Assembly: GCA_913063265.1 (NCBI GenBank)
Contig: CAJXZG010000004.1
Coordinates: 1 to 64,000 of the forward strand
DNA: 64,000 bases
Origin: an uncultured Prolixibacteraceae bacterium
GTDB lineage: Bacteria > Bacteroidota > Bacteroidia > Bacteroidales > Prolixibacteraceae
Direction of reading: 5' to 3'
The notes beneath the pieces are model-generated. The model worked only from the letters and a program-made list of their open reading frames with translations, made no database searches and was not told where the DNA came from. Made by a program: the position numbers and the translations under genes. Shown here one piece after another: positions 1 through 64,000 of this stretch (position 1 is its first letter; every line of letters starts with the position of its first letter).

Positions 1-526
1 TGAGCAATTTGTAAAATTCACAATCCTTGCCCAGATATTTATCGAGACTAACTCCAATAATATTTTCAGCAGTAACTACAGATTGATTAAACCCGGAAAT
101 ATGTGTAAAAACAGTTGGTACCTCTTTGTCCGGGAAATGGTATTTATAATGTTTAAATAAAGAAATTAACTGTTCTTCGATTACTTGAAATTCAGAGAAT
201 TCCTGCTCAACACTGTTTTTAATATCTAAGATCATGGTATCAGACAGGAACAGTTTAAAATCTTCTAAAAAATAATCGTCTCCCAAACCTCCAATCTGTA
301 TTACTTTGTAGGTAAAAAGATCGAAATATTCAGGATATTCGTTACTCAGATTGGTAATAGCCTGCAATGTATCTTTTTCGCTTAACGAGAATAATTTCTG
401 CTCAAACCGAACAATTTCAACTTCCTCATCGATTTCCGAGATATCAACTTTTAAACGATTGGAATTACAACTCCAAAAAACAAGTAAAAAGATAATTGCA
501 GAAAGGGAATATATTTTATAGTTCAT
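1..526 (-). CDS. gldB: Gliding motility lipoprotein GldB (C-terminus cut by window edge)
   Basis: The reading frame runs on the minus strand from an ATG at 526 through the left edge, so only the first 175 or so residues are visible. The start is a short hydrophobic signal ending in LVFWSC, a lipobox with the lipidated Cys at about residue 20, so the product should sit on the envelope as a lipoprotein. The visible part has the GldB pattern: an early VEIVRFEQKLF segment, then FTHISGFNQSVV and GVSLDKYLGKDCEFY. GldB is required for Bacteroidota gliding and T9SS function, and it lies beside nadE in other Bacteroidota, as here (divergent). A -7 box TATTTTTG on the minus strand (558-565) fits its promoter. 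I am fairly sure of the family; the catalytic or binding role of GldB is not known. Confidence 0.85.
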   Translation of the reverse strand, partial: MNYKIYSLSAIIFLLVFWSCNSNRLKVDISEIDEEVEIVRFEQKLFSLSEKDTLQAITNLSNEYPEYFDLFTYKVIQIGGLGDDYFLEDFKLFLSDTMILDIKNSVEQEFSEFQVIEEQLISLFKHYKYHFPDKEVPTVFTHISGFNQSVVTAENIIGVSLDKYLGKDCEFYKLL

Positions 527-612
527 TTTATTTGAAATTTAATTCAATACGTTTAGGCAAAAATAATATTGCTAATGTGAACTAAAAATTGGAGATTTGC
601 AATCACAAAATA

Positions 613-688
613 GGTTTAAAGTTTAAAATTCAAAGTTTAATGATTTAGCATTTCTCTCTTTAAACTTTAAACCTTTTAACTTTAAACT
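613..688. repeat. AT-rich inverted repeat in the gldB-nadE intergenic region
   Basis: A left arm at 613-640 built of GGTTTAAAGTTTAAA units faces a right arm at 659-688 built of TTTAAACTTTAAACC units, with a short spacer. It ends six bases before the nadE ATG, so a transcript starting upstream would fold right at the ribosome entry site. It could be a dispersed intergenic repeat or a leader hairpin; the sequence alone does not decide. Confidence 0.5.
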
Positions 689-694
689 GTTTCT

Positions 695-2338
695 ATGAAA
701 GTTGCATTAGCTCAGTTAAATTATGCCATCGGTGATTTTGAAGAAAATCCGGCAAAAATAATTTCTCAAATTGAAAGGGCAAAAAAAGACGGAGCCGACC
801 TGGTTGTTTTTTCCGAATTATCAGTAACCGGTTATTACCCGCATGATTTGCTGGAGAAAAAAGAGTTTATTGAAAAGGCGGAAAATGCTGTTGAAAGAAT
901 TGCCGGGCATTGTAACGCAATAGCAGCAATTATCGGGGCTCCACGCATCAACGAAGGAGAAAAAGGCAAACAACTTTTTAATTCGGCATTTTTTTTAAAT
1001 GAAGGAAAAGTTCAATACGTTCAAAATAAAACCCTGCTTCCTACCTACGACATTTTTGATGAATACCGCCATTTTGAGCCCAATAAAAAATTTGATATTG
1101 TTGAATATAAGGGCAAAAAAATTGCCATTACAATTTGCGAAGATTTATGGGACGAATTGCCTACAGCCAATGAATTTGGAAAAGACAAACTTTACCAGGT
1201 TTCACCATTGGAAGAATTGTCGAAACTAAATCCCGATTTTGTTGTGAATTTATCGGCATCACCTTTTTCGTACAATCAGGAAGGATGGCGCAAAAATGTA
1301 TTAATCAACAAAGCCAAAAGATACCAATTGCCAATTTTTTATGTAAATCAGATTGGTGCACAAACAGAACTGGTTTTTGACGGAGGATCGGTTTTTATTG
1401 ATTCCCGGGGAGATATCGTTAAAGAAATGAGATATTTTAACGAAGATTACCTAGTTGTTGATATGAACGATATTGGCAGTCAGCAACTTCAGCCAAAAAC
1501 AGAAACCATTGAAAAAATTCATGATGCACTTGTACTTGGAATTCGTGATTATTTTCAAAAAATGGGCTTCAAAAAAGCAACACTTGGCCTTTCAGGAGGT
1601 ATTGATTCTGCAGTGACTGTTGCTTTGGCAGTAAAAGCGGTTGGAGCTGAAAACGTTCGGGTTCTTCTGTTACCTTCAAAATATTCATCGGACCACAGCA
1701 TTGAAGATGCCAGAAAACTGGCGGAGAACCTGAATATTCAATATGACATTTTAAATATTCAGTCAGCAGTCGACGAGTTTGAAAAAGCACTTTCACCAAT
1801 ATTTAAAGAAACTACCTCGGATGTAACAGAAGAAAATATTCAGGCACGTGCACGTGGAATATATTTAATGGCCATCTCAAATAAATTTGGACATATTCTT
1901 TTAAATACTACGAATAAAAGTGAATGTGCAGTAGGCTACGGAACACTGTATGGTGATATGAATGGTGGAATTGCAGTATTGGGAGATGTATATAAAATGG
2001 ATGTTTTTGGCTTGGCACATTTTATTAATCGTGAAAGAGAAATTATTCCTGAAAACTCCATAACCAAGCCACCTTCTGCAGAACTCAGGCCCGACCAAAA
2101 AGATACCGATTCTTTACCTGAATATAAGGATTTGGATAAAATGCTATTTAGTTATATAGAAATGAATATGTCGCCCAAAGAAATTATAGCACTCGGATTT
2201 GAAGAAAATGTCGTACGAAAAGTAATCAGGTTGGTTAACATAAACGAATATAAAAGATTTCAGGCTGCTCCTATTTTAAGAATAAGTTCAAAAGCTTTTG
2301 GTTTTGGCAGAAAAATGCCACTTGTAGCGCGATACTAG
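695..2338 (+). CDS. nadE: Glutamine-dependent NAD+ synthetase
   Basis: A 547-residue two-domain enzyme of the cytoplasm that amidates nicotinic acid adenine dinucleotide to NAD+ using ammonia channelled from glutamine. Residues 1-260 are a nitrilase-fold glutaminase: the Glu is in FSELSVTGYYP and the catalytic Cys in AITICEDLWDE. Residues 290 to the end are the NAD synthase domain, with the ATP-pyrophosphatase P-loop GLSGGIDSA near residue 302 and the TTNKSE and YKMDVFGLA segments typical of NadE. The length matches glutamine-dependent bacterial forms. The ATG at 695 gives the canonical MKVALAQLNYAIGDF start. It is monocistronic and divergent from gldB. Confidence 0.96.
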   Translation: MKVALAQLNYAIGDFEENPAKIISQIERAKKDGADLVVFSELSVTGYYPHDLLEKKEFIEKAENAVERIAGHCNAIAAIIGAPRINEGEKGKQLFNSAFFLNEGKVQYVQNKTLLPTYDIFDEYRHFEPNKKFDIVEYKGKKIAITICEDLWDELPTANEFGKDKLYQVSPLEELSKLNPDFVVNLSASPFSYNQEGWRKNVLINKAKRYQLPIFYVNQIGAQTELVFDGGSVFIDSRGDIVKEMRYFNEDYLVVDMNDIGSQQLQPKTETIEKIHDALVLGIRDYFQKMGFKKATLGLSGGIDSAVTVALAVKAVGAENVRVLLLPSKYSSDHSIEDARKLAENLNIQYDILNIQSAVDEFEKALSPIFKETTSDVTEENIQARARGIYLMAISNKFGHILLNTTNKSECAVGYGTLYGDMNGGIAVLGDVYKMDVFGLAHFINREREIIPENSITKPPSAELRPDQKDTDSLPEYKDLDKMLFSYIEMNMSPKEIIALGFEENVVRKVIRLVNINEYKRFQAAPILRISSKAFGFGRKMPLVARY

Positions 2339-2416
2339 TATTAACAATTATTACACGCAAAAGAAACACTTATTAATTTAAATGAAATTCATTGTAAAAT
2401 TATCGTTAAAAATGAA

Positions 2417-2446
2417 TTTGTGTTAACCTTTTTTTTTTTAGCTTTG
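2417..2446 (+). promoter_or_regulatory. Bacteroidota-type promoter of the Crp/Fnr gene
   Basis: TTTG at 2417-2420 and TAGCTTTG at 2439-2446 are separated by 18 bases, matching the known Bacteroidota -33 TTTG / -7 TANNTTTG promoter. The transcript would start near 2453, about 20 bases before the ATG at 2474. Confidence 0.65.
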
Positions 2447-2473
2447 ATGCTGTAAAACATACAGATTAGCTAC

Positions 2474-3175
2474 ATGTTAAATACCGACTTTAGTATAAAA
2501 GATATTCTCGATAACCCGAAATCTATTTTTTACCTTTTATCACCTGAAGAAAAAGAGGAAGTCCAGCATCATGTTTCCTTTTCCAGTTTCAGAAAAAATG
2601 AATTTATTTTTAAAGAAGGTGACAAACCGAATGGTTTAATTACCCTTGTTGAAGGGAAAGTAAAGATTTACAAGGAAGGTGTTGGTGGCCGGGAACAGAT
2701 CATTCGTATGGCTAAACCACTTGGAATTATAGGTTATCGTGCCTTATTAAGTTTCGAAAATCATATTGCTTCTGCACTAACACTTGAAGAATCTGTAATT
2801 TGTACCATAAGTTCAGATTTTGTGCTAAACAAAGCATTAAAAAACAGCGATTTTTCGTTTAAAATAATACAAAAACTGTCCAAAGAACTGGCATTCGCAA
2901 ATGGCAGAATGGTTACTTTAACGCAAAAACATATTCGTGGCCGGCTTGCTGAATCATTGTTACTTTTAAAAGATAAATATGGTGTTGAAAACGACGGTAA
3001 TACCTTAAAGGTTTACTTGTCGAGAGAAGATATCGCAAATTTATCTAACATGACTACCTCAAATGCAATTCGTACTTTGTCGACTTTTGCAAGCGAGCGG
3101 GTAATTGCAATCGACGGTAGAAAGATAAAAATTCTGGATCCTGCCCGATTGGAAAGGGTTAGTAAACTTGGATAG
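2474..3175 (+). CDS. Crp/Fnr family transcriptional regulator
   Basis: A 233-residue cytoplasmic regulator with an N-terminal cyclic-nucleotide-binding-like beta barrel (about residues 15-130, with FIFKEGDKPNGL and LVEGKVKIYKEG) and a C-terminal winged helix-turn-helix (about 150-225, with SREDIANLSNMTTSNAIR as recognition region). No N-terminal Cys cluster is present, so it is not an Fe-S Fnr sensor of the E. coli type. The effector and targets cannot be told from sequence. It has its own promoter and terminator, so it is a single-gene unit. Crp/Fnr proteins of this size often act on redox or anaerobic genes in Bacteroidota, but that is family knowledge, not evidence here. Confidence 0.9.
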   Translation: MLNTDFSIKDILDNPKSIFYLLSPEEKEEVQHHVSFSSFRKNEFIFKEGDKPNGLITLVEGKVKIYKEGVGGREQIIRMAKPLGIIGYRALLSFENHIASALTLEESVICTISSDFVLNKALKNSDFSFKIIQKLSKELAFANGRMVTLTQKHIRGRLAESLLLLKDKYGVENDGNTLKVYLSREDIANLSNMTTSNAIRTLSTFASERVIAIDGRKIKILDPARLERVSKLG

Positions 3176-3193
3176 AAAAATATATACGATTAC

Positions 3194-3226
3194 AAAGCCA
3201 TTGGTATTTTACTGATGGCTTTTTTT
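3194..3226 (+). terminator. Rho-independent terminator of the Crp/Fnr gene
   Basis: Stem AAAGCCAT (3194-3201) pairs with ATGGCTTT (3215-3222), followed by a run of T. It lies 19 bases after the stop codon. Confidence 0.75.
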
Positions 3227-3255
3227 GTTGAATTTGACCAATTATTAACTGTTAT

Positions 3256-4644
3256 TCAATACACTATCACTTTTTGAACATGTTTCTCTTTTTGAGAAGT
3301 CAGTTCAAAAATCACTAAACCATGAGGAAGTTGATCCTTTTTAATAATGTTCATATTTAATCCCTGATTCAGCATAACACTCCTTCGGATTAAAAGAGAA
3401 CCTGATGCATTGTATATCCTCAAAATGTAATTTGATTCAGATTCACCTGTAAAATTAAGATGTACATAGTTCTCACTTTGAAATATAAAATACCTGGAAT
3501 GACTTTTTACTGTATTTGCTGAAGTTAAAGTGTCTCTCTGAATTAAAAGAACAGCAGGTTCGCTTTCTCCAAAACCATCATTTACCGCTAACACAGATAA
3601 TTCTCCGGACTGAAAATTTTCTTCAAAATATACATTTATTAAATCTGAATCACCAACTCCCTTCATGCCATTGCTTAATATCCAATGATAATCTGTAGCA
3701 TTAAAAACCGGTTCAACATTATAAGTTATACTTAATTCATTAGCCTTAATTTTAGAAGGCCCAAATATTTGTTTAGGTTTTTCAGGAACATTGTAATAAT
3801 GTATAGATTTCATTTCAACCTTCTCTCTAAGGGGAATAAGGTCAAACTCAATTGTGTCTGCAGTAACATTAACCAGCAAATAATTCTCATCTTCTACCTC
3901 TCCCATTCCCGATGCTATTAAACTAACATTTTCCCATTTGTCGTAAAATGCTGCTATGGCATCAGGATTTCCACCAACATCCCCTGCAAACAGATAAAAC
4001 TCCATTTCAGGGTATTTTTGAAAAATTGGAAAAACCTCATCCCAAAAATTTGAATAACCGCTAATCTGTGCATACCTTGAACGGCTGTTGCTTCTGACAT
4101 TTTTATACTTCTCATGGCTGTTCCATAGTATTTCATGAAAGAAAATAAATACATTTTTTGAATTTGTATCAGCCTTTGAAAGAATATCATTAAGAAAATC
4201 CAGTTGCACAGAAGAAACAGACCTATCTGATTCCGTACTGTTCAGAATTATAAATGTTCCACAAGCTTTTTTAAAACTATAGTAACTTCCACCATGTTTT
4301 TGACGAAATACTTCGTAACCTGTATAATTATCATCATGGTTTCCCATCACATAAAAGGACTCTAAACCAAGAGAATCAAGTTCTTTATCAACCTGTGCCC
4401 AACTTTCCGGATTACTTTTATTTACAATATCCCCCGTCAAAAAGATTGTATTTATTGATGAATCTGGTGTTAAAGCCAGTTTTTTAAGAAGCGGAGGATG
4501 TAATCCAATATTACTGCCTCCATGTGCCCCATACGCATGTCCGGCCACAATAAATTTACAAACCTTTTCAGTTTGCCCTGCTCCAACATATGAAAGCAGA
4601 ATTATAAAAAAGAGTACAAATGATGATTTAACTGATTTTTTCAA
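3256..4644 (-). CDS. Secreted metallophosphoesterase with T9SS type A sorting domain
   Basis: A 462-residue exported protein. A Sec signal (about residues 1-23, ending SYVGAGQ) leads into a calcineurin-like phosphoesterase domain of about 270 residues with the metal-binding motifs TGDIVN, MGNHDDN and FFHEIL. The first motif is degenerate: the usual D-x-H appears as VAGHAYGAHGG, so one metal ligand may differ. A short immunoglobulin-like linker follows, and the last 75 or so residues are a type A C-terminal domain (NYILRIYNASGSLL, then a terminal KVIVY strand) that directs export and surface anchoring through T9SS. It is a lone gene. The natural substrate (phosphodiester, nucleotide or phosphoprotein) is unknown. 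Confidence 0.82.
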   Translation of the reverse strand: MKKSVKSSFVLFFIILLSYVGAGQTEKVCKFIVAGHAYGAHGGSNIGLHPPLLKKLALTPDSSINTIFLTGDIVNKSNPESWAQVDKELDSLGLESFYVMGNHDDNYTGYEVFRQKHGGSYYSFKKACGTFIILNSTESDRSVSSVQLDFLNDILSKADTNSKNVFIFFHEILWNSHEKYKNVRSNSRSRYAQISGYSNFWDEVFPIFQKYPEMEFYLFAGDVGGNPDAIAAFYDKWENVSLIASGMGEVEDENYLLVNVTADTIEFDLIPLREKVEMKSIHYYNVPEKPKQIFGPSKIKANELSITYNVEPVFNATDYHWILSNGMKGVGDSDLINVYFEENFQSGELSVLAVNDGFGESEPAVLLIQRDTLTSANTVKSHSRYFIFQSENYVHLNFTGESESNYILRIYNASGSLLIRRSVMLNQGLNMNIIKKDQLPHGLVIFELTSQKEKHVQKVIVY

Positions 4645-4686
4645 TTTTTAATAATTAGACCGGTTCACAAATGTACTAAAACAAAA

Positions 4687-4713
4687 GAACCGCCCTTAAT
4701 TAAAGAACGGTTC
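4687..4713 (-). terminator. Terminator downstream of the M20 dipeptidase
   Basis: Inverted repeat GAACCG (4687-4692) / CGGTTC (4708-4713). Read on the minus strand it is followed by a T-rich run, 20 bases after the dipeptidase stop. Confidence 0.6.
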
Positions 4714-4734
4714 AAATTTATATTCAGAAAAATA

Positions 4735-6105
4735 TTACTTGTTCATTTCTGCAAAGTATTTGTAAAATAATGGTATAGTTTTTATTCCATTATAAAACTG
4801 CTCCAACGGATAATTTTCGTTTGGAGAATGAATAGCATCCGATTCTAATCCAAATCCCATTAACACAGATTTTATTCCTAAAATTTCCTCAAACGTAGAG
4901 ATTATAGGAATACTTCCACCCGAACGAACAGGAACCGGGCGTTTACCATATGTATCGTTATATGCTTTTTCAGCTGCTTTATATGCAGGAATTTCTATTG
5001 GACAAACATATCCCTGACCACCATGTAAGGATTTTACATTAACCTTAACCGATTTTGGTGCAATACTTTCAAAATGTTCTTTAAACAAATCTGCTATTTT
5101 GTGATGATCCTGGTTGGGTACCAAACGACAGGAAATTTTTGCATAAGCTTTTGAAGGCAGTACAGTTTTGGCGCCTTCCCCGGTATATCCTCCCCATATG
5201 CCACAAACATCAAAAGTTGGTCTGATTCCGGTATGTTCCATGGGTGTAAAACCTACTTCACCGGCCAGTTCATCTACGTCGATTGCTTTTTTATATTCAT
5301 CCGTACTAAAAGGAGCTCCTGCCAGTAATTCTCTTTCTTTAGCAGATACTTCCAAAACATCATCATAAAATCCGGGAATTGTAATTTTTCCTTTTTCATC
5401 CATCATTTTGGCAATCATAGATGAAAGTACATTAATTGGGTTTGCTACAGCACCACCAAAAAGCCCGGAATGTAAATCCCTGTTTGGCCCTGTAACTTCA
5501 ACTTCCCAATACGCAAGGCCACGTAAACCGGTCGTAATTGAAGGAATGTCTGCAGCAATCATAGAAGTGTCTGAAACTAAAATTACATCAGCCTTTAGCA
5601 TTTCTTTATTATCCTCACACCATTTTCCCAGATTTGGCGAACCTACTTCTTCTTCACCTTCGATCATAAATTTTACATTGCAGGGAAGTGTATTTGTTTT
5701 CACCATTAATTCGAAGGCTTTGGCATGCATCATACCCTGTCCTTTATCATCGTCTGCACCGCGGGCGTAAATTTTTCCATCCCTGATTTCCGGCTCAAAC
5801 GGAGGTGTATCCCATAAATCTAACGGGTCCACCGGCATAACATCCATATGTGAATAAACCAAAACAGTTGGCAATTTTAGATCAATTATCTTTTCTCCAT
5901 AGGTTACCGGATTTCCTTTTGTCTCATAAATATCAGCTTTATCCGCACCGGCTTCCAATAATGTTTTTTTCCAATATTCCGCAGCTTTGTACATATCGGG
6001 TTTATGACTTGCAATGGAACTTATTGAAGGTATCCGAATTAAACCAAATAACTCTTCTAAAAATCTTTCCTTATTTTCTTCTACATAATTATTAATGTAT
6101 TCCAT
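4735..6105 (-). CDS. M20 family zinc dipeptidase (M20/M25/M40)
   Basis: A 456-residue cytoplasmic peptidase, the usual length for Bacteroidota members of this family; there is no signal peptide. The dinuclear zinc site is complete: H-x-D in SHMDVMPVD (about residue 86), bridging Asp in RGADDDKGQ, catalytic and ligand Glu in EGEEEVGS, a downstream Asp in LVSDTS, and the late His in DAIHSPNENY. The lid domain (about residues 200-370) carries DLHSGLFGG, typical of carnosinase/CNDP-like dipeptidases. It should hydrolyse dipeptides released by other peptidases; exact specificity is not readable. Single gene with its own terminator. Confidence 0.93.
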   Translation of the reverse strand: MEYINNYVEENKERFLEELFGLIRIPSISSIASHKPDMYKAAEYWKKTLLEAGADKADIYETKGNPVTYGEKIIDLKLPTVLVYSHMDVMPVDPLDLWDTPPFEPEIRDGKIYARGADDDKGQGMMHAKAFELMVKTNTLPCNVKFMIEGEEEVGSPNLGKWCEDNKEMLKADVILVSDTSMIAADIPSITTGLRGLAYWEVEVTGPNRDLHSGLFGGAVANPINVLSSMIAKMMDEKGKITIPGFYDDVLEVSAKERELLAGAPFSTDEYKKAIDVDELAGEVGFTPMEHTGIRPTFDVCGIWGGYTGEGAKTVLPSKAYAKISCRLVPNQDHHKIADLFKEHFESIAPKSVKVNVKSLHGGQGYVCPIEIPAYKAAEKAYNDTYGKRPVPVRSGGSIPIISTFEEILGIKSVLMGFGLESDAIHSPNENYPLEQFYNGIKTIPLFYKYFAEMNK

Positions 6106-6289
6106 AATCTTTAATTGAATTTCTATTTAAACATAAATGCAAAATAGAGTTTTCAGGGATATTAAAAAAGTAAAAAAATCATAAACAAGAGAAATTCTAA
6201 ATTCCAAATTGCCAAAAGTCAAATAAATTCCAATTTCAAATAGATGAATATCTTTCTGAACCACAAAAGGCACATTAGAAAACATTAGT

Positions 6290-6478
6290 CATCAGATGAA
6301 AAAGTTTTGATCGCCTTCCGACTTCACGCTTCATGCTTCCAACTTCCATCTCTTTTACTTCCGTCTCCGTTCTTCCGTCTTCAGACTTTTTCCTTAGATG
6401 GCAGTTTGTCGCAACTCATAGCCATCGGATGAATTGCTTTTGATCGTCTTCCGACTTCGTGCTTCGTGCTTCCGACTT
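6290..6478. repeat. Gapless 56-base direct repeat pair (133-base period)
   Basis: 6290-6345 and 6423-6478 align without gaps at an offset of 133 bases, both beginning CATC(A/G)GATGAA and passing through TTTTGATCG(C/T)CTTCCGACTT. The last 41 bases differ at five positions, nearly all transitions. The unit contains shorter internal CTTC(A/G)TGCTTCC echoes. It looks like a decaying intergenic duplication with no protein coding. Confidence 0.7.
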
Positions 6479-6483
6479 TCTAC

Positions 6484-6519
6484 AAAAAAAAGGGCATCCG
6501 TCAATCGACGAATACCCTT
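6484..6519 (-). terminator. Terminator of the TPR lipoprotein gene
   Basis: AAGGGCATCCGTC and GACGAATACCCTT form a 13-base stem with two G-U type mismatches. On the minus strand it is followed by eight T. It lies about 20 bases downstream of the stop codon at 6541. Confidence 0.7.
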
Positions 6520-6540
6520 AAACTATAATTGTGTGGTTTT

Positions 6541-8292
6541 TTAATTAGTGATTTCCTTGAATTTTGGATTCTCGAAATATCTTGCAAATTCCATATCGGT
6601 TTTCGCTTTTGCTTTCAATTCCGGATTAATTTCAACCGCTTTTTCAAGACTTTCGAAAAGTAAATTTTCTTTTGCTGTGCGTGCTCCGATAACCGCTTTC
6701 AAATACTCTTTCATATAACAATTTGGCATATCGAAAGCTTCCAAATCCTGCAGTGCAGCATTATTGTTTCCTGCCATCATCTGAGCCAAAGCAGAGTTAA
6801 TATCGTCATATTTGGCGAAGTATTTTGTTGCCTTGTCGTATTCAGCTTCTTTCATGCTTACAATTCCAAGGTTGTAGTTCACCTCGTTTCCTGCACCGGC
6901 TGCAGCGCCAAATAATGCTTCTGCTTCTTTAACATCACCACTTTTTAACTCAACTGCACCAAGGTTATTTTTAATAATTGGTTCATCATTTTTCAAGGTT
7001 TCAGCTTTTTCGAATAATGGAGCTGCATCATCATATTTTCCTTGTTTTGTAAGAACAAATCCGGCATTGTTATGACCTCGCCAGTCTTCAGGATAAATTT
7101 TAATAGCAGCGTTATAAACTTCAAGCTGATCGTCTAATCCATCAAATAAAGTTGCGGCATAAAGCAACTCCGCAGGATTTAAAGAAGACGGATCCGATTT
7201 TGCAAGTTTCATCAGTTCTTCATCTGTTTTACCAATCAAATCAACACTGGTAGTCATTTTTGCACGACGAAGCTGTGGAAGAATCTCCTCTTTTACACCC
7301 TCGAAAGTTTCGCTTAAGTTTCTGATTTCTCTTTCGCGAACCTCAGGATCGTTGTACATAGAAAGTACTCGAAGGATTAGTTCTTTATCCTGAATATTTG
7401 ATTGCTCCATTAACTCTTTAAAACCATCCCAGTCTTCAGGAGTATATTTTGTTTTTAACTCAATATCAACACCAGCCTCTTTTAGTTTTTCAGCAAGGAA
7501 AGCAGTAGATGTTTCTTTACGTTTTGCTGCCAGTTCTGTATTTAAATCAATTGAACCGTCGGGTGAAGCATAAGCCGAAACTTCTACTCTTTTTAAATCC
7601 ATATTTTCATCTTCGTTTGCTTTTTTCGTATAATCCTGCAAACCTACTACGTCATCCTTATCTGTTTGTTCGTTTCGAACTTTTGCATTATTTATCAGGT
7701 AATGAATGTCAGCCATCATTTCGTCAGGAACAACTCTTTGGAATGCATCGATATTAGGATCGTATTTTCCGGTAGTATTTTCTTCGCGTTGTACACCAAT
7801 TATTGCTTTTGGATAATTTGCAACCAATTCGCTTGTTGCCAAAACACCATCGGCGATTTTTATTGGTTCAAAGTCTATACTCTTTTTTCCCTCGGAAGCT
7901 GTAATTTGCATATACAATTCAGATAAGCTCATTGCCGCGTCATAATCAACATTGTCTTTGTACGCAACTGTACCACCCGATTCATAATTAATAACCCTGT
8001 TATTGGCTTTTACTTTTTCACCCTGAGCAGAAGCAGGATTTAATTTTGTACTTCCATCGGCATATTTTAAAACCGGTGTAGCCACAACTGTAGCTTTTTT
8101 GCTAAAATATTTTGCCGGATAACGGGTATCTATTTCAACACTTACATTTCCCGCATGGCTTTCCAAAACCTCAGGATTTACTTTGAACTGAATTTGGTCT
8201 GCATTTTTTTGCATTTTTTTCAATCCGGAGCAGCTCGCCATAACCACCACCATCAACACTAATAAAACTGGCTTAAAGCTTATACTATTCAT
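6541..8292 (-). CDS. Tetratricopeptide-repeat lipoprotein with OmpA-like middle segment
   Basis: I take the ATG at 8292 as start (583 residues), because the longer frame begins with TTG at 8334 and adds 14 residues in front of a clean lipoprotein signal, LMVVVMASCSG, with the lipidated Cys at residue 21. About residues 30-200 are a beta-rich region, repeated in many Bacteroidota lipoproteins of unknown role. Around residue 230-290 there is an OmpA-like stretch (VEVSAYASPDGSIDLN then AAKRKETSTAFL) resembling the peptidoglycan-contact repeat seen in OmpA_C domains. The C-terminal 200 residues hold TPR helices (WRGHNNAGFVLTKQGKYDDA, NLGAVELKSGDVKEA). This suggests a periplasmic scaffold; no catalytic residues are evident. 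Confidence 0.75.
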   Translation of the reverse strand: MNSISFKPVLLVLMVVVMASCSGLKKMQKNADQIQFKVNPEVLESHAGNVSVEIDTRYPAKYFSKKATVVATPVLKYADGSTKLNPASAQGEKVKANNRVINYESGGTVAYKDNVDYDAAMSLSELYMQITASEGKKSIDFEPIKIADGVLATSELVANYPKAIIGVQREENTTGKYDPNIDAFQRVVPDEMMADIHYLINNAKVRNEQTDKDDVVGLQDYTKKANEDENMDLKRVEVSAYASPDGSIDLNTELAAKRKETSTAFLAEKLKEAGVDIELKTKYTPEDWDGFKELMEQSNIQDKELILRVLSMYNDPEVREREIRNLSETFEGVKEEILPQLRRAKMTTSVDLIGKTDEELMKLAKSDPSSLNPAELLYAATLFDGLDDQLEVYNAAIKIYPEDWRGHNNAGFVLTKQGKYDDAAPLFEKAETLKNDEPIIKNNLGAVELKSGDVKEAEALFGAAAGAGNEVNYNLGIVSMKEAEYDKATKYFAKYDDINSALAQMMAGNNNAALQDLEAFDMPNCYMKEYLKAVIGARTAKENLLFESLEKAVEINPELKAKAKTDMEFARYFENPKFKEITN

Positions 8293-8380
8293 TATAAAAG
8301 ATAATTTAAAATTGATAATTAGAATTCCACGCAAAAATAGAAACCTTTTTATTATTGCAAAGGAGTAAAATCAAAAAAAT

Positions 8381-9010
8381 TTATAAAATCAAACGGTTAA
8401 TCCCTAATTTATAATCACTCTGAAATATAGACTGTTTCAGCCGCCTGTAATCGTTAATATTTTTAACAAAATCGATATTATTAACATCGATTATCAAAAT
8501 AGGAAATGTGGTAATTTGTTTTAAAAAATTAAAATATCCTTTTTGGATTTTTTCGAGATATTCTGCACTTATATTTTGCTCATAATCGCGACCTCTCGAT
8601 TTTATATTTTTTAGAAGCTGCTCGGTATCCGCATGTAAATAAACATACAAATCCGGCTTTGGCATCGACTCAAAAACAATATCAAAAATCTGACGAAAAA
8701 GGTGGTACTCATCGTCCTTTAATGTATTTTGAGCAAAAATGGCCGATTTGGCAAAATAATAGTCAGCTACAGAAAAAGAATGAAATAAATCGAGATCCAG
8801 AATTTGTTTTTTTAACTGGTTATAACGATCCGCAAGAAACGATAATTCAAGCGGGAATGAATAACGATCCTGATCATTATAAAATTTAGGCAAAAAAGGA
8901 TTATCCGCAAATTGCTCTAATACCAGTTTTGCTCCCTTTTCTTTCGAAATCATTTTGGAAAGTGTGGTCTTTCCAGCTCCAATATTTCCTTCAATAACCA
9001 AAAACTGCAT
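8381..9010 (-). CDS. Deoxynucleoside kinase
   Basis: A 209-residue cytoplasmic kinase that phosphorylates a deoxynucleoside for the salvage pathway. The Walker A loop GNIGAGKTT is at residues 8-16. The substrate and lid features of the dNK/dCK/dGK family follow: the FSVADYYFAKS segment, and the LID Arg cluster RGRDYEQNISAEYL near residue 140. The length matches bacterial dNKs (about 205-220). Whether it prefers deoxyadenosine, deoxyguanosine or pyrimidines cannot be read. The ATG at 9010 puts the P-loop close to the N-terminus as usual. Confidence 0.92.
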   Translation of the reverse strand: MQFLVIEGNIGAGKTTLSKMISKEKGAKLVLEQFADNPFLPKFYNDQDRYSFPLELSFLADRYNQLKKQILDLDLFHSFSVADYYFAKSAIFAQNTLKDDEYHLFRQIFDIVFESMPKPDLYVYLHADTEQLLKNIKSRGRDYEQNISAEYLEKIQKGYFNFLKQITTFPILIIDVNNIDFVKNINDYRRLKQSIFQSDYKLGINRLIL

Positions 9011-9223
9011 TTAATCTTTTGTTCTTTTTCGTTTATTCACCCCTTTGTCTGTAGACATTTCCCCTAAAGAGGAGAACTTAAATAAGTAATTTTAATAGTT
9101 ACTTGTTGATTTGTTTTATCAAATCTTTAGAACGTATTCCCCTAAAGGTGAAGTGCCGGGAACTTGTTCTGATTCTTCGGGAAGCGATGGGGTAAATTTC
9201 ATAATTTGAAGCCATAAATTTAA

Positions 9224-9706
9224 CTACATTAGTCTTTTTTCTTTCCTGATTATATTGTCTTTCCTGGTTCCTAAAATATAAGAAACAATAACTCCGAGCG
9301 AAATGGCACTTGCCAGTAATATTTCCCGTTGTACTGGAAAAATCAGAAACAGCATTATTCCAATGGATGATCCGGCTAATATTCCAAAAAATGCATAAAC
9401 ATAAGAGAAATAATAGGGTGGGTAAAATCCATGTTCTTTCCGCATATGGTTCGATAAGCGGCTAATTAATCTGTCGAACTGGCGGCGCGAGTTGCCAGGA
9501 ACTTCAACTGCTTCTTTTATTTTTTGAACAGATTCACCGATATCAATTTTCAGTTTATTACAATCCGGACAATTAGCAGTAAATTCATCTACACGACTTA
9601 CATTTCGTTTAAACTCATCGATACGAAAAAAACGCTTGTCTTTTTCCCTTGTTTTTTCCAGGCTGGTATCGATTTTTATGATTGTTTTTTCACCCCACTT
9701 TTCCAT
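9224..9706 (-). CDS. Small membrane protein of unknown function with CPDC motif
   Basis: I start at the ATG at 9706 (160 residues). The upstream ATG at 9748 abuts the T-run of the pnp terminator, and a TAATTTTG -7 box (9736-9743, minus strand) would place the transcript start after it. The N-terminal 100 residues are soluble and charged, with an ANCPDCNKL motif and a later conserved-looking HMRKEHGFYPPYYFSY, so a metal-binding site is possible. Two membrane segments follow (about residues 100-120 and 125-145). I do not recognise a named family. A separate transcription unit between dNK and pnp. Confidence 0.65.
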   Translation of the reverse strand: MEKWGEKTIIKIDTSLEKTREKDKRFFRIDEFKRNVSRVDEFTANCPDCNKLKIDIGESVQKIKEAVEVPGNSRRQFDRLISRLSNHMRKEHGFYPPYYFSYVYAFFGILAGSSIGIMLFLIFPVQREILLASAISLGVIVSYILGTRKDNIIRKEKRLM

Positions 9707-9735
9707 TACTTTTTGAAATTTTATTGACTCGTATA

Positions 9736-9743
9736 CAAAATTA
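9736..9743 (-). promoter_or_regulatory. -7 promoter box for the CPDC membrane protein
   Basis: Minus-strand TAATTTTG matches TANNTTTG and lies 30 bases upstream of the ATG at 9706. It supports the shorter start. Confidence 0.4.
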
Positions 9744-9748
9744 AGCAT

Positions 9749-9782
9749 AAAAAACGCCCTGCCAACCGACAGAGCGTTTTTA
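9749..9782 (-). terminator. Terminator of pnp
   Basis: AAAACGC/GCGTTTT with an inner CTG/CAG pair closes a hairpin, followed on the minus strand by T residues. It sits 18 bases after the pnp stop. Confidence 0.8.
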
Positions 9783-9799
9783 TATTTCTAATCATTTTT

Positions 9800-12091
9800 T
9801 TACTCAGACTTTAGAGCATCGTTGTCGCGACGTGGACGGAAGTCTCTGCGATCTCCACTTCTACGATCGTGGCCTCTTCTGTCACCACCGCGTCTGTCAC
9901 CTCCCCTGCGATCACCTCTTGGCCCGCGATTTTCTCTTGGCGGACGTTCAACGTAACCTTCAGGTTTTGGAAGTAATACTTTACGCGAAAGTTTAAATTT
10001 ACCTGTTTTTTGGTCGATGTCAATTAATTTAACCTCAACCTCGTCACCTTCTTTGGCAAAATCTTCAGCATTTTCAACACGTGCCCAATCCATTTCGGAA
10101 ACATGAAGTAAACCTTCTTTACCAGGAAGAATTTCGATAAATGCACCAAACGAAACCACAGATTTTACTTTCCCTTTGTAAGTTTCTCCTACCTCAGGAA
10201 GTGCAGTGATTGCTTTGATTCTGGCTTTTGCTGCTTCGATTGGCTCCAGTCCTGAACCTGAAATTTCAACAATACCTTCATCGTCTTTTTCTTCAATAAC
10301 GATTACCGTTTCGGTTTCTTCCTGAATCGCTTGAATAACCTTTCCTCCAGGACCAATGATTGCACCGATCATATCTTTTGGAACAACTACGGTTTCAATA
10401 CGTGGAACATTAGGTTTATACTCAGCACGGGGCTCAGGAATTACTTTTAGCATTTCACCCAAAATATGTAAACGTCCTTCTTTTGCCTGTTGTAAAGCTT
10501 CTGCCAATACTTCGTATGGAAGTCCGTCAACTTTAATATCCATTTGTGTGGCAGTAATACCATCAGCAGTTCCTGTAACTTTAAAGTCCATGTCGCCAAG
10601 GTGATCTTCATCACCAAGAATATCAGAAAGAACTGCATAGTTTTCAGCTCCTTTGTCGGTAATTAATCCCATGGCGATACCGGAAACCGGCTTTTTAATT
10701 TTAATACCGGCATCCATCATACCCATTGTTCCGGCACAAACAGTTGCCATTGATGACGAACCATTTGACTCGAGAATATCAGACATGATTCGAACCACAT
10801 AAGGGAAGTCTGTTGGAATCATTTTTTTCAAACCACGAAGCGCAAGGTTACCATGGCCAATTTCACGACGGCTTGTTCCACGAGGTGTTTTTGGATCGCC
10901 CACACAGAATGGAGGGAAATTGTAGTGTAACAAGAAGTTTTCACTTCCCTGGTAGGTTACAGCATCAATTTTTTTGATGTCCATTTTTGTTCCCAAAGTA
11001 ACCGAAGTTAAAGACTGTGTTTCTCCACGTGTAAAAATCGATGAACCATGTGCTCCCGGAAGATAATCCACTTCTCCCCAAATCGGACGAATTTCGTTGG
11101 TTGCTCTACCATCCAGACGAATTTTATCATCCAGAATCATTCTACGCATCGCCTCCTTTTCAACATCGTGATAGTATCTCTTAATCAGACTAATATGTTG
11201 GTCGAGATCGATTTCTTCGTTTTCGGCATTTTCTTCGGTATATTTTTCAATAAACTCGTCACGAATTACCATAAAGGCATCTAAACGTTCGCTTTTGTTA
11301 GTAATTTGTTTTTTAGCTACTTCGTAACAGGCTTCGTAAGTTTCAGCTTTTACCTTTTCGCGTAATTCCTCGATATTATTTTCGTGACTGTATTCACGTT
11401 TTACAACACCTATTTCAGTAGCCAGTTCTTCCTGTGCCTTGCAATGTTTTTTAATTTCGTCGTGAGCAACTTTAATTGCCTCTAACATTACTTCCTCAGA
11501 AACCTCATTCATTTCACCTTCAACCATCATAATGTTGTCGTAAGAAGCTCCAACCATAATTTCAAGGTCAGCTTCTTCCATTTCAACACGACTTGGGTTG
11601 ATTACGAACTCGCCATTAATACGTGCCACTCGCACCTCAGAAATTGGTGTTTCGAAAGGTACATCCGATACTGCTATTGCTGCCGAAGCTGCTAATCCTG
11701 CCAAAGCATCGGGCATTTCATCTTTCCCTACAGAAATCAGGGAAATCATTACTGCCGTTTCTGCATGATAATCATCGGGGAACAACGGACGAAGTGCACG
11801 GTCAACTAAACGTGCTACCAGAATCTCATCATCGCTCGGACGGGCTTCTCTTTTCAGGAACCCTCCCGGAAAACGACCTGCGGCTGAAAACTTTTCTCTG
11901 TAATCAACCGATACCGGCATAAAATCTACATCTTCTTTTGCTTCTTTAGCTGAAACCACTGTTGCAAGCAACATGGTTTCGCCCATACGTACAACTACCG
12001 CCCCATCGGCTTGTTTTGCCAGTTTGCCGGTTTCAATGGTAATGGACCTGCCATCGGCAAGCTCAATTGTTTTAATTGTTGCGTTTACCAT
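9800..12091 (-). CDS. pnp: Polyribonucleotide nucleotidyltransferase (PNPase)
   Basis: A 763-residue phosphorolytic 3'-5' exoribonuclease that degrades mRNA with phosphate, acting in the cytoplasm as a trimer. Domains in order: RNase PH 1 (about 10-145), an all-alpha linker, RNase PH 2 (about 330-545, with [23 protein letters not shown] and [17 protein letters not shown]), KH ([15 protein letters not shown] near 570) and S1 ([24 protein letters not shown] near 640). The last 45 residues are an Arg/Gly-rich tail of repeated GDRRG units, an extra RNA-binding tail not present in E. coli PNPase. It lies downstream of rpsO in the same orientation, the order seen across bacteria. Confidence 0.97.
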
Positions 12092-12163
12092 AATAATAAT
12101 TACTTGTTTTTTTGCGATCTCCTTAATCTTTTAACCAAATTCACAATCTTACTCTCTCTCTTC

Positions 12164-12186
12164 TCCCTCTCTAATTTAGAGAGGGA
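12164..12186. repeat. Perfect 23-base palindrome between rpsO and pnp
   Basis: TCCCTCTCTAA and its reverse complement TTAGAGAGGGA are separated by a single T. It lies 73 bases upstream of the pnp ATG, in a region where PNPase autoregulates its mRNA in E. coli by a leader hairpin; whether this one serves that role is inference. Confidence 0.55.
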
Positions 12187-12308
12187 CGATTTTATCGTAG
12201 ATGAAATCCGGGTGAGTATTCATTATTATAAATGAATAGCATTTCAAATTTAGCCAACATTAAAAGATCTTGTTTAAATTACAATGGGTGGTGAGGTTTT
12301 GCAATTTA

Positions 12309-12342
12309 CAAAAAAGAAAGGCAATACATCGCATTGCCTTTC
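12309..12342 (-). terminator. Terminator downstream of rpsO
   Basis: GAAAGGCAAT (12316-12325) pairs perfectly with ATTGCCTTTC (12333-12342). On the minus strand the stem is followed by a T-rich run. It lies 9 bases after the rpsO stop and before pnp, so pnp has an independent or read-through transcript. Confidence 0.8.
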
Positions 12343-12350
12343 ATTTATTT

Positions 12351-12620
12351 TTACTTACGTAAGTTCAATTCTTTAATAATTGCACGATACCTTTCGATAT
12401 CTTTTTTAATTAAATAGTCGAGTAAACTACGACGCTTACCTACTAACTTAATTAATGCACGACGAGTACTGTTGTCTTTCTTGTTTTGTTTCAAGTGTTC
12501 TGTAAGGTGATTAATCCTGTGTGTGAACAATGCAATCTGACCTTCAGCACTTCCTGTGTCTGTTGCGCTTTTACCATGTTTGGCAAAAATCTCTGCTTTT
12601 TTTTCTGTTGTTAAATACAT
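12351..12620 (-). CDS. rpsO: 30S ribosomal protein S15
   Basis: An 89-residue protein of the small subunit platform that binds 16S rRNA helices 20-22. The sequence from MYLTTEKKAEIF through GRRSLLDYLIKKDIERYRAI to the terminal ELNLRK is canonical S15. The frame opens further upstream with a TTG at 12728, but those 36 residues are not part of S15. The ATG at 12620 is chosen from family length, and a consensus promoter ends inside the extra stretch. Upstream of pnp in the same direction. Confidence 0.97.
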   Translation of the reverse strand: MYLTTEKKAEIFAKHGKSATDTGSAEGQIALFTHRINHLTEHLKQNKKDNSTRRALIKLVGKRRSLLDYLIKKDIERYRAIIKELNLRK

Positions 12621-12698
12621 TTTTAAAGAACTATTTGTTATACAATGTTTAAACCGCAGCATCGCTTTCAATAGAAACGGCTTAAAATTAATTGGCCG

Positions 12699-12729
12699 CA
12701 AATGTAGGTAAAAGTTTTTGATTAGCAAA
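12699..12729 (-). promoter_or_regulatory. Consensus Bacteroidota promoter of rpsO
   Basis: On the minus strand TTTG (12729-12726) and TACATTTG (12706-12699) are 19 bases apart, the textbook -33/-7 arrangement. It leaves an untranslated leader of about 70 bases before the rpsO ATG at 12620, and rules out a start at 12728. Confidence 0.7.
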
Positions 12730-12789
12730 CAGATAAAACAAACTATAAATCACTTCAGATAAGTTTATCTTTCATATTATTTTTTACTT

Positions 12790-12885
12790 CTTTGTGAAAC
12801 TCTGTGGCTCTTTGAGGTTCTTTGTGTTAAGGTCCTATTACATTATTACACAAAGTTACACCAAGAAGCACAAAGGAACTCAAAG
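12790..12885. repeat. Imperfect inverted repeat of CTTTGTG-type units
   Basis: 12790-12830 (CTTTGTGAAACTCTGTGG and on) and the reverse complement of 12846-12885 (CTTTGAGTTCCTTTGTGC and on) are related, giving two arms of about 40 bases around a 15-base spacer. The arms are themselves made of degenerate CTTTGTG/CTTTGAG units. No ORF. The unit type is common between genes in this phylum as far as I know. Confidence 0.6.
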
Positions 12886-12940
12886 GATTTTTAGTAAAAA
12901 CTTATTTACAACTTACTTTTATCAATCCAGATTAAAGACA

Positions 12941-14143
12941 CTACTTATCTATAGCCTTGTTTTCCCAAAGTTCATACGTTTTGCCAACATGACCTGAGTA
13001 ACGGAAAAAATCAAGGTCACCATCTCCATCGGCATCTCCTAAAAGTGAATTATAAGCACCTTGTTTTGTAAGCACTTGTTGTTTTGACCACACTTCCCAT
13101 GGTTCTCCTGAGCCCTGGTAAAAAATAATTACCGGACTATAATTTGGATCTCCCTGATCACCATTATTTCCGGATAATACATCCATATCTCCATCATTGT
13201 CTATATCGCCAACCTGTAAGGTATGTGCATAAGCATTTTGTCCAATTTCATGGCGTATCCATTTCGAGCAGGAAGATTCATAATCATACCAGGCTACCCT
13301 TGTCCTGAATTTTTCCGAGCAGGATATAAATACCTCGTCAATTTTGTCACCATCCACATCGGCACAAAAGATTTTTGTTGCATTATACTCCCAGGTATAT
13401 GCGTCTTCATTATTCCAGTACGGATCAATATTTTGAACAAACCATGCACCTGTCATATCTCCTCCGGGATTAAAAAAGCAAAAACCAGTTGAAACCACAT
13501 CCACATCGCCATCACCATCCACATCACCAACATGTTGGCCTTCGTGTAAATGCTCCACATAAACTTCAGCTGCTTTGCTCCAGTTTTGAGGATCATCCTG
13601 ACGGATTACAAACATTTTTCTTGATGCATGTGTGGTTGCTGCTACATCCAATTTTCCATCACCATTCATATCTACCAAATCAAAGTCTTTTACAAAACTT
13701 GGGAATACCGCAATTTTATGCGCTTTCCATCCCGGGTTTTCGTACCAATAAAGTGTTAAAGGCTGGTCTGCACCGCCCCATTCTCCGGGGCTCACAGGAC
13801 CCAAGACATCCATATCACCATCATTATCTATATCTCCGGCAGCAATGTCTCCGGCAGCAAATACTTTACCTTCCGGGCTTTTCTCTGCAATTACATGTTT
13901 GATGGATTCACCAAACCCGGGAACTGTTTCATACCATAATAAAGCACCACCTTTGGCATTATTATTAATCACGAATAAGTCCAGAAGACCATCATTGTTT
14001 ACATCGGCTTGTGACCTTGCCCACCACATCTCTGTTCCTTCGGAAACAATGGTGTGCTTTTCAAATTCAACTTGTGCATTAACATTTAAGATCCAGATAA
14101 ACGACAATAATACTGGTACTAATTTTTTGATTTGATTCTTCAT
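12941..14143 (-). CDS. Secreted FG-GAP/VCBS repeat protein
   Basis: A 400-residue exported protein: a Sec signal (residues 1-24, ending ILNVNAQ) followed by about six VCBS/FG-GAP beta-propeller blades. Each blade carries a calcium-binding D-x-D-x-D-G loop (DVNNDGLLDL, DIDNDGDMDV, DMNGDGKLDV, DVDGDGDVDV, DVDGDKIDEV, DIDNDGDMDV, DADGDGDLDF). The chain ends soon after the last blade, with no T9SS C-terminal domain and no lipobox, so it should stay periplasmic or use another route. Such propellers bind ligands or other proteins. No partner is visible: the flanking genes are ribosomal and TldE/TldD. Confidence 0.85.
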   Translation of the reverse strand: MKNQIKKLVPVLLSFIWILNVNAQVEFEKHTIVSEGTEMWWARSQADVNNDGLLDLFVINNNAKGGALLWYETVPGFGESIKHVIAEKSPEGKVFAAGDIAAGDIDNDGDMDVLGPVSPGEWGGADQPLTLYWYENPGWKAHKIAVFPSFVKDFDLVDMNGDGKLDVAATTHASRKMFVIRQDDPQNWSKAAEVYVEHLHEGQHVGDVDGDGDVDVVSTGFCFFNPGGDMTGAWFVQNIDPYWNNEDAYTWEYNATKIFCADVDGDKIDEVFISCSEKFRTRVAWYDYESSCSKWIRHEIGQNAYAHTLQVGDIDNDGDMDVLSGNNGDQGDPNYSPVIIFYQGSGEPWEVWSKQQVLTKQGAYNSLLGDADGDGDLDFFRYSGHVGKTYELWENKAIDK

Positions 14144-14391
14144 AGTTCAAAGTTTAATCAGTGAAATTACTTCTATTGAAAAAGTAACTCTTTTGTTTAA
14201 TTGATTTAGTAGTTCATTTTTAATAATGCTTAAAAATAATAATGTTTGGTTTTATTCAGGTTTTGAATTCCGCATTTAATTCATTGGATTTATAATTTCG
14301 TTGTAAAAATTTAGGCATTTTACACAACAGACGCTAAAAATTCGCTAAGCGGATCGAATCGCTAAACGGTTAAAAGGAATACTAAAAATAA

Positions 14392-14447
14392 ATTAGTCAT
14401 CAGATGAATATCTACGCTGAATATATTCATCCGATGACTTGACTAAT
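14392..14447. repeat. Imperfect inverted repeat sharing a motif with 6284-6300
   Basis: ATTAGTCATCAGATGAATAT (14392-14411) faces ATATTCATCCGATGACTTGACTAAT (14423-14447); the right arm has a five-base insertion. ATTAGTCATCAGATGAA is identical to 6284-6300, 8 kb away, so it is a dispersed motif. Confidence 0.65.
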
Positions 14448-14606
14448 ACCAAATTGACCACAAAATACCGCATATAAATTGATTCTTTTTCGTTTCTACA
14501 GCGTTGAAAAATGATAACGTAGCTATGGCTATGCTATAATTTTTCGCCTTGTACAAACGAAAAATAATCGGCATATCCAATGCGGCATTTTATAATCAAA
14601 TTGGTA
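14447..14606. repeat. 160-base palindromic MITE-like element
   Basis: The left arm beginning TACCAAATTGACCACAAAAT and the right arm ending AAATTGGTA are imperfect reverse complements over about 66 bases, including shared (A/C)TTTTTCGTTT(C/G)TACA and GAAAAAT blocks. The centre is TAGCTATGGCTA. No coding capacity; this has the shape of a non-autonomous mobile or structured repeat. Confidence 0.75.
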
Positions 14607-14611
14607 TAAAA

Positions 14612-14641
14612 TAAAAAACCCGGCAAACTTGAATCTGCCGG
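14612..14641 (-). terminator. Terminator of tldE
   Basis: CCGGCA/TGCCGG stem, loop about 10 bases, followed on the minus strand by six T. About 100 bases after the tldE stop. Confidence 0.65.
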
Positions 14642-14743
14642 ATTTTCTGTTATTCAGAACTCAATATTTCTTATTTAAAATCCTGGACTTTGGAAAGTCC
14701 GAGTCCCGCTTTTGCTCCTCCCCTGGGGAGGCTTGAAGGGGCT

Positions 14744-16060
14744 TTAAATCCCGCTAAAATCAACATTGTTAAACACTATTGAAGGTGCCAGTAATGATGA
14801 ATTCTCATTAACATCATTTCCGGTTTCGGCAATATCCATTAATAACTTTTTCATATTTCCGGTAATGTTCATTTCAGCAACGGGTTTGGTAATTTTCCCT
14901 TTTTCAACCAAAAATCCTTCGATACCATAAGAAAAATCACCGGTTGTGCCGTTACAGTTTCCACCATTAAACCCGGTTACCAAAATTGCTCTTTTTTGTG
15001 ATGCAATTAATTGATCGAGATTTTTATCCCCCAGTTCAAATACCAGGTTCGATGAATTTCCGGTAGTCGGTTCGGTCTCAAGCTTTTTCGCATAATACGT
15101 ATCGATGTAATAAGTTTTCAGAACACCTTTATCAATAACACTTCGTTTTTTTGCTGCCAAACCTTCACTGTCAAATAATCTTGAACCTCTTCCACCAACG
15201 ATAAACGGATCGTCAACAACAGTAAGTTTATCCGAGGCAATTTTTTCATTCAGTTTATCAATCAGGAAAGACCTTTTTTGCTGAATTGAAGAACCGTTAA
15301 TTGCAGACAAAACAGGTCCCAGTATATTTCTTACCACTTTATATTCAACAATCATTGGTAATTTTTCCGATTCTATTTTTGCCTGTCCAATCTTATTAAT
15401 AGCACGTTCAAGCGCTTTTGAGCCTGTTCCTTCTTTTTCAAGTTTATCGTAGAAAACTGCACTTTCGCTCCAACCACCTGATGGTCTTGCTTCGCCTCCT
15501 TTTACCGAAACAGAAGTGTAAAGCCCGTAATATGTAGTTGCAGTATCGCCTTCGAAGCCATTACTGGTAACCATTACACGCTCGTTTAATCCGTCGTAAT
15601 AGCTTGCCGAAACTGAAATGATTCTTTCGTCTTTTCCCAAAGCCTCTTTTTCGGCTGCGTAAGCAAGGTCAATTTTCTGTTTTGGATCGATGTTGTTATA
15701 CTCAGTGTCTAGAGTATTTAAATCTTCACCTCCTCCTTTATAGTATAGTGAAGGATTGGGCAAGGTTCTGAATTCATCTTCCGAAAGATATTTTGTCCCC
15801 TCAATAGCTTCTTCGATAAAACGGGCCAAATCTTCCTTTTTCATTCGGTTGGTTGAATGCGATGAATACTTGTTATCGACAAACAAACGGATGGAAAGCC
15901 CACTTTGAATTGCCTGTTCCAGCTTATCAATTTTTTCTTCGCGTACTTCAACACTACTGCTTTTATTATCTGAAATGCTGACACTAACTTCCTGAGCGCC
16001 ATTTTCAAGGGCATGGTTCATTGCCCATTTTGCCAAATTATATTTTTCTTCTTTTGTCAT
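14744..16060 (-). CDS. pmbA: TldE/PmbA family metallopeptidase-associated subunit
   Basis: A 438-residue protein of the PmbA/TldE branch (usual length about 440-450), partner of the zinc-containing TldD. In E. coli the heterodimer trims modified peptides (microcin B17, PqqA) and degrades CcdA. The family signature is visible: a RxEKIDKLEQA-type N-terminal strand, the SNGFEGDTATTYYGLYTSV segment, and the C-terminal half with TGNSSNLVFELGDKN and NCNGTTGDFSYGIEGFLVEKG. It lacks HExxH, as expected for TldE. No signal peptide, unlike its neighbour TldD, 24 bases upstream in the same operon. Confidence 0.9.
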   Translation of the reverse strand: MTKEEKYNLAKWAMNHALENGAQEVSVSISDNKSSSVEVREEKIDKLEQAIQSGLSIRLFVDNKYSSHSTNRMKKEDLARFIEEAIEGTKYLSEDEFRTLPNPSLYYKGGGEDLNTLDTEYNNIDPKQKIDLAYAAEKEALGKDERIISVSASYYDGLNERVMVTSNGFEGDTATTYYGLYTSVSVKGGEARPSGGWSESAVFYDKLEKEGTGSKALERAINKIGQAKIESEKLPMIVEYKVVRNILGPVLSAINGSSIQQKRSFLIDKLNEKIASDKLTVVDDPFIVGGRGSRLFDSEGLAAKKRSVIDKGVLKTYYIDTYYAKKLETEPTTGNSSNLVFELGDKNLDQLIASQKRAILVTGFNGGNCNGTTGDFSYGIEGFLVEKGKITKPVAEMNITGNMKKLLMDIAETGNDVNENSSLLAPSIVFNNVDFSGI

Positions 16061-16084
16061 TTTTATAGAATTACGGATTTATAA

Positions 16085-17608
16085 TTATGATACACCACCA
16101 ACGGTTAGTTTTTTAACTAAAACACTTGGTAGTCCGCATGTAACAGGAACCGACTGTCCGCTTTTTCCGCAAGTCCATGTTCCGTTATCAATTAAATAAT
16201 CGTCGGCAGCCATCGTAATATCCGCCAATGCCTGAGGTCCGTTTCCTATAATATTAATATCTTTAATCGGATCGGTTAATTTCCCTTTTTCAATCAGGTA
16301 ACCCGATTTTACAAAGAAAGTAAAATCGCCGGCACCAATTTTTACCTGTCCGTTACTGAAATTATCAACATAAACTCCATAATCAACTTCTCCAATTATA
16401 TCATCTTTTGTATGAGGTCCTACTTCCATATAGGTTGCACGCATTCTTGGGAGTGGAATATGACGGAATGATTCGCGACGTCCGTTTCCGGTTGGGTCGA
16501 TACCATAATGTTTGGCACTGATTCTGTCGTGAATATAACTGTTTAATATACCGTCTTTAACGAGGTAAGTTTTTTCCACATCATTTCCTTCATCGTCGAT
16601 ATTTATCGAACCGCGGTTATTGTCCAATGTTCCGTCATCGATAATGTTGATAAAATTCTCAGCCACTTTTTTACCCATTTTATCACTAAAAATGGATTCT
16701 CCTTTACGGTTAAAATCGGCTTCAAAAGTATGACCAATCGCTTCATGAAGTAAAATCCCCGAGCCACCTGCTCCCATTACCACCGGCATTTCGCCGGCTT
16801 TTGGTTTTGTGGCTTCAAATAAAATATTGGTTCTGTCGACTGCTTCCTGCGCCAAATCATTTACCAGTTCATCAGTCAACCATTCAAATCCTTTTCTAAA
16901 AGACCGTGCTGAATATGCATTTTCAATCTGCTCACCTTTTTGCATAATACTTACCACTCCAAAACTTATCATCGGCCGATAATCGTACGTTAACCTTCCC
17001 TCCGAATTATAGAAAAGAACATAGGTTGTTTCATCACTCAAAAAGGCATTTACTTTAATTACTTTTTCATCGAGTTCAAAAACCTTGTCATTTATTTTTT
17101 GCACAAACGGAACTTTGTCTTTCACAGAAACATCTTCCCACTTGTTTTGAATTTTGTAATATCCTGCCGGAATCTTCTCATTAACTTCATTGATGTTAAA
17201 ATCTGAACCACTGTCAGCAATGTTTGCTGCCATTTTTGCAGCATTTAACATTTCCTTCATTTCCACATTTTCCGAATAAGCGAATCCGGTTTGGTCGCCT
17301 TTAAGAACTCTGATTCCAACTCCGAAATCCACATTTGAATATGCACGGTTTACTTTTCCATCTTCCAAACCTAAACTGTTTGATGTTTTGTGTTCAAAAA
17401 ATAAATCAGCATAATCACCACCCTTGCTCATTGCAGTTGCAATTACTTTTTGCAACATTTCAGTTGAAACCTCAAAATGATCTAAATAACTTTTCACGTT
17501 TTCTGAAATTTGTACGTTTTGGCACGACTGCATAAACGGAGGCAAAATCATGCTCCCGGCTGCTACAGCACCACCTGTTTTAATAAAACTACGTCGGTTT
17601 ACACTCAT
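16085..17608 (-). CDS. tldD: TldD family zinc metallopeptidase with Tat-like signal
   Basis: A 507-residue catalytic partner of the TldD/TldE pair. The zinc motif is in LLHEAIGHTFEADFN (HExxxH, near residue 235), and downstream family segments include FSDKMGKK, DDGTLDNNRGS and GRRESFRHIPLPRMRATYM. The N-terminus is unusual: MSVNRRSFIKTGG matches the twin-arginine motif, followed by a hydrophobic stretch and FMQSCQN near residue 29, which looks like a lipidation or Tat cleavage site. E. coli TldD is cytoplasmic and has no such signal. If real, this enzyme acts outside the cytoplasm, while the adjoining TldE seems cytoplasmic. Operon tldD-tldE. Confidence 0.9.
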   Translation of the reverse strand: MSVNRRSFIKTGGAVAAGSMILPPFMQSCQNVQISENVKSYLDHFEVSTEMLQKVIATAMSKGGDYADLFFEHKTSNSLGLEDGKVNRAYSNVDFGVGIRVLKGDQTGFAYSENVEMKEMLNAAKMAANIADSGSDFNINEVNEKIPAGYYKIQNKWEDVSVKDKVPFVQKINDKVFELDEKVIKVNAFLSDETTYVLFYNSEGRLTYDYRPMISFGVVSIMQKGEQIENAYSARSFRKGFEWLTDELVNDLAQEAVDRTNILFEATKPKAGEMPVVMGAGGSGILLHEAIGHTFEADFNRKGESIFSDKMGKKVAENFINIIDDGTLDNNRGSINIDDEGNDVEKTYLVKDGILNSYIHDRISAKHYGIDPTGNGRRESFRHIPLPRMRATYMEVGPHTKDDIIGEVDYGVYVDNFSNGQVKIGAGDFTFFVKSGYLIEKGKLTDPIKDINIIGNGPQALADITMAADDYLIDNGTWTCGKSGQSVPVTCGLPSVLVKKLTVGGVS

Positions 17609-18015
17609 GTTATTGAATTTAAATTTTCAAAGTAAAACAATTTTGGGATTGTTGTTTTCAAAATCATTTAAAAATACCTGTTTAATATGACTTCAGAAAG
17701 CGAAAATAATTACAATTTCTATTTTCAACGCCATTCACAACAAAACTTATGTCTTATTAAAAAGGGGACAAGCAATTTTATAAGCACATAAAAACCACAT
17801 CCCCCTTGACAAAAATATGCCAACTCCCAAAAAAAATGCCAAATTGTTTGAACAACAGACATTTTTACAAAGGTATTTAGGCAAATTGTTATTTTTAATG
17901 TAAATTTTGTATTAATTTTTTACATTTTGTCAATAAAACAGCCAAACAAATTTCAGTTAACTATATTTTTGTATCAGACAAAAGCAAATATTCATACTAA
18001 TTAATATTTTTTACA
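17609..18015. other. 407-base divergent leader of GSII, promoter likely
   Basis: AT-rich, no ORF. TATTTTTG at 17964-17971 fits a -7 box about 45 bases before the GSII ATG. A purine-rich hairpin-like pair (AAGGGGAC near 17760, TCCCCCTTG near 17810) lies upstream. No recognisable riboswitch. Confidence 0.5.
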
Positions 18016-19029
18016 ATGAAATCAAAACTGGAATACCTTTGGTTAGACGGTTCTCAACCAACACAACAATTGCGTGGTAAAACCCGCTTAGAAGAAAACT
18101 TTAGTGGAAAACTGGAAGATTGTCCAATGTGGTCTTTCGATGGTTCTTCAACTCAGCAGGCAACGGGTGATGCTTCTGACTGTTTAATGAAACCTGTATT
18201 TATTTGTAAGGATCCTGATCGTAAGAATGCATACATCGTTATGACAGAAGTTTTGAATGCTGACGGAACTCCACATTCTACCAATGGTCGTGCTACAATT
18301 GAAGAAGAAGACGATGATTTTTGGTTTGGATATGAGCAGGAGTATTTCCTTTATGACCCACAAACCAGACTACCTTTAGGTTTCCCTGCAGGAGGTTTTC
18401 CTGAGCCACAAGGACCTTACTATTGTGGTGTAGGCGGATCAAAAGTTTTTGGTCGTGCGATTGTTGAAGAACATCTTGATATGTGTATCGATGCTGGCTT
18501 AAGTATTGAAGGTATCAACGGTGAGGTAGCTGCCGGACAATGGGAATTCCAGATTTTTGAAAAAGGTGCTGCCAATGCAGGTGATCAAATTTGGGTAGCT
18601 CGTTACTTGTTGGAAAGAACAGCCGAAAAATACGGTTTAGACGTAGAATGGCATCCAAAACCACTTGGAAAAGAACTTGACTGGAATGGTTCAGGCATGC
18701 ACGCAAACTTCTCCAACGGTTTAATGAGAACTTGTGGCGACGAAAAAGTATTTACTGCAATTTGTGAGGAGTTTGCTAAATTTATTCCTGAGCACATTGA
18801 TGTTTATGGTGCGTTCAACGACCAACGTTTAACAGGATTACACGAAACTCAATCTATCCATGAATATAGTTATGGTGTTTCTGACCGTGGTGCTTCCATC
18901 CGTATTCCTGTGGGAACTGTAGAAGATGGCTGGAAAGGACGTCTGGAAGACCGTCGTCCTGCTTCAAACGCAGATCCATACAAAGTAGGTGCCCGTATTA
19001 TTAAAACTGTACACGGAGTTAAGTTATAA
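18016..19029 (+). CDS. Glutamine synthetase, type II (eukaryote-like GSII)
   Basis: A 337-residue cytoplasmic enzyme that makes glutamine from glutamate, ammonia and ATP. The length and the N-terminal KLEYLWLDGSQPTQQLRGKT with CPMWSFDGSSTQQATGDASDC are those of GSII, not of the 440-470-residue GSI. Metal and glutamate ligands are in EQEYFLYD, EVAAGQWEFQI and NGSGMHANFS, and the ATP-site Arg is in GRLEDRRPASNADPY. GSII is decameric in eukaryotes and rhizobia and is not regulated by GSI-type adenylylation; no adenylylation Tyr loop is seen. It is the first of three GS-family genes in 7.5 kb. Own promoter and a strong terminator. Confidence 0.95.
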   Translation: MKSKLEYLWLDGSQPTQQLRGKTRLEENFSGKLEDCPMWSFDGSSTQQATGDASDCLMKPVFICKDPDRKNAYIVMTEVLNADGTPHSTNGRATIEEEDDDFWFGYEQEYFLYDPQTRLPLGFPAGGFPEPQGPYYCGVGGSKVFGRAIVEEHLDMCIDAGLSIEGINGEVAAGQWEFQIFEKGAANAGDQIWVARYLLERTAEKYGLDVEWHPKPLGKELDWNGSGMHANFSNGLMRTCGDEKVFTAICEEFAKFIPEHIDVYGAFNDQRLTGLHETQSIHEYSYGVSDRGASIRIPVGTVEDGWKGRLEDRRPASNADPYKVGARIIKTVHGVKL

Positions 19030-19054
19030 TAAATAAGTTCATACCGGGAAAAAT

Positions 19055-19092
19055 AAAAAAGCTGTTCGATGCAAATTGAACAGCTTTTTTAA
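19055..19092 (+). terminator. Terminator of GSII
   Basis: AAAAAGCTGTTC and GAACAGCTTTTT form a 12-base stem with a 10-base loop, ending in a T run, about 25 bases after the stop. Confidence 0.85.
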
Positions 19093-19776
19093 TTATGTAG
19101 ATTCAATACCTTTTTAGTGACTCATCTTGAAATTACTGTGGAGTAAAGTATTTCTTACCTTAAATCCTTGCTTTTTCCTGCCGGAGGCCTTCATTTTTGG
19201 CTTAACCCAAAAACGAAGCAAAAAGCTCAAGGCTGCTTTTTATCTTCATCTTCCATCTTCACAAAACCTAACTTCGAAGGAGTGATTTCCTCGATTCCTC
19301 GGAACTTCTCCTTCTCTCTATGGTTTTGTTTCGATTCCAGACTTGATAAAAAAAGGCCAACTCACGAGGCAAAAGCCAAGTTTTTATTTACCTTATGAAC
19401 TCGCTCCAAATTACTACTATTTTTATTCTTTTTTTGATAAAAACTACTCTTCCAACTATAAGAAATACTATAGGCTTGAGTACGGGCACGTCAAAAATCC
19501 GTCAATCGAGCTAAGCCGAAACATTGAAAAAGCGCTAAGGTTATTTTTGACAAGATTTTTGGTTCCCTGCCCGAAGTCAGGAGGGCTTTTCTTCGAATGG
19601 AAAAGGAACTGCCCTTCCGGCATGAGGAAACTCCCGGTAGGGAAAACATTTCAAATAACCTGAATGCCTTCTATCTTAAAACATATTTAAGGTTATTTTT
19701 TAAAACAGTCCTAATACTTATTGAAAAACACTTCCTTGTTTTTATGCTCCACCTATTTTTCAACGTAAGCCCCCTT
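19093..19776. other. 684-base intergenic region, probably non-coding
   Basis: Overlapping plus-strand frames of 76-106 codons exist (19168-19398, 19343-19663 and 19597-19827), but they have no start context, no conserved residues and switch frames between low-complexity stretches. Short inverted pairs (CAAAACC/GGTTTTG around 19260-19330, AGGTTATTT/AAATAACCT around 19539-19663) suggest structured or decayed intergenic repeats. I see no gene. Confidence 0.5.
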
Positions 19777-20634
19777 TTAGTAATCAATAACTGCAGATTC
19801 ACAAACATATGTAGGTATAATTCCTGAACTTCCTATTTTTATCTTGGCCATTTCTGGTAAAGTGTTACCTGATAGAACAAGAACAGTATCAAGCCCGAAT
19901 TTATTACCACCAATAATATCTGTATAAAGGGTGTCGCCAACCATCAGAATTTCATTTCTTTTAATATTTGGAACATCTTCCAAAGCGCGTTCATAAGCAA
20001 GCAAAAACATCTGGGCATCGGGTTTTCCAAAACGAATAAATCGTTTTCCAAGAATTTGTTCAACCAAATCAGCCAAACCACCAATGGCCACCGAAATATC
20101 GTTTTTATTTACCGGATAGTTTATATCTGTATTTGCTACTATTACCTGCATATTTTTGTGTCTGAGCAGATTAATGGTTTTATCGATATCTTTGTTCCAG
20201 TCAAATCCTTCATCATCCAAAAAAGCAAAGGATTGAATATGTTCGAGATCTTCAAAATCAACATCACTGATTGAGACAGTATTTAATCCTGCGGTTTCTA
20301 TATAATGAGCAGATTTTTCAGTGCCCAGGTAAGCGACCGCATTTCCATTGGCAAGTTTGGTCTTAAAAAATTCCATGGCCAACATACCCGATGACAAAAT
20401 CTTATCAGTAGATATACATTCCAATCCTCTATCCTGATACCAGTTTGACAATTCATCCGGGCTTCGTGATGAATCATTTGTCAGAACATAATAAGGAATT
20501 CCTTTTTTTTCAAGATACTTAAAAGTTGCTTCTATCCCGGGAATTAATCCCTGATGATTTTTCAAAACCCCAAAAGCATCAAAAAAAACCGCTTTGTAGT
20601 TTTTTACTACACTTCGAAAACTTTTTGTTCTCAT
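19777..20634 (-). CDS. HAD-IIA family hydrolase-like protein with altered motif I
   Basis: A 285-residue cytoplasmic HAD protein with the subfamily IIA cap. Motif I reads FFDAFGVLKN (D19): the nucleophile Asp is there but the second Asp (acid/base) is replaced by Phe21, as in the DxWGV variant group of HAD-IIA proteins. Motif II is YVLTNDSSR, the Lys is in FGKPDAQMF, and motif IV is MVGDTLYTDI, so the rest of the active site is intact. Canonical HAD-IIA members remove phosphate from p-nitrophenyl phosphate, glycerol-3-phosphate or nucleotides; activity here is uncertain. Third gene of an operon with a kinase-like protein and a GSI-like ligase (5- and 14-base gaps). Confidence 0.82.
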   Translation of the reverse strand: MRTKSFRSVVKNYKAVFFDAFGVLKNHQGLIPGIEATFKYLEKKGIPYYVLTNDSSRSPDELSNWYQDRGLECISTDKILSSGMLAMEFFKTKLANGNAVAYLGTEKSAHYIETAGLNTVSISDVDFEDLEHIQSFAFLDDEGFDWNKDIDKTINLLRHKNMQVIVANTDINYPVNKNDISVAIGGLADLVEQILGKRFIRFGKPDAQMFLLAYERALEDVPNIKRNEILMVGDTLYTDIIGGNKFGLDTVLVLSGNTLPEMAKIKIGSSGIIPTYVCESAVIDY

Positions 20635-20639
20635 TCAGA

Positions 20640-21686
20640 TTATAGTTTTAAAGTCTTTAATATTTTCTCCACACGGTAATTGGCGTCAAGGGCCGGAAAA
20701 TAAGTGTCGTAAGCCTCTTTTATCAATTTATTGGAATATTGTTTCCTGAAAAAGTAAGGTCCATCTTTAATCACATAATTCAATATAAAAAAGCGATAGG
20801 CTTCCTTGATAAGCTGAACTTCGGGAACTGTTAACGGAAATATCTTGTGGTATTCTTTCAGGAACATCATAAAACGATCTTCCATTAATGTATTAACCAG
20901 GTAGCTAAAAACAGTTTTATCGCCTGCATCTGAAACCACACGGCTAAAAAAGTAAAAATCCATCACTCGTGACGACATTCTGAACCAGTCATAATCCCAA
21001 CGGGAGTAAAATTTCCCGTCACCTGTAATAGAAAAGTTTCCAATATTCCAATCTACCAAAACCGGTATAGTTTCAATTTCGGTTGTATAGTTTAATTTAT
21101 CAGCATTATTCAACAAACTGTCAGCATGTTTAAGAATCATATCCTTATGCGCTACACACATTTTAATTTCACCTTTAGAAACCGATCTTTTTAATTTTTG
21201 AATATCGGTAATCACGTTTTTTGAAGACGCAGGCAGCTGGTTTGTAACATTTGTGCATGCCTTGTGAAATCTTGCCAACTCACGTCCCAGTTTTTTAATA
21301 TGTTTTTCTTCAAGTCGGCGGGGTAATTTATTTTTTAACCTGATAGGATTGTAAAAAACAACCCATGCACTCCGATCTACTTCATGATAACGATAAATGT
21401 ACAATTCGTTTCTTTTTACCAGCGATTGCGCAAGAAAGGCATTGTAAGGGTGTTCCAGATTATTGGCAAGATTGTTTAAAATTATATGGTCTTCTCTAAA
21501 ATCTTCAAAGTTCCCGTACTCTGATAATTTGGCAAATACAGGTTCCCTCCCGTAAAATGAAACTTTATATACATGATTTGTTGAAACTTGCATACTTACA
21601 TCGTAAACACCCTTGATTTCGTGACGATCCCCATCAAATTCTTTCCAGGCAAGTTTTACTATGAGCTTATAATCAAGTTTTTGCAT
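20640..21686 (-). CDS. APH-fold (aminoglycoside/choline kinase-like) phosphotransferase
   Basis: A 348-residue cytoplasmic protein that I assign to the APH/choline kinase fold from residue pattern, not from a named family. The N-lobe has a putative ATP-contact Lys in VFAKLSEYG (near residue 54) and an alpha-C Glu in REDHIILNN. The catalytic loop appears as LVDWNIGNF (near 210): D-x4-N matches APH catalysis, but the leading His of HGD is replaced by Val-Asp. The metal Asp equivalent is in RWDYDWF. The substrate is unknown; most kinases of this fold phosphorylate hydroxyls of small molecules. It sits between the GSI-like ligase and the HAD protein, so the three should act together on one small molecule. 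Confidence 0.65.
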   Translation of the reverse strand: MQKLDYKLIVKLAWKEFDGDRHEIKGVYDVSMQVSTNHVYKVSFYGREPVFAKLSEYGNFEDFREDHIILNNLANNLEHPYNAFLAQSLVKRNELYIYRYHEVDRSAWVVFYNPIRLKNKLPRRLEEKHIKKLGRELARFHKACTNVTNQLPASSKNVITDIQKLKRSVSKGEIKMCVAHKDMILKHADSLLNNADKLNYTTEIETIPVLVDWNIGNFSITGDGKFYSRWDYDWFRMSSRVMDFYFFSRVVSDAGDKTVFSYLVNTLMEDRFMMFLKEYHKIFPLTVPEVQLIKEAYRFFILNYVIKDGPYFFRKQYSNKLIKEAYDTYFPALDANYRVEKILKTLKL

Positions 21687-21700
21687 TTTAAATGTTTGAG

Positions 21701-23059
21701 TTATATAATTTCAAAATAGCGTTTTAGTTCCCAATCCGTAACCTGTTTTTCAAACTGCATCCACTCCCACTCTCTTGTTCTTGTAAAATGTCCGATAAAA
21801 TCTTTACCAAAGAGTTCATTTGCAATTTTAGAATTTGCCATTTTCCTTGTAGCGTCTTTTAAATTTTTTGGCAAAACAACTGCTTTATCCATATTATATC
21901 CACTACCAAAGGTTTGAGGAGTTTTTAATTCTAATTTATTCTTTATTCCATATAATCCCGACGCCAGGGCAGCTGCCATTGCAAGATATGGATTAGTATC
22001 TGCTCCCGGAACACGAGATTCTATCCTTGCCGATTTGCTCTTCCCCTGAATAACTCTTACTGCTGTAGTTCGGTTATCTATCCCCCAGGTTGCATTTGCT
22101 GGTGCCCAATCTCCCTGACCAATACGTTTATAACTGTTTACGGTCGGTGCAAACATTGGCAGTATTTCCGGCAAACATAATAACTGCCCCGCAATATATT
22201 GTTCCAAAACCTTACTAATGTTGTTTTTATTGTCTTTATTAAAAAACAGGTTATTAGTTCCCTCTTTATTCCATAAACTTTGATGAATATGCCCTCCGCA
22301 ACCGGGCAGGGATGAATTCCATTTGGCCATAAAACTGGCAACCATATTATGCCGGTATGCTATTTCCTTTACCGATGATTTAAATAAAACCGCCTTGTCA
22401 GCCCCAGCCAAAATATCATCATATAAAACGGCTGCCTCAAAAACACCTGGCCCGGTTTCAGTATGCATTCCTTCCAACGGAATACCAAAAGCTTCCAGCC
22501 CATCAATTAAATGATGAACAAAATCACTGTTTAATGAAGTCCTTAGCACTGAATAGCCAAACATCCCGGGAGTAATTGGACTTAGTTTATCAAAACCGGC
22601 ACTATTTATTTCACCTGGTGTTCCCTGAAAGTTAAACCACTCAAACTCTTGTGCAAACATTGGCCTATATCCTAATTCATCACACTCTTTGGCAATCTTT
22701 TTTAATAAACTTCGTGAACAGGTTTCATTCGCATAAACTTCATGTTCATTAAAATCGGCAATAAAAAAAGGTGTATCATTTTCCCAGGGTATTTCTCTGA
22801 AAGTATTGATATCAAGAGCTGCACGTGCATCTGGATAACCGGTGTGCCATCCCGTAATTTCTGAATTGTTGTAACTAACATCCCCTGAATCCCAACCAAA
22901 TACAACATCACAAATTCCGATGTTTTCTTCAACAGATTCAAGAAACTTTTTTTTATGGATATATTTACCCCGTAATATCCCGTCTATATCGACAATTGCG
23001 ATTTTTACTTTTTGAGATTCAGAATCTTTTACTTTTTGTATAATATCCTTTTTGTCCAT
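21701..23059 (-). CDS. Glutamine synthetase family protein, GSI/PuuA-like gamma-glutamyl ligase
   Basis: A 452-residue cytoplasmic enzyme of the GSI fold. The active-site motifs are recognisable but not those of housekeeping GlnA: AQEFEWFNF, HTETGPGVFEAA, GCGGHIHQSLW, RIGQGDWAPANATWG, SARIESRVPGADTNPYLA and the C-terminal TREWEWMQFEKQVTDWEL. These fit PuuA/IpuC/GlnT-type ligases, which couple the gamma carboxyl of glutamate to amines other than ammonia. No NLYDLP adenylylation loop is present. It heads the operon ligase-kinase-HAD and is divergent from glnN, with a 28-base palindrome in the shared promoter region. The actual amine is unknown, and it may not be a true glutamine synthetase. Confidence 0.85.
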   Translation of the reverse strand: MDKKDIIQKVKDSESQKVKIAIVDIDGILRGKYIHKKKFLESVEENIGICDVVFGWDSGDVSYNNSEITGWHTGYPDARAALDINTFREIPWENDTPFFIADFNEHEVYANETCSRSLLKKIAKECDELGYRPMFAQEFEWFNFQGTPGEINSAGFDKLSPITPGMFGYSVLRTSLNSDFVHHLIDGLEAFGIPLEGMHTETGPGVFEAAVLYDDILAGADKAVLFKSSVKEIAYRHNMVASFMAKWNSSLPGCGGHIHQSLWNKEGTNNLFFNKDNKNNISKVLEQYIAGQLLCLPEILPMFAPTVNSYKRIGQGDWAPANATWGIDNRTTAVRVIQGKSKSARIESRVPGADTNPYLAMAAALASGLYGIKNKLELKTPQTFGSGYNMDKAVVLPKNLKDATRKMANSKIANELFGKDFIGHFTRTREWEWMQFEKQVTDWELKRYFEII

Positions 23060-23106
23060 TGTATTATTAAAATTTGAAGAAAAGTAAGTGATGTTTCAAT
23101 AATTAT

Positions 23107-23143
23107 CAAATGTATTTTTTAACAAAATCAAAAAATACATTTG
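23107..23143. promoter_or_regulatory. Perfect 14-base inverted repeat in the divergent GS promoter region
   Basis: CAAATGTATTTTTT (23107-23120) and AAAAAATACATTTG (23130-23143) are perfect reverse complements around a nine-base spacer. Each arm contains a TACATTTG -7 box reading outward, towards the GSI-like gene (48 bases) and towards glnN (189 bases). It could be an operator, a pair of overlapping divergent promoters, or both. Confidence 0.6.
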
Positions 23144-23289
23144 AATTTTAAATGTAAAAACCTGACGATAATTCAAAAAAAACATCTTTTCAAAAAAATA
23201 CCCCAATCCAGAACGGGCAATCAAAAATAATTTATCTGATTTATCATAAACACACCCTGCAAAATAACACTAAAACCATTTTAATATTG

Positions 23290-23297
23290 TATTTTTG
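23290..23297 (+). promoter_or_regulatory. -7 promoter box of glnN
   Basis: TATTTTTG lies 35 bases before the glnN ATG and matches TANNTTTG; no clear -33 element is seen. Confidence 0.45.
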
Positions 23298-23331
23298 ATC
23301 ATCACAAAAATAACAGATAAAACATAAACAA

Positions 23332-25521
23332 ATGGCACAATTCAGACTAAATGCACTTTCAGAAGTGTTAAACCGAAAACCAAAGGATATTATTCGTGAA
23401 GAAAACCTTGTTTCTGACTATTTTGGAATACAGGTTTTTAATCAGACAAAAATGAAAAGGCATCTTTCCAAAGAAGCATATAAAGCAGTTATGGATGCGA
23501 TTGAGAACGGAACCACCATTAACCGAAAGATGGCAGATCAGGTTGCTCAGGGAATGAAAACATGGGCAATAGAAAATGGTGCCACACATTATACACACTG
23601 GTTTCATCCATTAACCGACGGCACTGCTGAAAAACACGATGCTTTTATTGTACATGGAGCCGATGGTTCTGTGATAGAATCTTTTTCCGGAAAGTTATTG
23701 GCTCAGCAGGAACCTGATGCTTCATCCTTTCCAAGTGGAGGAATTCGACAAACCTTCGAAGCACGCGGTTATACCGCATGGGACCCGACATCGCCGGCAT
23801 TTATAAGCGAAACAACTTTAACCATTCCTACTATTTTTATTTCGTACACGGGTGAAGCACTGGATTATAAAACTCCGTTATTGCGTGCCATTTCTGCAGT
23901 TGATAAAGCTGCAACTGAAGTATGTCAGTATTTTGATAAAAATGTTTCATCTGTTCAGACTAATTTAGGATGGGAACAGGAATATTTTCTAATTGACGAA
24001 TCACTTTATATGGCCCGTCCAGATTTAATGCTAACAGGAAGAACTTTAATGGGTCATGCATCATCCAAAGATCAACAACTGGATGACCACTATTTTTCTT
24101 CAATACCTACCCGCGCAAACCGTTTTATGCAGGATGTGGAAAACGAGGCTTATAAGCTCGGAATTCCGCTAAAAACTAGACATAACGAGGTAGCTCCAAA
24201 CCAATTTGAATTTGCTCCGATTTATGAAGAGGCCAATCTTTCCAACGACCACAATCAACTGGCCATGGACATTATGCAAAAAATAGCACGTAAACATAAT
24301 TTCCGGATTCTGTTCCATGAGAAACCGTTTAAAGGTATCAATGGTTCGGGGAAACACAATAACTGGTCGCTTGAAACCGATACAGGAGTAAATCTTTATT
24401 CGCCGGGTAAAAATCCTAAATCCAACCTGCAGTTTCTGACTTTTGTAATCAATACGTTAAAAGCAGTACACGATGGACAGGATTTGTTAAGAGCAAGTAT
24501 ATTAACTGAGTCGAATACACATCGATTGGGAGCCAATGAAGCACCTCCTTCTATTTTATCTGTTTTTCTTGGTTCTGAGGTTTCAAATATGCTTGATCTA
24601 ATGGAAGAAGCTGTTGTTGACCGCAAAATGACTCCGGATGAAAAAACCGCACTTAAATTAAATATAGGCAGAATTCCTGAAATTATTCTGGACAATACAG
24701 ATCGTAACAGAACATCGCCATTTGCTTTTACAGGAAACAGATTTGAGTTTCGTGCAGTTGGTTCATCGGCTAATTGTGCTTCGGCAATAATTGTTTTAAA
24801 TGCATTGGTTGCTAATCAATTAAACGAATTTAAAGTTGCAGTTGATAAGTTAATTGCAAAAGATGTAAAAAAAGATGAAGCTATATTTCAGGTATTAAAA
24901 GATTTGATTATCAAATCGAAACCAATTCGCTTTAATGGGGATGGTTACAGTGAAGATTGGATAATTGAAGCCTCAAAAAGAGGCCTGACAAATGTAAGAA
25001 CTGTACCTGAATCTTTATCTGCTTATGTACGACCTGAATCAAGAAACCTGTTCTCGAAATTGGGAATATTTAACGAATCAGAGTTAAAAGGCCGGGTTGA
25101 AGTAGAGTACGAAAAATTTATTATGAAATTGCAAATCGAGTCGCGTGTACTGGCTGATATAGCGATTAATCATATCGTTCCGACAGCAGTAAGTTACCAA
25201 ACCATGCTTCTGGAGAATGTGAAAAATCTTAAAGAAGTTTTCACACCTGAGGAATTTAAAATCCTGGCCGGAGCAAGAACTGAATTAATCCGGGAAATTG
25301 GTGGTCATATTTCTGCCATAAAATCATTACGAAAAGAAATGATTGAAGCAAGAAAAACAGCCAATATCATTGATGATGTTATAAAAAAAGCTAAAAACTA
25401 CGATAAACTTGTTAAACCATTCCTTGATGAAATCAGGGAACATATCGATAAACTTGAATTGATAGTTGACAATGAAAAATGGCCATTGCCAAAATATCGT
25501 GAATTGTTGTTTGTGAAATAG
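23332..25521 (+). CDS. glnN: Glutamine synthetase, type III
   Basis: A 729-residue GSIII, the large dodecameric glutamine synthetase typical of Bacteroidota and cyanobacteria (about 725-730 residues). The GSIII-specific N-terminal region (residues 1-190, with IREENLVSDYFGIQVFN and THYTHWFHPLTDGTAEKHD) precedes the catalytic core: GWEQEYFLIDE, TRHNEVAPNQFEFAPIYEEANLSNDHNQL, NGSGKHNNWSLE and RNRTSPFAFTGNRFEFRAVGS. It is cytoplasmic and makes glutamine from ammonia, the likely main assimilatory enzyme. Monocistronic by spacing, divergent from the GSI-like operon. Confidence 0.97.
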   Translation: MAQFRLNALSEVLNRKPKDIIREENLVSDYFGIQVFNQTKMKRHLSKEAYKAVMDAIENGTTINRKMADQVAQGMKTWAIENGATHYTHWFHPLTDGTAEKHDAFIVHGADGSVIESFSGKLLAQQEPDASSFPSGGIRQTFEARGYTAWDPTSPAFISETTLTIPTIFISYTGEALDYKTPLLRAISAVDKAATEVCQYFDKNVSSVQTNLGWEQEYFLIDESLYMARPDLMLTGRTLMGHASSKDQQLDDHYFSSIPTRANRFMQDVENEAYKLGIPLKTRHNEVAPNQFEFAPIYEEANLSNDHNQLAMDIMQKIARKHNFRILFHEKPFKGINGSGKHNNWSLETDTGVNLYSPGKNPKSNLQFLTFVINTLKAVHDGQDLLRASILTESNTHRLGANEAPPSILSVFLGSEVSNMLDLMEEAVVDRKMTPDEKTALKLNIGRIPEIILDNTDRNRTSPFAFTGNRFEFRAVGSSANCASAIIVLNALVANQLNEFKVAVDKLIAKDVKKDEAIFQVLKDLIIKSKPIRFNGDGYSEDWIIEASKRGLTNVRTVPESLSAYVRPESRNLFSKLGIFNESELKGRVEVEYEKFIMKLQIESRVLADIAINHIVPTAVSYQTMLLENVKNLKEVFTPEEFKILAGARTELIREIGGHISAIKSLRKEMIEARKTANIIDDVIKKAKNYDKLVKPFLDEIREHIDKLELIVDNEKWPLPKYRELLFVK

Positions 25522-25546
25522 TTACACTTACACCCAATATAATTTT

Positions 25547-25744
25547 AAAAGAGGCCGTCTCAAAAGCGCAAAAGAGAAAAATTTAACTTTCAATTTGTAA
25601 GCAATAATCCCTCCTGACCTTTCGCCAGTTGGCGGAGAGGAACTGTCCCCCTTTGGGGAATTTAGGGGGTCAAAAAACGTTTCAAGCTTTCAATTTGTAA
25701 GTAATTCATGTTTTGCAATTAGTTTTGATACGGTCTCTTTTTTT
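25547..25744. repeat. 198-base element with terminal inverted repeats, no ORF
   Basis: The left end AAAAGAGGCCGTCTCAAAA and the reverse complement of the right end, AAAAGAGACCGTATCAAAA, agree at 17 of 19 positions. Inside, CTTTCAATTTGTAAG occurs twice (25587-25601 and 25687-25701), exactly 100 bases apart, around a CCCCCTTTGGGGAATTTAGGGGG stretch. It resembles a MITE, a short non-autonomous transposon, with no transposase here. Confidence 0.65.
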
Positions 25745-25801
25745 TGCTCAGTTTTGTCAGGTTTTGATTTTCTCTTCGTCTAACTTCCAAAATACACACT
25801 T

Positions 25802-26284
25802 ATGATTAAGAAAATAACCATATTATTCTTCCTGTTGATTTTAATATCCTCTATATCAATAGCTCAATTTCCAGATATTGAAATGAAAGATATAGATCAA
25901 AACTGGATATCTCTTGAAGAGTTAAAAGGAGAGAAGTTAACAGTTATTGATTTTTGGGCAACCTGGTGTAAACCCTGTGTAAGTTCCATTCCTAAATTAA
26001 ATAACATTTATGAGGAATATGCTCCAAAAGGTATTGAATTTATAGGAGTAAACATTGATGGCCCAAGAAATCTTTCCAAAGTAAAACCCTTTGCCACATC
26101 GATGAAAATTAGTTATCCGCTGGTTTTAGATCCCGACCAAAACCTTGTTGACAGGTTTAATGTTACTGTTTTTCCAACTATGATTGTGTTAAATGAAAAA
26201 GGGAAAGAAGTGTTTATACACGAAGGATTTAATCCGGGTGATGAACAATTAATCAGGGATGAATTTGAAAAACTTTTAGAATAA
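25802..26284 (+). CDS. TlpA-like thioredoxin, exported
   Basis: A 160-residue periplasmic thiol-disulfide protein: a signal sequence (residues 1-21, ISSISIAQ) then a thioredoxin fold with the active site FWATWCKPCVSS (W-C-K-P-C, near residue 58) and the cis-Pro loop FNVTVFPTMIV. Members of the TlpA family reduce or isomerise disulfides in envelope proteins. It opens a three-gene set; its stop overlaps the next start by one base (TAATG), so the barrel protein that follows is translationally coupled. No N-terminal membrane reductase domain (DsbD) is near. Confidence 0.9.
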   Translation: MIKKITILFFLLILISSISIAQFPDIEMKDIDQNWISLEELKGEKLTVIDFWATWCKPCVSSIPKLNNIYEEYAPKGIEFIGVNIDGPRNLSKVKPFATSMKISYPLVLDPDQNLVDRFNVTVFPTMIVLNEKGKEVFIHEGFNPGDEQLIRDEFEKLLE

Positions 26285-27783
26285 TGAGCCTGAGAACCAC
26301 TGCTGTCATATTATTGTTTACGGGTTCCGTTTTAAAAAGCAACGCCCAGTTTTCAGGAAATAATCTTGCTGAATACCAGTTTGGAAATATTCCCGGAGTT
26401 GAACCAAAGGATGTACATTCCATTTACGACCAGTTTAACCTTGAATATCGACTGAAAAATTTTAAAGTTTCTGGGCGTTTGGAGAACTTTTATTCCACTG
26501 ATACTGCAAGAACCCACTACACAAAAATTACCCAATATGCTTTATCCTATCAGAAAAAGGGATTAAATCTAAAAGCAGGCCATTTTTTTGAAACACTTGG
26601 GAAAGGACTACTTTTTAGGGGATATGAAATTAAAAATTCGATTTACGAAGACCAGATATACCGGGTAAAACAAGGTTTTTACCGCGATGCACGCGGAGTA
26701 TTTGGTAGCTATTCAAATAAATATTTTCAGATAAAAGCTTTATGGGGAGAGCCTTTAATAAACCAGTTGCCCATAAACGATCCCAACAACAGGTTGGATA
26801 TGGTATCTGCTGCTGAGGCTAATGTTACATTATTAAAACAAACTGCCGGTTTTATCTGGATGCAAAATGAAAATGAATTTGAAACAGCTAAATACCTTTC
26901 AGCTTATTTGGGAGGAAATTTATTTGATATAATAGATTATTACGGTGAGTTTGCATTTCGCACAAATGAAGATGAATACTCCAATGCTGCGGAACCAGAA
27001 CAAAGTTATGGAGCCTATTTTAATTTAAGTTATTCCAGTCCGGGATTTGGCGTGTCTTTTGAATTAAAAGACTATCAGAACTTGTTTATTGGTTCAGGAA
27101 TTTCTGATCCTCCTACACTTATTAAAGAACACATATACAAGTTGCTAAATCGCAGTACTCATGTTCCATATTTTTTTGATGAAAGTGGAATGCAGGTCGA
27201 GTTTTTTATTGCACCCAATGATGATCATTTAATCACAGTTAATCACTCTCGTTCAAAGAATGAAATCGGAGAAACGGGATATAAATCTTTTGAATATTTT
27301 GCCGACTGGCAGTTTACAACAAATACTGTAAATCAGTTTAAAATTTTTGCAGATTATTCGGGAGATGAGTTATTATTCGAAAACGCCCGTTATGCATCAG
27401 GAATTTATTATACAAGAACATTAAAACAAAACCTTTCATTTTCAATAGAAACTGAATTTCAGCAGATAGAAAGAACTTTTTCGGAAACAGAAAAAGTTCA
27501 GAATATATATACGGGATTAATCTTTAATTATTCCCCAAAATTTTCAGCTGCACTTATCTGGGAATTTACAAACGATCCCAATGCGGCTGATAATCCCGGA
27601 ACAGAAGAAATCGAGGACACTCAGCATTATCCCGGAATGAACCTGGCTTTTAAACCCAACCGTAAAAATACCATTCAGTTGTTTGCCGGTAAACGCCGAG
27701 GTGGTCCGGCTTGTACTTCAGGAATTTGTTACGAGGTACTTGATTTTAAAGGAATAGAATTACGATGGTCGTACAGATTTTAA
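26284..27783 (+). CDS. Outer-membrane beta-barrel protein, DUF6029-like
   Basis: A 499-residue exported protein; a short signal (residues 1-21, ending LKSNAQF) precedes about 20 amphipathic strands typical of a barrel, with aromatic ends and a C-terminal WSYRF, an outer-membrane signature. I place it near DUF6029 from segments such as HFFETLGKGLLFRGYE and GSYSNKYFQIKA; this is a resemblance only. An unusual RGGPACTSGICYEV (C-x5-C) close to the C-terminus carries the only cysteine pair I see. It is coupled with TlpA, so TlpA may oxidise or reduce this pair. Confidence 0.75.
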   Translation: MSLRTTAVILLFTGSVLKSNAQFSGNNLAEYQFGNIPGVEPKDVHSIYDQFNLEYRLKNFKVSGRLENFYSTDTARTHYTKITQYALSYQKKGLNLKAGHFFETLGKGLLFRGYEIKNSIYEDQIYRVKQGFYRDARGVFGSYSNKYFQIKALWGEPLINQLPINDPNNRLDMVSAAEANVTLLKQTAGFIWMQNENEFETAKYLSAYLGGNLFDIIDYYGEFAFRTNEDEYSNAAEPEQSYGAYFNLSYSSPGFGVSFELKDYQNLFIGSGISDPPTLIKEHIYKLLNRSTHVPYFFDESGMQVEFFIAPNDDHLITVNHSRSKNEIGETGYKSFEYFADWQFTTNTVNQFKIFADYSGDELLFENARYASGIYYTRTLKQNLSFSIETEFQQIERTFSETEKVQNIYTGLIFNYSPKFSAALIWEFTNDPNAADNPGTEEIEDTQHYPGMNLAFKPNRKNTIQLFAGKRRGGPACTSGICYEVLDFKGIELRWSYRF

Positions 27784-27802
27784 CACTTAAAACAAAATAA
27801 AA

Positions 27803-28588
27803 ATGAAACATTTATTTACGCTATTAATTGCTGCCGGTCTTTTACTGAATACAGCCTCAGCTCAAACTGTGGGTCAGCCGGCACCTGATTTTATGCTGAA
27901 AACCTTGTCGAATTCAGATTATACACTTTCCGCTAACAAAGGAAAAGTTATTTTAGTTTATTTGGTAGGTTACAGTTGCCCGCTGTGTATCGCTGCAGCA
28001 CCAACTGTGCAGAGCGATTTAATTAGTGCATTCTCGGGAAACAATAATTTTGAAGTGGTTATAATTGACACATGGAATGGAAGTGTAAGTTCTTTTAACA
28101 CTTTCAAAAACAGAACAATGTTAACCGGTATTTATCTGTTAATGGGTGGAGATGTTGCAACCAGCTGGACAACAACCTACGACCGTTTAGCAGTAGTGGA
28201 TGCAGAAGGGAAATTGGTATTTAAAGGAACTCGAGCTGCTCGTTCGGATATAAACGAAGCAAAAAGTGCAATTCAAACAGCCCTTCAAAATGTAAGTACT
28301 TCAGTTTTTGATTTGGAAGAAAATTCGGTTGTTTCACTGGGTCAGAATTATCCAAATCCGGCAATTGGAAAAACCAACATTGAATTTAGTATTGCAGCGT
28401 CAAATTTTGTTACCTTAAAAGTTACCAATCTGGCGGGTAAGGAAGTTGCAAGTTTAATAAATTCTGAATTACCGGCAGGAAAACATTTAGTACAATTCGA
28501 CACTGATAATTTACCTAATGGCATTTATTTTTATCGATTGGATGCAGGAAATAACTCCGCTACCAATAAAATGATTATAAACAAATAA
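27803..28588 (+). CDS. Redoxin-domain protein with T9SS type A sorting domain
   Basis: A 261-residue exported protein: signal (residues 1-20, ending TASAQ), a thioredoxin-like redoxin domain (about 22-160) with the active-site motif YSCPLCIAAAP (C-P-L-C), and a type A C-terminal domain (about 175-261, with LGQNYPNPAIGKTNIEF, LPNGIYFYRLD and the terminal KMIINK strand). The sorting domain sends the thioredoxin to the cell surface through T9SS, which is uncommon. The 19-base gap after the barrel gene suggests one operon: TlpA, barrel, surface redoxin. A matching DsbD or other electron donor is not in the window. Confidence 0.88.
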   Translation: MKHLFTLLIAAGLLLNTASAQTVGQPAPDFMLKTLSNSDYTLSANKGKVILVYLVGYSCPLCIAAAPTVQSDLISAFSGNNNFEVVIIDTWNGSVSSFNTFKNRTMLTGIYLLMGGDVATSWTTTYDRLAVVDAEGKLVFKGTRAARSDINEAKSAIQTALQNVSTSVFDLEENSVVSLGQNYPNPAIGKTNIEFSIAASNFVTLKVTNLAGKEVASLINSELPAGKHLVQFDTDNLPNGIYFYRLDAGNNSATNKMIINK

Positions 28589-28684
28589 AGCACATCAAAA
28601 GAAATAAAATATACTTAACAAGGTAAAGCAACGTTTAAGGTATTAAAAAAATAATTTACTTTTACCTCCCGAAATTTAAAGGGC

Positions 28685-30673
28685 ATGAACATTAGGTTTG
28701 TTTTACTTCTTTTACTTGTAATTATTTTAGGTGCTTGCGGATCGGCAAAATATGGCCGCGATGCTATGCTTTCGAAAGATATTGGTGAGTATTACAAAGC
28801 AATAGAAAAGCTTCGAAAAGCTACCCGTAAAGAAAAAGACAGGAACAAACGAATGCTCTATGCCTACGAAATCGCAGAGTGTTACAGATACATTTGCGAT
28901 TATGAAAGAGCTGAATTGTATTACAAAAATGCCATTAGAAGAGGTTATCCAGACAATATTGCACTATTGCATCATGCGGATATGTTGCGTGCAACCCAAC
29001 AATACGAGGAAGCAATTGAAACATACCGTACATTTCTTGATTCAGTCCCCGGGGATGAGCGTGGATTAGCCGGACTGGAGTCGATACAAAAAACACAGGA
29101 ATGGGTTGCTAATCCCACCCGGCATATTGTAAATCCGATTAAAGAAATTAATTCCATACAAAGCGATTTCTCACCGGTTTTTGTGGGTGGGCGCGACAAT
29201 GAAATCATATTTACTTCTTCCAGAAAATCGGTAACCGGGAAACGTGAAAGCGCTATTACCGGACAGGGATTTACAGATTTATTCAGAAGTACTTTTGGAG
29301 TACAAAAGCAAAAATGGGAAAAACCAAAATTGCTCGACGAAAATATGATAATTAATACTGAAGATGAAGAAGGCACTGCAACCCTTTCTTCAACAGGTGA
29401 ACAAATGATATTTACCCGTTGCAGATACGATAAGACACAACCTTTGGGTGCCGAATTATATTCTGCTTCTCAATCAAGGGGCTCTTTTTCAGACCCCATA
29501 AAAGTTAATATTGTGCGCGATAGTATTATAGCAGCACACCCTGCATTTAACGAATCAGAAACCGGTCTTTACTTTGTGTCAGACATGGAAGGTGGTTATG
29601 GGGGAAAGGATATTTGGTTTGCGGAAAAAAGTGGTGGCAGTTATGCCCAACCCGTCAATTTGGGCGAAGCAATTAATACTCCGGGTGATGAAATGTTCCC
29701 TTTTGTGCGCGATAACGGAGAACTTTATTTTGCCTCAAACTACCATATCGGCATGGGAGGTTTTGATATTTTTATTGCAACCAAAGACGAAGAAGAAAAC
29801 TGGCAGGTTGAAAATATGGGTTCTCCGATAAACTCTCCGGCCGACGATTTTGGAATTGCTTTTGTTCAGGATGAAAATAAAGGAATGTTTACCAGTAACC
29901 GAAAAGGTTCACGTGGTGATGATATTTATTCATTCCTTGTACCGCCAAAAGTTTATGAGGTATCGGGTGAAGTATTTAATAAAGAAACCAACAGTCGTAT
30001 TGACGGTGCAACCATAAGAATTATCGGTACAGATGGAACAAACCTTAAAATGCGTGCCCAGAACGGAAGATTTAAGCTAAAACTAAAACCTGAAACCGAG
30101 TACGTTTTTGCAGCCTATAAAGATGGTTTTCTTCGTGATAAAGCAGCAGCAAATACAATTGGTTTGGAAGACAGCAAAGAATTTGTTTTCGACCTATATC
30201 TAACTCCTACCGATGCACCAATCAAGGTTGAAAATATTAACTATGAATTTGCTAGTTTCGAATTACTTGAAGAATCTAAAAAAGCACTCGACACACTCTA
30301 CAATATATTAGTTTTCAATCCTACCATTACCATTGAATTAATGGCGCACACTGATTATATTGGAAGCGACCAGGCTAACTTCGAACTCTCACAGAAAAGG
30401 GCACAAAGTGTCGTTGATTACTTAATTGAAAAAGGAATAAGCCCGCAAAGATTAGTGGCAAAAGGTTATGGCGAAACCTGGCCAAAAGTGGTGACCCGTG
30501 CGTTGGCAAAACAACATGATTTTCTTAAGCGTAATGATGAATTAACTGAAGAGTTTATAAAGGAATTATCTCCAGAACAGCAGGAAATATGCAACGCTAT
30601 CAATCGGCGGACGGAGTTTAGGGTACTCTCAACAGATTTTATTGAAAAATTTGATGCTGAACCAGAAAAATAG
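28685..30673 (+). CDS. PorE-like OmpA family protein (TPR, propeller, CRD, OmpA)
   Basis: A 662-residue lipoprotein (signal LVIILGACGS, lipidated Cys near residue 18). Domains in order: TPR-like helices (about 20-130), a WD40-like PD40 beta-propeller (about 155-415, with repeated FTSSRK, FVSDMEGGYGGKDIW, ASNYHIGMGGFDIF units), a carboxypeptidase-regulatory-like domain (about 425-505) and an OmpA_C peptidoglycan-binding domain (about 520-660, HTDYIGSDQANFELSQKRAQ). This exact architecture is that of PorE, a T9SS component of Porphyromonas that anchors the complex to peptidoglycan. It is not proof: many paralogues share the layout. It lies 96 bases after the surface redoxin gene. Confidence 0.85.
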   Translation: MNIRFVLLLLLVIILGACGSAKYGRDAMLSKDIGEYYKAIEKLRKATRKEKDRNKRMLYAYEIAECYRYICDYERAELYYKNAIRRGYPDNIALLHHADMLRATQQYEEAIETYRTFLDSVPGDERGLAGLESIQKTQEWVANPTRHIVNPIKEINSIQSDFSPVFVGGRDNEIIFTSSRKSVTGKRESAITGQGFTDLFRSTFGVQKQKWEKPKLLDENMIINTEDEEGTATLSSTGEQMIFTRCRYDKTQPLGAELYSASQSRGSFSDPIKVNIVRDSIIAAHPAFNESETGLYFVSDMEGGYGGKDIWFAEKSGGSYAQPVNLGEAINTPGDEMFPFVRDNGELYFASNYHIGMGGFDIFIATKDEEENWQVENMGSPINSPADDFGIAFVQDENKGMFTSNRKGSRGDDIYSFLVPPKVYEVSGEVFNKETNSRIDGATIRIIGTDGTNLKMRAQNGRFKLKLKPETEYVFAAYKDGFLRDKAAANTIGLEDSKEFVFDLYLTPTDAPIKVENINYEFASFELLEESKKALDTLYNILVFNPTITIELMAHTDYIGSDQANFELSQKRAQSVVDYLIEKGISPQRLVAKGYGETWPKVVTRALAKQHDFLKRNDELTEEFIKELSPEQQEICNAINRRTEFRVLSTDFIEKFDAEPEK

Positions 30674-30703
30674 TTGGTTATTTTAAAGTCTCCTATTGAT
30701 AAA

Positions 30704-31153
30704 TTACCAGCTAAATTGTATGGTTGAGATATATTCAACAACCGGCGTAAAAGTATAGGCTAAAATAAATGACCAGATAAAAATTCCCGCGATTAAGTAA
30801 AACAGAAATTTTCGAATGTCTTTTATTAAAATAAATCCAAGCAATAAGGAATTAAACGGGCCCAGCAATCCGGTAGTAATTAAACCTAATCCCAAAGGTC
30901 CGTAGCGATTCGAAAATTTTAAAAACCTGCCTTTCTTTTTTTCAATTCTTTTTTCCCCATATTGTTTTAAAATCCAATTTTTAAATGAATCACCTGCAAA
31001 AAACAAAATCAGAACCGACGTAATTGACCCAAGAGCAGTAAATAAACCGTTATAAACCGGATGTATTCCAAGCAAAATACCGGCAGGAATTCCTTTCCAC
31101 ATCCCGGTTATCCCAGCGATATATACCACTAAAAATTTAGATAACAAATCCAT
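30704..31153 (-). CDS. Small multidrug-export-like membrane protein
   Basis: A 149-residue inner-membrane protein with about four membrane segments: near residues 3-30 (GITGMWKGIPAGILLG), 37-55, 85-110 (GLGLITTGLLGPFNSLLLGF) and 115-140. Charged loops lie between them. The two G-x3-P/L-G-P repeats are typical of the 'small multi-drug export' family (PF06695), a name based on homology that is not well tested; drugs need not be the substrate. It is convergent with porE. Confidence 0.65.
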   Translation of the reverse strand: MDLLSKFLVVYIAGITGMWKGIPAGILLGIHPVYNGLFTALGSITSVLILFFAGDSFKNWILKQYGEKRIEKKKGRFLKFSNRYGPLGLGLITTGLLGPFNSLLLGFILIKDIRKFLFYLIAGIFIWSFILAYTFTPVVEYISTIQFSW

Positions 31154-31458
31154 TTAAAATTAATCAAGATTTTTTGTGCTTTTAAATCATTGAAACAAAA
31201 ATCAAATTAATAGTTAAATATAGTTCTTTAATAAATGTCAATTATGTAATCACTATTTTTAATTTGTTTTATCAGCTTTTCAATATCAATAGTCAAAATC
31301 CTAAACAGTTCATTCTCTGTAATTAAAAACATCGCAACCTTGCTTAAGAACATCTTTTAATGTGTTTTTTGGGGATAACTTCTTTTAAAATATTTCGTAA
31401 ATTGAATACAACAATTGTTCACACTCCATATCACAGATCACTTTAAACAACCATAGCT
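31154..31458. other. 305-base intergenic region, possible gene remnant
   Basis: AT-rich upstream region of the V-ATPase operon. On the minus strand 31230-31370 reads KDVLKQGCDVFNYR followed by a stop, then a second frame, LFRILTIDIEKLIKQ, which may be a decayed gene. I cannot name it. Confidence 0.3.
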
Positions 31459-32076
31459 ATGGAAAATAAACTTCAGGAATTAACTCAAAAACTTTACAAG
31501 GTAGGAGTTGAAAAAGCAAAAAATGAAGCCGATACTATTCTTTCAGAAGCAAAGAAAAAAGCAGATGAAATTGTGCAAAATGCCAATAACGAAGCAAAAA
31601 AAATAATTAATCAGGCTAATTCAGACAGTGCGGATTTAAAACAGAAAACAGAAAAGGAGCTAATTCTTTCTTCAAAACAGCTAAAATCTACAATAAAAAA
31701 TCAGATTACTAACCTGATTACAAAAGATTTAATGTCTTCTGATATAAAAGAAAGCCTTAATGAAATCCGGTTTGTTCAATCACTCATCGAACTTGTGATA
31801 GAAAAATGGGATATCAATGATGCCCAAAGTACCGATTTACAAATTATACTTCCCAATGCAAAAAAGTCAGATTTTGACAGGTACATAAAATCAAAAACAA
31901 ACAAACTAATGGCTAAAGGACTGGATGTACATTTTGACGAAGAATTTAAATCGGGATTTAAAATTACACCAAAAGACAAAAGTTACATTATAAATTTCGC
32001 CCAGGAAGATTTCGAGAATTTTTTCAAAACCTACTTAAGAAAGCAAACTGCAAAATTACTTTACAAGGAAGAATAA
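31459..32076 (+). CDS. V-type ATP synthase subunit E
   Basis: A 205-residue peripheral-stalk subunit of the V/A-type ATPase. The first 110 residues are a strongly charged coiled coil (EKAKNEADTILSEAKKKADEIV, with heptad Ala), the rest a globular domain, as in VatE/AtpE. First gene of the operon E-DUF2764-A-B-D-I-K. The next gene begins at its stop codon (TAATG). Residue pattern more than strong identity supports it, but the context is decisive. Confidence 0.88.
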   Translation: MENKLQELTQKLYKVGVEKAKNEADTILSEAKKKADEIVQNANNEAKKIINQANSDSADLKQKTEKELILSSKQLKSTIKNQITNLITKDLMSSDIKESLNEIRFVQSLIELVIEKWDINDAQSTDLQIILPNAKKSDFDRYIKSKTNKLMAKGLDVHFDEEFKSGFKITPKDKSYIINFAQEDFENFFKTYLRKQTAKLLYKEE

Positions 32077-32906
32077 TGATAAAAAGAAACTATTACTACT
32101 TAATTGCAGGGTTTCCGGATATTCTTATTGATCAGAAAAAACTTCCCTTTCCCTTAATTAAGTTAAAACAAGAGCTCGAATACCACCTCCACCCTTCTGA
32201 CTTCAGATTGGTAGAGTATTTGTTTTTACCTTATGACAACAGTAATTTTTTGAACATTCTTCTTAAAAATAATGTAGATTTTAATCCACTTGGTAATTAC
32301 ACTGAAGATTTTTTTACATATGAAATAAAAGAGCCGGAACACCTTCCTGAATACATGAAAAAGTTTCTGGCAGCATATCGTGAGGAAAATCCACTTTTCC
32401 CCAATTTAAGTTTTGAAAATCAGCTTACATGGTTGTATTTCGACTTTATGCTCGAACAAAAAAATAAATTCCTGAATGAAATATTTACAGCTTTTCGCAA
32501 CATCAAAAACATATTTGCAATTTACAATTCTCGGGAATTTGGATTTAATATTGAGAATCAAATGATTGGCAATTACGAGTTAACCGAAGCTGCAAAAAGA
32601 ACAAGTGCTAAAGATTTTGGACTGGCCGGTGAAATAAGTCATATTGAAGAAATAATTGGGATTCATGAAAACAAAGATATTCTTGAACAAGAGATTTCAA
32701 TCGACTTGCTGAAATGGAAATATATGGATGAGCTGAACACGTTCAATTATTTCACTATAGAAAAAATATTAGCTTATGTTATTGAATTTATGATAGTTGA
32801 TCGCTGGATGAACCTTAAAACTGATGAAAGCAGAAAGGTTTTCAAACAAGTACTTTACGATTTAGAAACCAGTGTAGAATTTTCAAAAGATTTTAATATC
32901 AGATGA
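32076..32906 (+). CDS. DUF2764 family protein, V-ATPase operon
   Basis: A 276-residue soluble protein of the DUF2764 family, always found between E and A in Bacteroidota, chlamydial and spirochaetal V-ATPase operons. It starts with YYYLIAGFPDILIDQ and contains acidic, helical segments, with LTWLYFDFMLEQ and NEIFTAFRNIKNIF characteristic. The operon has no C/d subunit, so this may occupy the central-stalk-to-rotor position; that is inference. It ends with an ATGA overlap to VatA. Confidence 0.88.
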   Translation: MIKRNYYYLIAGFPDILIDQKKLPFPLIKLKQELEYHLHPSDFRLVEYLFLPYDNSNFLNILLKNNVDFNPLGNYTEDFFTYEIKEPEHLPEYMKKFLAAYREENPLFPNLSFENQLTWLYFDFMLEQKNKFLNEIFTAFRNIKNIFAIYNSREFGFNIENQMIGNYELTEAAKRTSAKDFGLAGEISHIEEIIGIHENKDILEQEISIDLLKWKYMDELNTFNYFTIEKILAYVIEFMIVDRWMNLKTDESRKVFKQVLYDLETSVEFSKDFNIR

Positions 32907-34669
32907 AGAAAACAGTAACCAATACTAAAGGAAAAATTGCCGGAATAATATCCAACTTAGTAATTGTTGAAGTAGATGGTCCGGTTTCGCAAAACGAGAT
33001 TTGTTATATCAGCCTTACAGGTATTAATTTAATGGCTGAGGTTATTAAAGTTTTTGAGAAAAAAGTTTTTGTACAGGTGTTTGAAAGTACGCGCGGACTA
33101 AAGGTTGGTCAGGAAGTGGAATTTACCGGTGCCATGCTTGAAGTTACCCTTGGCCCCGGAATTCTGTCACGAAATTACGATGGGCTGCAACATGATCTTG
33201 ATAAAATGGATGGTGTTTTTCTTAAACGTGGAGACTATACACAGGCTTTGAATTTTGAAAAACTTTGGGACTACAAACCTATTGCAAAGGCAGGTGATAC
33301 TGTTTATGCGGGTGATTGGATTGGCGAGGTAACAGAAAATGTAATGCCTCATAAAATTATGGTTCCCTTTAAATTAAGCGATAAGTACACAGTTAAAAGT
33401 GTGGTTAAGGCAGGTAAATACGATGTAAATAAAATGGTCGCAATCCTGACAGATAAAAAAAATAAAGATATTGAGGTTAGTATGATTCAAACCTGGCCTG
33501 TTAAAGTGCCGATTAAAAATTATAAAAACAAACCACGCCCTTTTAAATTACTGGAAACCGGAGTTAGGACTATTGACACTTTAAATCCGATTGTTGAAGG
33601 TGGCACAGGCTTTATTCCCGGTCCTTTTGGTAGTGGTAAAACAGTACTTCAGCATGCCATTTCTAAACAAGCTGAAGCTGACATCGTAATTGTTGCGGCA
33701 TGCGGCGAACGTGCCAATGAAGTGGTTGAAATATTTACAGAATTTCCTGAAATTGATGATCCACGCACAGGAAGAAAACTAATGGAGCGCACAACAATTA
33801 TAGCCAATACCTCAAATATGCCTGTTGCGGCAAGAGAAGCATCGGTTTACACTGCTATGACCATTGCAGAATATTATCGTTCTATGGGTTTAAAGGTTCT
33901 ACTCCTGGCCGACTCTACTTCGCGCTGGGCACAGGCTTTACGTGAAATGTCAAACCGAATGGAGGAACTTCCGGGGCAAGATGCTTTCCCCATGGATTTA
34001 CCGGCTATAATTTCAAATTTTTATTCACGCGCAGGATTTACGTATCTCAATAATGGCGAAACAGGTTCGATAACTTTTATCGGAACAGTATCACCTGCAG
34101 GAGGAAACCTCAAAGAGCCTGTTACCGAATCGACCAAAAAAGCAGCCAGGTGTTTTTATGCACTTTCACAACAGCGTGCCGACAGCAAAAGATACCCCGC
34201 CATTGATCCAATTGACAGCTATTCAAAATACCTTGAATATCCGGAGTTGCAGGATTATCTAAGGGAAAATATCAGCAAAGATTGGATCGATAAGGTTTTA
34301 ACAGCAAAAAACTACTTGTTAAGAGGGAAAGAGGCATCTGAGCAAATTAATATTTTAGGCGATGACGGAGTTCCCATTGATTACCACCTAAGATTCTGGC
34401 GTGGCGAAGTTATTGACTTTGTAATATTGCAACAAGATGCATTTGATGATATTGATAAACAAACCACTCTGGAACGCCAAAAATTTTTACTAGAAAAAGT
34501 ATTAGACATTTGTGAAACTGAGTTTCAGTTTGAATCATTTGATGAAGTCAATCCCTATTTCAAAAGAGTAATCAACAACCTTAAACAAATGAATTACTCT
34601 GAGTTCAAATCTGAAAAGTTCAACAACTATCTTACCGAATTAACAAGTATTATCGACGAAAGGAAATAA
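32903..34669 (+). CDS. V-type ATP synthase subunit A (catalytic)
   Basis: A 588-residue catalytic subunit. Walker A is GPFGSGKT near residue 240, with the V/A-type non-homologous region before it. The catalytic Glu is in CGERANEV, and DSTSRWAQALREMSNRMEE follows. Subunit A3B3 hydrolyses ATP to drive rotation in the soluble head. Length and motifs are full and intact. Its start overlaps the DUF2764 stop by four bases. Confidence 0.97.
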   Translation: MKKTVTNTKGKIAGIISNLVIVEVDGPVSQNEICYISLTGINLMAEVIKVFEKKVFVQVFESTRGLKVGQEVEFTGAMLEVTLGPGILSRNYDGLQHDLDKMDGVFLKRGDYTQALNFEKLWDYKPIAKAGDTVYAGDWIGEVTENVMPHKIMVPFKLSDKYTVKSVVKAGKYDVNKMVAILTDKKNKDIEVSMIQTWPVKVPIKNYKNKPRPFKLLETGVRTIDTLNPIVEGGTGFIPGPFGSGKTVLQHAISKQAEADIVIVAACGERANEVVEIFTEFPEIDDPRTGRKLMERTTIIANTSNMPVAAREASVYTAMTIAEYYRSMGLKVLLLADSTSRWAQALREMSNRMEELPGQDAFPMDLPAIISNFYSRAGFTYLNNGETGSITFIGTVSPAGGNLKEPVTESTKKAARCFYALSQQRADSKRYPAIDPIDSYSKYLEYPELQDYLRENISKDWIDKVLTAKNYLLRGKEASEQINILGDDGVPIDYHLRFWRGEVIDFVILQQDAFDDIDKQTTLERQKFLLEKVLDICETEFQFESFDEVNPYFKRVINNLKQMNYSEFKSEKFNNYLTELTSIIDERK

Positions 34670-34671
34670 AT

Positions 34672-35994
34672 ATGGAAACGAAAGCATTTCAAAAAATATA
34701 TACAAAGATTATTCAAATTACCAAGGCTACATGTTCTTTGAGAGCGACCGGAATCGGTTATGAAGAATTAGCCATTATCAACGGACGTCTTGCACAGGTT
34801 GTTAAAATAATTGGTGATTTGGTTACTTTGCAGGTATTTGGCGGTACTGAAGGAATACCAACAAATGCTGAAGTTGTATTTATGGGAAAACCTCCGGTGC
34901 TTTCTGTCAGCGACGATTTAGCCGGAAGATTTTTTAATGCCTTTGGAAATCCGATAGATGGTGGTCCTTCTGTTGATGGTGAGGAACGGGAAATTGGCGG
35001 ACCTTCCGTAAATCCTGTTCGCAGAAAGCAACCTTCTGAATTAATTGCAACCGGTATTGCCGGTATCGACCTGAATAACACCATTGTAACTGGACAGAAA
35101 ATTCCTTTTTTTGCAGATCCCGATCAGCCATTTAATCAGGTGATGGCAATGGTTGCCATGCGGGCGAAAGCAGACAAAATCATATTGGGAGGGATGGGCT
35201 TAACCAACGATGACTACCTGTTTTATAAAAGTATTTTTGAAAATGCCGGAGCGTTGGATCGAATTATTTCTTTTGTAAACACTACCGAAGATCCGCCTGT
35301 CGAACGTTTATTGGTGCCTGATATGGCATTGACTGCAGCTGAATATTTTGCTGTTGACAAACAACAAAGTGTTCTGGTTCTTTTAACCGATATGACACTT
35401 TACGCTGATGCACTAAGTATTGTATCCAATCGCATGGATCAGATTCCTTCAAAAGACAGCATGCCGGGATCTCTTTATTCTGATTTGGCAAAAATCTATG
35501 AAAAAGCTGTACAATTCCCAGATGGAGGTTCTATTACAATTATTGCGGTTACAACTTTATCAGGGGGTGATATTACCCATGCTATTCCGGATAACACCGG
35601 ATATATTACTGAGGGCCAGTTATTTCTTCGCAAAGACTCTGACATTGGAAAAGTAGTTGTTGATCCATTCCGGAGCCTGTCGCGCTTAAAACAACTAGTC
35701 ATTGGTAAAAAAACAAGAAAAGACCATCCCCAGGTGATGAACACCGCAATTCGCCTTTTTGCAGATGCAGCACAAGCAAAAACAAAACTTGAAAATGGTT
35801 TTGACCTCACCGATTATGATGAAAGAACACTCAAATTTGGAAAAGAATATTCTGACAAACTTTTGGCAATCGATGTAAACGTGGATATAGATAACATGCT
35901 TAAAACTGCATGGAGATTATTTGCTAAACATTTTACACGGGCAGAAGTGGCAATACGAAGTGAATTTATGGAGCAATACTGGAAAGGGGAATAA
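34672..35994 (+). CDS. V-type ATP synthase subunit B
   Basis: A 440-residue non-catalytic head subunit paired with A. It lacks a Walker A (the corresponding loop is IPFFADPDQPFN), as usual in B, and contains the typical IDGGPSVDGEEREIGG, TTEDPPVERLLVPDMALTAAEYFA and RMDQIPSKDSMPGSLYSDLAKIYEKA. Two bases separate it from A. Confidence 0.97.
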   Translation: METKAFQKIYTKIIQITKATCSLRATGIGYEELAIINGRLAQVVKIIGDLVTLQVFGGTEGIPTNAEVVFMGKPPVLSVSDDLAGRFFNAFGNPIDGGPSVDGEEREIGGPSVNPVRRKQPSELIATGIAGIDLNNTIVTGQKIPFFADPDQPFNQVMAMVAMRAKADKIILGGMGLTNDDYLFYKSIFENAGALDRIISFVNTTEDPPVERLLVPDMALTAAEYFAVDKQQSVLVLLTDMTLYADALSIVSNRMDQIPSKDSMPGSLYSDLAKIYEKAVQFPDGGSITIIAVTTLSGGDITHAIPDNTGYITEGQLFLRKDSDIGKVVVDPFRSLSRLKQLVIGKKTRKDHPQVMNTAIRLFADAAQAKTKLENGFDLTDYDERTLKFGKEYSDKLLAIDVNVDIDNMLKTAWRLFAKHFTRAEVAIRSEFMEQYWKGE

Positions 35995-36028
35995 CAAAAA
36001 ATAAACAAACTGGTCAGAAACAAGTTAA

Positions 36029-36621
36029 ATGAAATTTCAATATAACAAAACAGCACTTCAGGATTTGGATAAACAATTAAAAATCCGGGTTAGGGCACTG
36101 CCTACAATAAAAAATAAAGAGGCAGCTCTACGATTAGAAGTGAAAAGGGCAAAAAATGAAGCGCTTGAATTTGAAAAAAGACTCAATCAACAAATTACAG
36201 AATATGAAAAATTTGTAAGGATTTGGGGTGAATTTGACAACTCTCTTTTATCGATCAAAGAACTCGAACTTGATACTAAAAAAATAGCAGGAGTAAAAGT
36301 ACCGGTCTTAAAAAATATTGATTTTGAAATTAAAGAATTTAGCTTGTTTAATAATCCACAATGGTTTTTAAAAGGAATTAAGATTTTAAAAGAGCTGACA
36401 ACAATTACCATTGAACGTGATATTTTTTTTAGAAAGAGTGAATTACTCTTTTTAGCTCGAAAAAAAACAACACAAAAAGTGAATCTGTATGAGAAGGTAC
36501 AGATACCTGGTTATGAAGATGCAATACTAAAAATAAAACGTTTTCTGGAGGATGAAGAAAACTTATCAAAATCGTCGCAGAAAATTGTTAAAAACCGTCA
36601 GCAACAGCAAGAGGAAGTAGT

Positions 36622-36625
<4 letters not shown>
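36029..36625 (+). CDS. V-type ATP synthase subunit D
   Basis: A 198-residue central-shaft subunit, a long coiled coil at both ends that turns inside A3B3. Begins KFQYNKTALQDLDKQLKIRVRALPTIKNKEAALRL, family-typical for VatD, and ends with helical DEENLSKSSQKIVKNRQQ. A four-base ATGA overlap links it to the next gene. Confidence 0.93.
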
Positions 36626-39038
<2,413 letters not shown>

Positions 39039-39064
39039 AAAAGACTTGTTTATTTTCCTTAAAA

Positions 39065-39103
39065 AGGAATGCCATGTTTGTATAAACCAAACACGGCATT
39101 CCT
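39065..39103. terminator. Hairpin between the V-ATPase operon and the K+ channel gene
   Basis: AGGAATGCCATGTTTG and CAAACACGGCATTCCT pair with one mismatch (16-base arms). T residues follow on the minus strand, so it ends the convergent channel gene and may end the V-ATPase operon too. Confidence 0.75.
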
Positions 39104-39120
39104 GATATAGTATTATCTAA

Positions 39121-40161
39121 TTAATCTCCTGATTCAAGCATCTCACATAATTTTTTAATCTGACCCGGATTGCCCAATACAAAAAGATAATCATTCCTCG
39201 AAACAATCATTTTAGGATCGGGATTAAAAATATATCGGGCACCACCCGTTTTTATTCCAATTACATTAGCCCCCGATCTTGCACGAATTTGCAAATCGGC
39301 TATCGACTTACCAACATATTGCTGTGCAAGATTTCTGCAGGATATTTCTTCAAGGCTAACTTCCTGTACTTTTTGTAACAATACATATTCCAAAAATTCC
39401 ACAACATCAGGTTGATGTACCAACTTTGCCATTCTTTGTCCACCAATACGCTCAGGCATGATAACATTGGTGGCACCGGCCCTTTTCAATTTCATTTGAG
39501 AACCAATTTCAGAAGCTCTGCTAATTACCGTTAATCCGGGATTCATGCTTCTTGCTGTCAAAACAACAAAAACATTGTCTGCATCATTTGGTGTTGTTGC
39601 TATCAGAGCCCTGGCATCATAAATACCAGCCTGTTCAAGAACTTCCTCGTGAGTTGCATCACCTTTGATATAAAGCAATTTCTGATTTTCTCTTACCCTT
39701 TCTATTACATTGTCGCGTTTATCAACAATTACAAAATCAACTCCGTGATCCTCCAACTCAAAGGCTGCCTGTTCACCATTTCGGCCAAAACCTACTATGA
39801 TGACATGATTCTTTAGTTTTGCAATTTTTTTATCCACCCTGTAAGTTTTAATATAATTTGCTAAATCACCATCAAAAACAAATCGGGCTATGCTGGTTCC
39901 TACATATGCCAGGCTACCCAGACTTGCAACAATTAATCCCATGGTAAAAATCTTACCGCCGGTAGTTAGTGGTCCAACCTCCTTGAAACCAACTGTTGCA
40001 ATAGTAATTATGGTCATGTATAAACAGTCGATTAAATCCCAGCCTTCAATTATATGATATCCGAGTGTACCAATAATTATCAGTGATCCAAGTACCCCAA
40101 CACCAATTTTAATGGTAATGTCCGATACTTCCTGAAATTTGTTGTACTGTTGTTGATTCAT
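39121..40161 (-). CDS. K+ channel protein with TrkA-N/TrkA-C (RCK) domains
   Basis: A 346-residue two-helix K+ channel. After M1 (about 18-40) comes the pore loop TIATVGFKEVGPL: the filter TVGF replaces TVGYG, with Lys instead of the final Gly. M2 is about 75-95. An RCK N domain follows with the Rossmann motif HVIIVGFGRNGEQAAFEL (near 115) and acidic VDKRDN, then a TrkA-C domain (about 260-346). It is expected to respond to NAD(H) or other nucleotides. Eight bases after the DUF2851 gene. Confidence 0.9.
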   Translation of the reverse strand: MNQQQYNKFQEVSDITIKIGVGVLGSLIIIGTLGYHIIEGWDLIDCLYMTIITIATVGFKEVGPLTTGGKIFTMGLIVASLGSLAYVGTSIARFVFDGDLANYIKTYRVDKKIAKLKNHVIIVGFGRNGEQAAFELEDHGVDFVIVDKRDNVIERVRENQKLLYIKGDATHEEVLEQAGIYDARALIATTPNDADNVFVVLTARSMNPGLTVISRASEIGSQMKLKRAGATNVIMPERIGGQRMAKLVHQPDVVEFLEYVLLQKVQEVSLEEISCRNLAQQYVGKSIADLQIRARSGANVIGIKTGGARYIFNPDPKMIVSRNDYLFVLGNPGQIKKLCEMLESGD

Positions 40162-40169
40162 TTAAGTTG

Positions 40170-41459
40170 TTAGTTTCCTTTAATGAGTTTTACACCTATT
40201 TGGCAATTTAAACATTTTTTTTGATCACAGTATTTATTTTTTAATTGAAGTAAGGCCTGACTTTCAAACGCAGATCGGGATTTTATCCCAAGTTTTTCCC
40301 ATTTTTTTACTATTGAATTTTCTTCTGCAGGCAACTCTTCCAAAAATTCCAATGCACGATTTTTCAAAAAATCTTTATTTTGTTTCTCACCATAAACAAA
40401 CAGAAAAGGGATAACAACATTAATAATAATCATATTAACTGAGTTTTCACCCAACTCCTTTTTACAATTTCTTTTTGATTTTTTGTTGAAGCTGTAATGG
40501 CTATTCCAGTACTCCGATGCTTCGGTATTAAACAACATTTTCAATTCCGGAAGATTATCAATCTCTACAATTTTGGAAAACAAACTTTGTGACTGATGTA
40601 ACAGTGAGGCAAATTGAGCTATTCTTACAGTAGGAAAATTGCCGGGGCGTAAACGCATAAATTTCCACAAATGACTCTCTATTCCTTTTAAATTGTATTT
40701 TTTTCTTAAAAAAGAATACTCCTTTCTAAGCTTTAGGTAATAATCATCACCTAAAAGTTGCTCATTTAACAAGCCTGAGTTACCAAATAAAATTGTCTCT
40801 AGTTGAAAAAGGTTATTTTTAATCTTCGAAAGAACTTCCAGCGGAATGGATTTTGCCAGCAAGTCAAATGGAATCGCATTTACTTTAAAACCAAACATTT
40901 TGGCCAGAAATTGGTAAAACGTAGTGTTCCAATTGTTATTATTTTGTTCGAGTTTTGAAAGAATTTCACCTGTTTTTTCTTCTAATCGCTCAATCATCAA
41001 ACGATTAAATCCCAGTAACAATAAAACCGGATCTATTTTGTAAAATTGATTTTCACAGGCAATCCACGACCTGGCATCCAAAAGGTTTTGGTAATTTTCC
41101 TTTAATTTTAAGGGGTATTTTAAAATTAAGGTTGGCAATGGTTTTTGATTCAATTCAATGGGCTCATTATCTGTTTCAACAACATGCAAAATCACATTAT
41201 TATATGCTTTATCTGTTTGATGATTATGTTTTAGCCAATCTCCGGAGGACTTATGGATTTCAATATTTCCTGCCCATATTGTACTCTCGATTTTGATTTT
41301 TGCGTTAAAAAAATCAGGACCCGAATCTGTATTTCTTGTTCCTACGTCTATAACTTCGAGTTTTTTATTTTGTACAGTTTTTAACTCTTCATTAAAAAAG
41401 AGAAAATTTTCCCATACATATTGCAAAAATTCTTCTGAAATTGTTTTTGGGGAATTCAT
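40170..41459 (-). CDS. DUF2851 family protein
   Basis: A 429-residue protein of the DUF2851 family, found in Bacteroidota. Markers are FLQYVWENFLFFNEELKT, VGTRNTDSGPDFFNAKI, WAGNIEIHKSSGDWLKHNH and LILKYP. It ends with a Cys cluster CDQKKCLNCQIGVKL (C-x4-C-x2-C), a possible metal site. The role is unknown; the family was reported near methyltransferases and restriction-like folds, but I cannot confirm it here. No signal peptide. Confidence 0.88.
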   Translation of the reverse strand: MNSPKTISEEFLQYVWENFLFFNEELKTVQNKKLEVIDVGTRNTDSGPDFFNAKIKIESTIWAGNIEIHKSSGDWLKHNHQTDKAYNNVILHVVETDNEPIELNQKPLPTLILKYPLKLKENYQNLLDARSWIACENQFYKIDPVLLLLGFNRLMIERLEEKTGEILSKLEQNNNNWNTTFYQFLAKMFGFKVNAIPFDLLAKSIPLEVLSKIKNNLFQLETILFGNSGLLNEQLLGDDYYLKLRKEYSFLRKKYNLKGIESHLWKFMRLRPGNFPTVRIAQFASLLHQSQSLFSKIVEIDNLPELKMLFNTEASEYWNSHYSFNKKSKRNCKKELGENSVNMIIINVVIPFLFVYGEKQNKDFLKNRALEFLEELPAEENSIVKKWEKLGIKSRSAFESQALLQLKNKYCDQKKCLNCQIGVKLIKGN

Positions 41460-41535
41460 AAAATATTGATTTTCTTTGACTAAAAATAGTAAATTTTAAT
41501 TTTACATGAATCAAAATCAAAAAAGCAAATATAAC

Positions 41536-42069
41536 TTAAAGAGATTTCAGTTTTTTAAAAATATCCCATAAAACGATTCCTGCACTCACTGAAACATTAA
41601 AAGAATGTTTTGTTCCGAATTGTGGAATTTCTATGCTTCCATCGCAGATATCCACCACTTTTTGTTGTACACCTTTAACTTCATTCCCAAAAACAACAGC
41701 GATCTTTTCAAATCTGGTGGGTGCATAATCAATAAGAGAAATGCTGTTTTCTACCTGTTCAATAGCGTAAACTTTATAATTCTGTTTATGCAGTTCAACA
41801 ACCACATCTTCTGTTTTTTCAGAATACTCCCATTCTACAGATTTTTCTGAGTCCAAAGCAGTTTTTCGGATTTCTGCATTTGGAGGAGTTGCAGTTATTC
41901 CACACAGATAAATTTTTTCAATTAACAAGGCATCGGAAGTACGGAATACAGAACCTATATTATTACAGCTTCTGATATTGTCCAGGACCACAACAAGTTT
42001 TGTTTTTTCGATGGCCTTAAATTCTTCAAGCGATATCCTGTTTAATTCTATATTTCGTAGTTTGCGCAT
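41536..42069 (-). CDS. TrmH/SpoU family RNA 2'-O-methyltransferase
   Basis: A 177-residue SPOUT enzyme using S-adenosylmethionine to methylate a ribose 2'-OH in tRNA or rRNA. The three SpoU motifs are seen: NIRSCNNIGSVFRTSDA (motif 1, near residue 33), VFGNEVKGVQ (motif 2) and IPQFGTKHSFNVSVSAGIVLWD (motif 3). I choose the ATG at 42069; the longer form begins with a GTG at 42075. The exact RNA position cannot be told. Downstream of arginine deiminase by 60 bases. Confidence 0.9.
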   Translation of the reverse strand: MRKLRNIELNRISLEEFKAIEKTKLVVVLDNIRSCNNIGSVFRTSDALLIEKIYLCGITATPPNAEIRKTALDSEKSVEWEYSEKTEDVVVELHKQNYKVYAIEQVENSISLIDYAPTRFEKIAVVFGNEVKGVQQKVVDICDGSIEIPQFGTKHSFNVSVSAGIVLWDIFKKLKSL

Positions 42070-42129
42070 TTCCACATTTTCATATTTGGTACAGATTCAA
42101 ATACCAGTTTCAATTTTATTATTCCGTTT

Positions 42130-43392
42130 TTACCAGTCAACTTCTGCTCTTTTCACGGGCATAGTCATACATCGGGCACCTCCGCCACCACGCGCTAACT
42201 CTGAGCCTGCTATTAAAACCACGCATTTTTTGAATTGGTCGACTGAAACATTTTTATCTATCACATCTTTTGCTTTTATCACCTCAAAACCATTTTTATT
42301 TAACTCTTCGATGGTGTGACTGTTTCTTTCATATCCAATTACTTTTCCAGGGCCAAAAGCAAAAAAGTTGGCTCCGCTATGCCATTGCTCACGTTCCTGA
42401 ATCCATGAATCTGTTCTTCCGCCGCAGAATATTGGTTTTAAATCGATTCCCACTTTTTGTAAAGCTTTCATAATGTTGGGTTTCTCTTCTATTTTAACCA
42501 CTTTTCGGTTTTCAATTTGAATATGAATTGTTCTCAAACGGTTCATTTTTGTAATCACAGGTTCGTAAACCATACAGGAGTCCGAATTCAAAAAAGTATA
42601 AACCATGTCGAGATGAATAAACGATTCGGGTGTTGAAGGTAATTCCTGAACAATAATATGGTGTGGTTCTGTTTTTAACTTTTTAATATTTTCGATTATA
42701 AAATCGATTCCCTGAGTACTTGTTCGAACACCCGTTCCAATTACAAAAACATCTTCACGAGCCACCTGGAAATCTCCTCCTTCAATCGTTGATTTCGGAT
42801 TCATGGAAATACCGGTTTCAGGTTTTAAGGGATTGATGGTTTTGGTTTCAAAAAGTTCGTGGTATTTAAAAATCGACTCCATTATAACCGATTCTCTTTC
42901 TCGAACAGGATTTGCCATTTTTCCAATCAGCATATTATCATTCATGCCCATAGCCGAATCGCGTGTAAAAAACAAGTTGTGTAAAGGCCTTAATAAAAAC
43001 CTTTCATTACTTAGATAGCTTGTCAGGTTGTTTTTTTCAAGCACCAAACCTTCAATGAGCAGAGTCGCTAATTTTTCAGCTGTGTAATCCGCCAGAAGTA
43101 AAGGATCACAAATATTTCCTTCCTTACTACAAATTTCTTTAAGCAAATTTATTTTTACTTCTTCTTTTTTAAGAATATCTGCCAGTAATTTTTTTACATG
43201 ATATACTGAAGTTACCGTATTTAACACTCCTTCAAGCTGAGCAAATTCCCGCGATGCAACTGATAAATTTAAAATATCACTGTAAAGCGCTCGTTCTGCA
43301 TTTTCAGGGGTCATATTTTCAACTTCAGAACCAGGCTGATGCACGATTACGGCTTCCAAATTTCCAAACTCAGAATTGATACTGGTCTTCAT
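42130..43392 (-). CDS. arcA: Arginine deiminase
   Basis: A 420-residue cytoplasmic enzyme that converts arginine to citrulline and ammonia. Diagnostic segments are SEFGNLEAVIVHQPGSEVENM, NLFFTRDSAMG, IEGGDFQ, ESFIHLDMVYTFL, the Arg region and the catalytic Cys in ARGGGGARCMTMP near residue 405. In the classical ADI pathway, arcB and arcC would accompany it; neither is here, so citrulline must be used elsewhere or the gene works alone. Length matches ArcA. Confidence 0.95.
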   Translation of the reverse strand: MKTSINSEFGNLEAVIVHQPGSEVENMTPENAERALYSDILNLSVASREFAQLEGVLNTVTSVYHVKKLLADILKKEEVKINLLKEICSKEGNICDPLLLADYTAEKLATLLIEGLVLEKNNLTSYLSNERFLLRPLHNLFFTRDSAMGMNDNMLIGKMANPVRERESVIMESIFKYHELFETKTINPLKPETGISMNPKSTIEGGDFQVAREDVFVIGTGVRTSTQGIDFIIENIKKLKTEPHHIIVQELPSTPESFIHLDMVYTFLNSDSCMVYEPVITKMNRLRTIHIQIENRKVVKIEEKPNIMKALQKVGIDLKPIFCGGRTDSWIQEREQWHSGANFFAFGPGKVIGYERNSHTIEELNKNGFEVIKAKDVIDKNVSVDQFKKCVVLIAGSELARGGGGARCMTMPVKRAEVDW

Positions 43393-43495
43393 AATTTATG
43401 TGGTTTTATTTCAGGTTTCAAAGATATAAACTTTGCTGCACTCATAATTGCTGATTGAATTATTCGTTCTAATTTTACAAAGAAATATATAAGCT

Positions 43496-44080
43496 TTGAA
43501 AACAGTATTCTTTATATTGATTTTTTTGTGTTTTTGTCAGCACTTAACAGCACAAGATCCGGATACAACTGATATGGTTATGGGCATTGTTGAAGGAGAA
43601 GATACCCTTATCAATGTGGAAGTTAAAGAAATTTTTGTTTTCCCTGAGAGAAAATTTAAAAACAGAAGGCAGGAAAGGCATTACTGGAAATATGTTGCTA
43701 AAGTAAAAAAAGTTTACCCTTTAGCTGTAGAGGCAAGAATTCTTTTGGAGAAATACGAACCTGAATATTATGCATTGGAAAGTAAGCGTGAAAGAAGGAA
43801 ACTCATGAAAAAAATTGAAAAAGAACTTTTAGCAGAGCATAAAGAAAAATTAAAAAAATGGTCAATTTCTGACGGGAGAATTTTATTAAAATTGATAAAT
43901 CGGGAAACAGACAGAACTGCTTACACTTTAATCAAAGATTTTAGAGGTGATGTAAGTGCCGTCTTTTGGCAGGGAATTGCAAGACTTTTCAAAAATAATT
44001 TAAAGGATGATTACCAGCCCGAGGATGAAGACAAGATACTGGAAGAAATTGTTTTGCTAATCGAAATGGGTTATTATTAA
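43496..44080 (+). CDS. DUF4294 domain protein, exported
   Basis: A 194-residue protein with a signal sequence (about residues 1-19, ending QHLTAQ) that starts with TTG at 43496. A stop codon lies six bases upstream in frame, and no ATG precedes the signal, so TTG is the only start that keeps the signal. The domain shows ERKFKNRRQERHYWKYVAKVKKVYPLAVEARILLEKY and ends with an acidic helix. DUF4294 is a Bacteroidota family of unknown function. Possible envelope role. Confidence 0.82.
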   Translation: MKTVFFILIFLCFCQHLTAQDPDTTDMVMGIVEGEDTLINVEVKEIFVFPERKFKNRRQERHYWKYVAKVKKVYPLAVEARILLEKYEPEYYALESKRERRKLMKKIEKELLAEHKEKLKKWSISDGRILLKLINRETDRTAYTLIKDFRGDVSAVFWQGIARLFKNNLKDDYQPEDEDKILEEIVLLIEMGYY

Positions 44081-44083
44081 AAG

Positions 44084-45094
44084 TTATTGAACTCCAAATT
44101 CCTCCTCGTATGCATTAAAAAAAGGCAGATCTTTTCTTTTTTCATTTTTATTCAATAGAAATGTCAGGGAGATTTCGCTTGTTCCTCCGGACTGTCCACG
44201 CAAACCTGAAACAGTAAAATCATAACTGTAATTTATTTGCCAGCTTCTTTTCATAAATCCCACAAGAAAAATAATTGCATTATAACGTACCCCGAAGTTT
44301 TGTCTAAACCAGCTTCCCACAGTAAGTCCCCGTTTTGTAGCAAATAATCCGTAATTTAACTGAGAATTTTTACCCTGCATTTGTGCTATTATCTGGGGAG
44401 AAATATCAAATTTCTTTCGATTATGTCCGTATAAATACACTGGCAGTCTGGCACCAAAATGCCCGGTGTATTTTCTTTCCAATTTTGCTACGTTCTCATT
44501 CCCCTGGTAAAAAGACTGGTTAGGTTCCGTAAGGTGATGCACTGCTAAACCATAAAATAATTTCTTGCTATACATCATTATACCTGCAGAAAAATCGGCA
44601 TAAGTAAAATTAGGATCTGTTAAAGATGCTAACTCCCTTGATGTTCCATGATTCCCATAATTGGGATCAAGATTATCCGCAAAAATTAACCGGCTTTTAT
44701 TTAATGAATTCTGAAAAATTCCTGCCTGCAATGCACCATGTAAGCGATATTCTTCTGATAATCTGACAAATACTGAGTAGGCCACATTAAATTGAAGCGT
44801 ATTTAAAATTCCATCTGCCTGCGAATCACTAATTACATAACCTCCTATTCCACCTTGCATTTTTTTCACAGGAATATCAAAAGCTGCACTATAAGTGGTA
44901 AAAGCATTATCAAAACTGTGCCACTGATTCCTGTATTGTAAAGCAATTCTGGGAACTCCAATCGATCCGGAAAAGGCTGGATTTAAATACATAGGGTTAG
45001 CATAAAACTGGGAAAACGAAACATCTTGAGAAAATGTAATGCCAGAACACATTACAAAAAGAAAAAACAAAATATTTCGAATTTGCAAACTCAC
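44084..45094 (-). CDS. PorP/SprF family T9SS membrane protein
   Basis: An outer-membrane protein of the PorP/SprF family (about 336 residues), which pairs with T9SS cargo or with PorE-like proteins. It shows the diagnostic VSFSQFYANPMYLNPAFSGS, RNQWH, GGIGGYVISDSQADG and YSKKLFYGLAVHHLTEPNQSF. The open frame extends to a TTG at 45175 inside the terminator hairpin of the upstream gene, so I start at the GTG at 45094, just before the signal. Start uncertain. No large cargo is adjacent. Confidence 0.9.
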   Translation of the reverse strand: MSLQIRNILFFLFVMCSGITFSQDVSFSQFYANPMYLNPAFSGSIGVPRIALQYRNQWHSFDNAFTTYSAAFDIPVKKMQGGIGGYVISDSQADGILNTLQFNVAYSVFVRLSEEYRLHGALQAGIFQNSLNKSRLIFADNLDPNYGNHGTSRELASLTDPNFTYADFSAGIMMYSKKLFYGLAVHHLTEPNQSFYQGNENVAKLERKYTGHFGARLPVYLYGHNRKKFDISPQIIAQMQGKNSQLNYGLFATKRGLTVGSWFRQNFGVRYNAIIFLVGFMKRSWQINYSYDFTVSGLRGQSGGTSEISLTFLLNKNEKRKDLPFFNAYEEEFGVQ

Positions 45095-45159
45095 CTGTTT
45101 TCTGTAATTGTTAACAATCAAATATAATTTTAAAATTAAGAAACCTAAAACATTGGATA

Positions 45160-45187
45160 AAAAAAGAGGCTGCAAAAATTTGCAGCC
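45160..45187 (-). terminator. Terminator of the WM-repeat protein gene
   Basis: GGCTGCAAA (45168-45176) and TTTGCAGCC (45179-45187) make a nine-base stem; five A upstream become the T run on the minus strand. The loop is only two bases long as written, so the inner pairs probably open. Confidence 0.6.
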
Positions 45188-45272
45188 CCAAAAAATCTAA
45201 CTAAACTAATCGCGTAATAATTGTTTTCTGAAATCAACCTGACCGGCTATTATGTTTTCTTGCTTTTCTGTT

Positions 45273-45608
45273 CTATTTCCAGTTATTTTCGCTTAACATC
45301 CAACCCTCTATTTGAAGGGGAGTTTCTTGATCTTCTGTAATTAACTCATTTTTATTCCAGGTACTTTCATCTGTCATCCAGTTCTCTAAATCCAAGGTTT
45401 CATCAAAATCCTGTTCAAGTATGAATGTACTTTCGAGTTCCGTTTCCCAGATGCTTTCGTTTACCATCCAGTTTTCAATCTGAAGAGAAGATTCAATGCT
45501 TTCATGGCTTAAGGCGCTTAATTCTGTTCCTTTTGCTTGTACACTTCCTGCAATAAATATTATTGCTATAAATGTAATCGCTGCTAATTTTTTCATAGTT
45601 GTTTTCAT
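45273..45608 (-). CDS. Small secreted protein with three WM repeats
   Basis: A 111-residue exported protein (signal about residues 1-25, ending SVQAK). The mature part carries three copies of a 14-residue unit: LQIENWMVNESIWE, LDLENWMTDESTWN and LQIEGWMLSENNWK, separated by acidic linkers. Residues W, M and the second W are invariant. The protein is acidic, has no Cys and ends right after the last repeat. I do not know a characterised member. It is upstream of PorP/SprF in the same direction. Confidence 0.78.
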   Translation of the reverse strand: MKTTMKKLAAITFIAIIFIAGSVQAKGTELSALSHESIESSLQIENWMVNESIWETELESTFILEQDFDETLDLENWMTDESTWNKNELITEDQETPLQIEGWMLSENNWK

Positions 45609-45755
45609 GATTCCTGTTTTCTATTGTTATTGTTTCTGTTTTGTAATTGTTTTCGTTTATATAGACTAAAAACTTATACAAAGGTTACACGGAATTTTAG
45701 TTAAAAACAGAAAAATCCTCTTAACGAAACTTAAAAGTCGGTAAATGGTGAAAAT

Positions 45756-46559
45756 TTAAGGGTAAATCAAAACACCTTTCGGTACTTTATTTTTTAAATC
45801 TGTCGGTAAATGGCGAAAAATGCCAAAAACAGCAGAACCACTGCCCGACATCGAAGCATAAACAGCACCGTTTTGATAAAGAATGTTTTTTAGTTCCTCT
45901 ATTTGAGGATATTGTTGGAAAACACTTTTTTCAAAATCATTTACTAAAGTATTTTTCCAATTCTCAACCGGAGTTTTAACAATTTCAGTTAAACTAATTT
46001 CAGGCTCCTGAGGAATTATATTCTTGTAGGCTTCCGGGGTACTGACTGAAACATCAGGTTTTGCAATTAAAATTTTATAATCAGAAAGATTGATTTCAAT
46101 GTCATGGAAAACATTTCCGGTCCCAGTGGCAAAAGTTGGTTTATTTCGTATAAAAAATGGGCAATCTGCTCCAATCTTTGAAGCATACTTTTCCATTTCG
46201 GAAATTGATAATCCAAGTTTAAAATAATTGTTTACCATTGAAATAGTAAAAGCTGCATCAGATGATCCTCCTCCCAGTCCTGCTCCAAAAGGAATAACTT
46301 TATGTAAATGAAAATGAAGAGAAGGCAAATCAAAATCCTTTTTTAAAAGGCGATATGCTTTGATGATAAGATTATTTTCGAAGTCTCCTTCTAATTGAAT
46401 ACCTGAGGTTGTTAATTGGGTTTCGTCAGCAATTACAAATTCAAGCCCATCGGACCATGAAACAGGATAGAAAATGGTTTCCAGATTATGATAGCCATCA
46501 TCACGTTTGGAAACCACATTCAATCCAATATTTATTTTTGCATTCGGAAAACCAATCAT
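45756..46559 (-). CDS. ispE: 4-diphosphocytidyl-2-C-methyl-D-erythritol kinase
   Basis: A 267-residue GHMP kinase of the MEP isoprenoid pathway. It starts with FPNAKINIGLNVVSKRDDGYHNLETIFYPV, the ATP loop PFGAGLGGGSSDAAF is near residue 95, and SGSGSAVFGIF near the end is the third motif. Family length. Eight bases downstream of gcvP. Confidence 0.95.
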   Translation of the reverse strand: MIGFPNAKINIGLNVVSKRDDGYHNLETIFYPVSWSDGLEFVIADETQLTTSGIQLEGDFENNLIIKAYRLLKKDFDLPSLHFHLHKVIPFGAGLGGGSSDAAFTISMVNNYFKLGLSISEMEKYASKIGADCPFFIRNKPTFATGTGNVFHDIEINLSDYKILIAKPDVSVSTPEAYKNIIPQEPEISLTEIVKTPVENWKNTLVNDFEKSVFQQYPQIEELKNILYQNGAVYASMSGSGSAVFGIFRHLPTDLKNKVPKGVLIYP

Positions 46560-46567
46560 CCTGTCAT

Positions 46568-49447
46568 TTATTCATTTTGAAATGCTTCATACTCTTCAGG
46601 AGTTCCACAAGTGCACATTAAGTTTCTATCTCCCCACGCATTATCAACACGACCAACAGATACCCAGTATTTATTTTCACGAATCCATTCCAGCGGATAA
46701 GCTGCCTTCTCGCGCGTATATTTATGTTCCCAACTATCTGCAACAACTTTTTCAGCTGTATGCGGAGCATTTTTCAAAACATTATCTGTTTTATCAGCCT
46801 CTCCGTTTTCTATTTCCTTAATTTCAGAATAAATAGTATTTAAAGCATCAATAAAACGGTCTATTTCCTGTTTTGATTCACTTTCTGTCGGTTCAATCAT
46901 TAAAGTACCATGAACGGGAAAAGATAAGGTGGGTGCATGAAATCCAAAGTCCATTAATCGTTTTGCAATGTCCTCTTCGGTAACACCAGATGAAGTTTTC
47001 AAATGCCGGCATTCAAGTATTAATTCATGAGCAACTCTTCCGTTTTCACCTTTATACAAAATACCATAGTTTTCTTCCAATGCTTTTGCGATGTAGTTTG
47101 CATTGAGAATAGCAATTTTTGTGGCTTCGGTTAATCCCTTTGCCCCCATCATTTTTATATAGCCATAAGTAATCGGTAATACTGACGCACTTCCCCAGGG
47201 AGCCGCAGAAACAGCGTTGATCCCAATATGTCCGTTATTCATTATTGAATGAGAGGGAAGAAAATCGATTAAATGTCTTGCAACACAAATCGGGCCCACA
47301 CCCGGGCCGCCTCCCCCGTGAGGAATGGCAAATGTTTTATGCAGATTTAAATGACAAACATCTGCACCAATTTTTCTTGGATTTGTTAATCCAACCTGTG
47401 CATTCATGTTTGCACCATCCATGTAAACCTGTCCGCCATTTTTATGAACAATCTCACACATCTCAATAATGTCCGATTCAAAAACCCCATGTGTTGAAGG
47501 ATAGGTAACCATAAATGAAGAAAGAAAATTTTTATGCAGTTCTGCTTTTTCGCGTAAATCATCCAGACTAATATTCCCATTTTCGTCGCATTTTACAACC
47601 ACAACTTTCATTCCTGCACTAATTGCACTGGCCGGATTAGTTCCATGAGCTGAAGAAGGAATTAAAACAACATTTCTTTTTCCCTCACCTTTGCTTTCCT
47701 GATATTTTCGTATTACCATCAATCCTGCATATTCACCCGCTGCACCAGAATTTGGCATTAAACTAACATCCGCCATTCCAGTTATTTCTGCCAAATCACG
47801 ACGCAGTTCCTCCATCATTTCATGATAACCACGAGCCTGATTTTTTGGAACAAAAGGATGGATGCCATTAAATTCGATCCAACTTAAAGGAAGCATTTCC
47901 GTGGCTGCATTTAGTTTCATAGTGCATGAACCAAGCGATATCATGGAATGAGTCAGGGAAATATCTTTTTGTTCAAGTTTTTTCAGATAACGTACCATTT
48001 CAGTTTCTGAACGATATTTATTAAATACTTCCTGGGTCATAAATTCGGAAGTACGTGCAAAATTTTTGTCAATATCAACATGCTTTGGATACTCATTTAC
48101 AACCGACCATCGTTTATTTGCAGCTTTAGCAAATACCTCAATAATCCATCCCATGTCTTCCCGATTTGTAGTTTCATCAATACTGATACCTACATTCCCA
48201 TTGTCAAAATACCTGAAATTCATTTCCAATTCATGTGATAGCCACTCAATATCCTCGCGCATTACATGTTTTGGCAATTCAAATCTTATTGTATCGAAAT
48301 AATTATCATTCAGTTGTTTATAACCCAGTTTTTCAATTTCAGCAGTAAGGAAAGCAGCTATACTGTGCACTCTTTTTGCGATTAATGAAATACCTTCCGG
48401 TCCGTGATAAACACCAAAAAATCCTGCCATATTAGCCAAAAGCGCCTGGGCTGTACAAATATTAGAAGTCGCTCTTTCTCTTTTGATATGTTGCTCGCGT
48501 GTTTGAAGTGCCATACGAAGTGCACGATTACCATGAATGTCTTTCGTTATCCCGATAATTCGTCCGGGCATCATTCTTTTGTATGCCTCCCGGGCTGCAA
48601 AAAATGCTGCATGAGGCCCGCCATATCCCATTGGAACACCAAAACGTTGACTGCTACCGAATACAATATCAGCATCCCATTCACCAGGAGGTGTTAGTAT
48701 TGCCAATGATAACAAATCCGCAGCAACAGCAACTTTCACATCCTTATCGTGAGCAGTTTTTACCAAATCTGAGTAATCTACAATTTCACCGTCAGCATTA
48801 GGATATTGAACCAATATTCCAAAAACATCCTCAGTAATTTCAAATTTCTCTTTTGGCAGAATCTTTAATTCAATACCCAGTGGTTGCGCCCTAGTAATTA
48901 AAACATCGTGAGTTTGCGGCCACATTTTATCATCAACCAGTACTGTATTCACATTATTTTTTACCATCTGGCGCGATCGCAAATTCATCATCATCACCAT
49001 AGCTTCTCCTGCAGCTGAGGCTTCATCAAGCAATGATGCATTTGCTATTTCCATCCCGCTTAACTCACAAACCATGGTTTGGAAGTTTAATAATGCTTCT
49101 AATCTACCCTGAGAAATCTCTGCCTGATATGGAGTATACGAAGTATACCATGCAGGATTTTCCAGAACATTTCGAAGAATTACTGCCGGCGTTATTGTAT
49201 CATAATAGCCCATTCCGATATAGGTATTAAATACCTTATTCTTTGAAGCCAGATCAAGAATTGCCCTAAAATATTTTCTTTCAGTTAAACCTTCTTTCAT
49301 TTTTAATGGTTCTTTTAACCTGATATTCGAAGGAACCGTTTGTTCGATCAATTCATCCATTGATGAAACTCCAACAAACTCGAGCATTTCTTTAATTTCA
49401 CCGGCTCGAGGACCTAAATGTCGATTAACAAAACTATCGTGATACAT
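46568..49447 (-). CDS. gcvP: Glycine dehydrogenase (decarboxylating), P-protein
   Basis: A 959-residue homodimer-type P-protein of the glycine cleavage system, decarboxylating glycine with PLP. The ATG at 49447 starts with YHDSFVNRHLGPRAGEI, which matches the family, and a longer TTG start would add 11 residues. The N-terminal and C-terminal halves are the fused P1/P2-like lobes; the PLP Lys is in HLNLHKTFAIPHGGGGPGVG (near residue 710). GcvT and GcvH are not within the window. Followed by ispE at 8 bases. Confidence 0.96.
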   Translation of the reverse strand: MYHDSFVNRHLGPRAGEIKEMLEFVGVSSMDELIEQTVPSNIRLKEPLKMKEGLTERKYFRAILDLASKNKVFNTYIGMGYYDTITPAVILRNVLENPAWYTSYTPYQAEISQGRLEALLNFQTMVCELSGMEIANASLLDEASAAGEAMVMMMNLRSRQMVKNNVNTVLVDDKMWPQTHDVLITRAQPLGIELKILPKEKFEITEDVFGILVQYPNADGEIVDYSDLVKTAHDKDVKVAVAADLLSLAILTPPGEWDADIVFGSSQRFGVPMGYGGPHAAFFAAREAYKRMMPGRIIGITKDIHGNRALRMALQTREQHIKRERATSNICTAQALLANMAGFFGVYHGPEGISLIAKRVHSIAAFLTAEIEKLGYKQLNDNYFDTIRFELPKHVMREDIEWLSHELEMNFRYFDNGNVGISIDETTNREDMGWIIEVFAKAANKRWSVVNEYPKHVDIDKNFARTSEFMTQEVFNKYRSETEMVRYLKKLEQKDISLTHSMISLGSCTMKLNAATEMLPLSWIEFNGIHPFVPKNQARGYHEMMEELRRDLAEITGMADVSLMPNSGAAGEYAGLMVIRKYQESKGEGKRNVVLIPSSAHGTNPASAISAGMKVVVVKCDENGNISLDDLREKAELHKNFLSSFMVTYPSTHGVFESDIIEMCEIVHKNGGQVYMDGANMNAQVGLTNPRKIGADVCHLNLHKTFAIPHGGGGPGVGPICVARHLIDFLPSHSIMNNGHIGINAVSAAPWGSASVLPITYGYIKMMGAKGLTEATKIAILNANYIAKALEENYGILYKGENGRVAHELILECRHLKTSSGVTEEDIAKRLMDFGFHAPTLSFPVHGTLMIEPTESESKQEIDRFIDALNTIYSEIKEIENGEADKTDNVLKNAPHTAEKVVADSWEHKYTREKAAYPLEWIRENKYWVSVGRVDNAWGDRNLMCTCGTPEEYEAFQNE

Positions 49448-49549
49448 ACCTATATATTTTGTTTTTAGAATTTTTTGCAATGATAGAAAACCTTGCGGTT
49501 TGAAAAAATGATTTTACACAACACTTTCAACTAAAAATCGGAACTTTCT

Positions 49550-50188
49550 CTATGTTAAAAAGGGATTGTTTTCTTTTTCGAAACCTAATTTGGTTTCAGG
49601 TCCGTGACCACAATAAACAAGGGTTTCGTCAGGCAAAGCAAACAATTTGTTTTTGATGTTCGAAATTAAGGTTTCGTAATGCCCACCCGGCAAATCGGTC
49701 CGACCTATACTACCATAAAAAAGCACATCTCCCGCAATCAAAACTTTTTCTTCCTCATTGAAAAAAACAACATGGCCGGGTGCATGACCCGGAACATGGA
49801 TATTTTTCAATTTTGTATTTCCAAACTCTATAAATTCATTTTCAATTAAATATGAATCGATGGGATTTACAGGATTCATTTTGAAACCAAACATTTCACC
49901 CTGACTAACCGCTTTTTCAACCCAAAAAGCATCCTCCCTGTGTGCTAAAAACGGTATATCAAATTCATTTCTTACAAATTCAACTCCCATAATATGGTCG
50001 AAATGACAATGTGTATTTGTAATTTTTACCGGTTTAAGATTATTATTCTTTATATAATCCCGTACTTCCTGATGTTCTTCTTCGTAATAAAATCCCGGAT
50101 CGATAAATATACAATCTCCGGTTTCATCAGATACAATAAAACTGTTTTCTCCCAATGGATTTACCACAAATTTTTCAATCTTTATCAT
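49550..50188 (-). CDS. MBL-fold metallo-hydrolase (glyoxalase II-like)
   Basis: A 212-residue hydrolase with the metallo-beta-lactamase fold: zinc ligands in NTHCHFDHIMG, HAPGHVVFF and the bridging Asp in AGDVLF, with the last His in CGHGPET. This is the short bacterial glyoxalase II-like form, often of unproven substrate. The gap to pcm is three bases, so they are cotranscribed. Confidence 0.92.
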   Translation of the reverse strand: MIKIEKFVVNPLGENSFIVSDETGDCIFIDPGFYYEEEHQEVRDYIKNNNLKPVKITNTHCHFDHIMGVEFVRNEFDIPFLAHREDAFWVEKAVSQGEMFGFKMNPVNPIDSYLIENEFIEFGNTKLKNIHVPGHAPGHVVFFNEEEKVLIAGDVLFYGSIGRTDLPGGHYETLISNIKNKLFALPDETLVYCGHGPETKLGFEKENNPFLT

Positions 50189-50191
50189 AAA

Positions 50192-50845
50192 TCAGAAATT
50201 TACTGTTCCTTTTAATAGTGGAACAAACACATAGTCGCCATGTTTTTCAATTTTGTACTCATTTTCAGTTACACGAATAACAACAGTCATTTCCTGCCTA
50301 TGTTCGCTTCCAACAGGAATCACCATTCTACCGTTTATTGCCAGTTGAAATTTCAGATCTTCCGGAACACATGGTGCACCGGCAGTAACAATAATTTTAT
50401 CGAAAGGAGCAAAATTTGGTAATCCTTTGTATCCATCTCCAAAAAAACATGCAGGATTATAACCTATTTCAGGTAAAAATTTATGTACCTTGTTATACAA
50501 CTCTTTTTGCCTTTCTATGGTAAAAACCCTTGCCCCCATTTCAAGTAATACGGCTGCCTGATAACCTGAACCGGTTCCAACTTCAAGGACTTTTTCTCCT
50601 TTCTCAATCTCTAAAAGTTGTGTCTGCATTCCAACCGTAAAAGGTTGCGAAATGGTTTGTCCTGCTCCAATCGGAAAAGCCTGATCTTTATAAGCAAATT
50701 GTAAAAAAGTACTTTCCATAAAAAGATGTCGGGGAACCTTTCCGATAGCATCAAGCACTTTTTCATTCCTGATGCCTTTGATTTTCAAGCCATCAATTAA
50801 TCGTTTTCTTAATCCTTTATGACGTGGAGATTCGTTTATTTCCAT
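50192..50845 (-). CDS. pcm: Protein-L-isoaspartate O-methyltransferase
   Basis: A 217-residue S-adenosylmethionine enzyme that repairs isoaspartyl residues. Motifs: GAGQTISQPFTVGMQTQLL, EVGTGSGYQAAVLLEMG (SAM loop) and KIIVTAGAP. The ATG at 50845 is preferred over the GTG at 50863. The end RPLLKG-like motif (VPLLKGTVNF) is family-typical. Confidence 0.94.
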   Translation of the reverse strand: MEINESPRHKGLRKRLIDGLKIKGIRNEKVLDAIGKVPRHLFMESTFLQFAYKDQAFPIGAGQTISQPFTVGMQTQLLEIEKGEKVLEVGTGSGYQAAVLLEMGARVFTIERQKELYNKVHKFLPEIGYNPACFFGDGYKGLPNFAPFDKIIVTAGAPCVPEDLKFQLAINGRMVIPVGSEHRQEMTVVIRVTENEYKIEKHGDYVFVPLLKGTVNF

Positions 50846-50969
50846 TTTGAAAAAATAATGCACAAAATTAAGCTAAAAAACAATTTTAAAACTTAAAAAT
50901 CATATCAATATTAACAATAAACGTTAATAAATAATACTTCGATTAACTTATTCGGATAGTCCTGATTTT

Positions 50970-50977
50970 TATATTTG
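50970..50977 (+). promoter_or_regulatory. -7 promoter box of the oxidoreductase-like gene
   Basis: TATATTTG matches TANNTTTG, about 25 bases before the ATG at 51002. Confidence 0.4.
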
Positions 50978-51001
50978 TGAAAACACCTTAAAAAGCGTAT
51001 T

Positions 51002-51868
51002 ATGCTAAACGTTGGATTAATTGGAAATACAGAGATTCTGGAACCTTTTGTTAAACGTCTGAAAGAAAACAAAAATGTTAATATTATAGGCAAAGCTTCT
51101 ATTGGTTCAAGTGCTCATTTGGACAGTTTTCATTTTACAATTCCCGAATTCAACAGAATTGAATTAATTGAAAGAGCTGATGTCCTGATTATTGACAATT
51201 CTTCGTTAATGCCGTTTAAAGTTTTAAGTGATATCGTAAAAAAATCAAAACATGCATTTACAGCTGGATATTTAGATCTTACAATTGATGAATGCACTCA
51301 AATTGTAAAATTGGCAAATGAATCAGGTTCTATCATACAGGTAAGTAATCCATACTTTTTTACTCCTCAAATTCAATGGTTGAATAACAATATTTCCTCA
51401 CCTGTATTTTTAGATATATTAGATTTTACAAAAACAAAGGACAAAGACAATCTGCTGTATCATGTTGTTTTATCTCTGCTTGAAATAACAGGTATAAGTC
51501 CCAAAAAAGTTGGTACTGTAACATTTAATGCAGATCAAAATCATTCTGAATTCACAAATGTAAGGCTTGAATTTGGCGATGCATCTGTCGTGAATATCAG
51601 TTTTGGTATGCTTGAAACTTTACAGGAGTTTAAAATGAGAGTATTTTCCAGAGACAATTTTTTGAGTTTTAATTTTACCAGAAATACATTTATTTGCAAT
51701 AATAAACCCATTGATCTGACTGATTATAAAAATGTTAATGAATTCGAATATTTTATCGACACCATTAACGGGAAAGTCAAAAAAACCAGCTGTCTCGAAG
51801 ATTATTTGATCGCTTTACACCTGGTACAAAAAATCAATAAAAAAATTACTCAGTTTTTTGCCCATTAA
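51002..51868 (+). CDS. Gfo/Idh/MocA-like oxidoreductase-related protein
   Basis: A 288-residue cytoplasmic protein with a Rossmann-type start (LNVGLIGNTEILEPFVKRL) and a following alpha/beta domain resembling Gfo/Idh/MocA dehydrogenases: ADVLIIDNSS, HAFTAGYLDLTIDECTQIVKLA. The usual EKP motif at the NAD site is missing, which makes catalytic activity doubtful. It precedes the polysaccharide-initiating glycosyltransferase by 100 bases and is on the same strand, so a role in sugar-nucleotide handling or surface polysaccharide assembly is plausible. Confidence 0.65.
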   Translation: MLNVGLIGNTEILEPFVKRLKENKNVNIIGKASIGSSAHLDSFHFTIPEFNRIELIERADVLIIDNSSLMPFKVLSDIVKKSKHAFTAGYLDLTIDECTQIVKLANESGSIIQVSNPYFFTPQIQWLNNNISSPVFLDILDFTKTKDKDNLLYHVVLSLLEITGISPKKVGTVTFNADQNHSEFTNVRLEFGDASVVNISFGMLETLQEFKMRVFSRDNFLSFNFTRNTFICNNKPIDLTDYKNVNEFEYFIDTINGKVKKTSCLEDYLIALHLVQKINKKITQFFAH

Positions 51869-51883
51869 ATCTCCATAAAAATT

Positions 51884-51891
51884 TACTTTTG
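51884..51891 (+). promoter_or_regulatory. -7 promoter box of the sugar transferase gene
   Basis: TACTTTTG, about 78 bases before the ATG, with a TTTG 23 bases upstream. The long leader is unusual. Confidence 0.4.
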
Positions 51892-51968
51892 CCGCAATAA
51901 TTTTAAATGAAATGCGTTCAATGTAAGCGACTGTATTTTTACATTGAACTTAACTTTACTATGACAGA

Positions 51969-53384
51969 ATGAACAGAACCTGGCAAGTTGCGAAATATTT
52001 ATTTTTCGACGTATTAGCTGCTGCAATAAGCTGGGTAATTTTCTTCGTTTACAGGAAGGCCATAATTGAGCCCCAGCGTTTTGGTATAGATATACCAATC
52101 GAATTTAATAATCGGTTTTTTTTAGGATTGATTTTTATTCCTGTGTTCTGGATTACCATTTACTATATTACAGGGTTTTATAAAAATATTTACCGAAGGT
52201 CGAGATTAATTGAATTGGGACAAACGTTTACTACCTCACTTGCCGGTGTAATTGTAATATTCTTTACTTTGATTCTTGATGATTTTATACAGTCTTACAA
52301 GAATTATTATCAGCTGTTTTTTACGCTGTTTTTGCTACATTTTTTCTTTACCTATGTTTTCAGGTTAATTATAACAACTCAAACGATTCATCGGATTCAT
52401 CAGCGTAAAATCGGATTTAATACGCTGATCATTGGGAGTAATGAAAAAGCGCTAAACATGTTTAACGACATGAACAGCCAGAAATATCCGGCAGGAAATA
52501 AATTTGTTGGTTTTGTCGGCCTGGAAAACAATAACGACGCCTTGTTATGTAACTATATTCCTAAGCTTGGAAAGTTTAACGAAATAATCGACATACTTGA
52601 AAAGCATAAAATTGAAGAGGTAATCATTGCAATTGAAACTGTAGAGCATAAACGTTTAAGTGAAATTCTAACTATAATTGAAAACCGGCAGGTAACGATT
52701 TGGGGAATTCCTGATCTTTACGACTTCCTTTCCGGAATGGTTAAAACAAACACCATATACGGCAGTCCGTTAATTAAGATTTCAAATGGCCTGATGCCCG
52801 GCTGGCAGGAAAATACAAAACGATTATTGGATGTTGCATTCTCATTAATAGCATCTGTAATTTTAATGCCTGTATTTATCGCTCTGGCAGTTACAATTAA
52901 ATTAACATCGAAAGGACCAATTTTTTACAGGCAGGAGCGGATTGGAAGATTTGGCAAACCTTTTAAAATTTTTAAGTTGAGAAGTATGGTTGCCGATGCG
53001 GAAAACGGAACCCCGGCTTTATCATCAGAAAACGACAACCGTATTACAAAGGTTGGAAGATTTATGCGTAAAACTCACCTTGACGAAATCCCGCAATTCT
53101 ATAACGTTATTAAAGGCGATATGTCCCTGGTTGGTCCACGCCCCGAAAGACAATTTTATATAGACCAGATTATACAAAAGGCTCCCCACTATACTCACTT
53201 ACACAAATTACGTCCCGGAATTACATCGTGGGGGCAGGTGCGTTATGGATATGCTTCTGATGTGGATGAAATGCTGGAAAGATTGCCATATGATATGATG
53301 TATCTGAAAAATATTTCTTTATACATCGATTTCAAAATCATGATTTATACTATTATGGTAAGTCTGAAAGCCCGTGGAAAATAA
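51969..53384 (+). CDS. Undecaprenyl-phosphate glycosylphosphotransferase (WbaP/WcaJ-like)
   Basis: A 471-residue polyisoprenyl-phosphate hexose-1-phosphate transferase of the inner membrane that starts a surface polysaccharide. Four N-terminal membrane helices (about residues 10-130), a CoA-binding-like middle domain (about 140-265) and the catalytic domain (from KRLLDVAFSLIASVILMP near residue 280), with GPIFYRQERIG, FKIFKLRSM, KTHLDEIPQFYNVIKGDMSLVGPRPE and LRPGITSWGQV. All catalytic motifs are present. No further glycosyltransferases follow here. Confidence 0.93.
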   Translation: MNRTWQVAKYLFFDVLAAAISWVIFFVYRKAIIEPQRFGIDIPIEFNNRFFLGLIFIPVFWITIYYITGFYKNIYRRSRLIELGQTFTTSLAGVIVIFFTLILDDFIQSYKNYYQLFFTLFLLHFFFTYVFRLIITTQTIHRIHQRKIGFNTLIIGSNEKALNMFNDMNSQKYPAGNKFVGFVGLENNNDALLCNYIPKLGKFNEIIDILEKHKIEEVIIAIETVEHKRLSEILTIIENRQVTIWGIPDLYDFLSGMVKTNTIYGSPLIKISNGLMPGWQENTKRLLDVAFSLIASVILMPVFIALAVTIKLTSKGPIFYRQERIGRFGKPFKIFKLRSMVADAENGTPALSSENDNRITKVGRFMRKTHLDEIPQFYNVIKGDMSLVGPRPERQFYIDQIIQKAPHYTHLHKLRPGITSWGQVRYGYASDVDEMLERLPYDMMYLKNISLYIDFKIMIYTIMVSLKARGK

Positions 53385-53414
53385 ATTCTTAAGGATTCTG
53401 CGTAAATTTAAAAT

Positions 53415-53738
53415 TCATTCATCATTTTCAAAACCATAATCACGCTCAACTTTTGCTATTCTCACTTTAAAAGATTTATACCAAATATTTCGCCCTTTTT
53501 CTCTTGCTTCTGTATGTTCAGCATTTTCTTTCCATTGGCGAATTGATTCCAGATTCTCCCAGTACGATACCGTTATTCCTAAAGATTCACGGGCAGACTC
53601 AAATCCTAAAAATCCTTGTTGACGGCTCACCAGTTTTTCCATTTCTTCTGCCATTTCTAAATAACCATTATCTCCATCTGTTCTTTCAGAAGTAAAAATC
53701 ACTGCATAATATGGTGGTTTTGGTGTTTGTGCAATCAT
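53415..53738 (-). CDS. ABM-domain (antibiotic biosynthesis monooxygenase-like) protein
   Basis: A 107-residue small dimeric alpha+beta barrel protein: PPYYAVIFTSERTDGDNGY, a middle ESARESLGITVSYWENLESIRQW and RNIWYKSFKVRIAKVERDYGF. I start at the ATG at 53738 (MIAQTPKPPYYAV), the usual family start. An upstream ATG at 53774 and a TTG at 53777 are possible. The function is unclear; family members include heme-degrading and quinone monooxygenases. Confidence 0.82.
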   Translation of the reverse strand: MIAQTPKPPYYAVIFTSERTDGDNGYLEMAEEMEKLVSRQQGFLGFESARESLGITVSYWENLESIRQWKENAEHTEAREKGRNIWYKSFKVRIAKVERDYGFENDE

Positions 53739-53803
53739 CGCAATACTAGTTAACGTGAATTCGGGATAAGCCATCAATCACAGAAAGTCATAAGTGCTTC
53801 AGA

Positions 53804-53860
53804 TTTGAGTTATAAAATATGCAGGAATAACGGGTTATTTTTAAGATTTTATAGCTCAAA
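53804..53860. repeat. Hairpin-forming inverted repeat
   Basis: TTTGAGTTATAAAAT (53804-53818) faces ATTTTATAGCTCAAA (53846-53860) with one mismatch in 15. No ORF. Confidence 0.6.
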
Positions 53861-53890
53861 GATGATGTGCTTTGGACTTTCCTTTACAAG

Positions 53891-53988
53891 GCTCTGAAAA
53901 TTTTCACATATACTGCTCCAAATTTAATTAAATTATCCCGATAGTCCTTCTTAAATTTGGTTTGTCTCTGTAAAAATTTTCTAAAGCT
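53891..53988. repeat. Imperfect palindrome of about 98 bases, MITE-like
   Basis: The left arm at 53891-53927 and the reverse complement of 53951-53988 align over about 37 bases, with the inner ten (CCAAATTTAA/TTAAATTTGG) perfect. A short 23-base loop lies between. It follows the repeat at 53804-53860, so two structured repeats fill the space between ABM and ThpR genes. Confidence 0.6.
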
Positions 53989-54015
53989 GTGACGATGTCT
54001 TATCCAGAACTCACG

Positions 54016-54582
54016 TTAGTTAAGTTTTACAATTTTTATTGGTTTATAAGTAGGTCCGACTGAACTTAAAATACTTTGATAAAAAATAATCTCTGAAACA
54101 TTAACTTGCTGAATTTCCTTGCCTGAATATTTCTCAGTCAGAAAATTAAATTTTTCAATATCAACTACATATTTAAATCTGGCAATTGTAAGATGCGGCG
54201 TAAAATCATGCTCATTTTTTTTGAATCCCAGAGAAACCATTTTTGCCTCAATTTCTTTCGCAAATTGTTTAAGAGGATCATCATTTTCAGTTTTTGCAAA
54301 TAATACTTTGGGTTGTTTCTTTCTTTTAAAATAACCAATCCCTTTTAAATTGAATTGAAAAGTTGAAAATGAATTTGACAAAGATTCCAGAAAATCAATT
54401 ATATCAACCACCTGCTCTTTGTTTGTTTCTACCAGAAAACGCAGCGTAATATGCAAATTACCGGAGTCCACCCATCTTATTTTTCCTTCCGCCAGAGATT
54501 TTCTAAATCTATTTATAATCTCTAAAAGTGTTTTTTCAGGTTTGACTTTTATGGCAATAAATGTTCGAATAGTTTGTTTCAT
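54016..54582 (-). CDS. thpR: RNA 2',3'-cyclic phosphodiesterase ThpR
   Basis: A 188-residue 2H phosphoesterase that opens 2',3'-cyclic phosphates in RNA. Its two H-x-T-x motifs are HITLRFL (near residue 45) and HLTIARFK (near 130); start RTFIAIKVKPE is typical. Length and spacing match. Seventeen bases downstream of the long T9SS cargo gene. Confidence 0.92.
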   Translation of the reverse strand: MKQTIRTFIAIKVKPEKTLLEIINRFRKSLAEGKIRWVDSGNLHITLRFLVETNKEQVVDIIDFLESLSNSFSTFQFNLKGIGYFKRKKQPKVLFAKTENDDPLKQFAKEIEAKMVSLGFKKNEHDFTPHLTIARFKYVVDIEKFNFLTEKYSGKEIQQVNVSEIIFYQSILSSVGPTYKPIKIVKLN

Positions 54583-54598
54583 TATTCACAATATTTTT

Positions 54599-57500
54599 CT
54601 ACCTGATCAAAAGCACCTGCCCCTTTTCATTATGTTCAAAACCCTGAACATCAAAATAATTTGCTATCCAGACATAGTTTCCAATTGGTGCCTCTCCTCC
54701 GTTTTTATGGGTTCCATCCCAGGGATCATAAATCGAATTACTTTCAAAAACCAAATCTCCCCAGCGATTAAATATTTTAAGTGAGAATTTAGTCTCATCA
54801 ACTCCCATATTTACCGGCATAAATGTTCTGTTTTCCTGAATATCACTGTTTGGTCTGAATGCATTTGGTGCGTAAATTTCAGAAGGAAGAATCTCCAGAA
54901 ACAATCCAAAAGTATCTCTGCAACCTGATTCTGCTTCTACAAACAACATTGGATTAAAAGTTCCCAATTCCGTGTAGGTATGTACCGGTTCAAACTCGTT
55001 GGATGTAATACTATCTCCAAAATCCCAAAAATAATCGATTGCCCTTTCGGAATAGTTTATAAAACCGATTGTAGAATTATTAATCAAAGCAACCTGATAA
55101 TCCACTTCAAATTTCGCCCATGGATTCCTGTGAACTTTAATCCAGTCCTGTTTTAAAAGTGTATCTGCACAACCGGTTTGATTTGAATATGCCATAAGCG
55201 TAATGTCAAACCTTCCCGTATCGGGCAAGTAGTACAAAGCAGATTCGCCCGTCGGATAAGGCAAACTATCCGTAATCCATGTAAAATCAATGTTTTTGTC
55301 GTTGGTAATAGCTTTTACTTCAAATGCATAAGGCTGACAACCTTCAACATCTCCGGTATCAAAATCAAATAAGGGTTTTCTTCTAATTTCTTTTTTTATT
55401 GGTTTACTTATACAACCATACTCATCCACTGTAAGCGCTACATTGCCTGTAGGTTGCTCAATCACAACATTAATCGAATCATTACCGTCTCCCCATTGTT
55501 TTATTCCTTCCAGAACCCATTTACAAATTGAGGAATCGATGCTGTTTGTGTAAAATATCAGGATTGAATCAGGATAACAAATATTTGGATCAACTGAGAT
55601 TTCGGCTACCGGTGTTGGAAAAACCTTGATCATACTATCGATGGTAAAACTGTTTTTACATTGTGTTTCCGGATTAGTTATGATAAGATTAACTTTATAA
55701 AAACCTGTATCACTGTAAGTTTTTGAAAAATATTGTTCATTGACAATTTCTGTATCATCAAATGTCCAGGTATATTCAACTTCATCAGTGGTCAACATTT
55801 TAGCTGAGAAGTTTACTGTTAAAGAATCGCAACCTCGTATATTGTCTGCATTCATTTCAAAATTTGAATTTGCTTCTAATGTTTTTTCAAATTCGTTACT
55901 CAGGCAACCATTATCATCAATCCTAAGCGAAATCACCGGAAATTTTTCCCGACTTGCTCCCACTGAAACATTATAAATTCTGTTTAGTACATCCAGCGTA
56001 TCTAAAAAACTTAAACCATCTAAATCCCATTCAAAAAAAGCACTATCGGTAGCCATCCCCGTAAAAATTAACTTTTTGTTGTAATCATTACATAATTCGT
56101 TATCTCCGAAAATAAAATCCGCTTGAGGTTGAGGATGAAATCTTATTTTAAAAGTATCAATGGTTTCACAGTTATCAATAGTTTTCATGTTGAAATAGAC
56201 TTCATAGTCACCATATTCTAATGTTCTAATTTTGACCTGTTTTTGTGAGATTTCGTTTACAAGTATGGCTTCACTACTAGAACTCCAGGAAGTACTTCCG
56301 GGAAAATTCCAAATACTATCCGCAGTTCCTTCGATTGTTACTGAAATTGTTGAAGTATCAATTCCACATAAAAAATTTTCGCCTGTTATTTTTACTTCAG
56401 GAACCGGATGAATAATCAGGCTTAATGTATCTCTTGTTTCACATCTAAAACTATCGATTACTGTAATTCTATACTCCCCTGTACTTTCCGGAACGATAAC
56501 CGGAGAAGTAGAAAGGGTATCATCAATTTCATTTTGCCAGATATACTTTTCATATCCGTAATTAGCTTCAAGCGGAACAATTTCCGATTGACACAGCGTT
56601 TCCAGTCCCGAATCGATACCCGTTTCAGGCGAACTTTTATAAATATATACAGAGTCAATATAGTCGCAACCTGAGGCAGTAGTAGCTTTGACCCAAATCG
56701 GACCTCTGCTTGTCACATTTATCGACGGAGTTGTTTCTCCTGTATTCCATTGATACGAGTTGAATTGTGGACCAGCTTCAAGTGTTAAAGTATCACCATG
56801 GCATAAAAGCAATGTATCCTTCTCAAAAAATTCAATATTTTCTCCCAGATCGAGAATATAATTCATATTAAAACCTGCACTGTATCCATAAGATTCCCAT
56901 TTCCCAAATCCATATGCATAAGCTAAAAAACCATTCTCTCCAAAAACATTATTAACCTGGTGATTTCCTGGTGTAGTTTCTATTCTGGCAAAAGAATATT
57001 CAAATCCGGGAAAGGGCTGAAACTCATTCTGAACAGACCTGCCATCAAGATAAATTCCCGCTACATTTTCTCTTTTAGTGATAATATTTACAAAATGTTT
57101 TTTTATCCCTGCATAAGTTGTATCAATTTCATTTACCGGAGGTGCAAAACTCTCAAATGCAACTTCATTTGTCCATTGTTCTGTTGAATTTAAAACAAGC
57201 ATAAATGGATCACCATTTCCTTCTGTGAACGTGCTATCTGTATCGTGCGACATACTAAATTGTGCTGCAAGGATTCTTTTATCAGCAAATATTTGTTTTG
57301 CACTATTTCCAGGTAAGCTGAATTCATAATATTCCCCTCTATTTAATCTGACTTCTGTGAGTCCCGAAATCCGTACGGTGGTATTGTCTTTTGATGCCAG
57401 TATTCTGTAAATATCTTTTTCTCTCGATTTCAATGAAACGGCATAGTATTCCCTTCCCCATGCATGAACAGGAGGTATTTGCTCAAATAAATGATCCCAG

Positions 57501-58267
57501 CAACATTCTCCCCGGGGTACAGTTGTCCCCAGAGCACCCGAAAAAAAAGCAATAGGCTTATCAGCATACACATGACTTCCGGTTAAGTCCCCCTGTCCTT
57601 CTTTATCTGTTCCCATAATATTTTGGGATTGTACCTGAAATATTTGTCCTTTGTTCAGAATTACAGAAAACGTCGAATCTTTAGGAATAAGATTATCGGT
57701 AACTTTTGAGGGTGTTATTTCAACCCGGGTATCATTTTCTGTGGCAACAATTAAAAACTCGCTGTTTCTGCCACTACCACTTTCAGGATTTCGTGGATCG
57801 ATAGTAGGAAAATAACACATTGCAAAATATTCAAATCCCAATGTCTCTACAGGGTAAATTACTGCAGCATCTGAAGAATAGCGATCCCAGCTAAATGCAT
57901 AAACATTTACTGGTTTTTCAGATACCAGATGAATCCCCTTATCCTCTTTATTTTCAGATCCACTGGCTTCAACCATTTGCCATGGAATGGTAATCTCCAC
58001 AGGTATGTTGGCAATAATAGAGTAAGTGCCATATATATTTTCATCTTGACCTATATAAATTGTAAAATTAGTTGACTCGCGAGAAGTCACCAGAACTTTT
58101 ATACTATGAGATTCTATGTAATTCCGGCTTTCCATAAAGCCAAACCAAAAGTCAGTTCCTTCAGTAGACCGAAAACAATTTGATTGATTTTGTGCAAAAA
58201 GAGGAACCGTGCAGAAATGAAAAACTGCAATGAAGAACACTGATTTTAAAATCCTTTTAATTTTCAC
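54599..58267 (-). CDS. Giant T9SS type B cargo: IgGFc-binding-like, PKD, CHU_C
   Basis: A 1,222-residue exported protein. The frame extends to an ATG at 58312 inside the upstream gene's terminator loop, so I use the GTG at 58267, directly before the signal KSVFFIAVFHFCTVPLFAQ. About 30-480 is an IgGFc-binding-like domain (TEGTDFWFGFMES, VTSRESTNFTI). From about 490 to 1100 come Ig-like and PKD modules (FDFGDS-type FWDFGDSITSNEFEP, FTWITDS). The last 90 residues form a type B gliding-associated C-terminal domain (NAFRPNSD, KIFNRWGDLVFES, DGTHKNGGEAPIGNYVW). It should be sorted by T9SS to the surface. Confidence 0.88.
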   Translation of the reverse strand: MKIKRILKSVFFIAVFHFCTVPLFAQNQSNCFRSTEGTDFWFGFMESRNYIESHSIKVLVTSRESTNFTIYIGQDENIYGTYSIIANIPVEITIPWQMVEASGSENKEDKGIHLVSEKPVNVYAFSWDRYSSDAAVIYPVETLGFEYFAMCYFPTIDPRNPESGSGRNSEFLIVATENDTRVEITPSKVTDNLIPKDSTFSVILNKGQIFQVQSQNIMGTDKEGQGDLTGSHVYADKPIAFFSGALGTTVPRGECCWDHLFEQIPPVHAWGREYYAVSLKSREKDIYRILASKDNTTVRISGLTEVRLNRGEYYEFSLPGNSAKQIFADKRILAAQFSMSHDTDSTFTEGNGDPFMLVLNSTEQWTNEVAFESFAPPVNEIDTTYAGIKKHFVNIITKRENVAGIYLDGRSVQNEFQPFPGFEYSFARIETTPGNHQVNNVFGENGFLAYAYGFGKWESYGYSAGFNMNYILDLGENIEFFEKDTLLLCHGDTLTLEAGPQFNSYQWNTGETTPSINVTSRGPIWVKATTASGCDYIDSVYIYKSSPETGIDSGLETLCQSEIVPLEANYGYEKYIWQNEIDDTLSTSPVIVPESTGEYRITVIDSFRCETRDTLSLIIHPVPEVKITGENFLCGIDTSTISVTIEGTADSIWNFPGSTSWSSSSEAILVNEISQKQVKIRTLEYGDYEVYFNMKTIDNCETIDTFKIRFHPQPQADFIFGDNELCNDYNKKLIFTGMATDSAFFEWDLDGLSFLDTLDVLNRIYNVSVGASREKFPVISLRIDDNGCLSNEFEKTLEANSNFEMNADNIRGCDSLTVNFSAKMLTTDEVEYTWTFDDTEIVNEQYFSKTYSDTGFYKVNLIITNPETQCKNSFTIDSMIKVFPTPVAEISVDPNICYPDSILIFYTNSIDSSICKWVLEGIKQWGDGNDSINVVIEQPTGNVALTVDEYGCISKPIKKEIRRKPLFDFDTGDVEGCQPYAFEVKAITNDKNIDFTWITDSLPYPTGESALYYLPDTGRFDITLMAYSNQTGCADTLLKQDWIKVHRNPWAKFEVDYQVALINNSTIGFINYSERAIDYFWDFGDSITSNEFEPVHTYTELGTFNPMLFVEAESGCRDTFGLFLEILPSEIYAPNAFRPNSDIQENRTFMPVNMGVDETKFSLKIFNRWGDLVFESNSIYDPWDGTHKNGGEAPIGNYVWIANYFDVQGFEHNEKGQVLLIR

Positions 58268-58294
58268 CAACAGAAAGGTTTTCAGTAAAAATAA

Positions 58295-58324
58295 AAAATC
58301 CGGACAAATCATTGCACGGATTTT
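58295..58324 (-). terminator. Terminator of the biotin-carrier operon
   Basis: AAAATCCG (58295-58302) and CGGATTTT (58317-58324), followed on the minus strand by T residues. It overlaps the long-form start of the next gene and shows that start to be wrong. Confidence 0.75.
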
Positions 58325-58347
58325 ATTATTCGTTCAGCAAGAAGCTT

Positions 58348-58671
58348 TTATTTTCTTTTTATTTCAACCATTAGATGACGATTTGGAATAACTTCATCTT
58401 TTTTAACGTGAATTTTCACAATTTCACCATCAAAAGGCATTCTAACCTGGTTTTGCATTTTCATTGCTTCAAGTAAAAGAAGTACCTCGCCTTCTATCAG
58501 TTTTTGTTTTGGTTTGACATATATATCAATAATAGTTCCCGGAATAAATGAGTAAATCAATCTATCATCAGGTGCTTCCCAGAATGTCCTTTGTTCAAAC
58601 TTTTTCGTGTATTTGGTCTGATAAACAGCCCCCTGAACAACCAATTCTTTTAATTCTTTTTTTTCAGACAT
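58348..58671 (-). CDS. Biotin/lipoyl-attachment carrier protein
   Basis: A 107-residue biotin carrier (BCCP type). The lysine to be biotinylated is in LLEAMKMQNQV near residue 72. The following beta strands (MPFDGEIVKIHVKKDEVIP) complete the barrel. It starts 20 bases after the carboxyltransferase stop, so it works with that subunit in a split biotin enzyme. Confidence 0.92.
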   Translation of the reverse strand: MSEKKELKELVVQGAVYQTKYTKKFEQRTFWEAPDDRLIYSFIPGTIIDIYVKPKQKLIEGEVLLLLEAMKMQNQVRMPFDGEIVKIHVKKDEVIPNRHLMVEIKRK

Positions 58672-58691
58672 ACGCTAAATTTACTAGTTGT

Positions 58692-60236
58692 TTAAAATGG
58701 AGGAATACCATGTTTTTTATTTGGAAGGAAAACGCTTTTGTTTTCAGAAACCTGCAATGCATGAAGGATTCTTGCCCTTGTATCTTTTGGTTCGATAACT
58801 TCATCGATATATCCCTGGGCTGCAGCAACATAAGGATTAGCAAATTTCTCCTTGTATTCCTGAATTTTTTCCTGACGCATTTCTTCAGGATTTTCTGCTT
58901 CTGCAATTTCTTTTCTGAAAACAATATTTGCAGCTCCTTCAGGTCCCATTACTGCAATTTCTGCTGTTGGCCACGCAAATACAAAGTCAGCACGTAAATG
59001 ACGAGAATTCATTGCGATGTAACCTCCACCATAAGCTTTTCTTATAATTACTGTAACTTTTGGAACAGTTGCTTCGCTGTATGCATACAGTATTTTTGCA
59101 CCATGTCTGATAACACCTGCATGCTCCTGATCTACACCCGGCAGGTAACCCGGCATATCCTCAAGTGTTACAATTGGAATATTAAATGCATCACAATAAC
59201 GGATAAAACGTGCCGCTTTATCTGAGCTATCACAATCGAGTACTCCTGCCAGTACCATTGGCTGGTTTGCAACAAAACCAACCGTTTCGCCATCCATACG
59301 TCCAAAACCTATAATAATATTGGGTGCAAAATGTTCCATTACTTCAAGGAAATCTGATCCATCGGTTATAGATTTAATAATATCACGCATATCATATGGA
59401 ATACGTGGATCAACCGGCACAATACTTTCAACTTTTTTACCTTTTAAAGGTGCTTTTGCAGGATATGATAAAGCTTTTTTCGCATTACTACGCGGAATAT
59501 AACTTATTAAAGATTTAATCTGTTCAAAACATTCTGCCTCTGTTTGTGCATAAAAGTGGGCGTTACCGGTAATTTCAGCATGAACTTTAGCCCCGCCAAG
59601 TTCTTCCATCGAAATCTCTTCACCCAAAACAGATTTGATAACACTTGGTCCGGTAATAAACATTTTTGATATATTCTCCACGACAAAAACAAAGTCGGTT
59701 AAAGCAGGAGAATAAACCGCTCCTCCGGCACAAGGTCCCAGAATTACTGAAATTTGAGGAATAACACCGGAAGCCAGTGTGTTTCGGAAGAAAATTTCAC
59801 CATAACCGGCTAATGAATTTACGCCTTCCTGGATACGTGCACCCCCCGAATCATTAATACCTATTAACGGAACTCTCATTTTAAGAGCATGATCCATAAT
59901 CTTGGTAATCTTTCTCGCATGCATCAATCCCAGAGATCCTCCGGCTACGGTAAAATCCTGGGCAAAAATACATACAGGCTTAGATTTGATTGTTCCCGTA
60001 CCTATAATAACTCCATCTCCATGAAGTTTTTTCGATTCCATACCGAAATCTTTTGCACTGTGTTCAACAAATAAATCATATTCGTGAAAAGAGTTTTTAT
60101 CGAGCAAACTTATTATACGTTCACGGGCAGTCAATTTACCCATTTTAGCCTGCTTTTCAATGGCTTTTTCTCCACCTCCCATTTGAACTTCCTTTTTTCT
60201 TTTTCGAAGGTCAAGAATGTTGCTTCTCAGTGACAT
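58692..60236 (-). CDS. Acyl-CoA carboxylase beta / carboxyltransferase subunit
   Basis: A 514-residue carboxyltransferase of the propionyl-CoA carboxylase/methylmalonyl-CoA decarboxylase family. CoA and carboxybiotin pockets are in GGSLGLMHARKITKIMD, INDSGGARIQEGVNSLAGY, GPCAGGAVYSPALTDF and AYGGGYIAMNSRHLRADFVFAWPTAEIAVMGPEGA. Length is as expected. No biotin carboxylase and no decarboxylase membrane subunit (OadB/MmdB) are in the window, so direction (carboxylase or Na+-linked decarboxylase) is unresolved. Minus-strand TAATTTCG at 60301-60308 may be its -7 box. Confidence 0.93.
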   Translation of the reverse strand: MSLRSNILDLRKRKKEVQMGGGEKAIEKQAKMGKLTARERIISLLDKNSFHEYDLFVEHSAKDFGMESKKLHGDGVIIGTGTIKSKPVCIFAQDFTVAGGSLGLMHARKITKIMDHALKMRVPLIGINDSGGARIQEGVNSLAGYGEIFFRNTLASGVIPQISVILGPCAGGAVYSPALTDFVFVVENISKMFITGPSVIKSVLGEEISMEELGGAKVHAEITGNAHFYAQTEAECFEQIKSLISYIPRSNAKKALSYPAKAPLKGKKVESIVPVDPRIPYDMRDIIKSITDGSDFLEVMEHFAPNIIIGFGRMDGETVGFVANQPMVLAGVLDCDSSDKAARFIRYCDAFNIPIVTLEDMPGYLPGVDQEHAGVIRHGAKILYAYSEATVPKVTVIIRKAYGGGYIAMNSRHLRADFVFAWPTAEIAVMGPEGAANIVFRKEIAEAENPEEMRQEKIQEYKEKFANPYVAAAQGYIDEVIEPKDTRARILHALQVSENKSVFLPNKKHGIPPF

Positions 60237-60517
60237 AAAATTATTTTTTTAGTTAAAAAATTCCCCTGTTTCAAGGGCATTCAATTTTTCAAATCGGGTG
60301 CGAAATTACAATTTTTTTTCAATGACTTTTAGAATTTAAGAGTAAGCATTCAAATATTATCATTCTGTTTTTTCTCCTTTCGAATAATAGTATTTGATGT
60401 TTGAAAAGTTGCACTGTCTTTCTATTTAATTCCGTAATAATACTTGTGTTTAATAAAACAAAACATTAAAAAAACAATAACTTCTAAAATAATACGGGGC
60501 TTGTAATTAATAGGATC

Positions 60518-61108
60518 TTAATTAAAAGAAGGGTTCTCAGGATAATTTTCCCATAATGAATAACGGTTTCCTGCTTTTTTCACAAAATCAGTCCATGATA
60601 CTTTACTGTCGTCCCTTAAAACTGCACTTTCCTCAACATCAGTAACCAACCAGGAATCATCTTTAAGTTCATCTTCAAGCTGACCTGCATCCCATCCTGA
60701 ATATCCGAGAAAAAAATGAATATCCTGCGGAGACACTGAACCACTGGAGATTAGTTCCTTTAAGGCTTCAAAATCTCCACCCCAATACAACTTTCCTAGA
60801 ACATTAATACTACCGGGTAATTTTTCTCCCAAAGTGTGCACAAAGAAAACCGAATCGGCACTTACCGGTCCACCTAAAAATACGTTGGCCTCAAATTCAG
60901 GAAAGTCCACAAAAATATCCTGTAACTGAACATCAACTTTTTTATTTAAAATAAATCCTACTGCACCTTTGTTGCTATGAGCAACCAAAAACACAACTGA
61001 ACGACTAAAATAGTCACCGTGCAAAAAAGGTTCTGCAATTAAAATTCTACCCTTCTTAGGTGGAATATTATTGGATTTGATTTTAAATATGTCAAGATTT
61101 TCTTTCAT
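60518..61108 (-). CDS. YqgE/AlgH family protein
   Basis: A 196-residue protein of the YqgE/AlgH family: GRILIAEPFLHGDYFSRSVVFLVAHSNKGAVGFILN and GGPVSADSVFFVHT, then HFFLGYSGWDAGQLEDEL. Cytoplasmic; the role is unknown, with AlgH implicated in alginate regulation in pseudomonads. Single gene. Confidence 0.92.
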   Translation of the reverse strand: MKENLDIFKIKSNNIPPKKGRILIAEPFLHGDYFSRSVVFLVAHSNKGAVGFILNKKVDVQLQDIFVDFPEFEANVFLGGPVSADSVFFVHTLGEKLPGSINVLGKLYWGGDFEALKELISSGSVSPQDIHFFLGYSGWDAGQLEDELKDDSWLVTDVEESAVLRDDSKVSWTDFVKKAGNRYSLWENYPENPSFN

Positions 61109-61356
61109 ATTATTAAAACAGAATCCAATTGATGATTATTGTTTGTTTTTTGTTTATTTAACTAAATGATTATTAAACCAATTGAATTTCATGCTTTTCA
61201 TAAGCAATATAAGAAAATTAACAACCCAATCAAATATAAATTACAAAGCCTGATATTTTTAAAACAATAAAACAGGGAAGTAAAAATGCAGATTTAAAAG
61301 AAAGTCAGGATTTTTAAAAAATTTATCTAATCAAATTTGACTTAACAAAGCGAGGT

Positions 61357-61665
61357 CTAATCATCTTCTACAATAACAAAAACATCCTCATCAGTTTTCG
61401 ACATATAATACTGTTCGCGTGCGAATCTTTCCAGCTCTTCATCGCCGGCTTCAAGATCAATTAGCTTTTGTCGATCTGCTTCAATTCTTTCTTTATAGTA
61501 AAGTTCTTGTTGTTTGAGTTCGTAAAGGCGCTTTTTATTTTTTTGGTGAGAGATTATACTATTCTCATCAAAAAAAACAATCCATACCAGAAACAAAATG
61601 GAAGCAACCAACCACTTATTGCGAAGTATTTTAAAAATATTCTTATTGAAATTAATTTTTTTCAT
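61357..61665 (-). CDS. Septum formation initiator/FtsB-like protein
   Basis: A 102-residue bitopic membrane protein: N-terminal cytoplasmic KKINFNKNIF, one membrane helix (about residues 17-35, LVASILFLVWIVFF), then a periplasmic coiled coil (KKRLYELKQQELYYKERIEAD) and an end ARREQYYM-like segment EQYYMSKTDEDVFVIVED typical of FtsB/DivIC in Bacteroidota. ATG at 61665 is preferred, with a -7 box TATTTTTG at 61686-61693. It links to the divisome. Confidence 0.9.
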   Translation of the reverse strand: MKKINFNKNIFKILRNKWLVASILFLVWIVFFDENSIISHQKNKKRLYELKQQELYYKERIEADRQKLIDLEAGDEELERFAREQYYMSKTDEDVFVIVEDD

Positions 61666-61709
61666 TTCCGGCAAATTGTTATCGACAAAAATAGTTTTTT
61701 GTAAATGCA

Positions 61710-61746
61710 AAAAAAAGGGTATTGATATTAAATCAACACCCTTTTA
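61710..61746 (-). terminator. Terminator of pruA
   Basis: AAAGGGTATTGAT and ATCAACACCCTTT pair with one or two mismatches. T run on the minus strand. About 20 bases after the pruA stop. Confidence 0.75.
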
Positions 61747-61764
61747 TAAACAATATTGTGTAAA

Positions 61765-63402
61765 TTATTCGCTATCGGGTTGAAAATTTGGATAAGTATA
61801 ATTTGTAGCAGATACAAATGTTTCCTTGATTGTACGAATTGATGTCCAGCGCAATAAATTAAATATTGAGCCTGCTTTATCGTTAGTTCCGGAACCTCTT
61901 GCACCTCCAAACGGTTGTTGACCAACAACTGCTCCTGTAGGTTTATCATTGATGTAGAAATTACCTGCACAGTTTTCCAATCGTTTTGTTATCTTTTCAA
62001 TATTGTAACGATTTTTTGACATCACCGCACCAGTTAGAGCATATATGGAAGTTTTATCTAAAATGTCGAGTGTTTCATCCATTTTTTCATCCTCATAAAC
62101 AAAAATGGTCAAAACAGGTCCAAACAACTCTTCTTCCATTGTTACGTAATCGGCCTTTTTGGCTAAAATAACTGTTGGTTCGATAAAATAACCAACAGAC
62201 TTGTCACATGTTCCTCCAAAAATCACTTCGGCATCTTTATCTTCTTTGGCCCTGTCAATAAAACCTTTAAGTTTATCAAACGCAGGCTCATCAATTACAG
62301 CGTTAATAAAGTTGGTAAAATCCTCAGGGCTTCCCATTTTTACCGTGGCCAGCTCATTTCCCAGTTTTTCTTTAACCTCAGGCCAAATACTTTCCGGAAT
62401 ATAAACTCTGGATGCTGCTGAACATTTTTGTCCCTGATATTCAAATGCTCCACGAACCATAGCAATTGCCAATGCCTGTGTATCAGCAGTGTTATCAGCA
62501 AAAATAAAGTCTTTACCACCGGTTTCACCAACTATACGCGGATAGGTTTTGTATTTAGGAATATTCTCTCCTATTGTTTTCCAGATACTGTTAAATACAT
62601 TTGTAGAACCTGTAAAGTGTATTCCTGTAAAATCAGGATGAGTTAAAGCTACTTCTGCAGCAACCGGTCCGGATGCAAAAACCAAATTTATTACACCGTC
62701 AGGCAAACCTGCTTCTTTAAAAATTTCCATTATTACTCCTGCAGAATAAATTGCAGTTTTCGAAGGTTTCCAAACCACTACATTACCCATCATTGCAGGT
62801 GCCGCCGGCAAGTTTCCTGCTATTGAAGTGAAATTAAACGGAGTAAGTGCAAAAACAAAACCTTCCAAAGGACGATATTCATTATAATTCCACATTCCCG
62901 GAGCTGATTCTGGCTGAATATTATATATGTTAGTCATTACATTTACTCCAAACCTGAAAAAGTCGGCCAACTCACATGCTGCATCAATTTCAGACTGAAA
63001 TGCATTTTTTGATTGCCCCAACATAGTTGCTGCATTAATTTTTGCACGATAAGGTCCGGCCAATAAATCTGCCGCTTTCAAAAAAATTGAAGCCCTGTGT
63101 TGCCATGACATATTTGCCCATTTTTCGCGGGCTGCAAGAGCAGCATCAATGGCCATTTCAACATGACTTGCATCTCCCTGGTTATAATACCCCAAAGTAT
63201 GTGCAATCTCGTGAGGTGGAAACATTCTGTTTTTCCTGTCGGTAAATACATCCAATCCTCCAATTACCATTGGTAAATCAACCTCTTCTGACTTTAATTC
63301 ATTAATCTTTGCCTGCAACTCAGCTCTTTCCGGAGTTCCGGGAGCAAAACTTAACACCGGCTCGTTTTTTGCAATTGGCACATTAAAAAATCCTTTTGAC
63401 AT
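61765..63402 (-). CDS. pruA: L-glutamate gamma-semialdehyde (1-pyrroline-5-carboxylate) dehydrogenase
   Basis: A 545-residue NAD-dependent aldehyde dehydrogenase that oxidises glutamate semialdehyde from proline or arginine to glutamate. The catalytic Glu is in VGETGGKDF and the Cys in EYQGQKCSAASRVY (near residue 320); the N-terminal FNVPIAKNEPVLSFAPGTPERAEL and C-terminal GGARGSGTNDKAG are characteristic of the group-type found in Bacteroidota and eukaryotes. No proline dehydrogenase is visible nearby. Single gene. Confidence 0.95.
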   Translation of the reverse strand: MSKGFFNVPIAKNEPVLSFAPGTPERAELQAKINELKSEEVDLPMVIGGLDVFTDRKNRMFPPHEIAHTLGYYNQGDASHVEMAIDAALAAREKWANMSWQHRASIFLKAADLLAGPYRAKINAATMLGQSKNAFQSEIDAACELADFFRFGVNVMTNIYNIQPESAPGMWNYNEYRPLEGFVFALTPFNFTSIAGNLPAAPAMMGNVVVWKPSKTAIYSAGVIMEIFKEAGLPDGVINLVFASGPVAAEVALTHPDFTGIHFTGSTNVFNSIWKTIGENIPKYKTYPRIVGETGGKDFIFADNTADTQALAIAMVRGAFEYQGQKCSAASRVYIPESIWPEVKEKLGNELATVKMGSPEDFTNFINAVIDEPAFDKLKGFIDRAKEDKDAEVIFGGTCDKSVGYFIEPTVILAKKADYVTMEEELFGPVLTIFVYEDEKMDETLDILDKTSIYALTGAVMSKNRYNIEKITKRLENCAGNFYINDKPTGAVVGQQPFGGARGSGTNDKAGSIFNLLRWTSIRTIKETFVSATNYTYPNFQPDSE

Positions 63403-63437
63403 AATCTATAGTTTTAACTGTGTTATTTTCTTTTGCA

Positions 63438-63465
63438 CAAAACTATTGAATCATTTTTTTACAAA
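63438..63465 (-). promoter_or_regulatory. Promoter of pruA
   Basis: Minus-strand TTTG (63465-63462) and TAGTTTTG (63445-63438) with 16 bases between, about 36 bases before the ATG at 63402. Confidence 0.5.
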
Positions 63466-63603
63466 TCATAACAAAAATCAGTGACAACATTTTTTTTATT
63501 CAGCTTAATCAACTGTTTTACTGTTTTTTAATGATTTTTTGCAATTAAACAAAACAAATATCAGTTTTTACGAAACAAACTTTATTGTTAATAAGAATTC
63601 AAC

Positions 63604-63611
63604 TATATTTG
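63604..63611 (+). promoter_or_regulatory. -7 promoter box of the partial membrane protein gene
   Basis: TATATTTG with a TTG about 16 bases upstream; the transcript would start near 63618, 35 bases before the likely TTG start. Confidence 0.4.
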
Positions 63612-63652
63612 AGCGGGATGCTATTTGAACGATTTTTGACAACTAAACAAAA

Positions 63653-64000
63653 TTGATAAAAAGTTTATTTACAATATTATCTGAAAAATTCTGGCAGGAT
63701 TTTACTATCCGGGATAAACAAAAGCTATTTCATTTGTTCGTGATTTGGTCGGGCCTTGAAATTTTCGCTTTTTTTTTACTGTTTAATAATACCATATTCA
63801 GGATTCAGGAAAGCTGTATAATTTGTAATATACTTTTTATCGCAATGGCAGCCCTTCCAATTACCTGTGCAATAAACGGAAGAATTTCATGTTCATTAAA
63901 CAGCACTTTTTTTCTTCCTCTGGTTTTATATGCTTTCTATTTTTCAGATTTTAATCCTTTTATTCCAAGCTATGACACAGTTTATTTAAGTGTTTTCTGG
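63653..64000 (+). CDS. Membrane protein of unknown function (partial, 3' end off window)
   Basis: An open frame runs from TTG at 63653 to the window end (116 codons). An in-frame stop at 63644-63646 limits the start and no ATG precedes the conserved part, so TTG is my choice. The N-terminus is charged (IKSLFTILSEKFWQDFTIRDKQ), followed by two or three hydrophobic segments (FVIWSGLEIFAFFLLF, ICNILFIAMAALPIT, FFLPLVLYAFYF). I cannot name the family. The promoter upstream supports a true gene. Confidence 0.6.
   Translation, partial: MIKSLFTILSEKFWQDFTIRDKQKLFHLFVIWSGLEIFAFFLLFNNTIFRIQESCIICNILFIAMAALPITCAINGRISCSLNSTFFLPLVLYAFYFSDFNPFIPSYDTVYLSVFW

What the first reader, a model, noticed from the sequence alone, without database searches (positions are those of the whole stretch)
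19777..23059. Ligase-kinase-HAD operon: candidate undescribed small-molecule pathway
Three tightly spaced minus-strand genes (14- and 5-base gaps): a PuuA-like ligase, an APH-fold phosphotransferase with D-x4-N loop, and a HAD-IIA protein. One logical reading: the ligase adds glutamate to an amine, the kinase adds and the HAD removes phosphate on the same or a later intermediate. No such pathway is known to me.
Basis: inference. Interest (0 to 1): 0.75.

Follow-up and report, generated by a model that had tools for sequence, protein, structure and literature searches.

The report
Kinase pair tied to glutamine synthetase
Many Bacteroidota keep a never-annotated kinase and an odd HAD-family enzyme together, usually beside a ligase that probably joins glutamate to a small amine, and in genomes that also carry a type II glutamine synthetase, which points to an unrecognised side-branch of nitrogen metabolism.

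Summary
In detail: three tightly packed minus-strand genes (GS-like ligase 21701-23059, kinase-like 20640-21686, HAD 19777-20634; gaps 14 and 5 nt). The set is conserved. In the same 395 Bacteroidota genomes, kinase and HAD occur in exactly the same 42; the ligase in 35 of these 42 and 6 of the other 353; type II glutamine synthetase (GlnII, 747 nt from the HAD gene in the window) in 42 of 42 against 29 of 353. Two Desulfobulbales genomes have kinase, HAD and GlnII; their kinase and GlnII both group with Prolixibacteraceae, so the set was transferred. The kinase has the APH/choline-kinase fold but no Pfam or NCBIfam family. The ligase resembles gamma-glutamyl-amine synthetases (Trp in place of the Glu327 flap); 7 of 8 relatives examined away from the kinase sit with an ethanolamine permease, Fe-alcohol dehydrogenase and aldehyde dehydrogenase. 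The HAD lacks the general acid/base Asp (Phe/Tyr in 41 of 41), so an ordinary phosphatase role is doubtful. Best reading: a GlnII-coupled module that makes and phosphorylates a gamma-glutamyl amide, most likely gamma-glutamylethanolamide. The module is well supported; the substrate is inference (confidence 0.3).

The parts
21701..23059 (-). GS-like gamma-glutamyl-amine ligase (452 aa), first gene of the operon
   Evidence: Pfam Gln-synt_C; Trp318 instead of the Glu327 flap, catalytic residues kept, 35 of 35 rows; shares 89 invariant residues with ligases of ethanolamine-type operons
20640..21686 (-). Unannotated APH/choline-kinase-fold kinase (348 aa)
   Evidence: no Pfam/NCBIfam/PDB sequence match; AF2 models and Foldseek; K53, D212, N217, D231 invariant in 48 of 48 rows
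19777..20634 (-). HAD-IIA (NagD clade) protein with D-x-F instead of D-x-D in motif I (D19-A20-F21)
   Evidence: TIGR01460; D19 in 41 of 41 and residue 21 Phe/Tyr in 41 of 41 rows; close to 2hx1
18016..19029 (+). GlnII, type II glutamine synthetase, convergent neighbour; partner of the kinase-HAD pair by co-occurrence
   Evidence: Gln-synt_N and Gln-synt_C above gathering scores; best NCBIfam hit NF041605 GlnII, 385.3 bits, below its cut-off 500; homologue in 42 of 42 kinase-positive genomes
23332..25521 (+). GSIII, type III glutamine synthetase, divergent neighbour; linked in Prolixibacteraceae and a Bacteroidales MAG
   Evidence: Pfam GSIII_N; inside 25 of 80 named loci

Best explanation
The operon is the gamma-glutamyl-amide arm of a GlnII-linked nitrogen-assimilation module. 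The GS-like protein spends ATP to join the gamma-carboxyl of glutamate to a small amine, most likely ethanolamine or a close amino alcohol. The APH/choline-kinase-fold protein then phosphorylates the gamma-glutamyl amide, most simply at its free hydroxyl, taking the place that Fe-alcohol dehydrogenase has in the related catabolic operons. The HAD protein acts on the phosphorylated product through its Asp19 nucleophile; because its general acid/base Asp is replaced by Phe/Tyr, it should act on a labile or substrate-assisted phosphate rather than on ordinary phosphomonoesters. GlnII supplies or recovers nitrogen for the same pool. Shown here: conservation, pairing, co-occurrence with GlnII, fold, motif states, shared ancestry of the ligase with ethanolamine-operon ligases. 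Inferred: the amine, the kinase substrate, the HAD reaction, the role of GlnII.
For: Kinase and HAD in the identical 42 of 395 genomes. GS-like (E<=1e-100) in 35 of 42 against 6 of 353. In those 6 genomes, plus G126 where it lies on another contig than the kinase, the ligase sits with a permease, Fe-ADH and aldehyde DH, and in 6 of the 7 ORF maps a PuuD/C26-like hydrolase. Family searches covered only part of these neighbours: ethanolamine permease TIGR00908 above its cut-off in the 2 tested (L141, L135), Fe-ADH in 2, aldehyde DH in 1 and hydrolase in 2 by NCBIfam, all below equivalog cut-offs, and 2 more hydrolases by Pfam C26; the rest was named by reading the sequence starts. Cassette and ethanolamine-operon ligases share 89 invariant residues; only 3 columns are group-specific (I258V, I337L, P351V). 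Six of the 7 kinase-positive genomes without the cassette ligase carry a 32-36% relative with the same WAP flap; in 5 of these it lies beside aldehyde-DH- and SDR-like frames (GATase-like in 3), read by eye, as in the GlnA4 cluster of S. coelicolor (PMC6529630 passages). In 233 genomes 30 of 31 kinase-positive and 14 of 202 kinase-negative have a GS-like relative at E<=1e-45. In Sphingobacteriaceae a gamma-glutamyl cyclotransferase (GGACT) gene lies beside the ligase (8 of 40 loci, in 6 between GlnII and the ligase; 2 of the 8 tested by Pfam). Foldseek relatives include aminopropanol, ethanolamine, choline and homoserine kinases. GlnII is in 42 of 42 and in 13 of 13 named genomes, and came with the kinase into Desulfobulbales.
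Against: The kinase keeps the same 69 invariant residues in genomes without the cassette ligase (one search includes such rows), so its substrate need not be that ligase's product; G203 has kinase, HAD and GlnII but no GS-like relative at E<=1e-10. No oxidoreductase or transporter is part of the window cassette. The three group-specific ligase columns lie next to active-site residues (H257/H259, R335, R349), and P351V is not conservative, so the amine may differ. Antibiotic and sugar kinases (AmiN, APHs, NahK) rank as high as amino-alcohol kinases in Foldseek, so the fold does not fix the substrate. A kinase followed by a phosphatase on one metabolite would be futile unless something happens between. 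The strict tie to GlnII is not explained by an ethanolamine branch as such. In Emticicia (56% ligase) and G190 (32% relative) the ligase has other neighbours.
Confidence: 0.3

Rival explanations
1. The kinase-HAD pair acts on glutamine or another product or by-product of GlnII itself, for instance forming and cleaving an N-phosphoryl gamma-glutamyl amide (P-N bond); the GS-like ligase is a frequent but optional partner.
For: GlnII is the one partner never missing: 42 of 42 and 13 of 13 genomes examined (an overlap between the unnamed and named sets is not excluded). GlnII-kinase-HAD without the ligase in four f25 genomes (L131-L134) and kinase-HAD-GlnII in Desulfopila. LHPP, a NagD-clade HAD with Ser in place of the second Asp, acts on phospholysine, phosphohistidine, pyrophosphate and imidophosphate (PMC11277029 passages). 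An amide-N glutamine kinase is known in Campylobacter (recalled; only listings seen).
Against: No APH-fold kinase is known to me to phosphorylate an amide nitrogen; the Campylobacter enzyme is of another fold (recalled). The motif I resemblance to LHPP is loose (Phe/Tyr, not Ser). Three of the four f25 genomes carry a ligase relative elsewhere.
Confidence: 0.2
2. The kinase and the HAD protein reversibly modify GlnII (or the ligase), as GlnE does for GlnA by adenylylation.
For: Co-occurrence and repeated linkage with GlnII; APH-fold protein kinases exist (YihE/1zyl; its protein-kinase role is recalled).
Against: GlnII shows no Ser/Thr/Tyr/His column specific to kinase-positive genomes (103 kinase-positive rows, window included and with near-copies, against 20 of the 29 kinase-negative genomes); NagD-clade HADs are said to act on small molecules.
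Confidence: 0.12
3. The kinase phosphorylates the free amine (ethanolamine or similar) and competes with the ligase; the HAD recovers the amine or acts on a related phosphate ester, i.e. salvage of phospholipid head groups.
For: Fold relatives include ethanolamine, choline and aminopropanol kinases; ligase relatives lie with ethanolamine permeases.
Against: Does not explain the GlnII link; the HAD lacks the acid/base Asp expected for ester phosphatases; six invariant Arg (R229, R236, R240, R249, R271, R298) fit an anionic substrate better (inference; their places in the site were not examined).
Confidence: 0.15
4. The genes are only co-regulated (nitrogen starvation) and do not share a pathway; linkage reflects a nitrogen-assimilation island.
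For: GlnII also lies with GSIII (L146, L149, L151) and, in L146, an AmtB-like gene, at places where the kinase is not near (AmtB named by eye).
Against: Identical phyletic pattern of kinase and HAD, and transfer of kinase-HAD together with GlnII to Desulfobulbales, go beyond shared regulation.
Confidence: 0.13
5. A resistance or detoxification cassette against a glutamine synthetase inhibitor, with an APH-type kinase as inactivator and GlnII as spare target.
For: Best Foldseek hits include antibiotic kinases AmiN, APH(9), corramycin kinase.
Against: Strong conservation (46-89% identity to the window protein, 69 invariant positions); no match in 72,556 plasmid records and none by the pattern scan of viral contigs.
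Confidence: 0.04

Closest known systems
GlnA4 gamma-glutamylethanolamide pathway (Streptomyces coelicolor; similar in Chromohalobacter salexigens)
   Same: GS-like ligase with the ammonia-type Glu327 replaced by a non-polar residue; relatives of the window ligase lie with permease, alcohol DH, aldehyde DH and mostly an amidohydrolase
   Different: The window cassette has no dehydrogenases, hydrolase or permease; it has a kinase and a HAD protein instead
PauA/PuuA gamma-glutamylpolyamine synthetases (PauA7, PDB 4hpp)
   Same: GS fold, Trp at the flap position (PauA7 W296 = W318 here)
   Different: Far below the PuuA model cut-off (217.6 against 650); no Puu genes beside it in the window
APH / choline-ethanolamine kinase / homoserine kinase II fold kinases
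   Same: Two-lobe fold, beta-strand Lys, D-x4-N loop, D-x-D after it
   Different: No HMM match for the window protein; own motifs DWNIGNF and SRWDYDWFR; Phe/Leu instead of His two places before the catalytic Asp
HAD-IIA (NagD clade), incl. 2hx1 (Cytophaga, organism recalled), PLP phosphatase, LHPP
   Same: Fold family, nucleophile Asp, later motifs; LHPP also lacks the second Asp
   Different: Phe/Tyr at the +2 position, as in no characterised member that I know (recalled)
glnE-glnA clusters of actinobacteria (recalled)
   Same: A modifying enzyme encoded beside several GS genes
   Different: Unrelated enzymes; no evidence here of GS modification

Membership tests
gamma-Glutamyl-amine ligases (GlnA4/PauA type) | GS catalytic domain with metal, glutamate and ATP residues kept | tested here: met
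   Gln-synt_C 321 bits; E138, E140, E201, E208, H257, H259, R312, R330, R335, E347, R349 invariant in 35 rows, aligned to solved GSs; assignment of roles by motif, from recall
gamma-Glutamyl-amine ligases (GlnA4/PauA type) | Glu327 flap residue replaced by a non-polar residue | tested here: met
   W318 in 35 of 35 rows; PauA7 W296, GlnA4 F331 (PMC6529630)
gamma-Glutamyl-amine ligases (GlnA4/PauA type) | Ammonium-binding Asp50 lost | tested here: inconclusive
   N-terminal alignment ambiguous around D57/D60
Ethanolamine gamma-glutamylation pathway | Permease, alcohol DH, aldehyde DH and amidohydrolase in the same cluster | tested here: not met
   Absent beside the window ligase; present for 7 relatives, hydrolase seen in 6 of the 7 maps
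APH (PF01636) kinases | Match above the Pfam gathering score | tested here: not met
   No match for the window protein; weak hits in 4 of 22 homologues, best E 0.0081
APH (PF01636) kinases | Kinase fold with catalytic D-x4-N and DFD-like Asp | tested here: met
   Foldseek; D212, N217, D231 in 48 of 48 rows
HAD-IIA hydrolases (TIGR01460) | Score above model cut-off | tested here: met
   119.8 against 100.15
HAD phosphatases | Motif I D-x-D with general acid/base Asp | tested here: not met
   D19-x-F/Y in 41 of 41 rows
HAD phosphatases | Phosphatase activity | not testable with these tools
   needs assay
GlnII-modifying pair (works like GlnE) | Modified residue on GlnII conserved with the kinase | tested here: not met
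   No kinase-specific S/T/Y/H column; a negative of limited power

The most novel reading that the evidence does not exclude
The kinase-HAD pair founds a new enzyme couple dedicated to gamma-glutamyl amides: an APH-fold kinase that phosphorylates glutamine or gamma-glutamylethanolamide and a NagD-clade HAD without acid/base Asp that cleaves the resulting labile phosphate, forming an unknown phosphorylated nitrogen store or signal between glutamine synthetase II and amine assimilation.
Probability: 0.17. Interest if true: 0.82.

Novelty: new variant of a known kind. Interest (0 to 1): 0.58.

Why it matters
If true, Bacteroidota (and at least one Desulfobulbales lineage) have a side-branch of ammonia and amine assimilation that no annotation names: a kinase family without a Pfam entry, locked to a HAD protein of unusual chemistry and to type II glutamine synthetase. 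The strict co-occurrence makes the substrate question directly testable with a few purified proteins and deletion strains.

Tried and rejected
Searched and found nothing: kinase in PDB by sequence, single and profile (four hits of E 1.1-2.4, taken as chance), plasmids, viral contigs (five pattern matches, none a relative), PADLOC, Rfam on the window. Papers on a GS-kinase-HAD set: none in the listings (nothing listed); only titles and starts of abstracts were seen there. '2HX1': no functional study in the listing. on HAD motifs, LHPP and glutamine kinase: listings only, apart from the passages of PMC11277029. PMC6529630: passages only. Rejected: PuuA membership (score far below cut-off); defence system; mobile resistance cassette. 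GlnII as phosphorylation target was tested by comparing columns and found no support.

Weaknesses of counts: co-occurrence tests (Fisher) ignore phylogeny; the support that does not rest on counts is the presence in several families and the transfer to Desulfobulbales. The thresholds were mine (kinase E<=0.001, HAD 1e-50, ligase 1e-100, GlnII 1e-80). The 233 genomes were taken to be G000-G232 of the 395, because no handle above G230 is listed although known positives with higher numbers exist, and E-values agree; this is inference. Of the 14 kinase-negative hits there, 4 are the ethanolamine-operon ligases and 10 are weaker relatives (31-35%) whose type I did not examine. ORF maps are mechanical (longest non-overlapping ORFs; the hydrolase of L140 is not seen in its map, where an opposite-strand ORF was kept). 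The 40 loci were chosen by me: 20 of the 80 named loci and the 20 regions; two of them (L071, L112) have identical sequences. For kinase-negative GlnII I fetched 20 of 29; the GlnII tree has 49 of the 123 rows held; no tree was made for the HAD. All trees are drawn with midpoint roots.
Full report
What is there. The window comes from a Prolixibacteraceae-like genome (5.49 Mb); the nearest named kinase homologue is 89% identical, in Draconibacterium aestuarii. Three minus-strand genes are packed with 14- and 5-nt gaps. They lie inside a glutamine synthetase island: GlnII (18016-19029, +) converges on them, 747 nt from the HAD gene's end, and GSIII (23332-25521, +) diverges from the ligase. No known RNA family is present in the window at gathering scores.

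The ligase. It has the GS catalytic domain but is below the cut-offs of the four equivalogs it matches. Catalytic residues are kept, while the flap Glu327 of ammonia-using GS is Trp318 in 35 of 35 rows. The paper on S. coelicolor GlnA4 (PMC6529630, passages read) reports Trp at this place in PauA7 and Phe in GlnA4 and ties the change to amine use. The strongest clue is context. Six genomes have this ligase without the kinase; there, and in G126 where the ligase is on another contig than the kinase, it lies with a permease, an iron alcohol dehydrogenase and an aldehyde dehydrogenase, and in 6 of the 7 maps a C26/PuuD-like hydrolase. The two permeases tested (L141, L135) score 438.9 and 438.5 against a cut-off of 381.75 for ethanolamine permease; the other enzymes tested there match their superfamilies below equivalog cut-offs, and two further hydrolases match Pfam C26. 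This resembles the route proposed for S. coelicolor: ethanolamine, gamma-glutamylethanolamide, gamma-glutamylacetaldehyde, gamma-glutamylglycine, then glutamate and glycine. In the tree the seven ethanolamine-operon ligases form one side of a branch (93/90) among the cassette ligases. 89 residues are invariant in both groups and three columns are group-specific (I258V, I337L, P351V), all next to active-site residues. I therefore expect the same class of amine, though not certainly the same amine.

The kinase. It has no Pfam, NCBIfam or PDB sequence match. Two AlphaFold2 models (pLDDT 82.5 with 22 sequences, 89.0 with 48) match APH-like kinases: AmiN, homoserine kinase II, YtaA, N-acetylhexosamine kinase, YihE, aminopropanol kinase, ethanolamine and choline kinases. 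TM-scores of 0.41-0.69 in the rows shown support the fold, not a substrate. K53, D212, N217 and D231 are invariant, as are six arginines.

The HAD protein. It scores as HAD-IIA and is close to 2hx1, a structure without a functional study in the listing. Motif I is D-x-F or D-x-Y in 41 of 41 rows: the nucleophile is kept, the general acid/base is gone. The NagD-clade enzyme LHPP, which also lacks it (Ser), is described as acting on P-N and pyrophosphate bonds (PMC11277029 passages). An ordinary phosphomonoesterase is therefore not the default reading.

Conservation. In 395 Bacteroidota genomes the kinase is in 42, the HAD (E<=1e-50) in the same 42, the ligase (E<=1e-100) in 41, of which 35 shared, and a GlnII homologue (E<=1e-80) in 71, including all 42 (sets compared). 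Of the 42, the HAD is within 350 nt and on the same strand in 41, the ligase within 1 kb in 34, GlnII within 10 kb in 15. Of 80 named loci, 78 have the HAD and 76 the ligase next to the kinase; the missing HADs (L053, L069) and two missing ligases (L058, L109) are at contig ends, L057 and L105 are real exceptions; 65 have GlnII and 25 GSIII inside the locus. Of the 15 named loci without GlnII, the genomes of 10 were searched and all 10 have it elsewhere, as do L057, L059 and L060 at the locus itself; the other 5 were not searched and are short or cut loci. The order GlnII-ligase-kinase-HAD on one strand (a GGACT gene on the other strand may lie between) recurs in Sphingobacteriaceae (e.g. L065, L080) and in family f25 of another class (L124, L125, L130); four f25 genomes have GlnII-kinase-HAD without the ligase (L131-L134).

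Transfer. Two named Desulfobulbales genomes have the kinase (L056, L057). In the order of one of them (77 genomes drawn, that genome included) the kinase and this GlnII occur only in that one; the other genome, not in the draw, has both as well. The two Desulfobulbales sequences pair with each other (100/100 for GlnII, 97/97 for the kinase) inside a group with Prolixibacteraceae (100/99 in each tree; for GlnII a Bacteroidales MAG is in it too). GlnII and the kinase thus came from a Bacteroidota source, in Desulfopila side by side (kinase-HAD-GlnII). Desulfopila also has a 46-47% ligase relative beside aldehyde DH, Fe-ADH and a class I amidotransferase.

Results against a simple trio pathway. 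Seven kinase-positive genomes lack the cassette ligase. Six of them carry a 32-36% relative with the WAP flap, in five beside aldehyde-DH- and SDR-like frames as read by eye, in G190 beside other genes; G203 has none at E<=1e-10. In Emticicia the ligase (56%) is beside a GntP permease and a molybdopterin oxidoreductase. GlnII has no kinase-linked phosphorylatable site. The catabolic genes are not near the window cassette.

Reading. The pair occurs with GlnII in every genome examined and nearly always with a gamma-glutamyl-amine-type ligase of some kind (30 of 31 against 14 of 202 at E<=1e-45). What GlnII and these ligases have in common is the product class: gamma-glutamyl amides. I commit to a pair of enzymes working on such an amide, most likely gamma-glutamylethanolamide phosphorylated at its hydroxyl, with the HAD acting on the phosphorylated product. 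The cyclotransferase gene (GGACT) beside the ligase in Sphingobacteriaceae (8 of 40 loci; 2 tested) fits this product class. The amine, the phosphorylation site and the HAD reaction are not shown. The alternatives (glutamine itself, the free amine, GlnII protein, mere co-regulation) remain open and are listed with tests.

Novelty. I saw no paper on this gene set in the listings (open-access full text only); passages of two papers were read. The ligase is a variant of a known kind; the kinase family has no entry in the libraries used and the HAD motif state is unlike the characterised members I know. Hence 'new variant of a known kind', with a bolder reading kept in the novel case.

Noticed in passing
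window 18016-25521: Three glutamine synthetase paralogues of different classes (GlnII, GSI-like, GSIII) within 7.5 kb; the same island recurs in many Prolixibacteraceae loci.
   Followed up: yes
L144:7905-12595: Desulfopila sp. IMCC35006 has a GS-like ligase (46%), aldehyde DH, Fe-ADH and a class I amidotransferase in a row: an ethanolamine-type gamma-glutamylation operon in another phylum.
   Followed up: partly
L135, L136, L137, L138, L139, L140, L141: Bacteroidota operon ethanolamine permease / GS-like / Fe-ADH / C26 hydrolase / aldehyde DH, which looks like a version of the GlnA4 pathway with Fe-ADH in place of SDR.
   Followed up: partly
L031:11992-13125 (cluster also in L035, L043, L048, L054): A class I/II aminotransferase gene lies directly downstream of GlnII, same strand, in several Prolixibacteraceae; no such ORF lies there in the window.
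   Followed up: no
G191:C1:3314382-3315221: HAD homologue with one in-frame TAA reported in the match.
   Followed up: no
L017/L122 (G126), L128, L129: Kinases of G126 and of two f8 genomes do not fall with those of their own families (G126 apart from G292; G064/G158 on a long branch), which may mean further horizontal transfer; support is weak (39/36).
   Followed up: partly
window 42130-43392 and 46568-49480: An arginine-deiminase-family protein and glycine dehydrogenase GcvP lie 19-27 kb away; glycine is the expected product of the ethanolamine route.
   Followed up: no
window 31459-39038: V/A-type ATPase operon on the plus strand.
   Followed up: no
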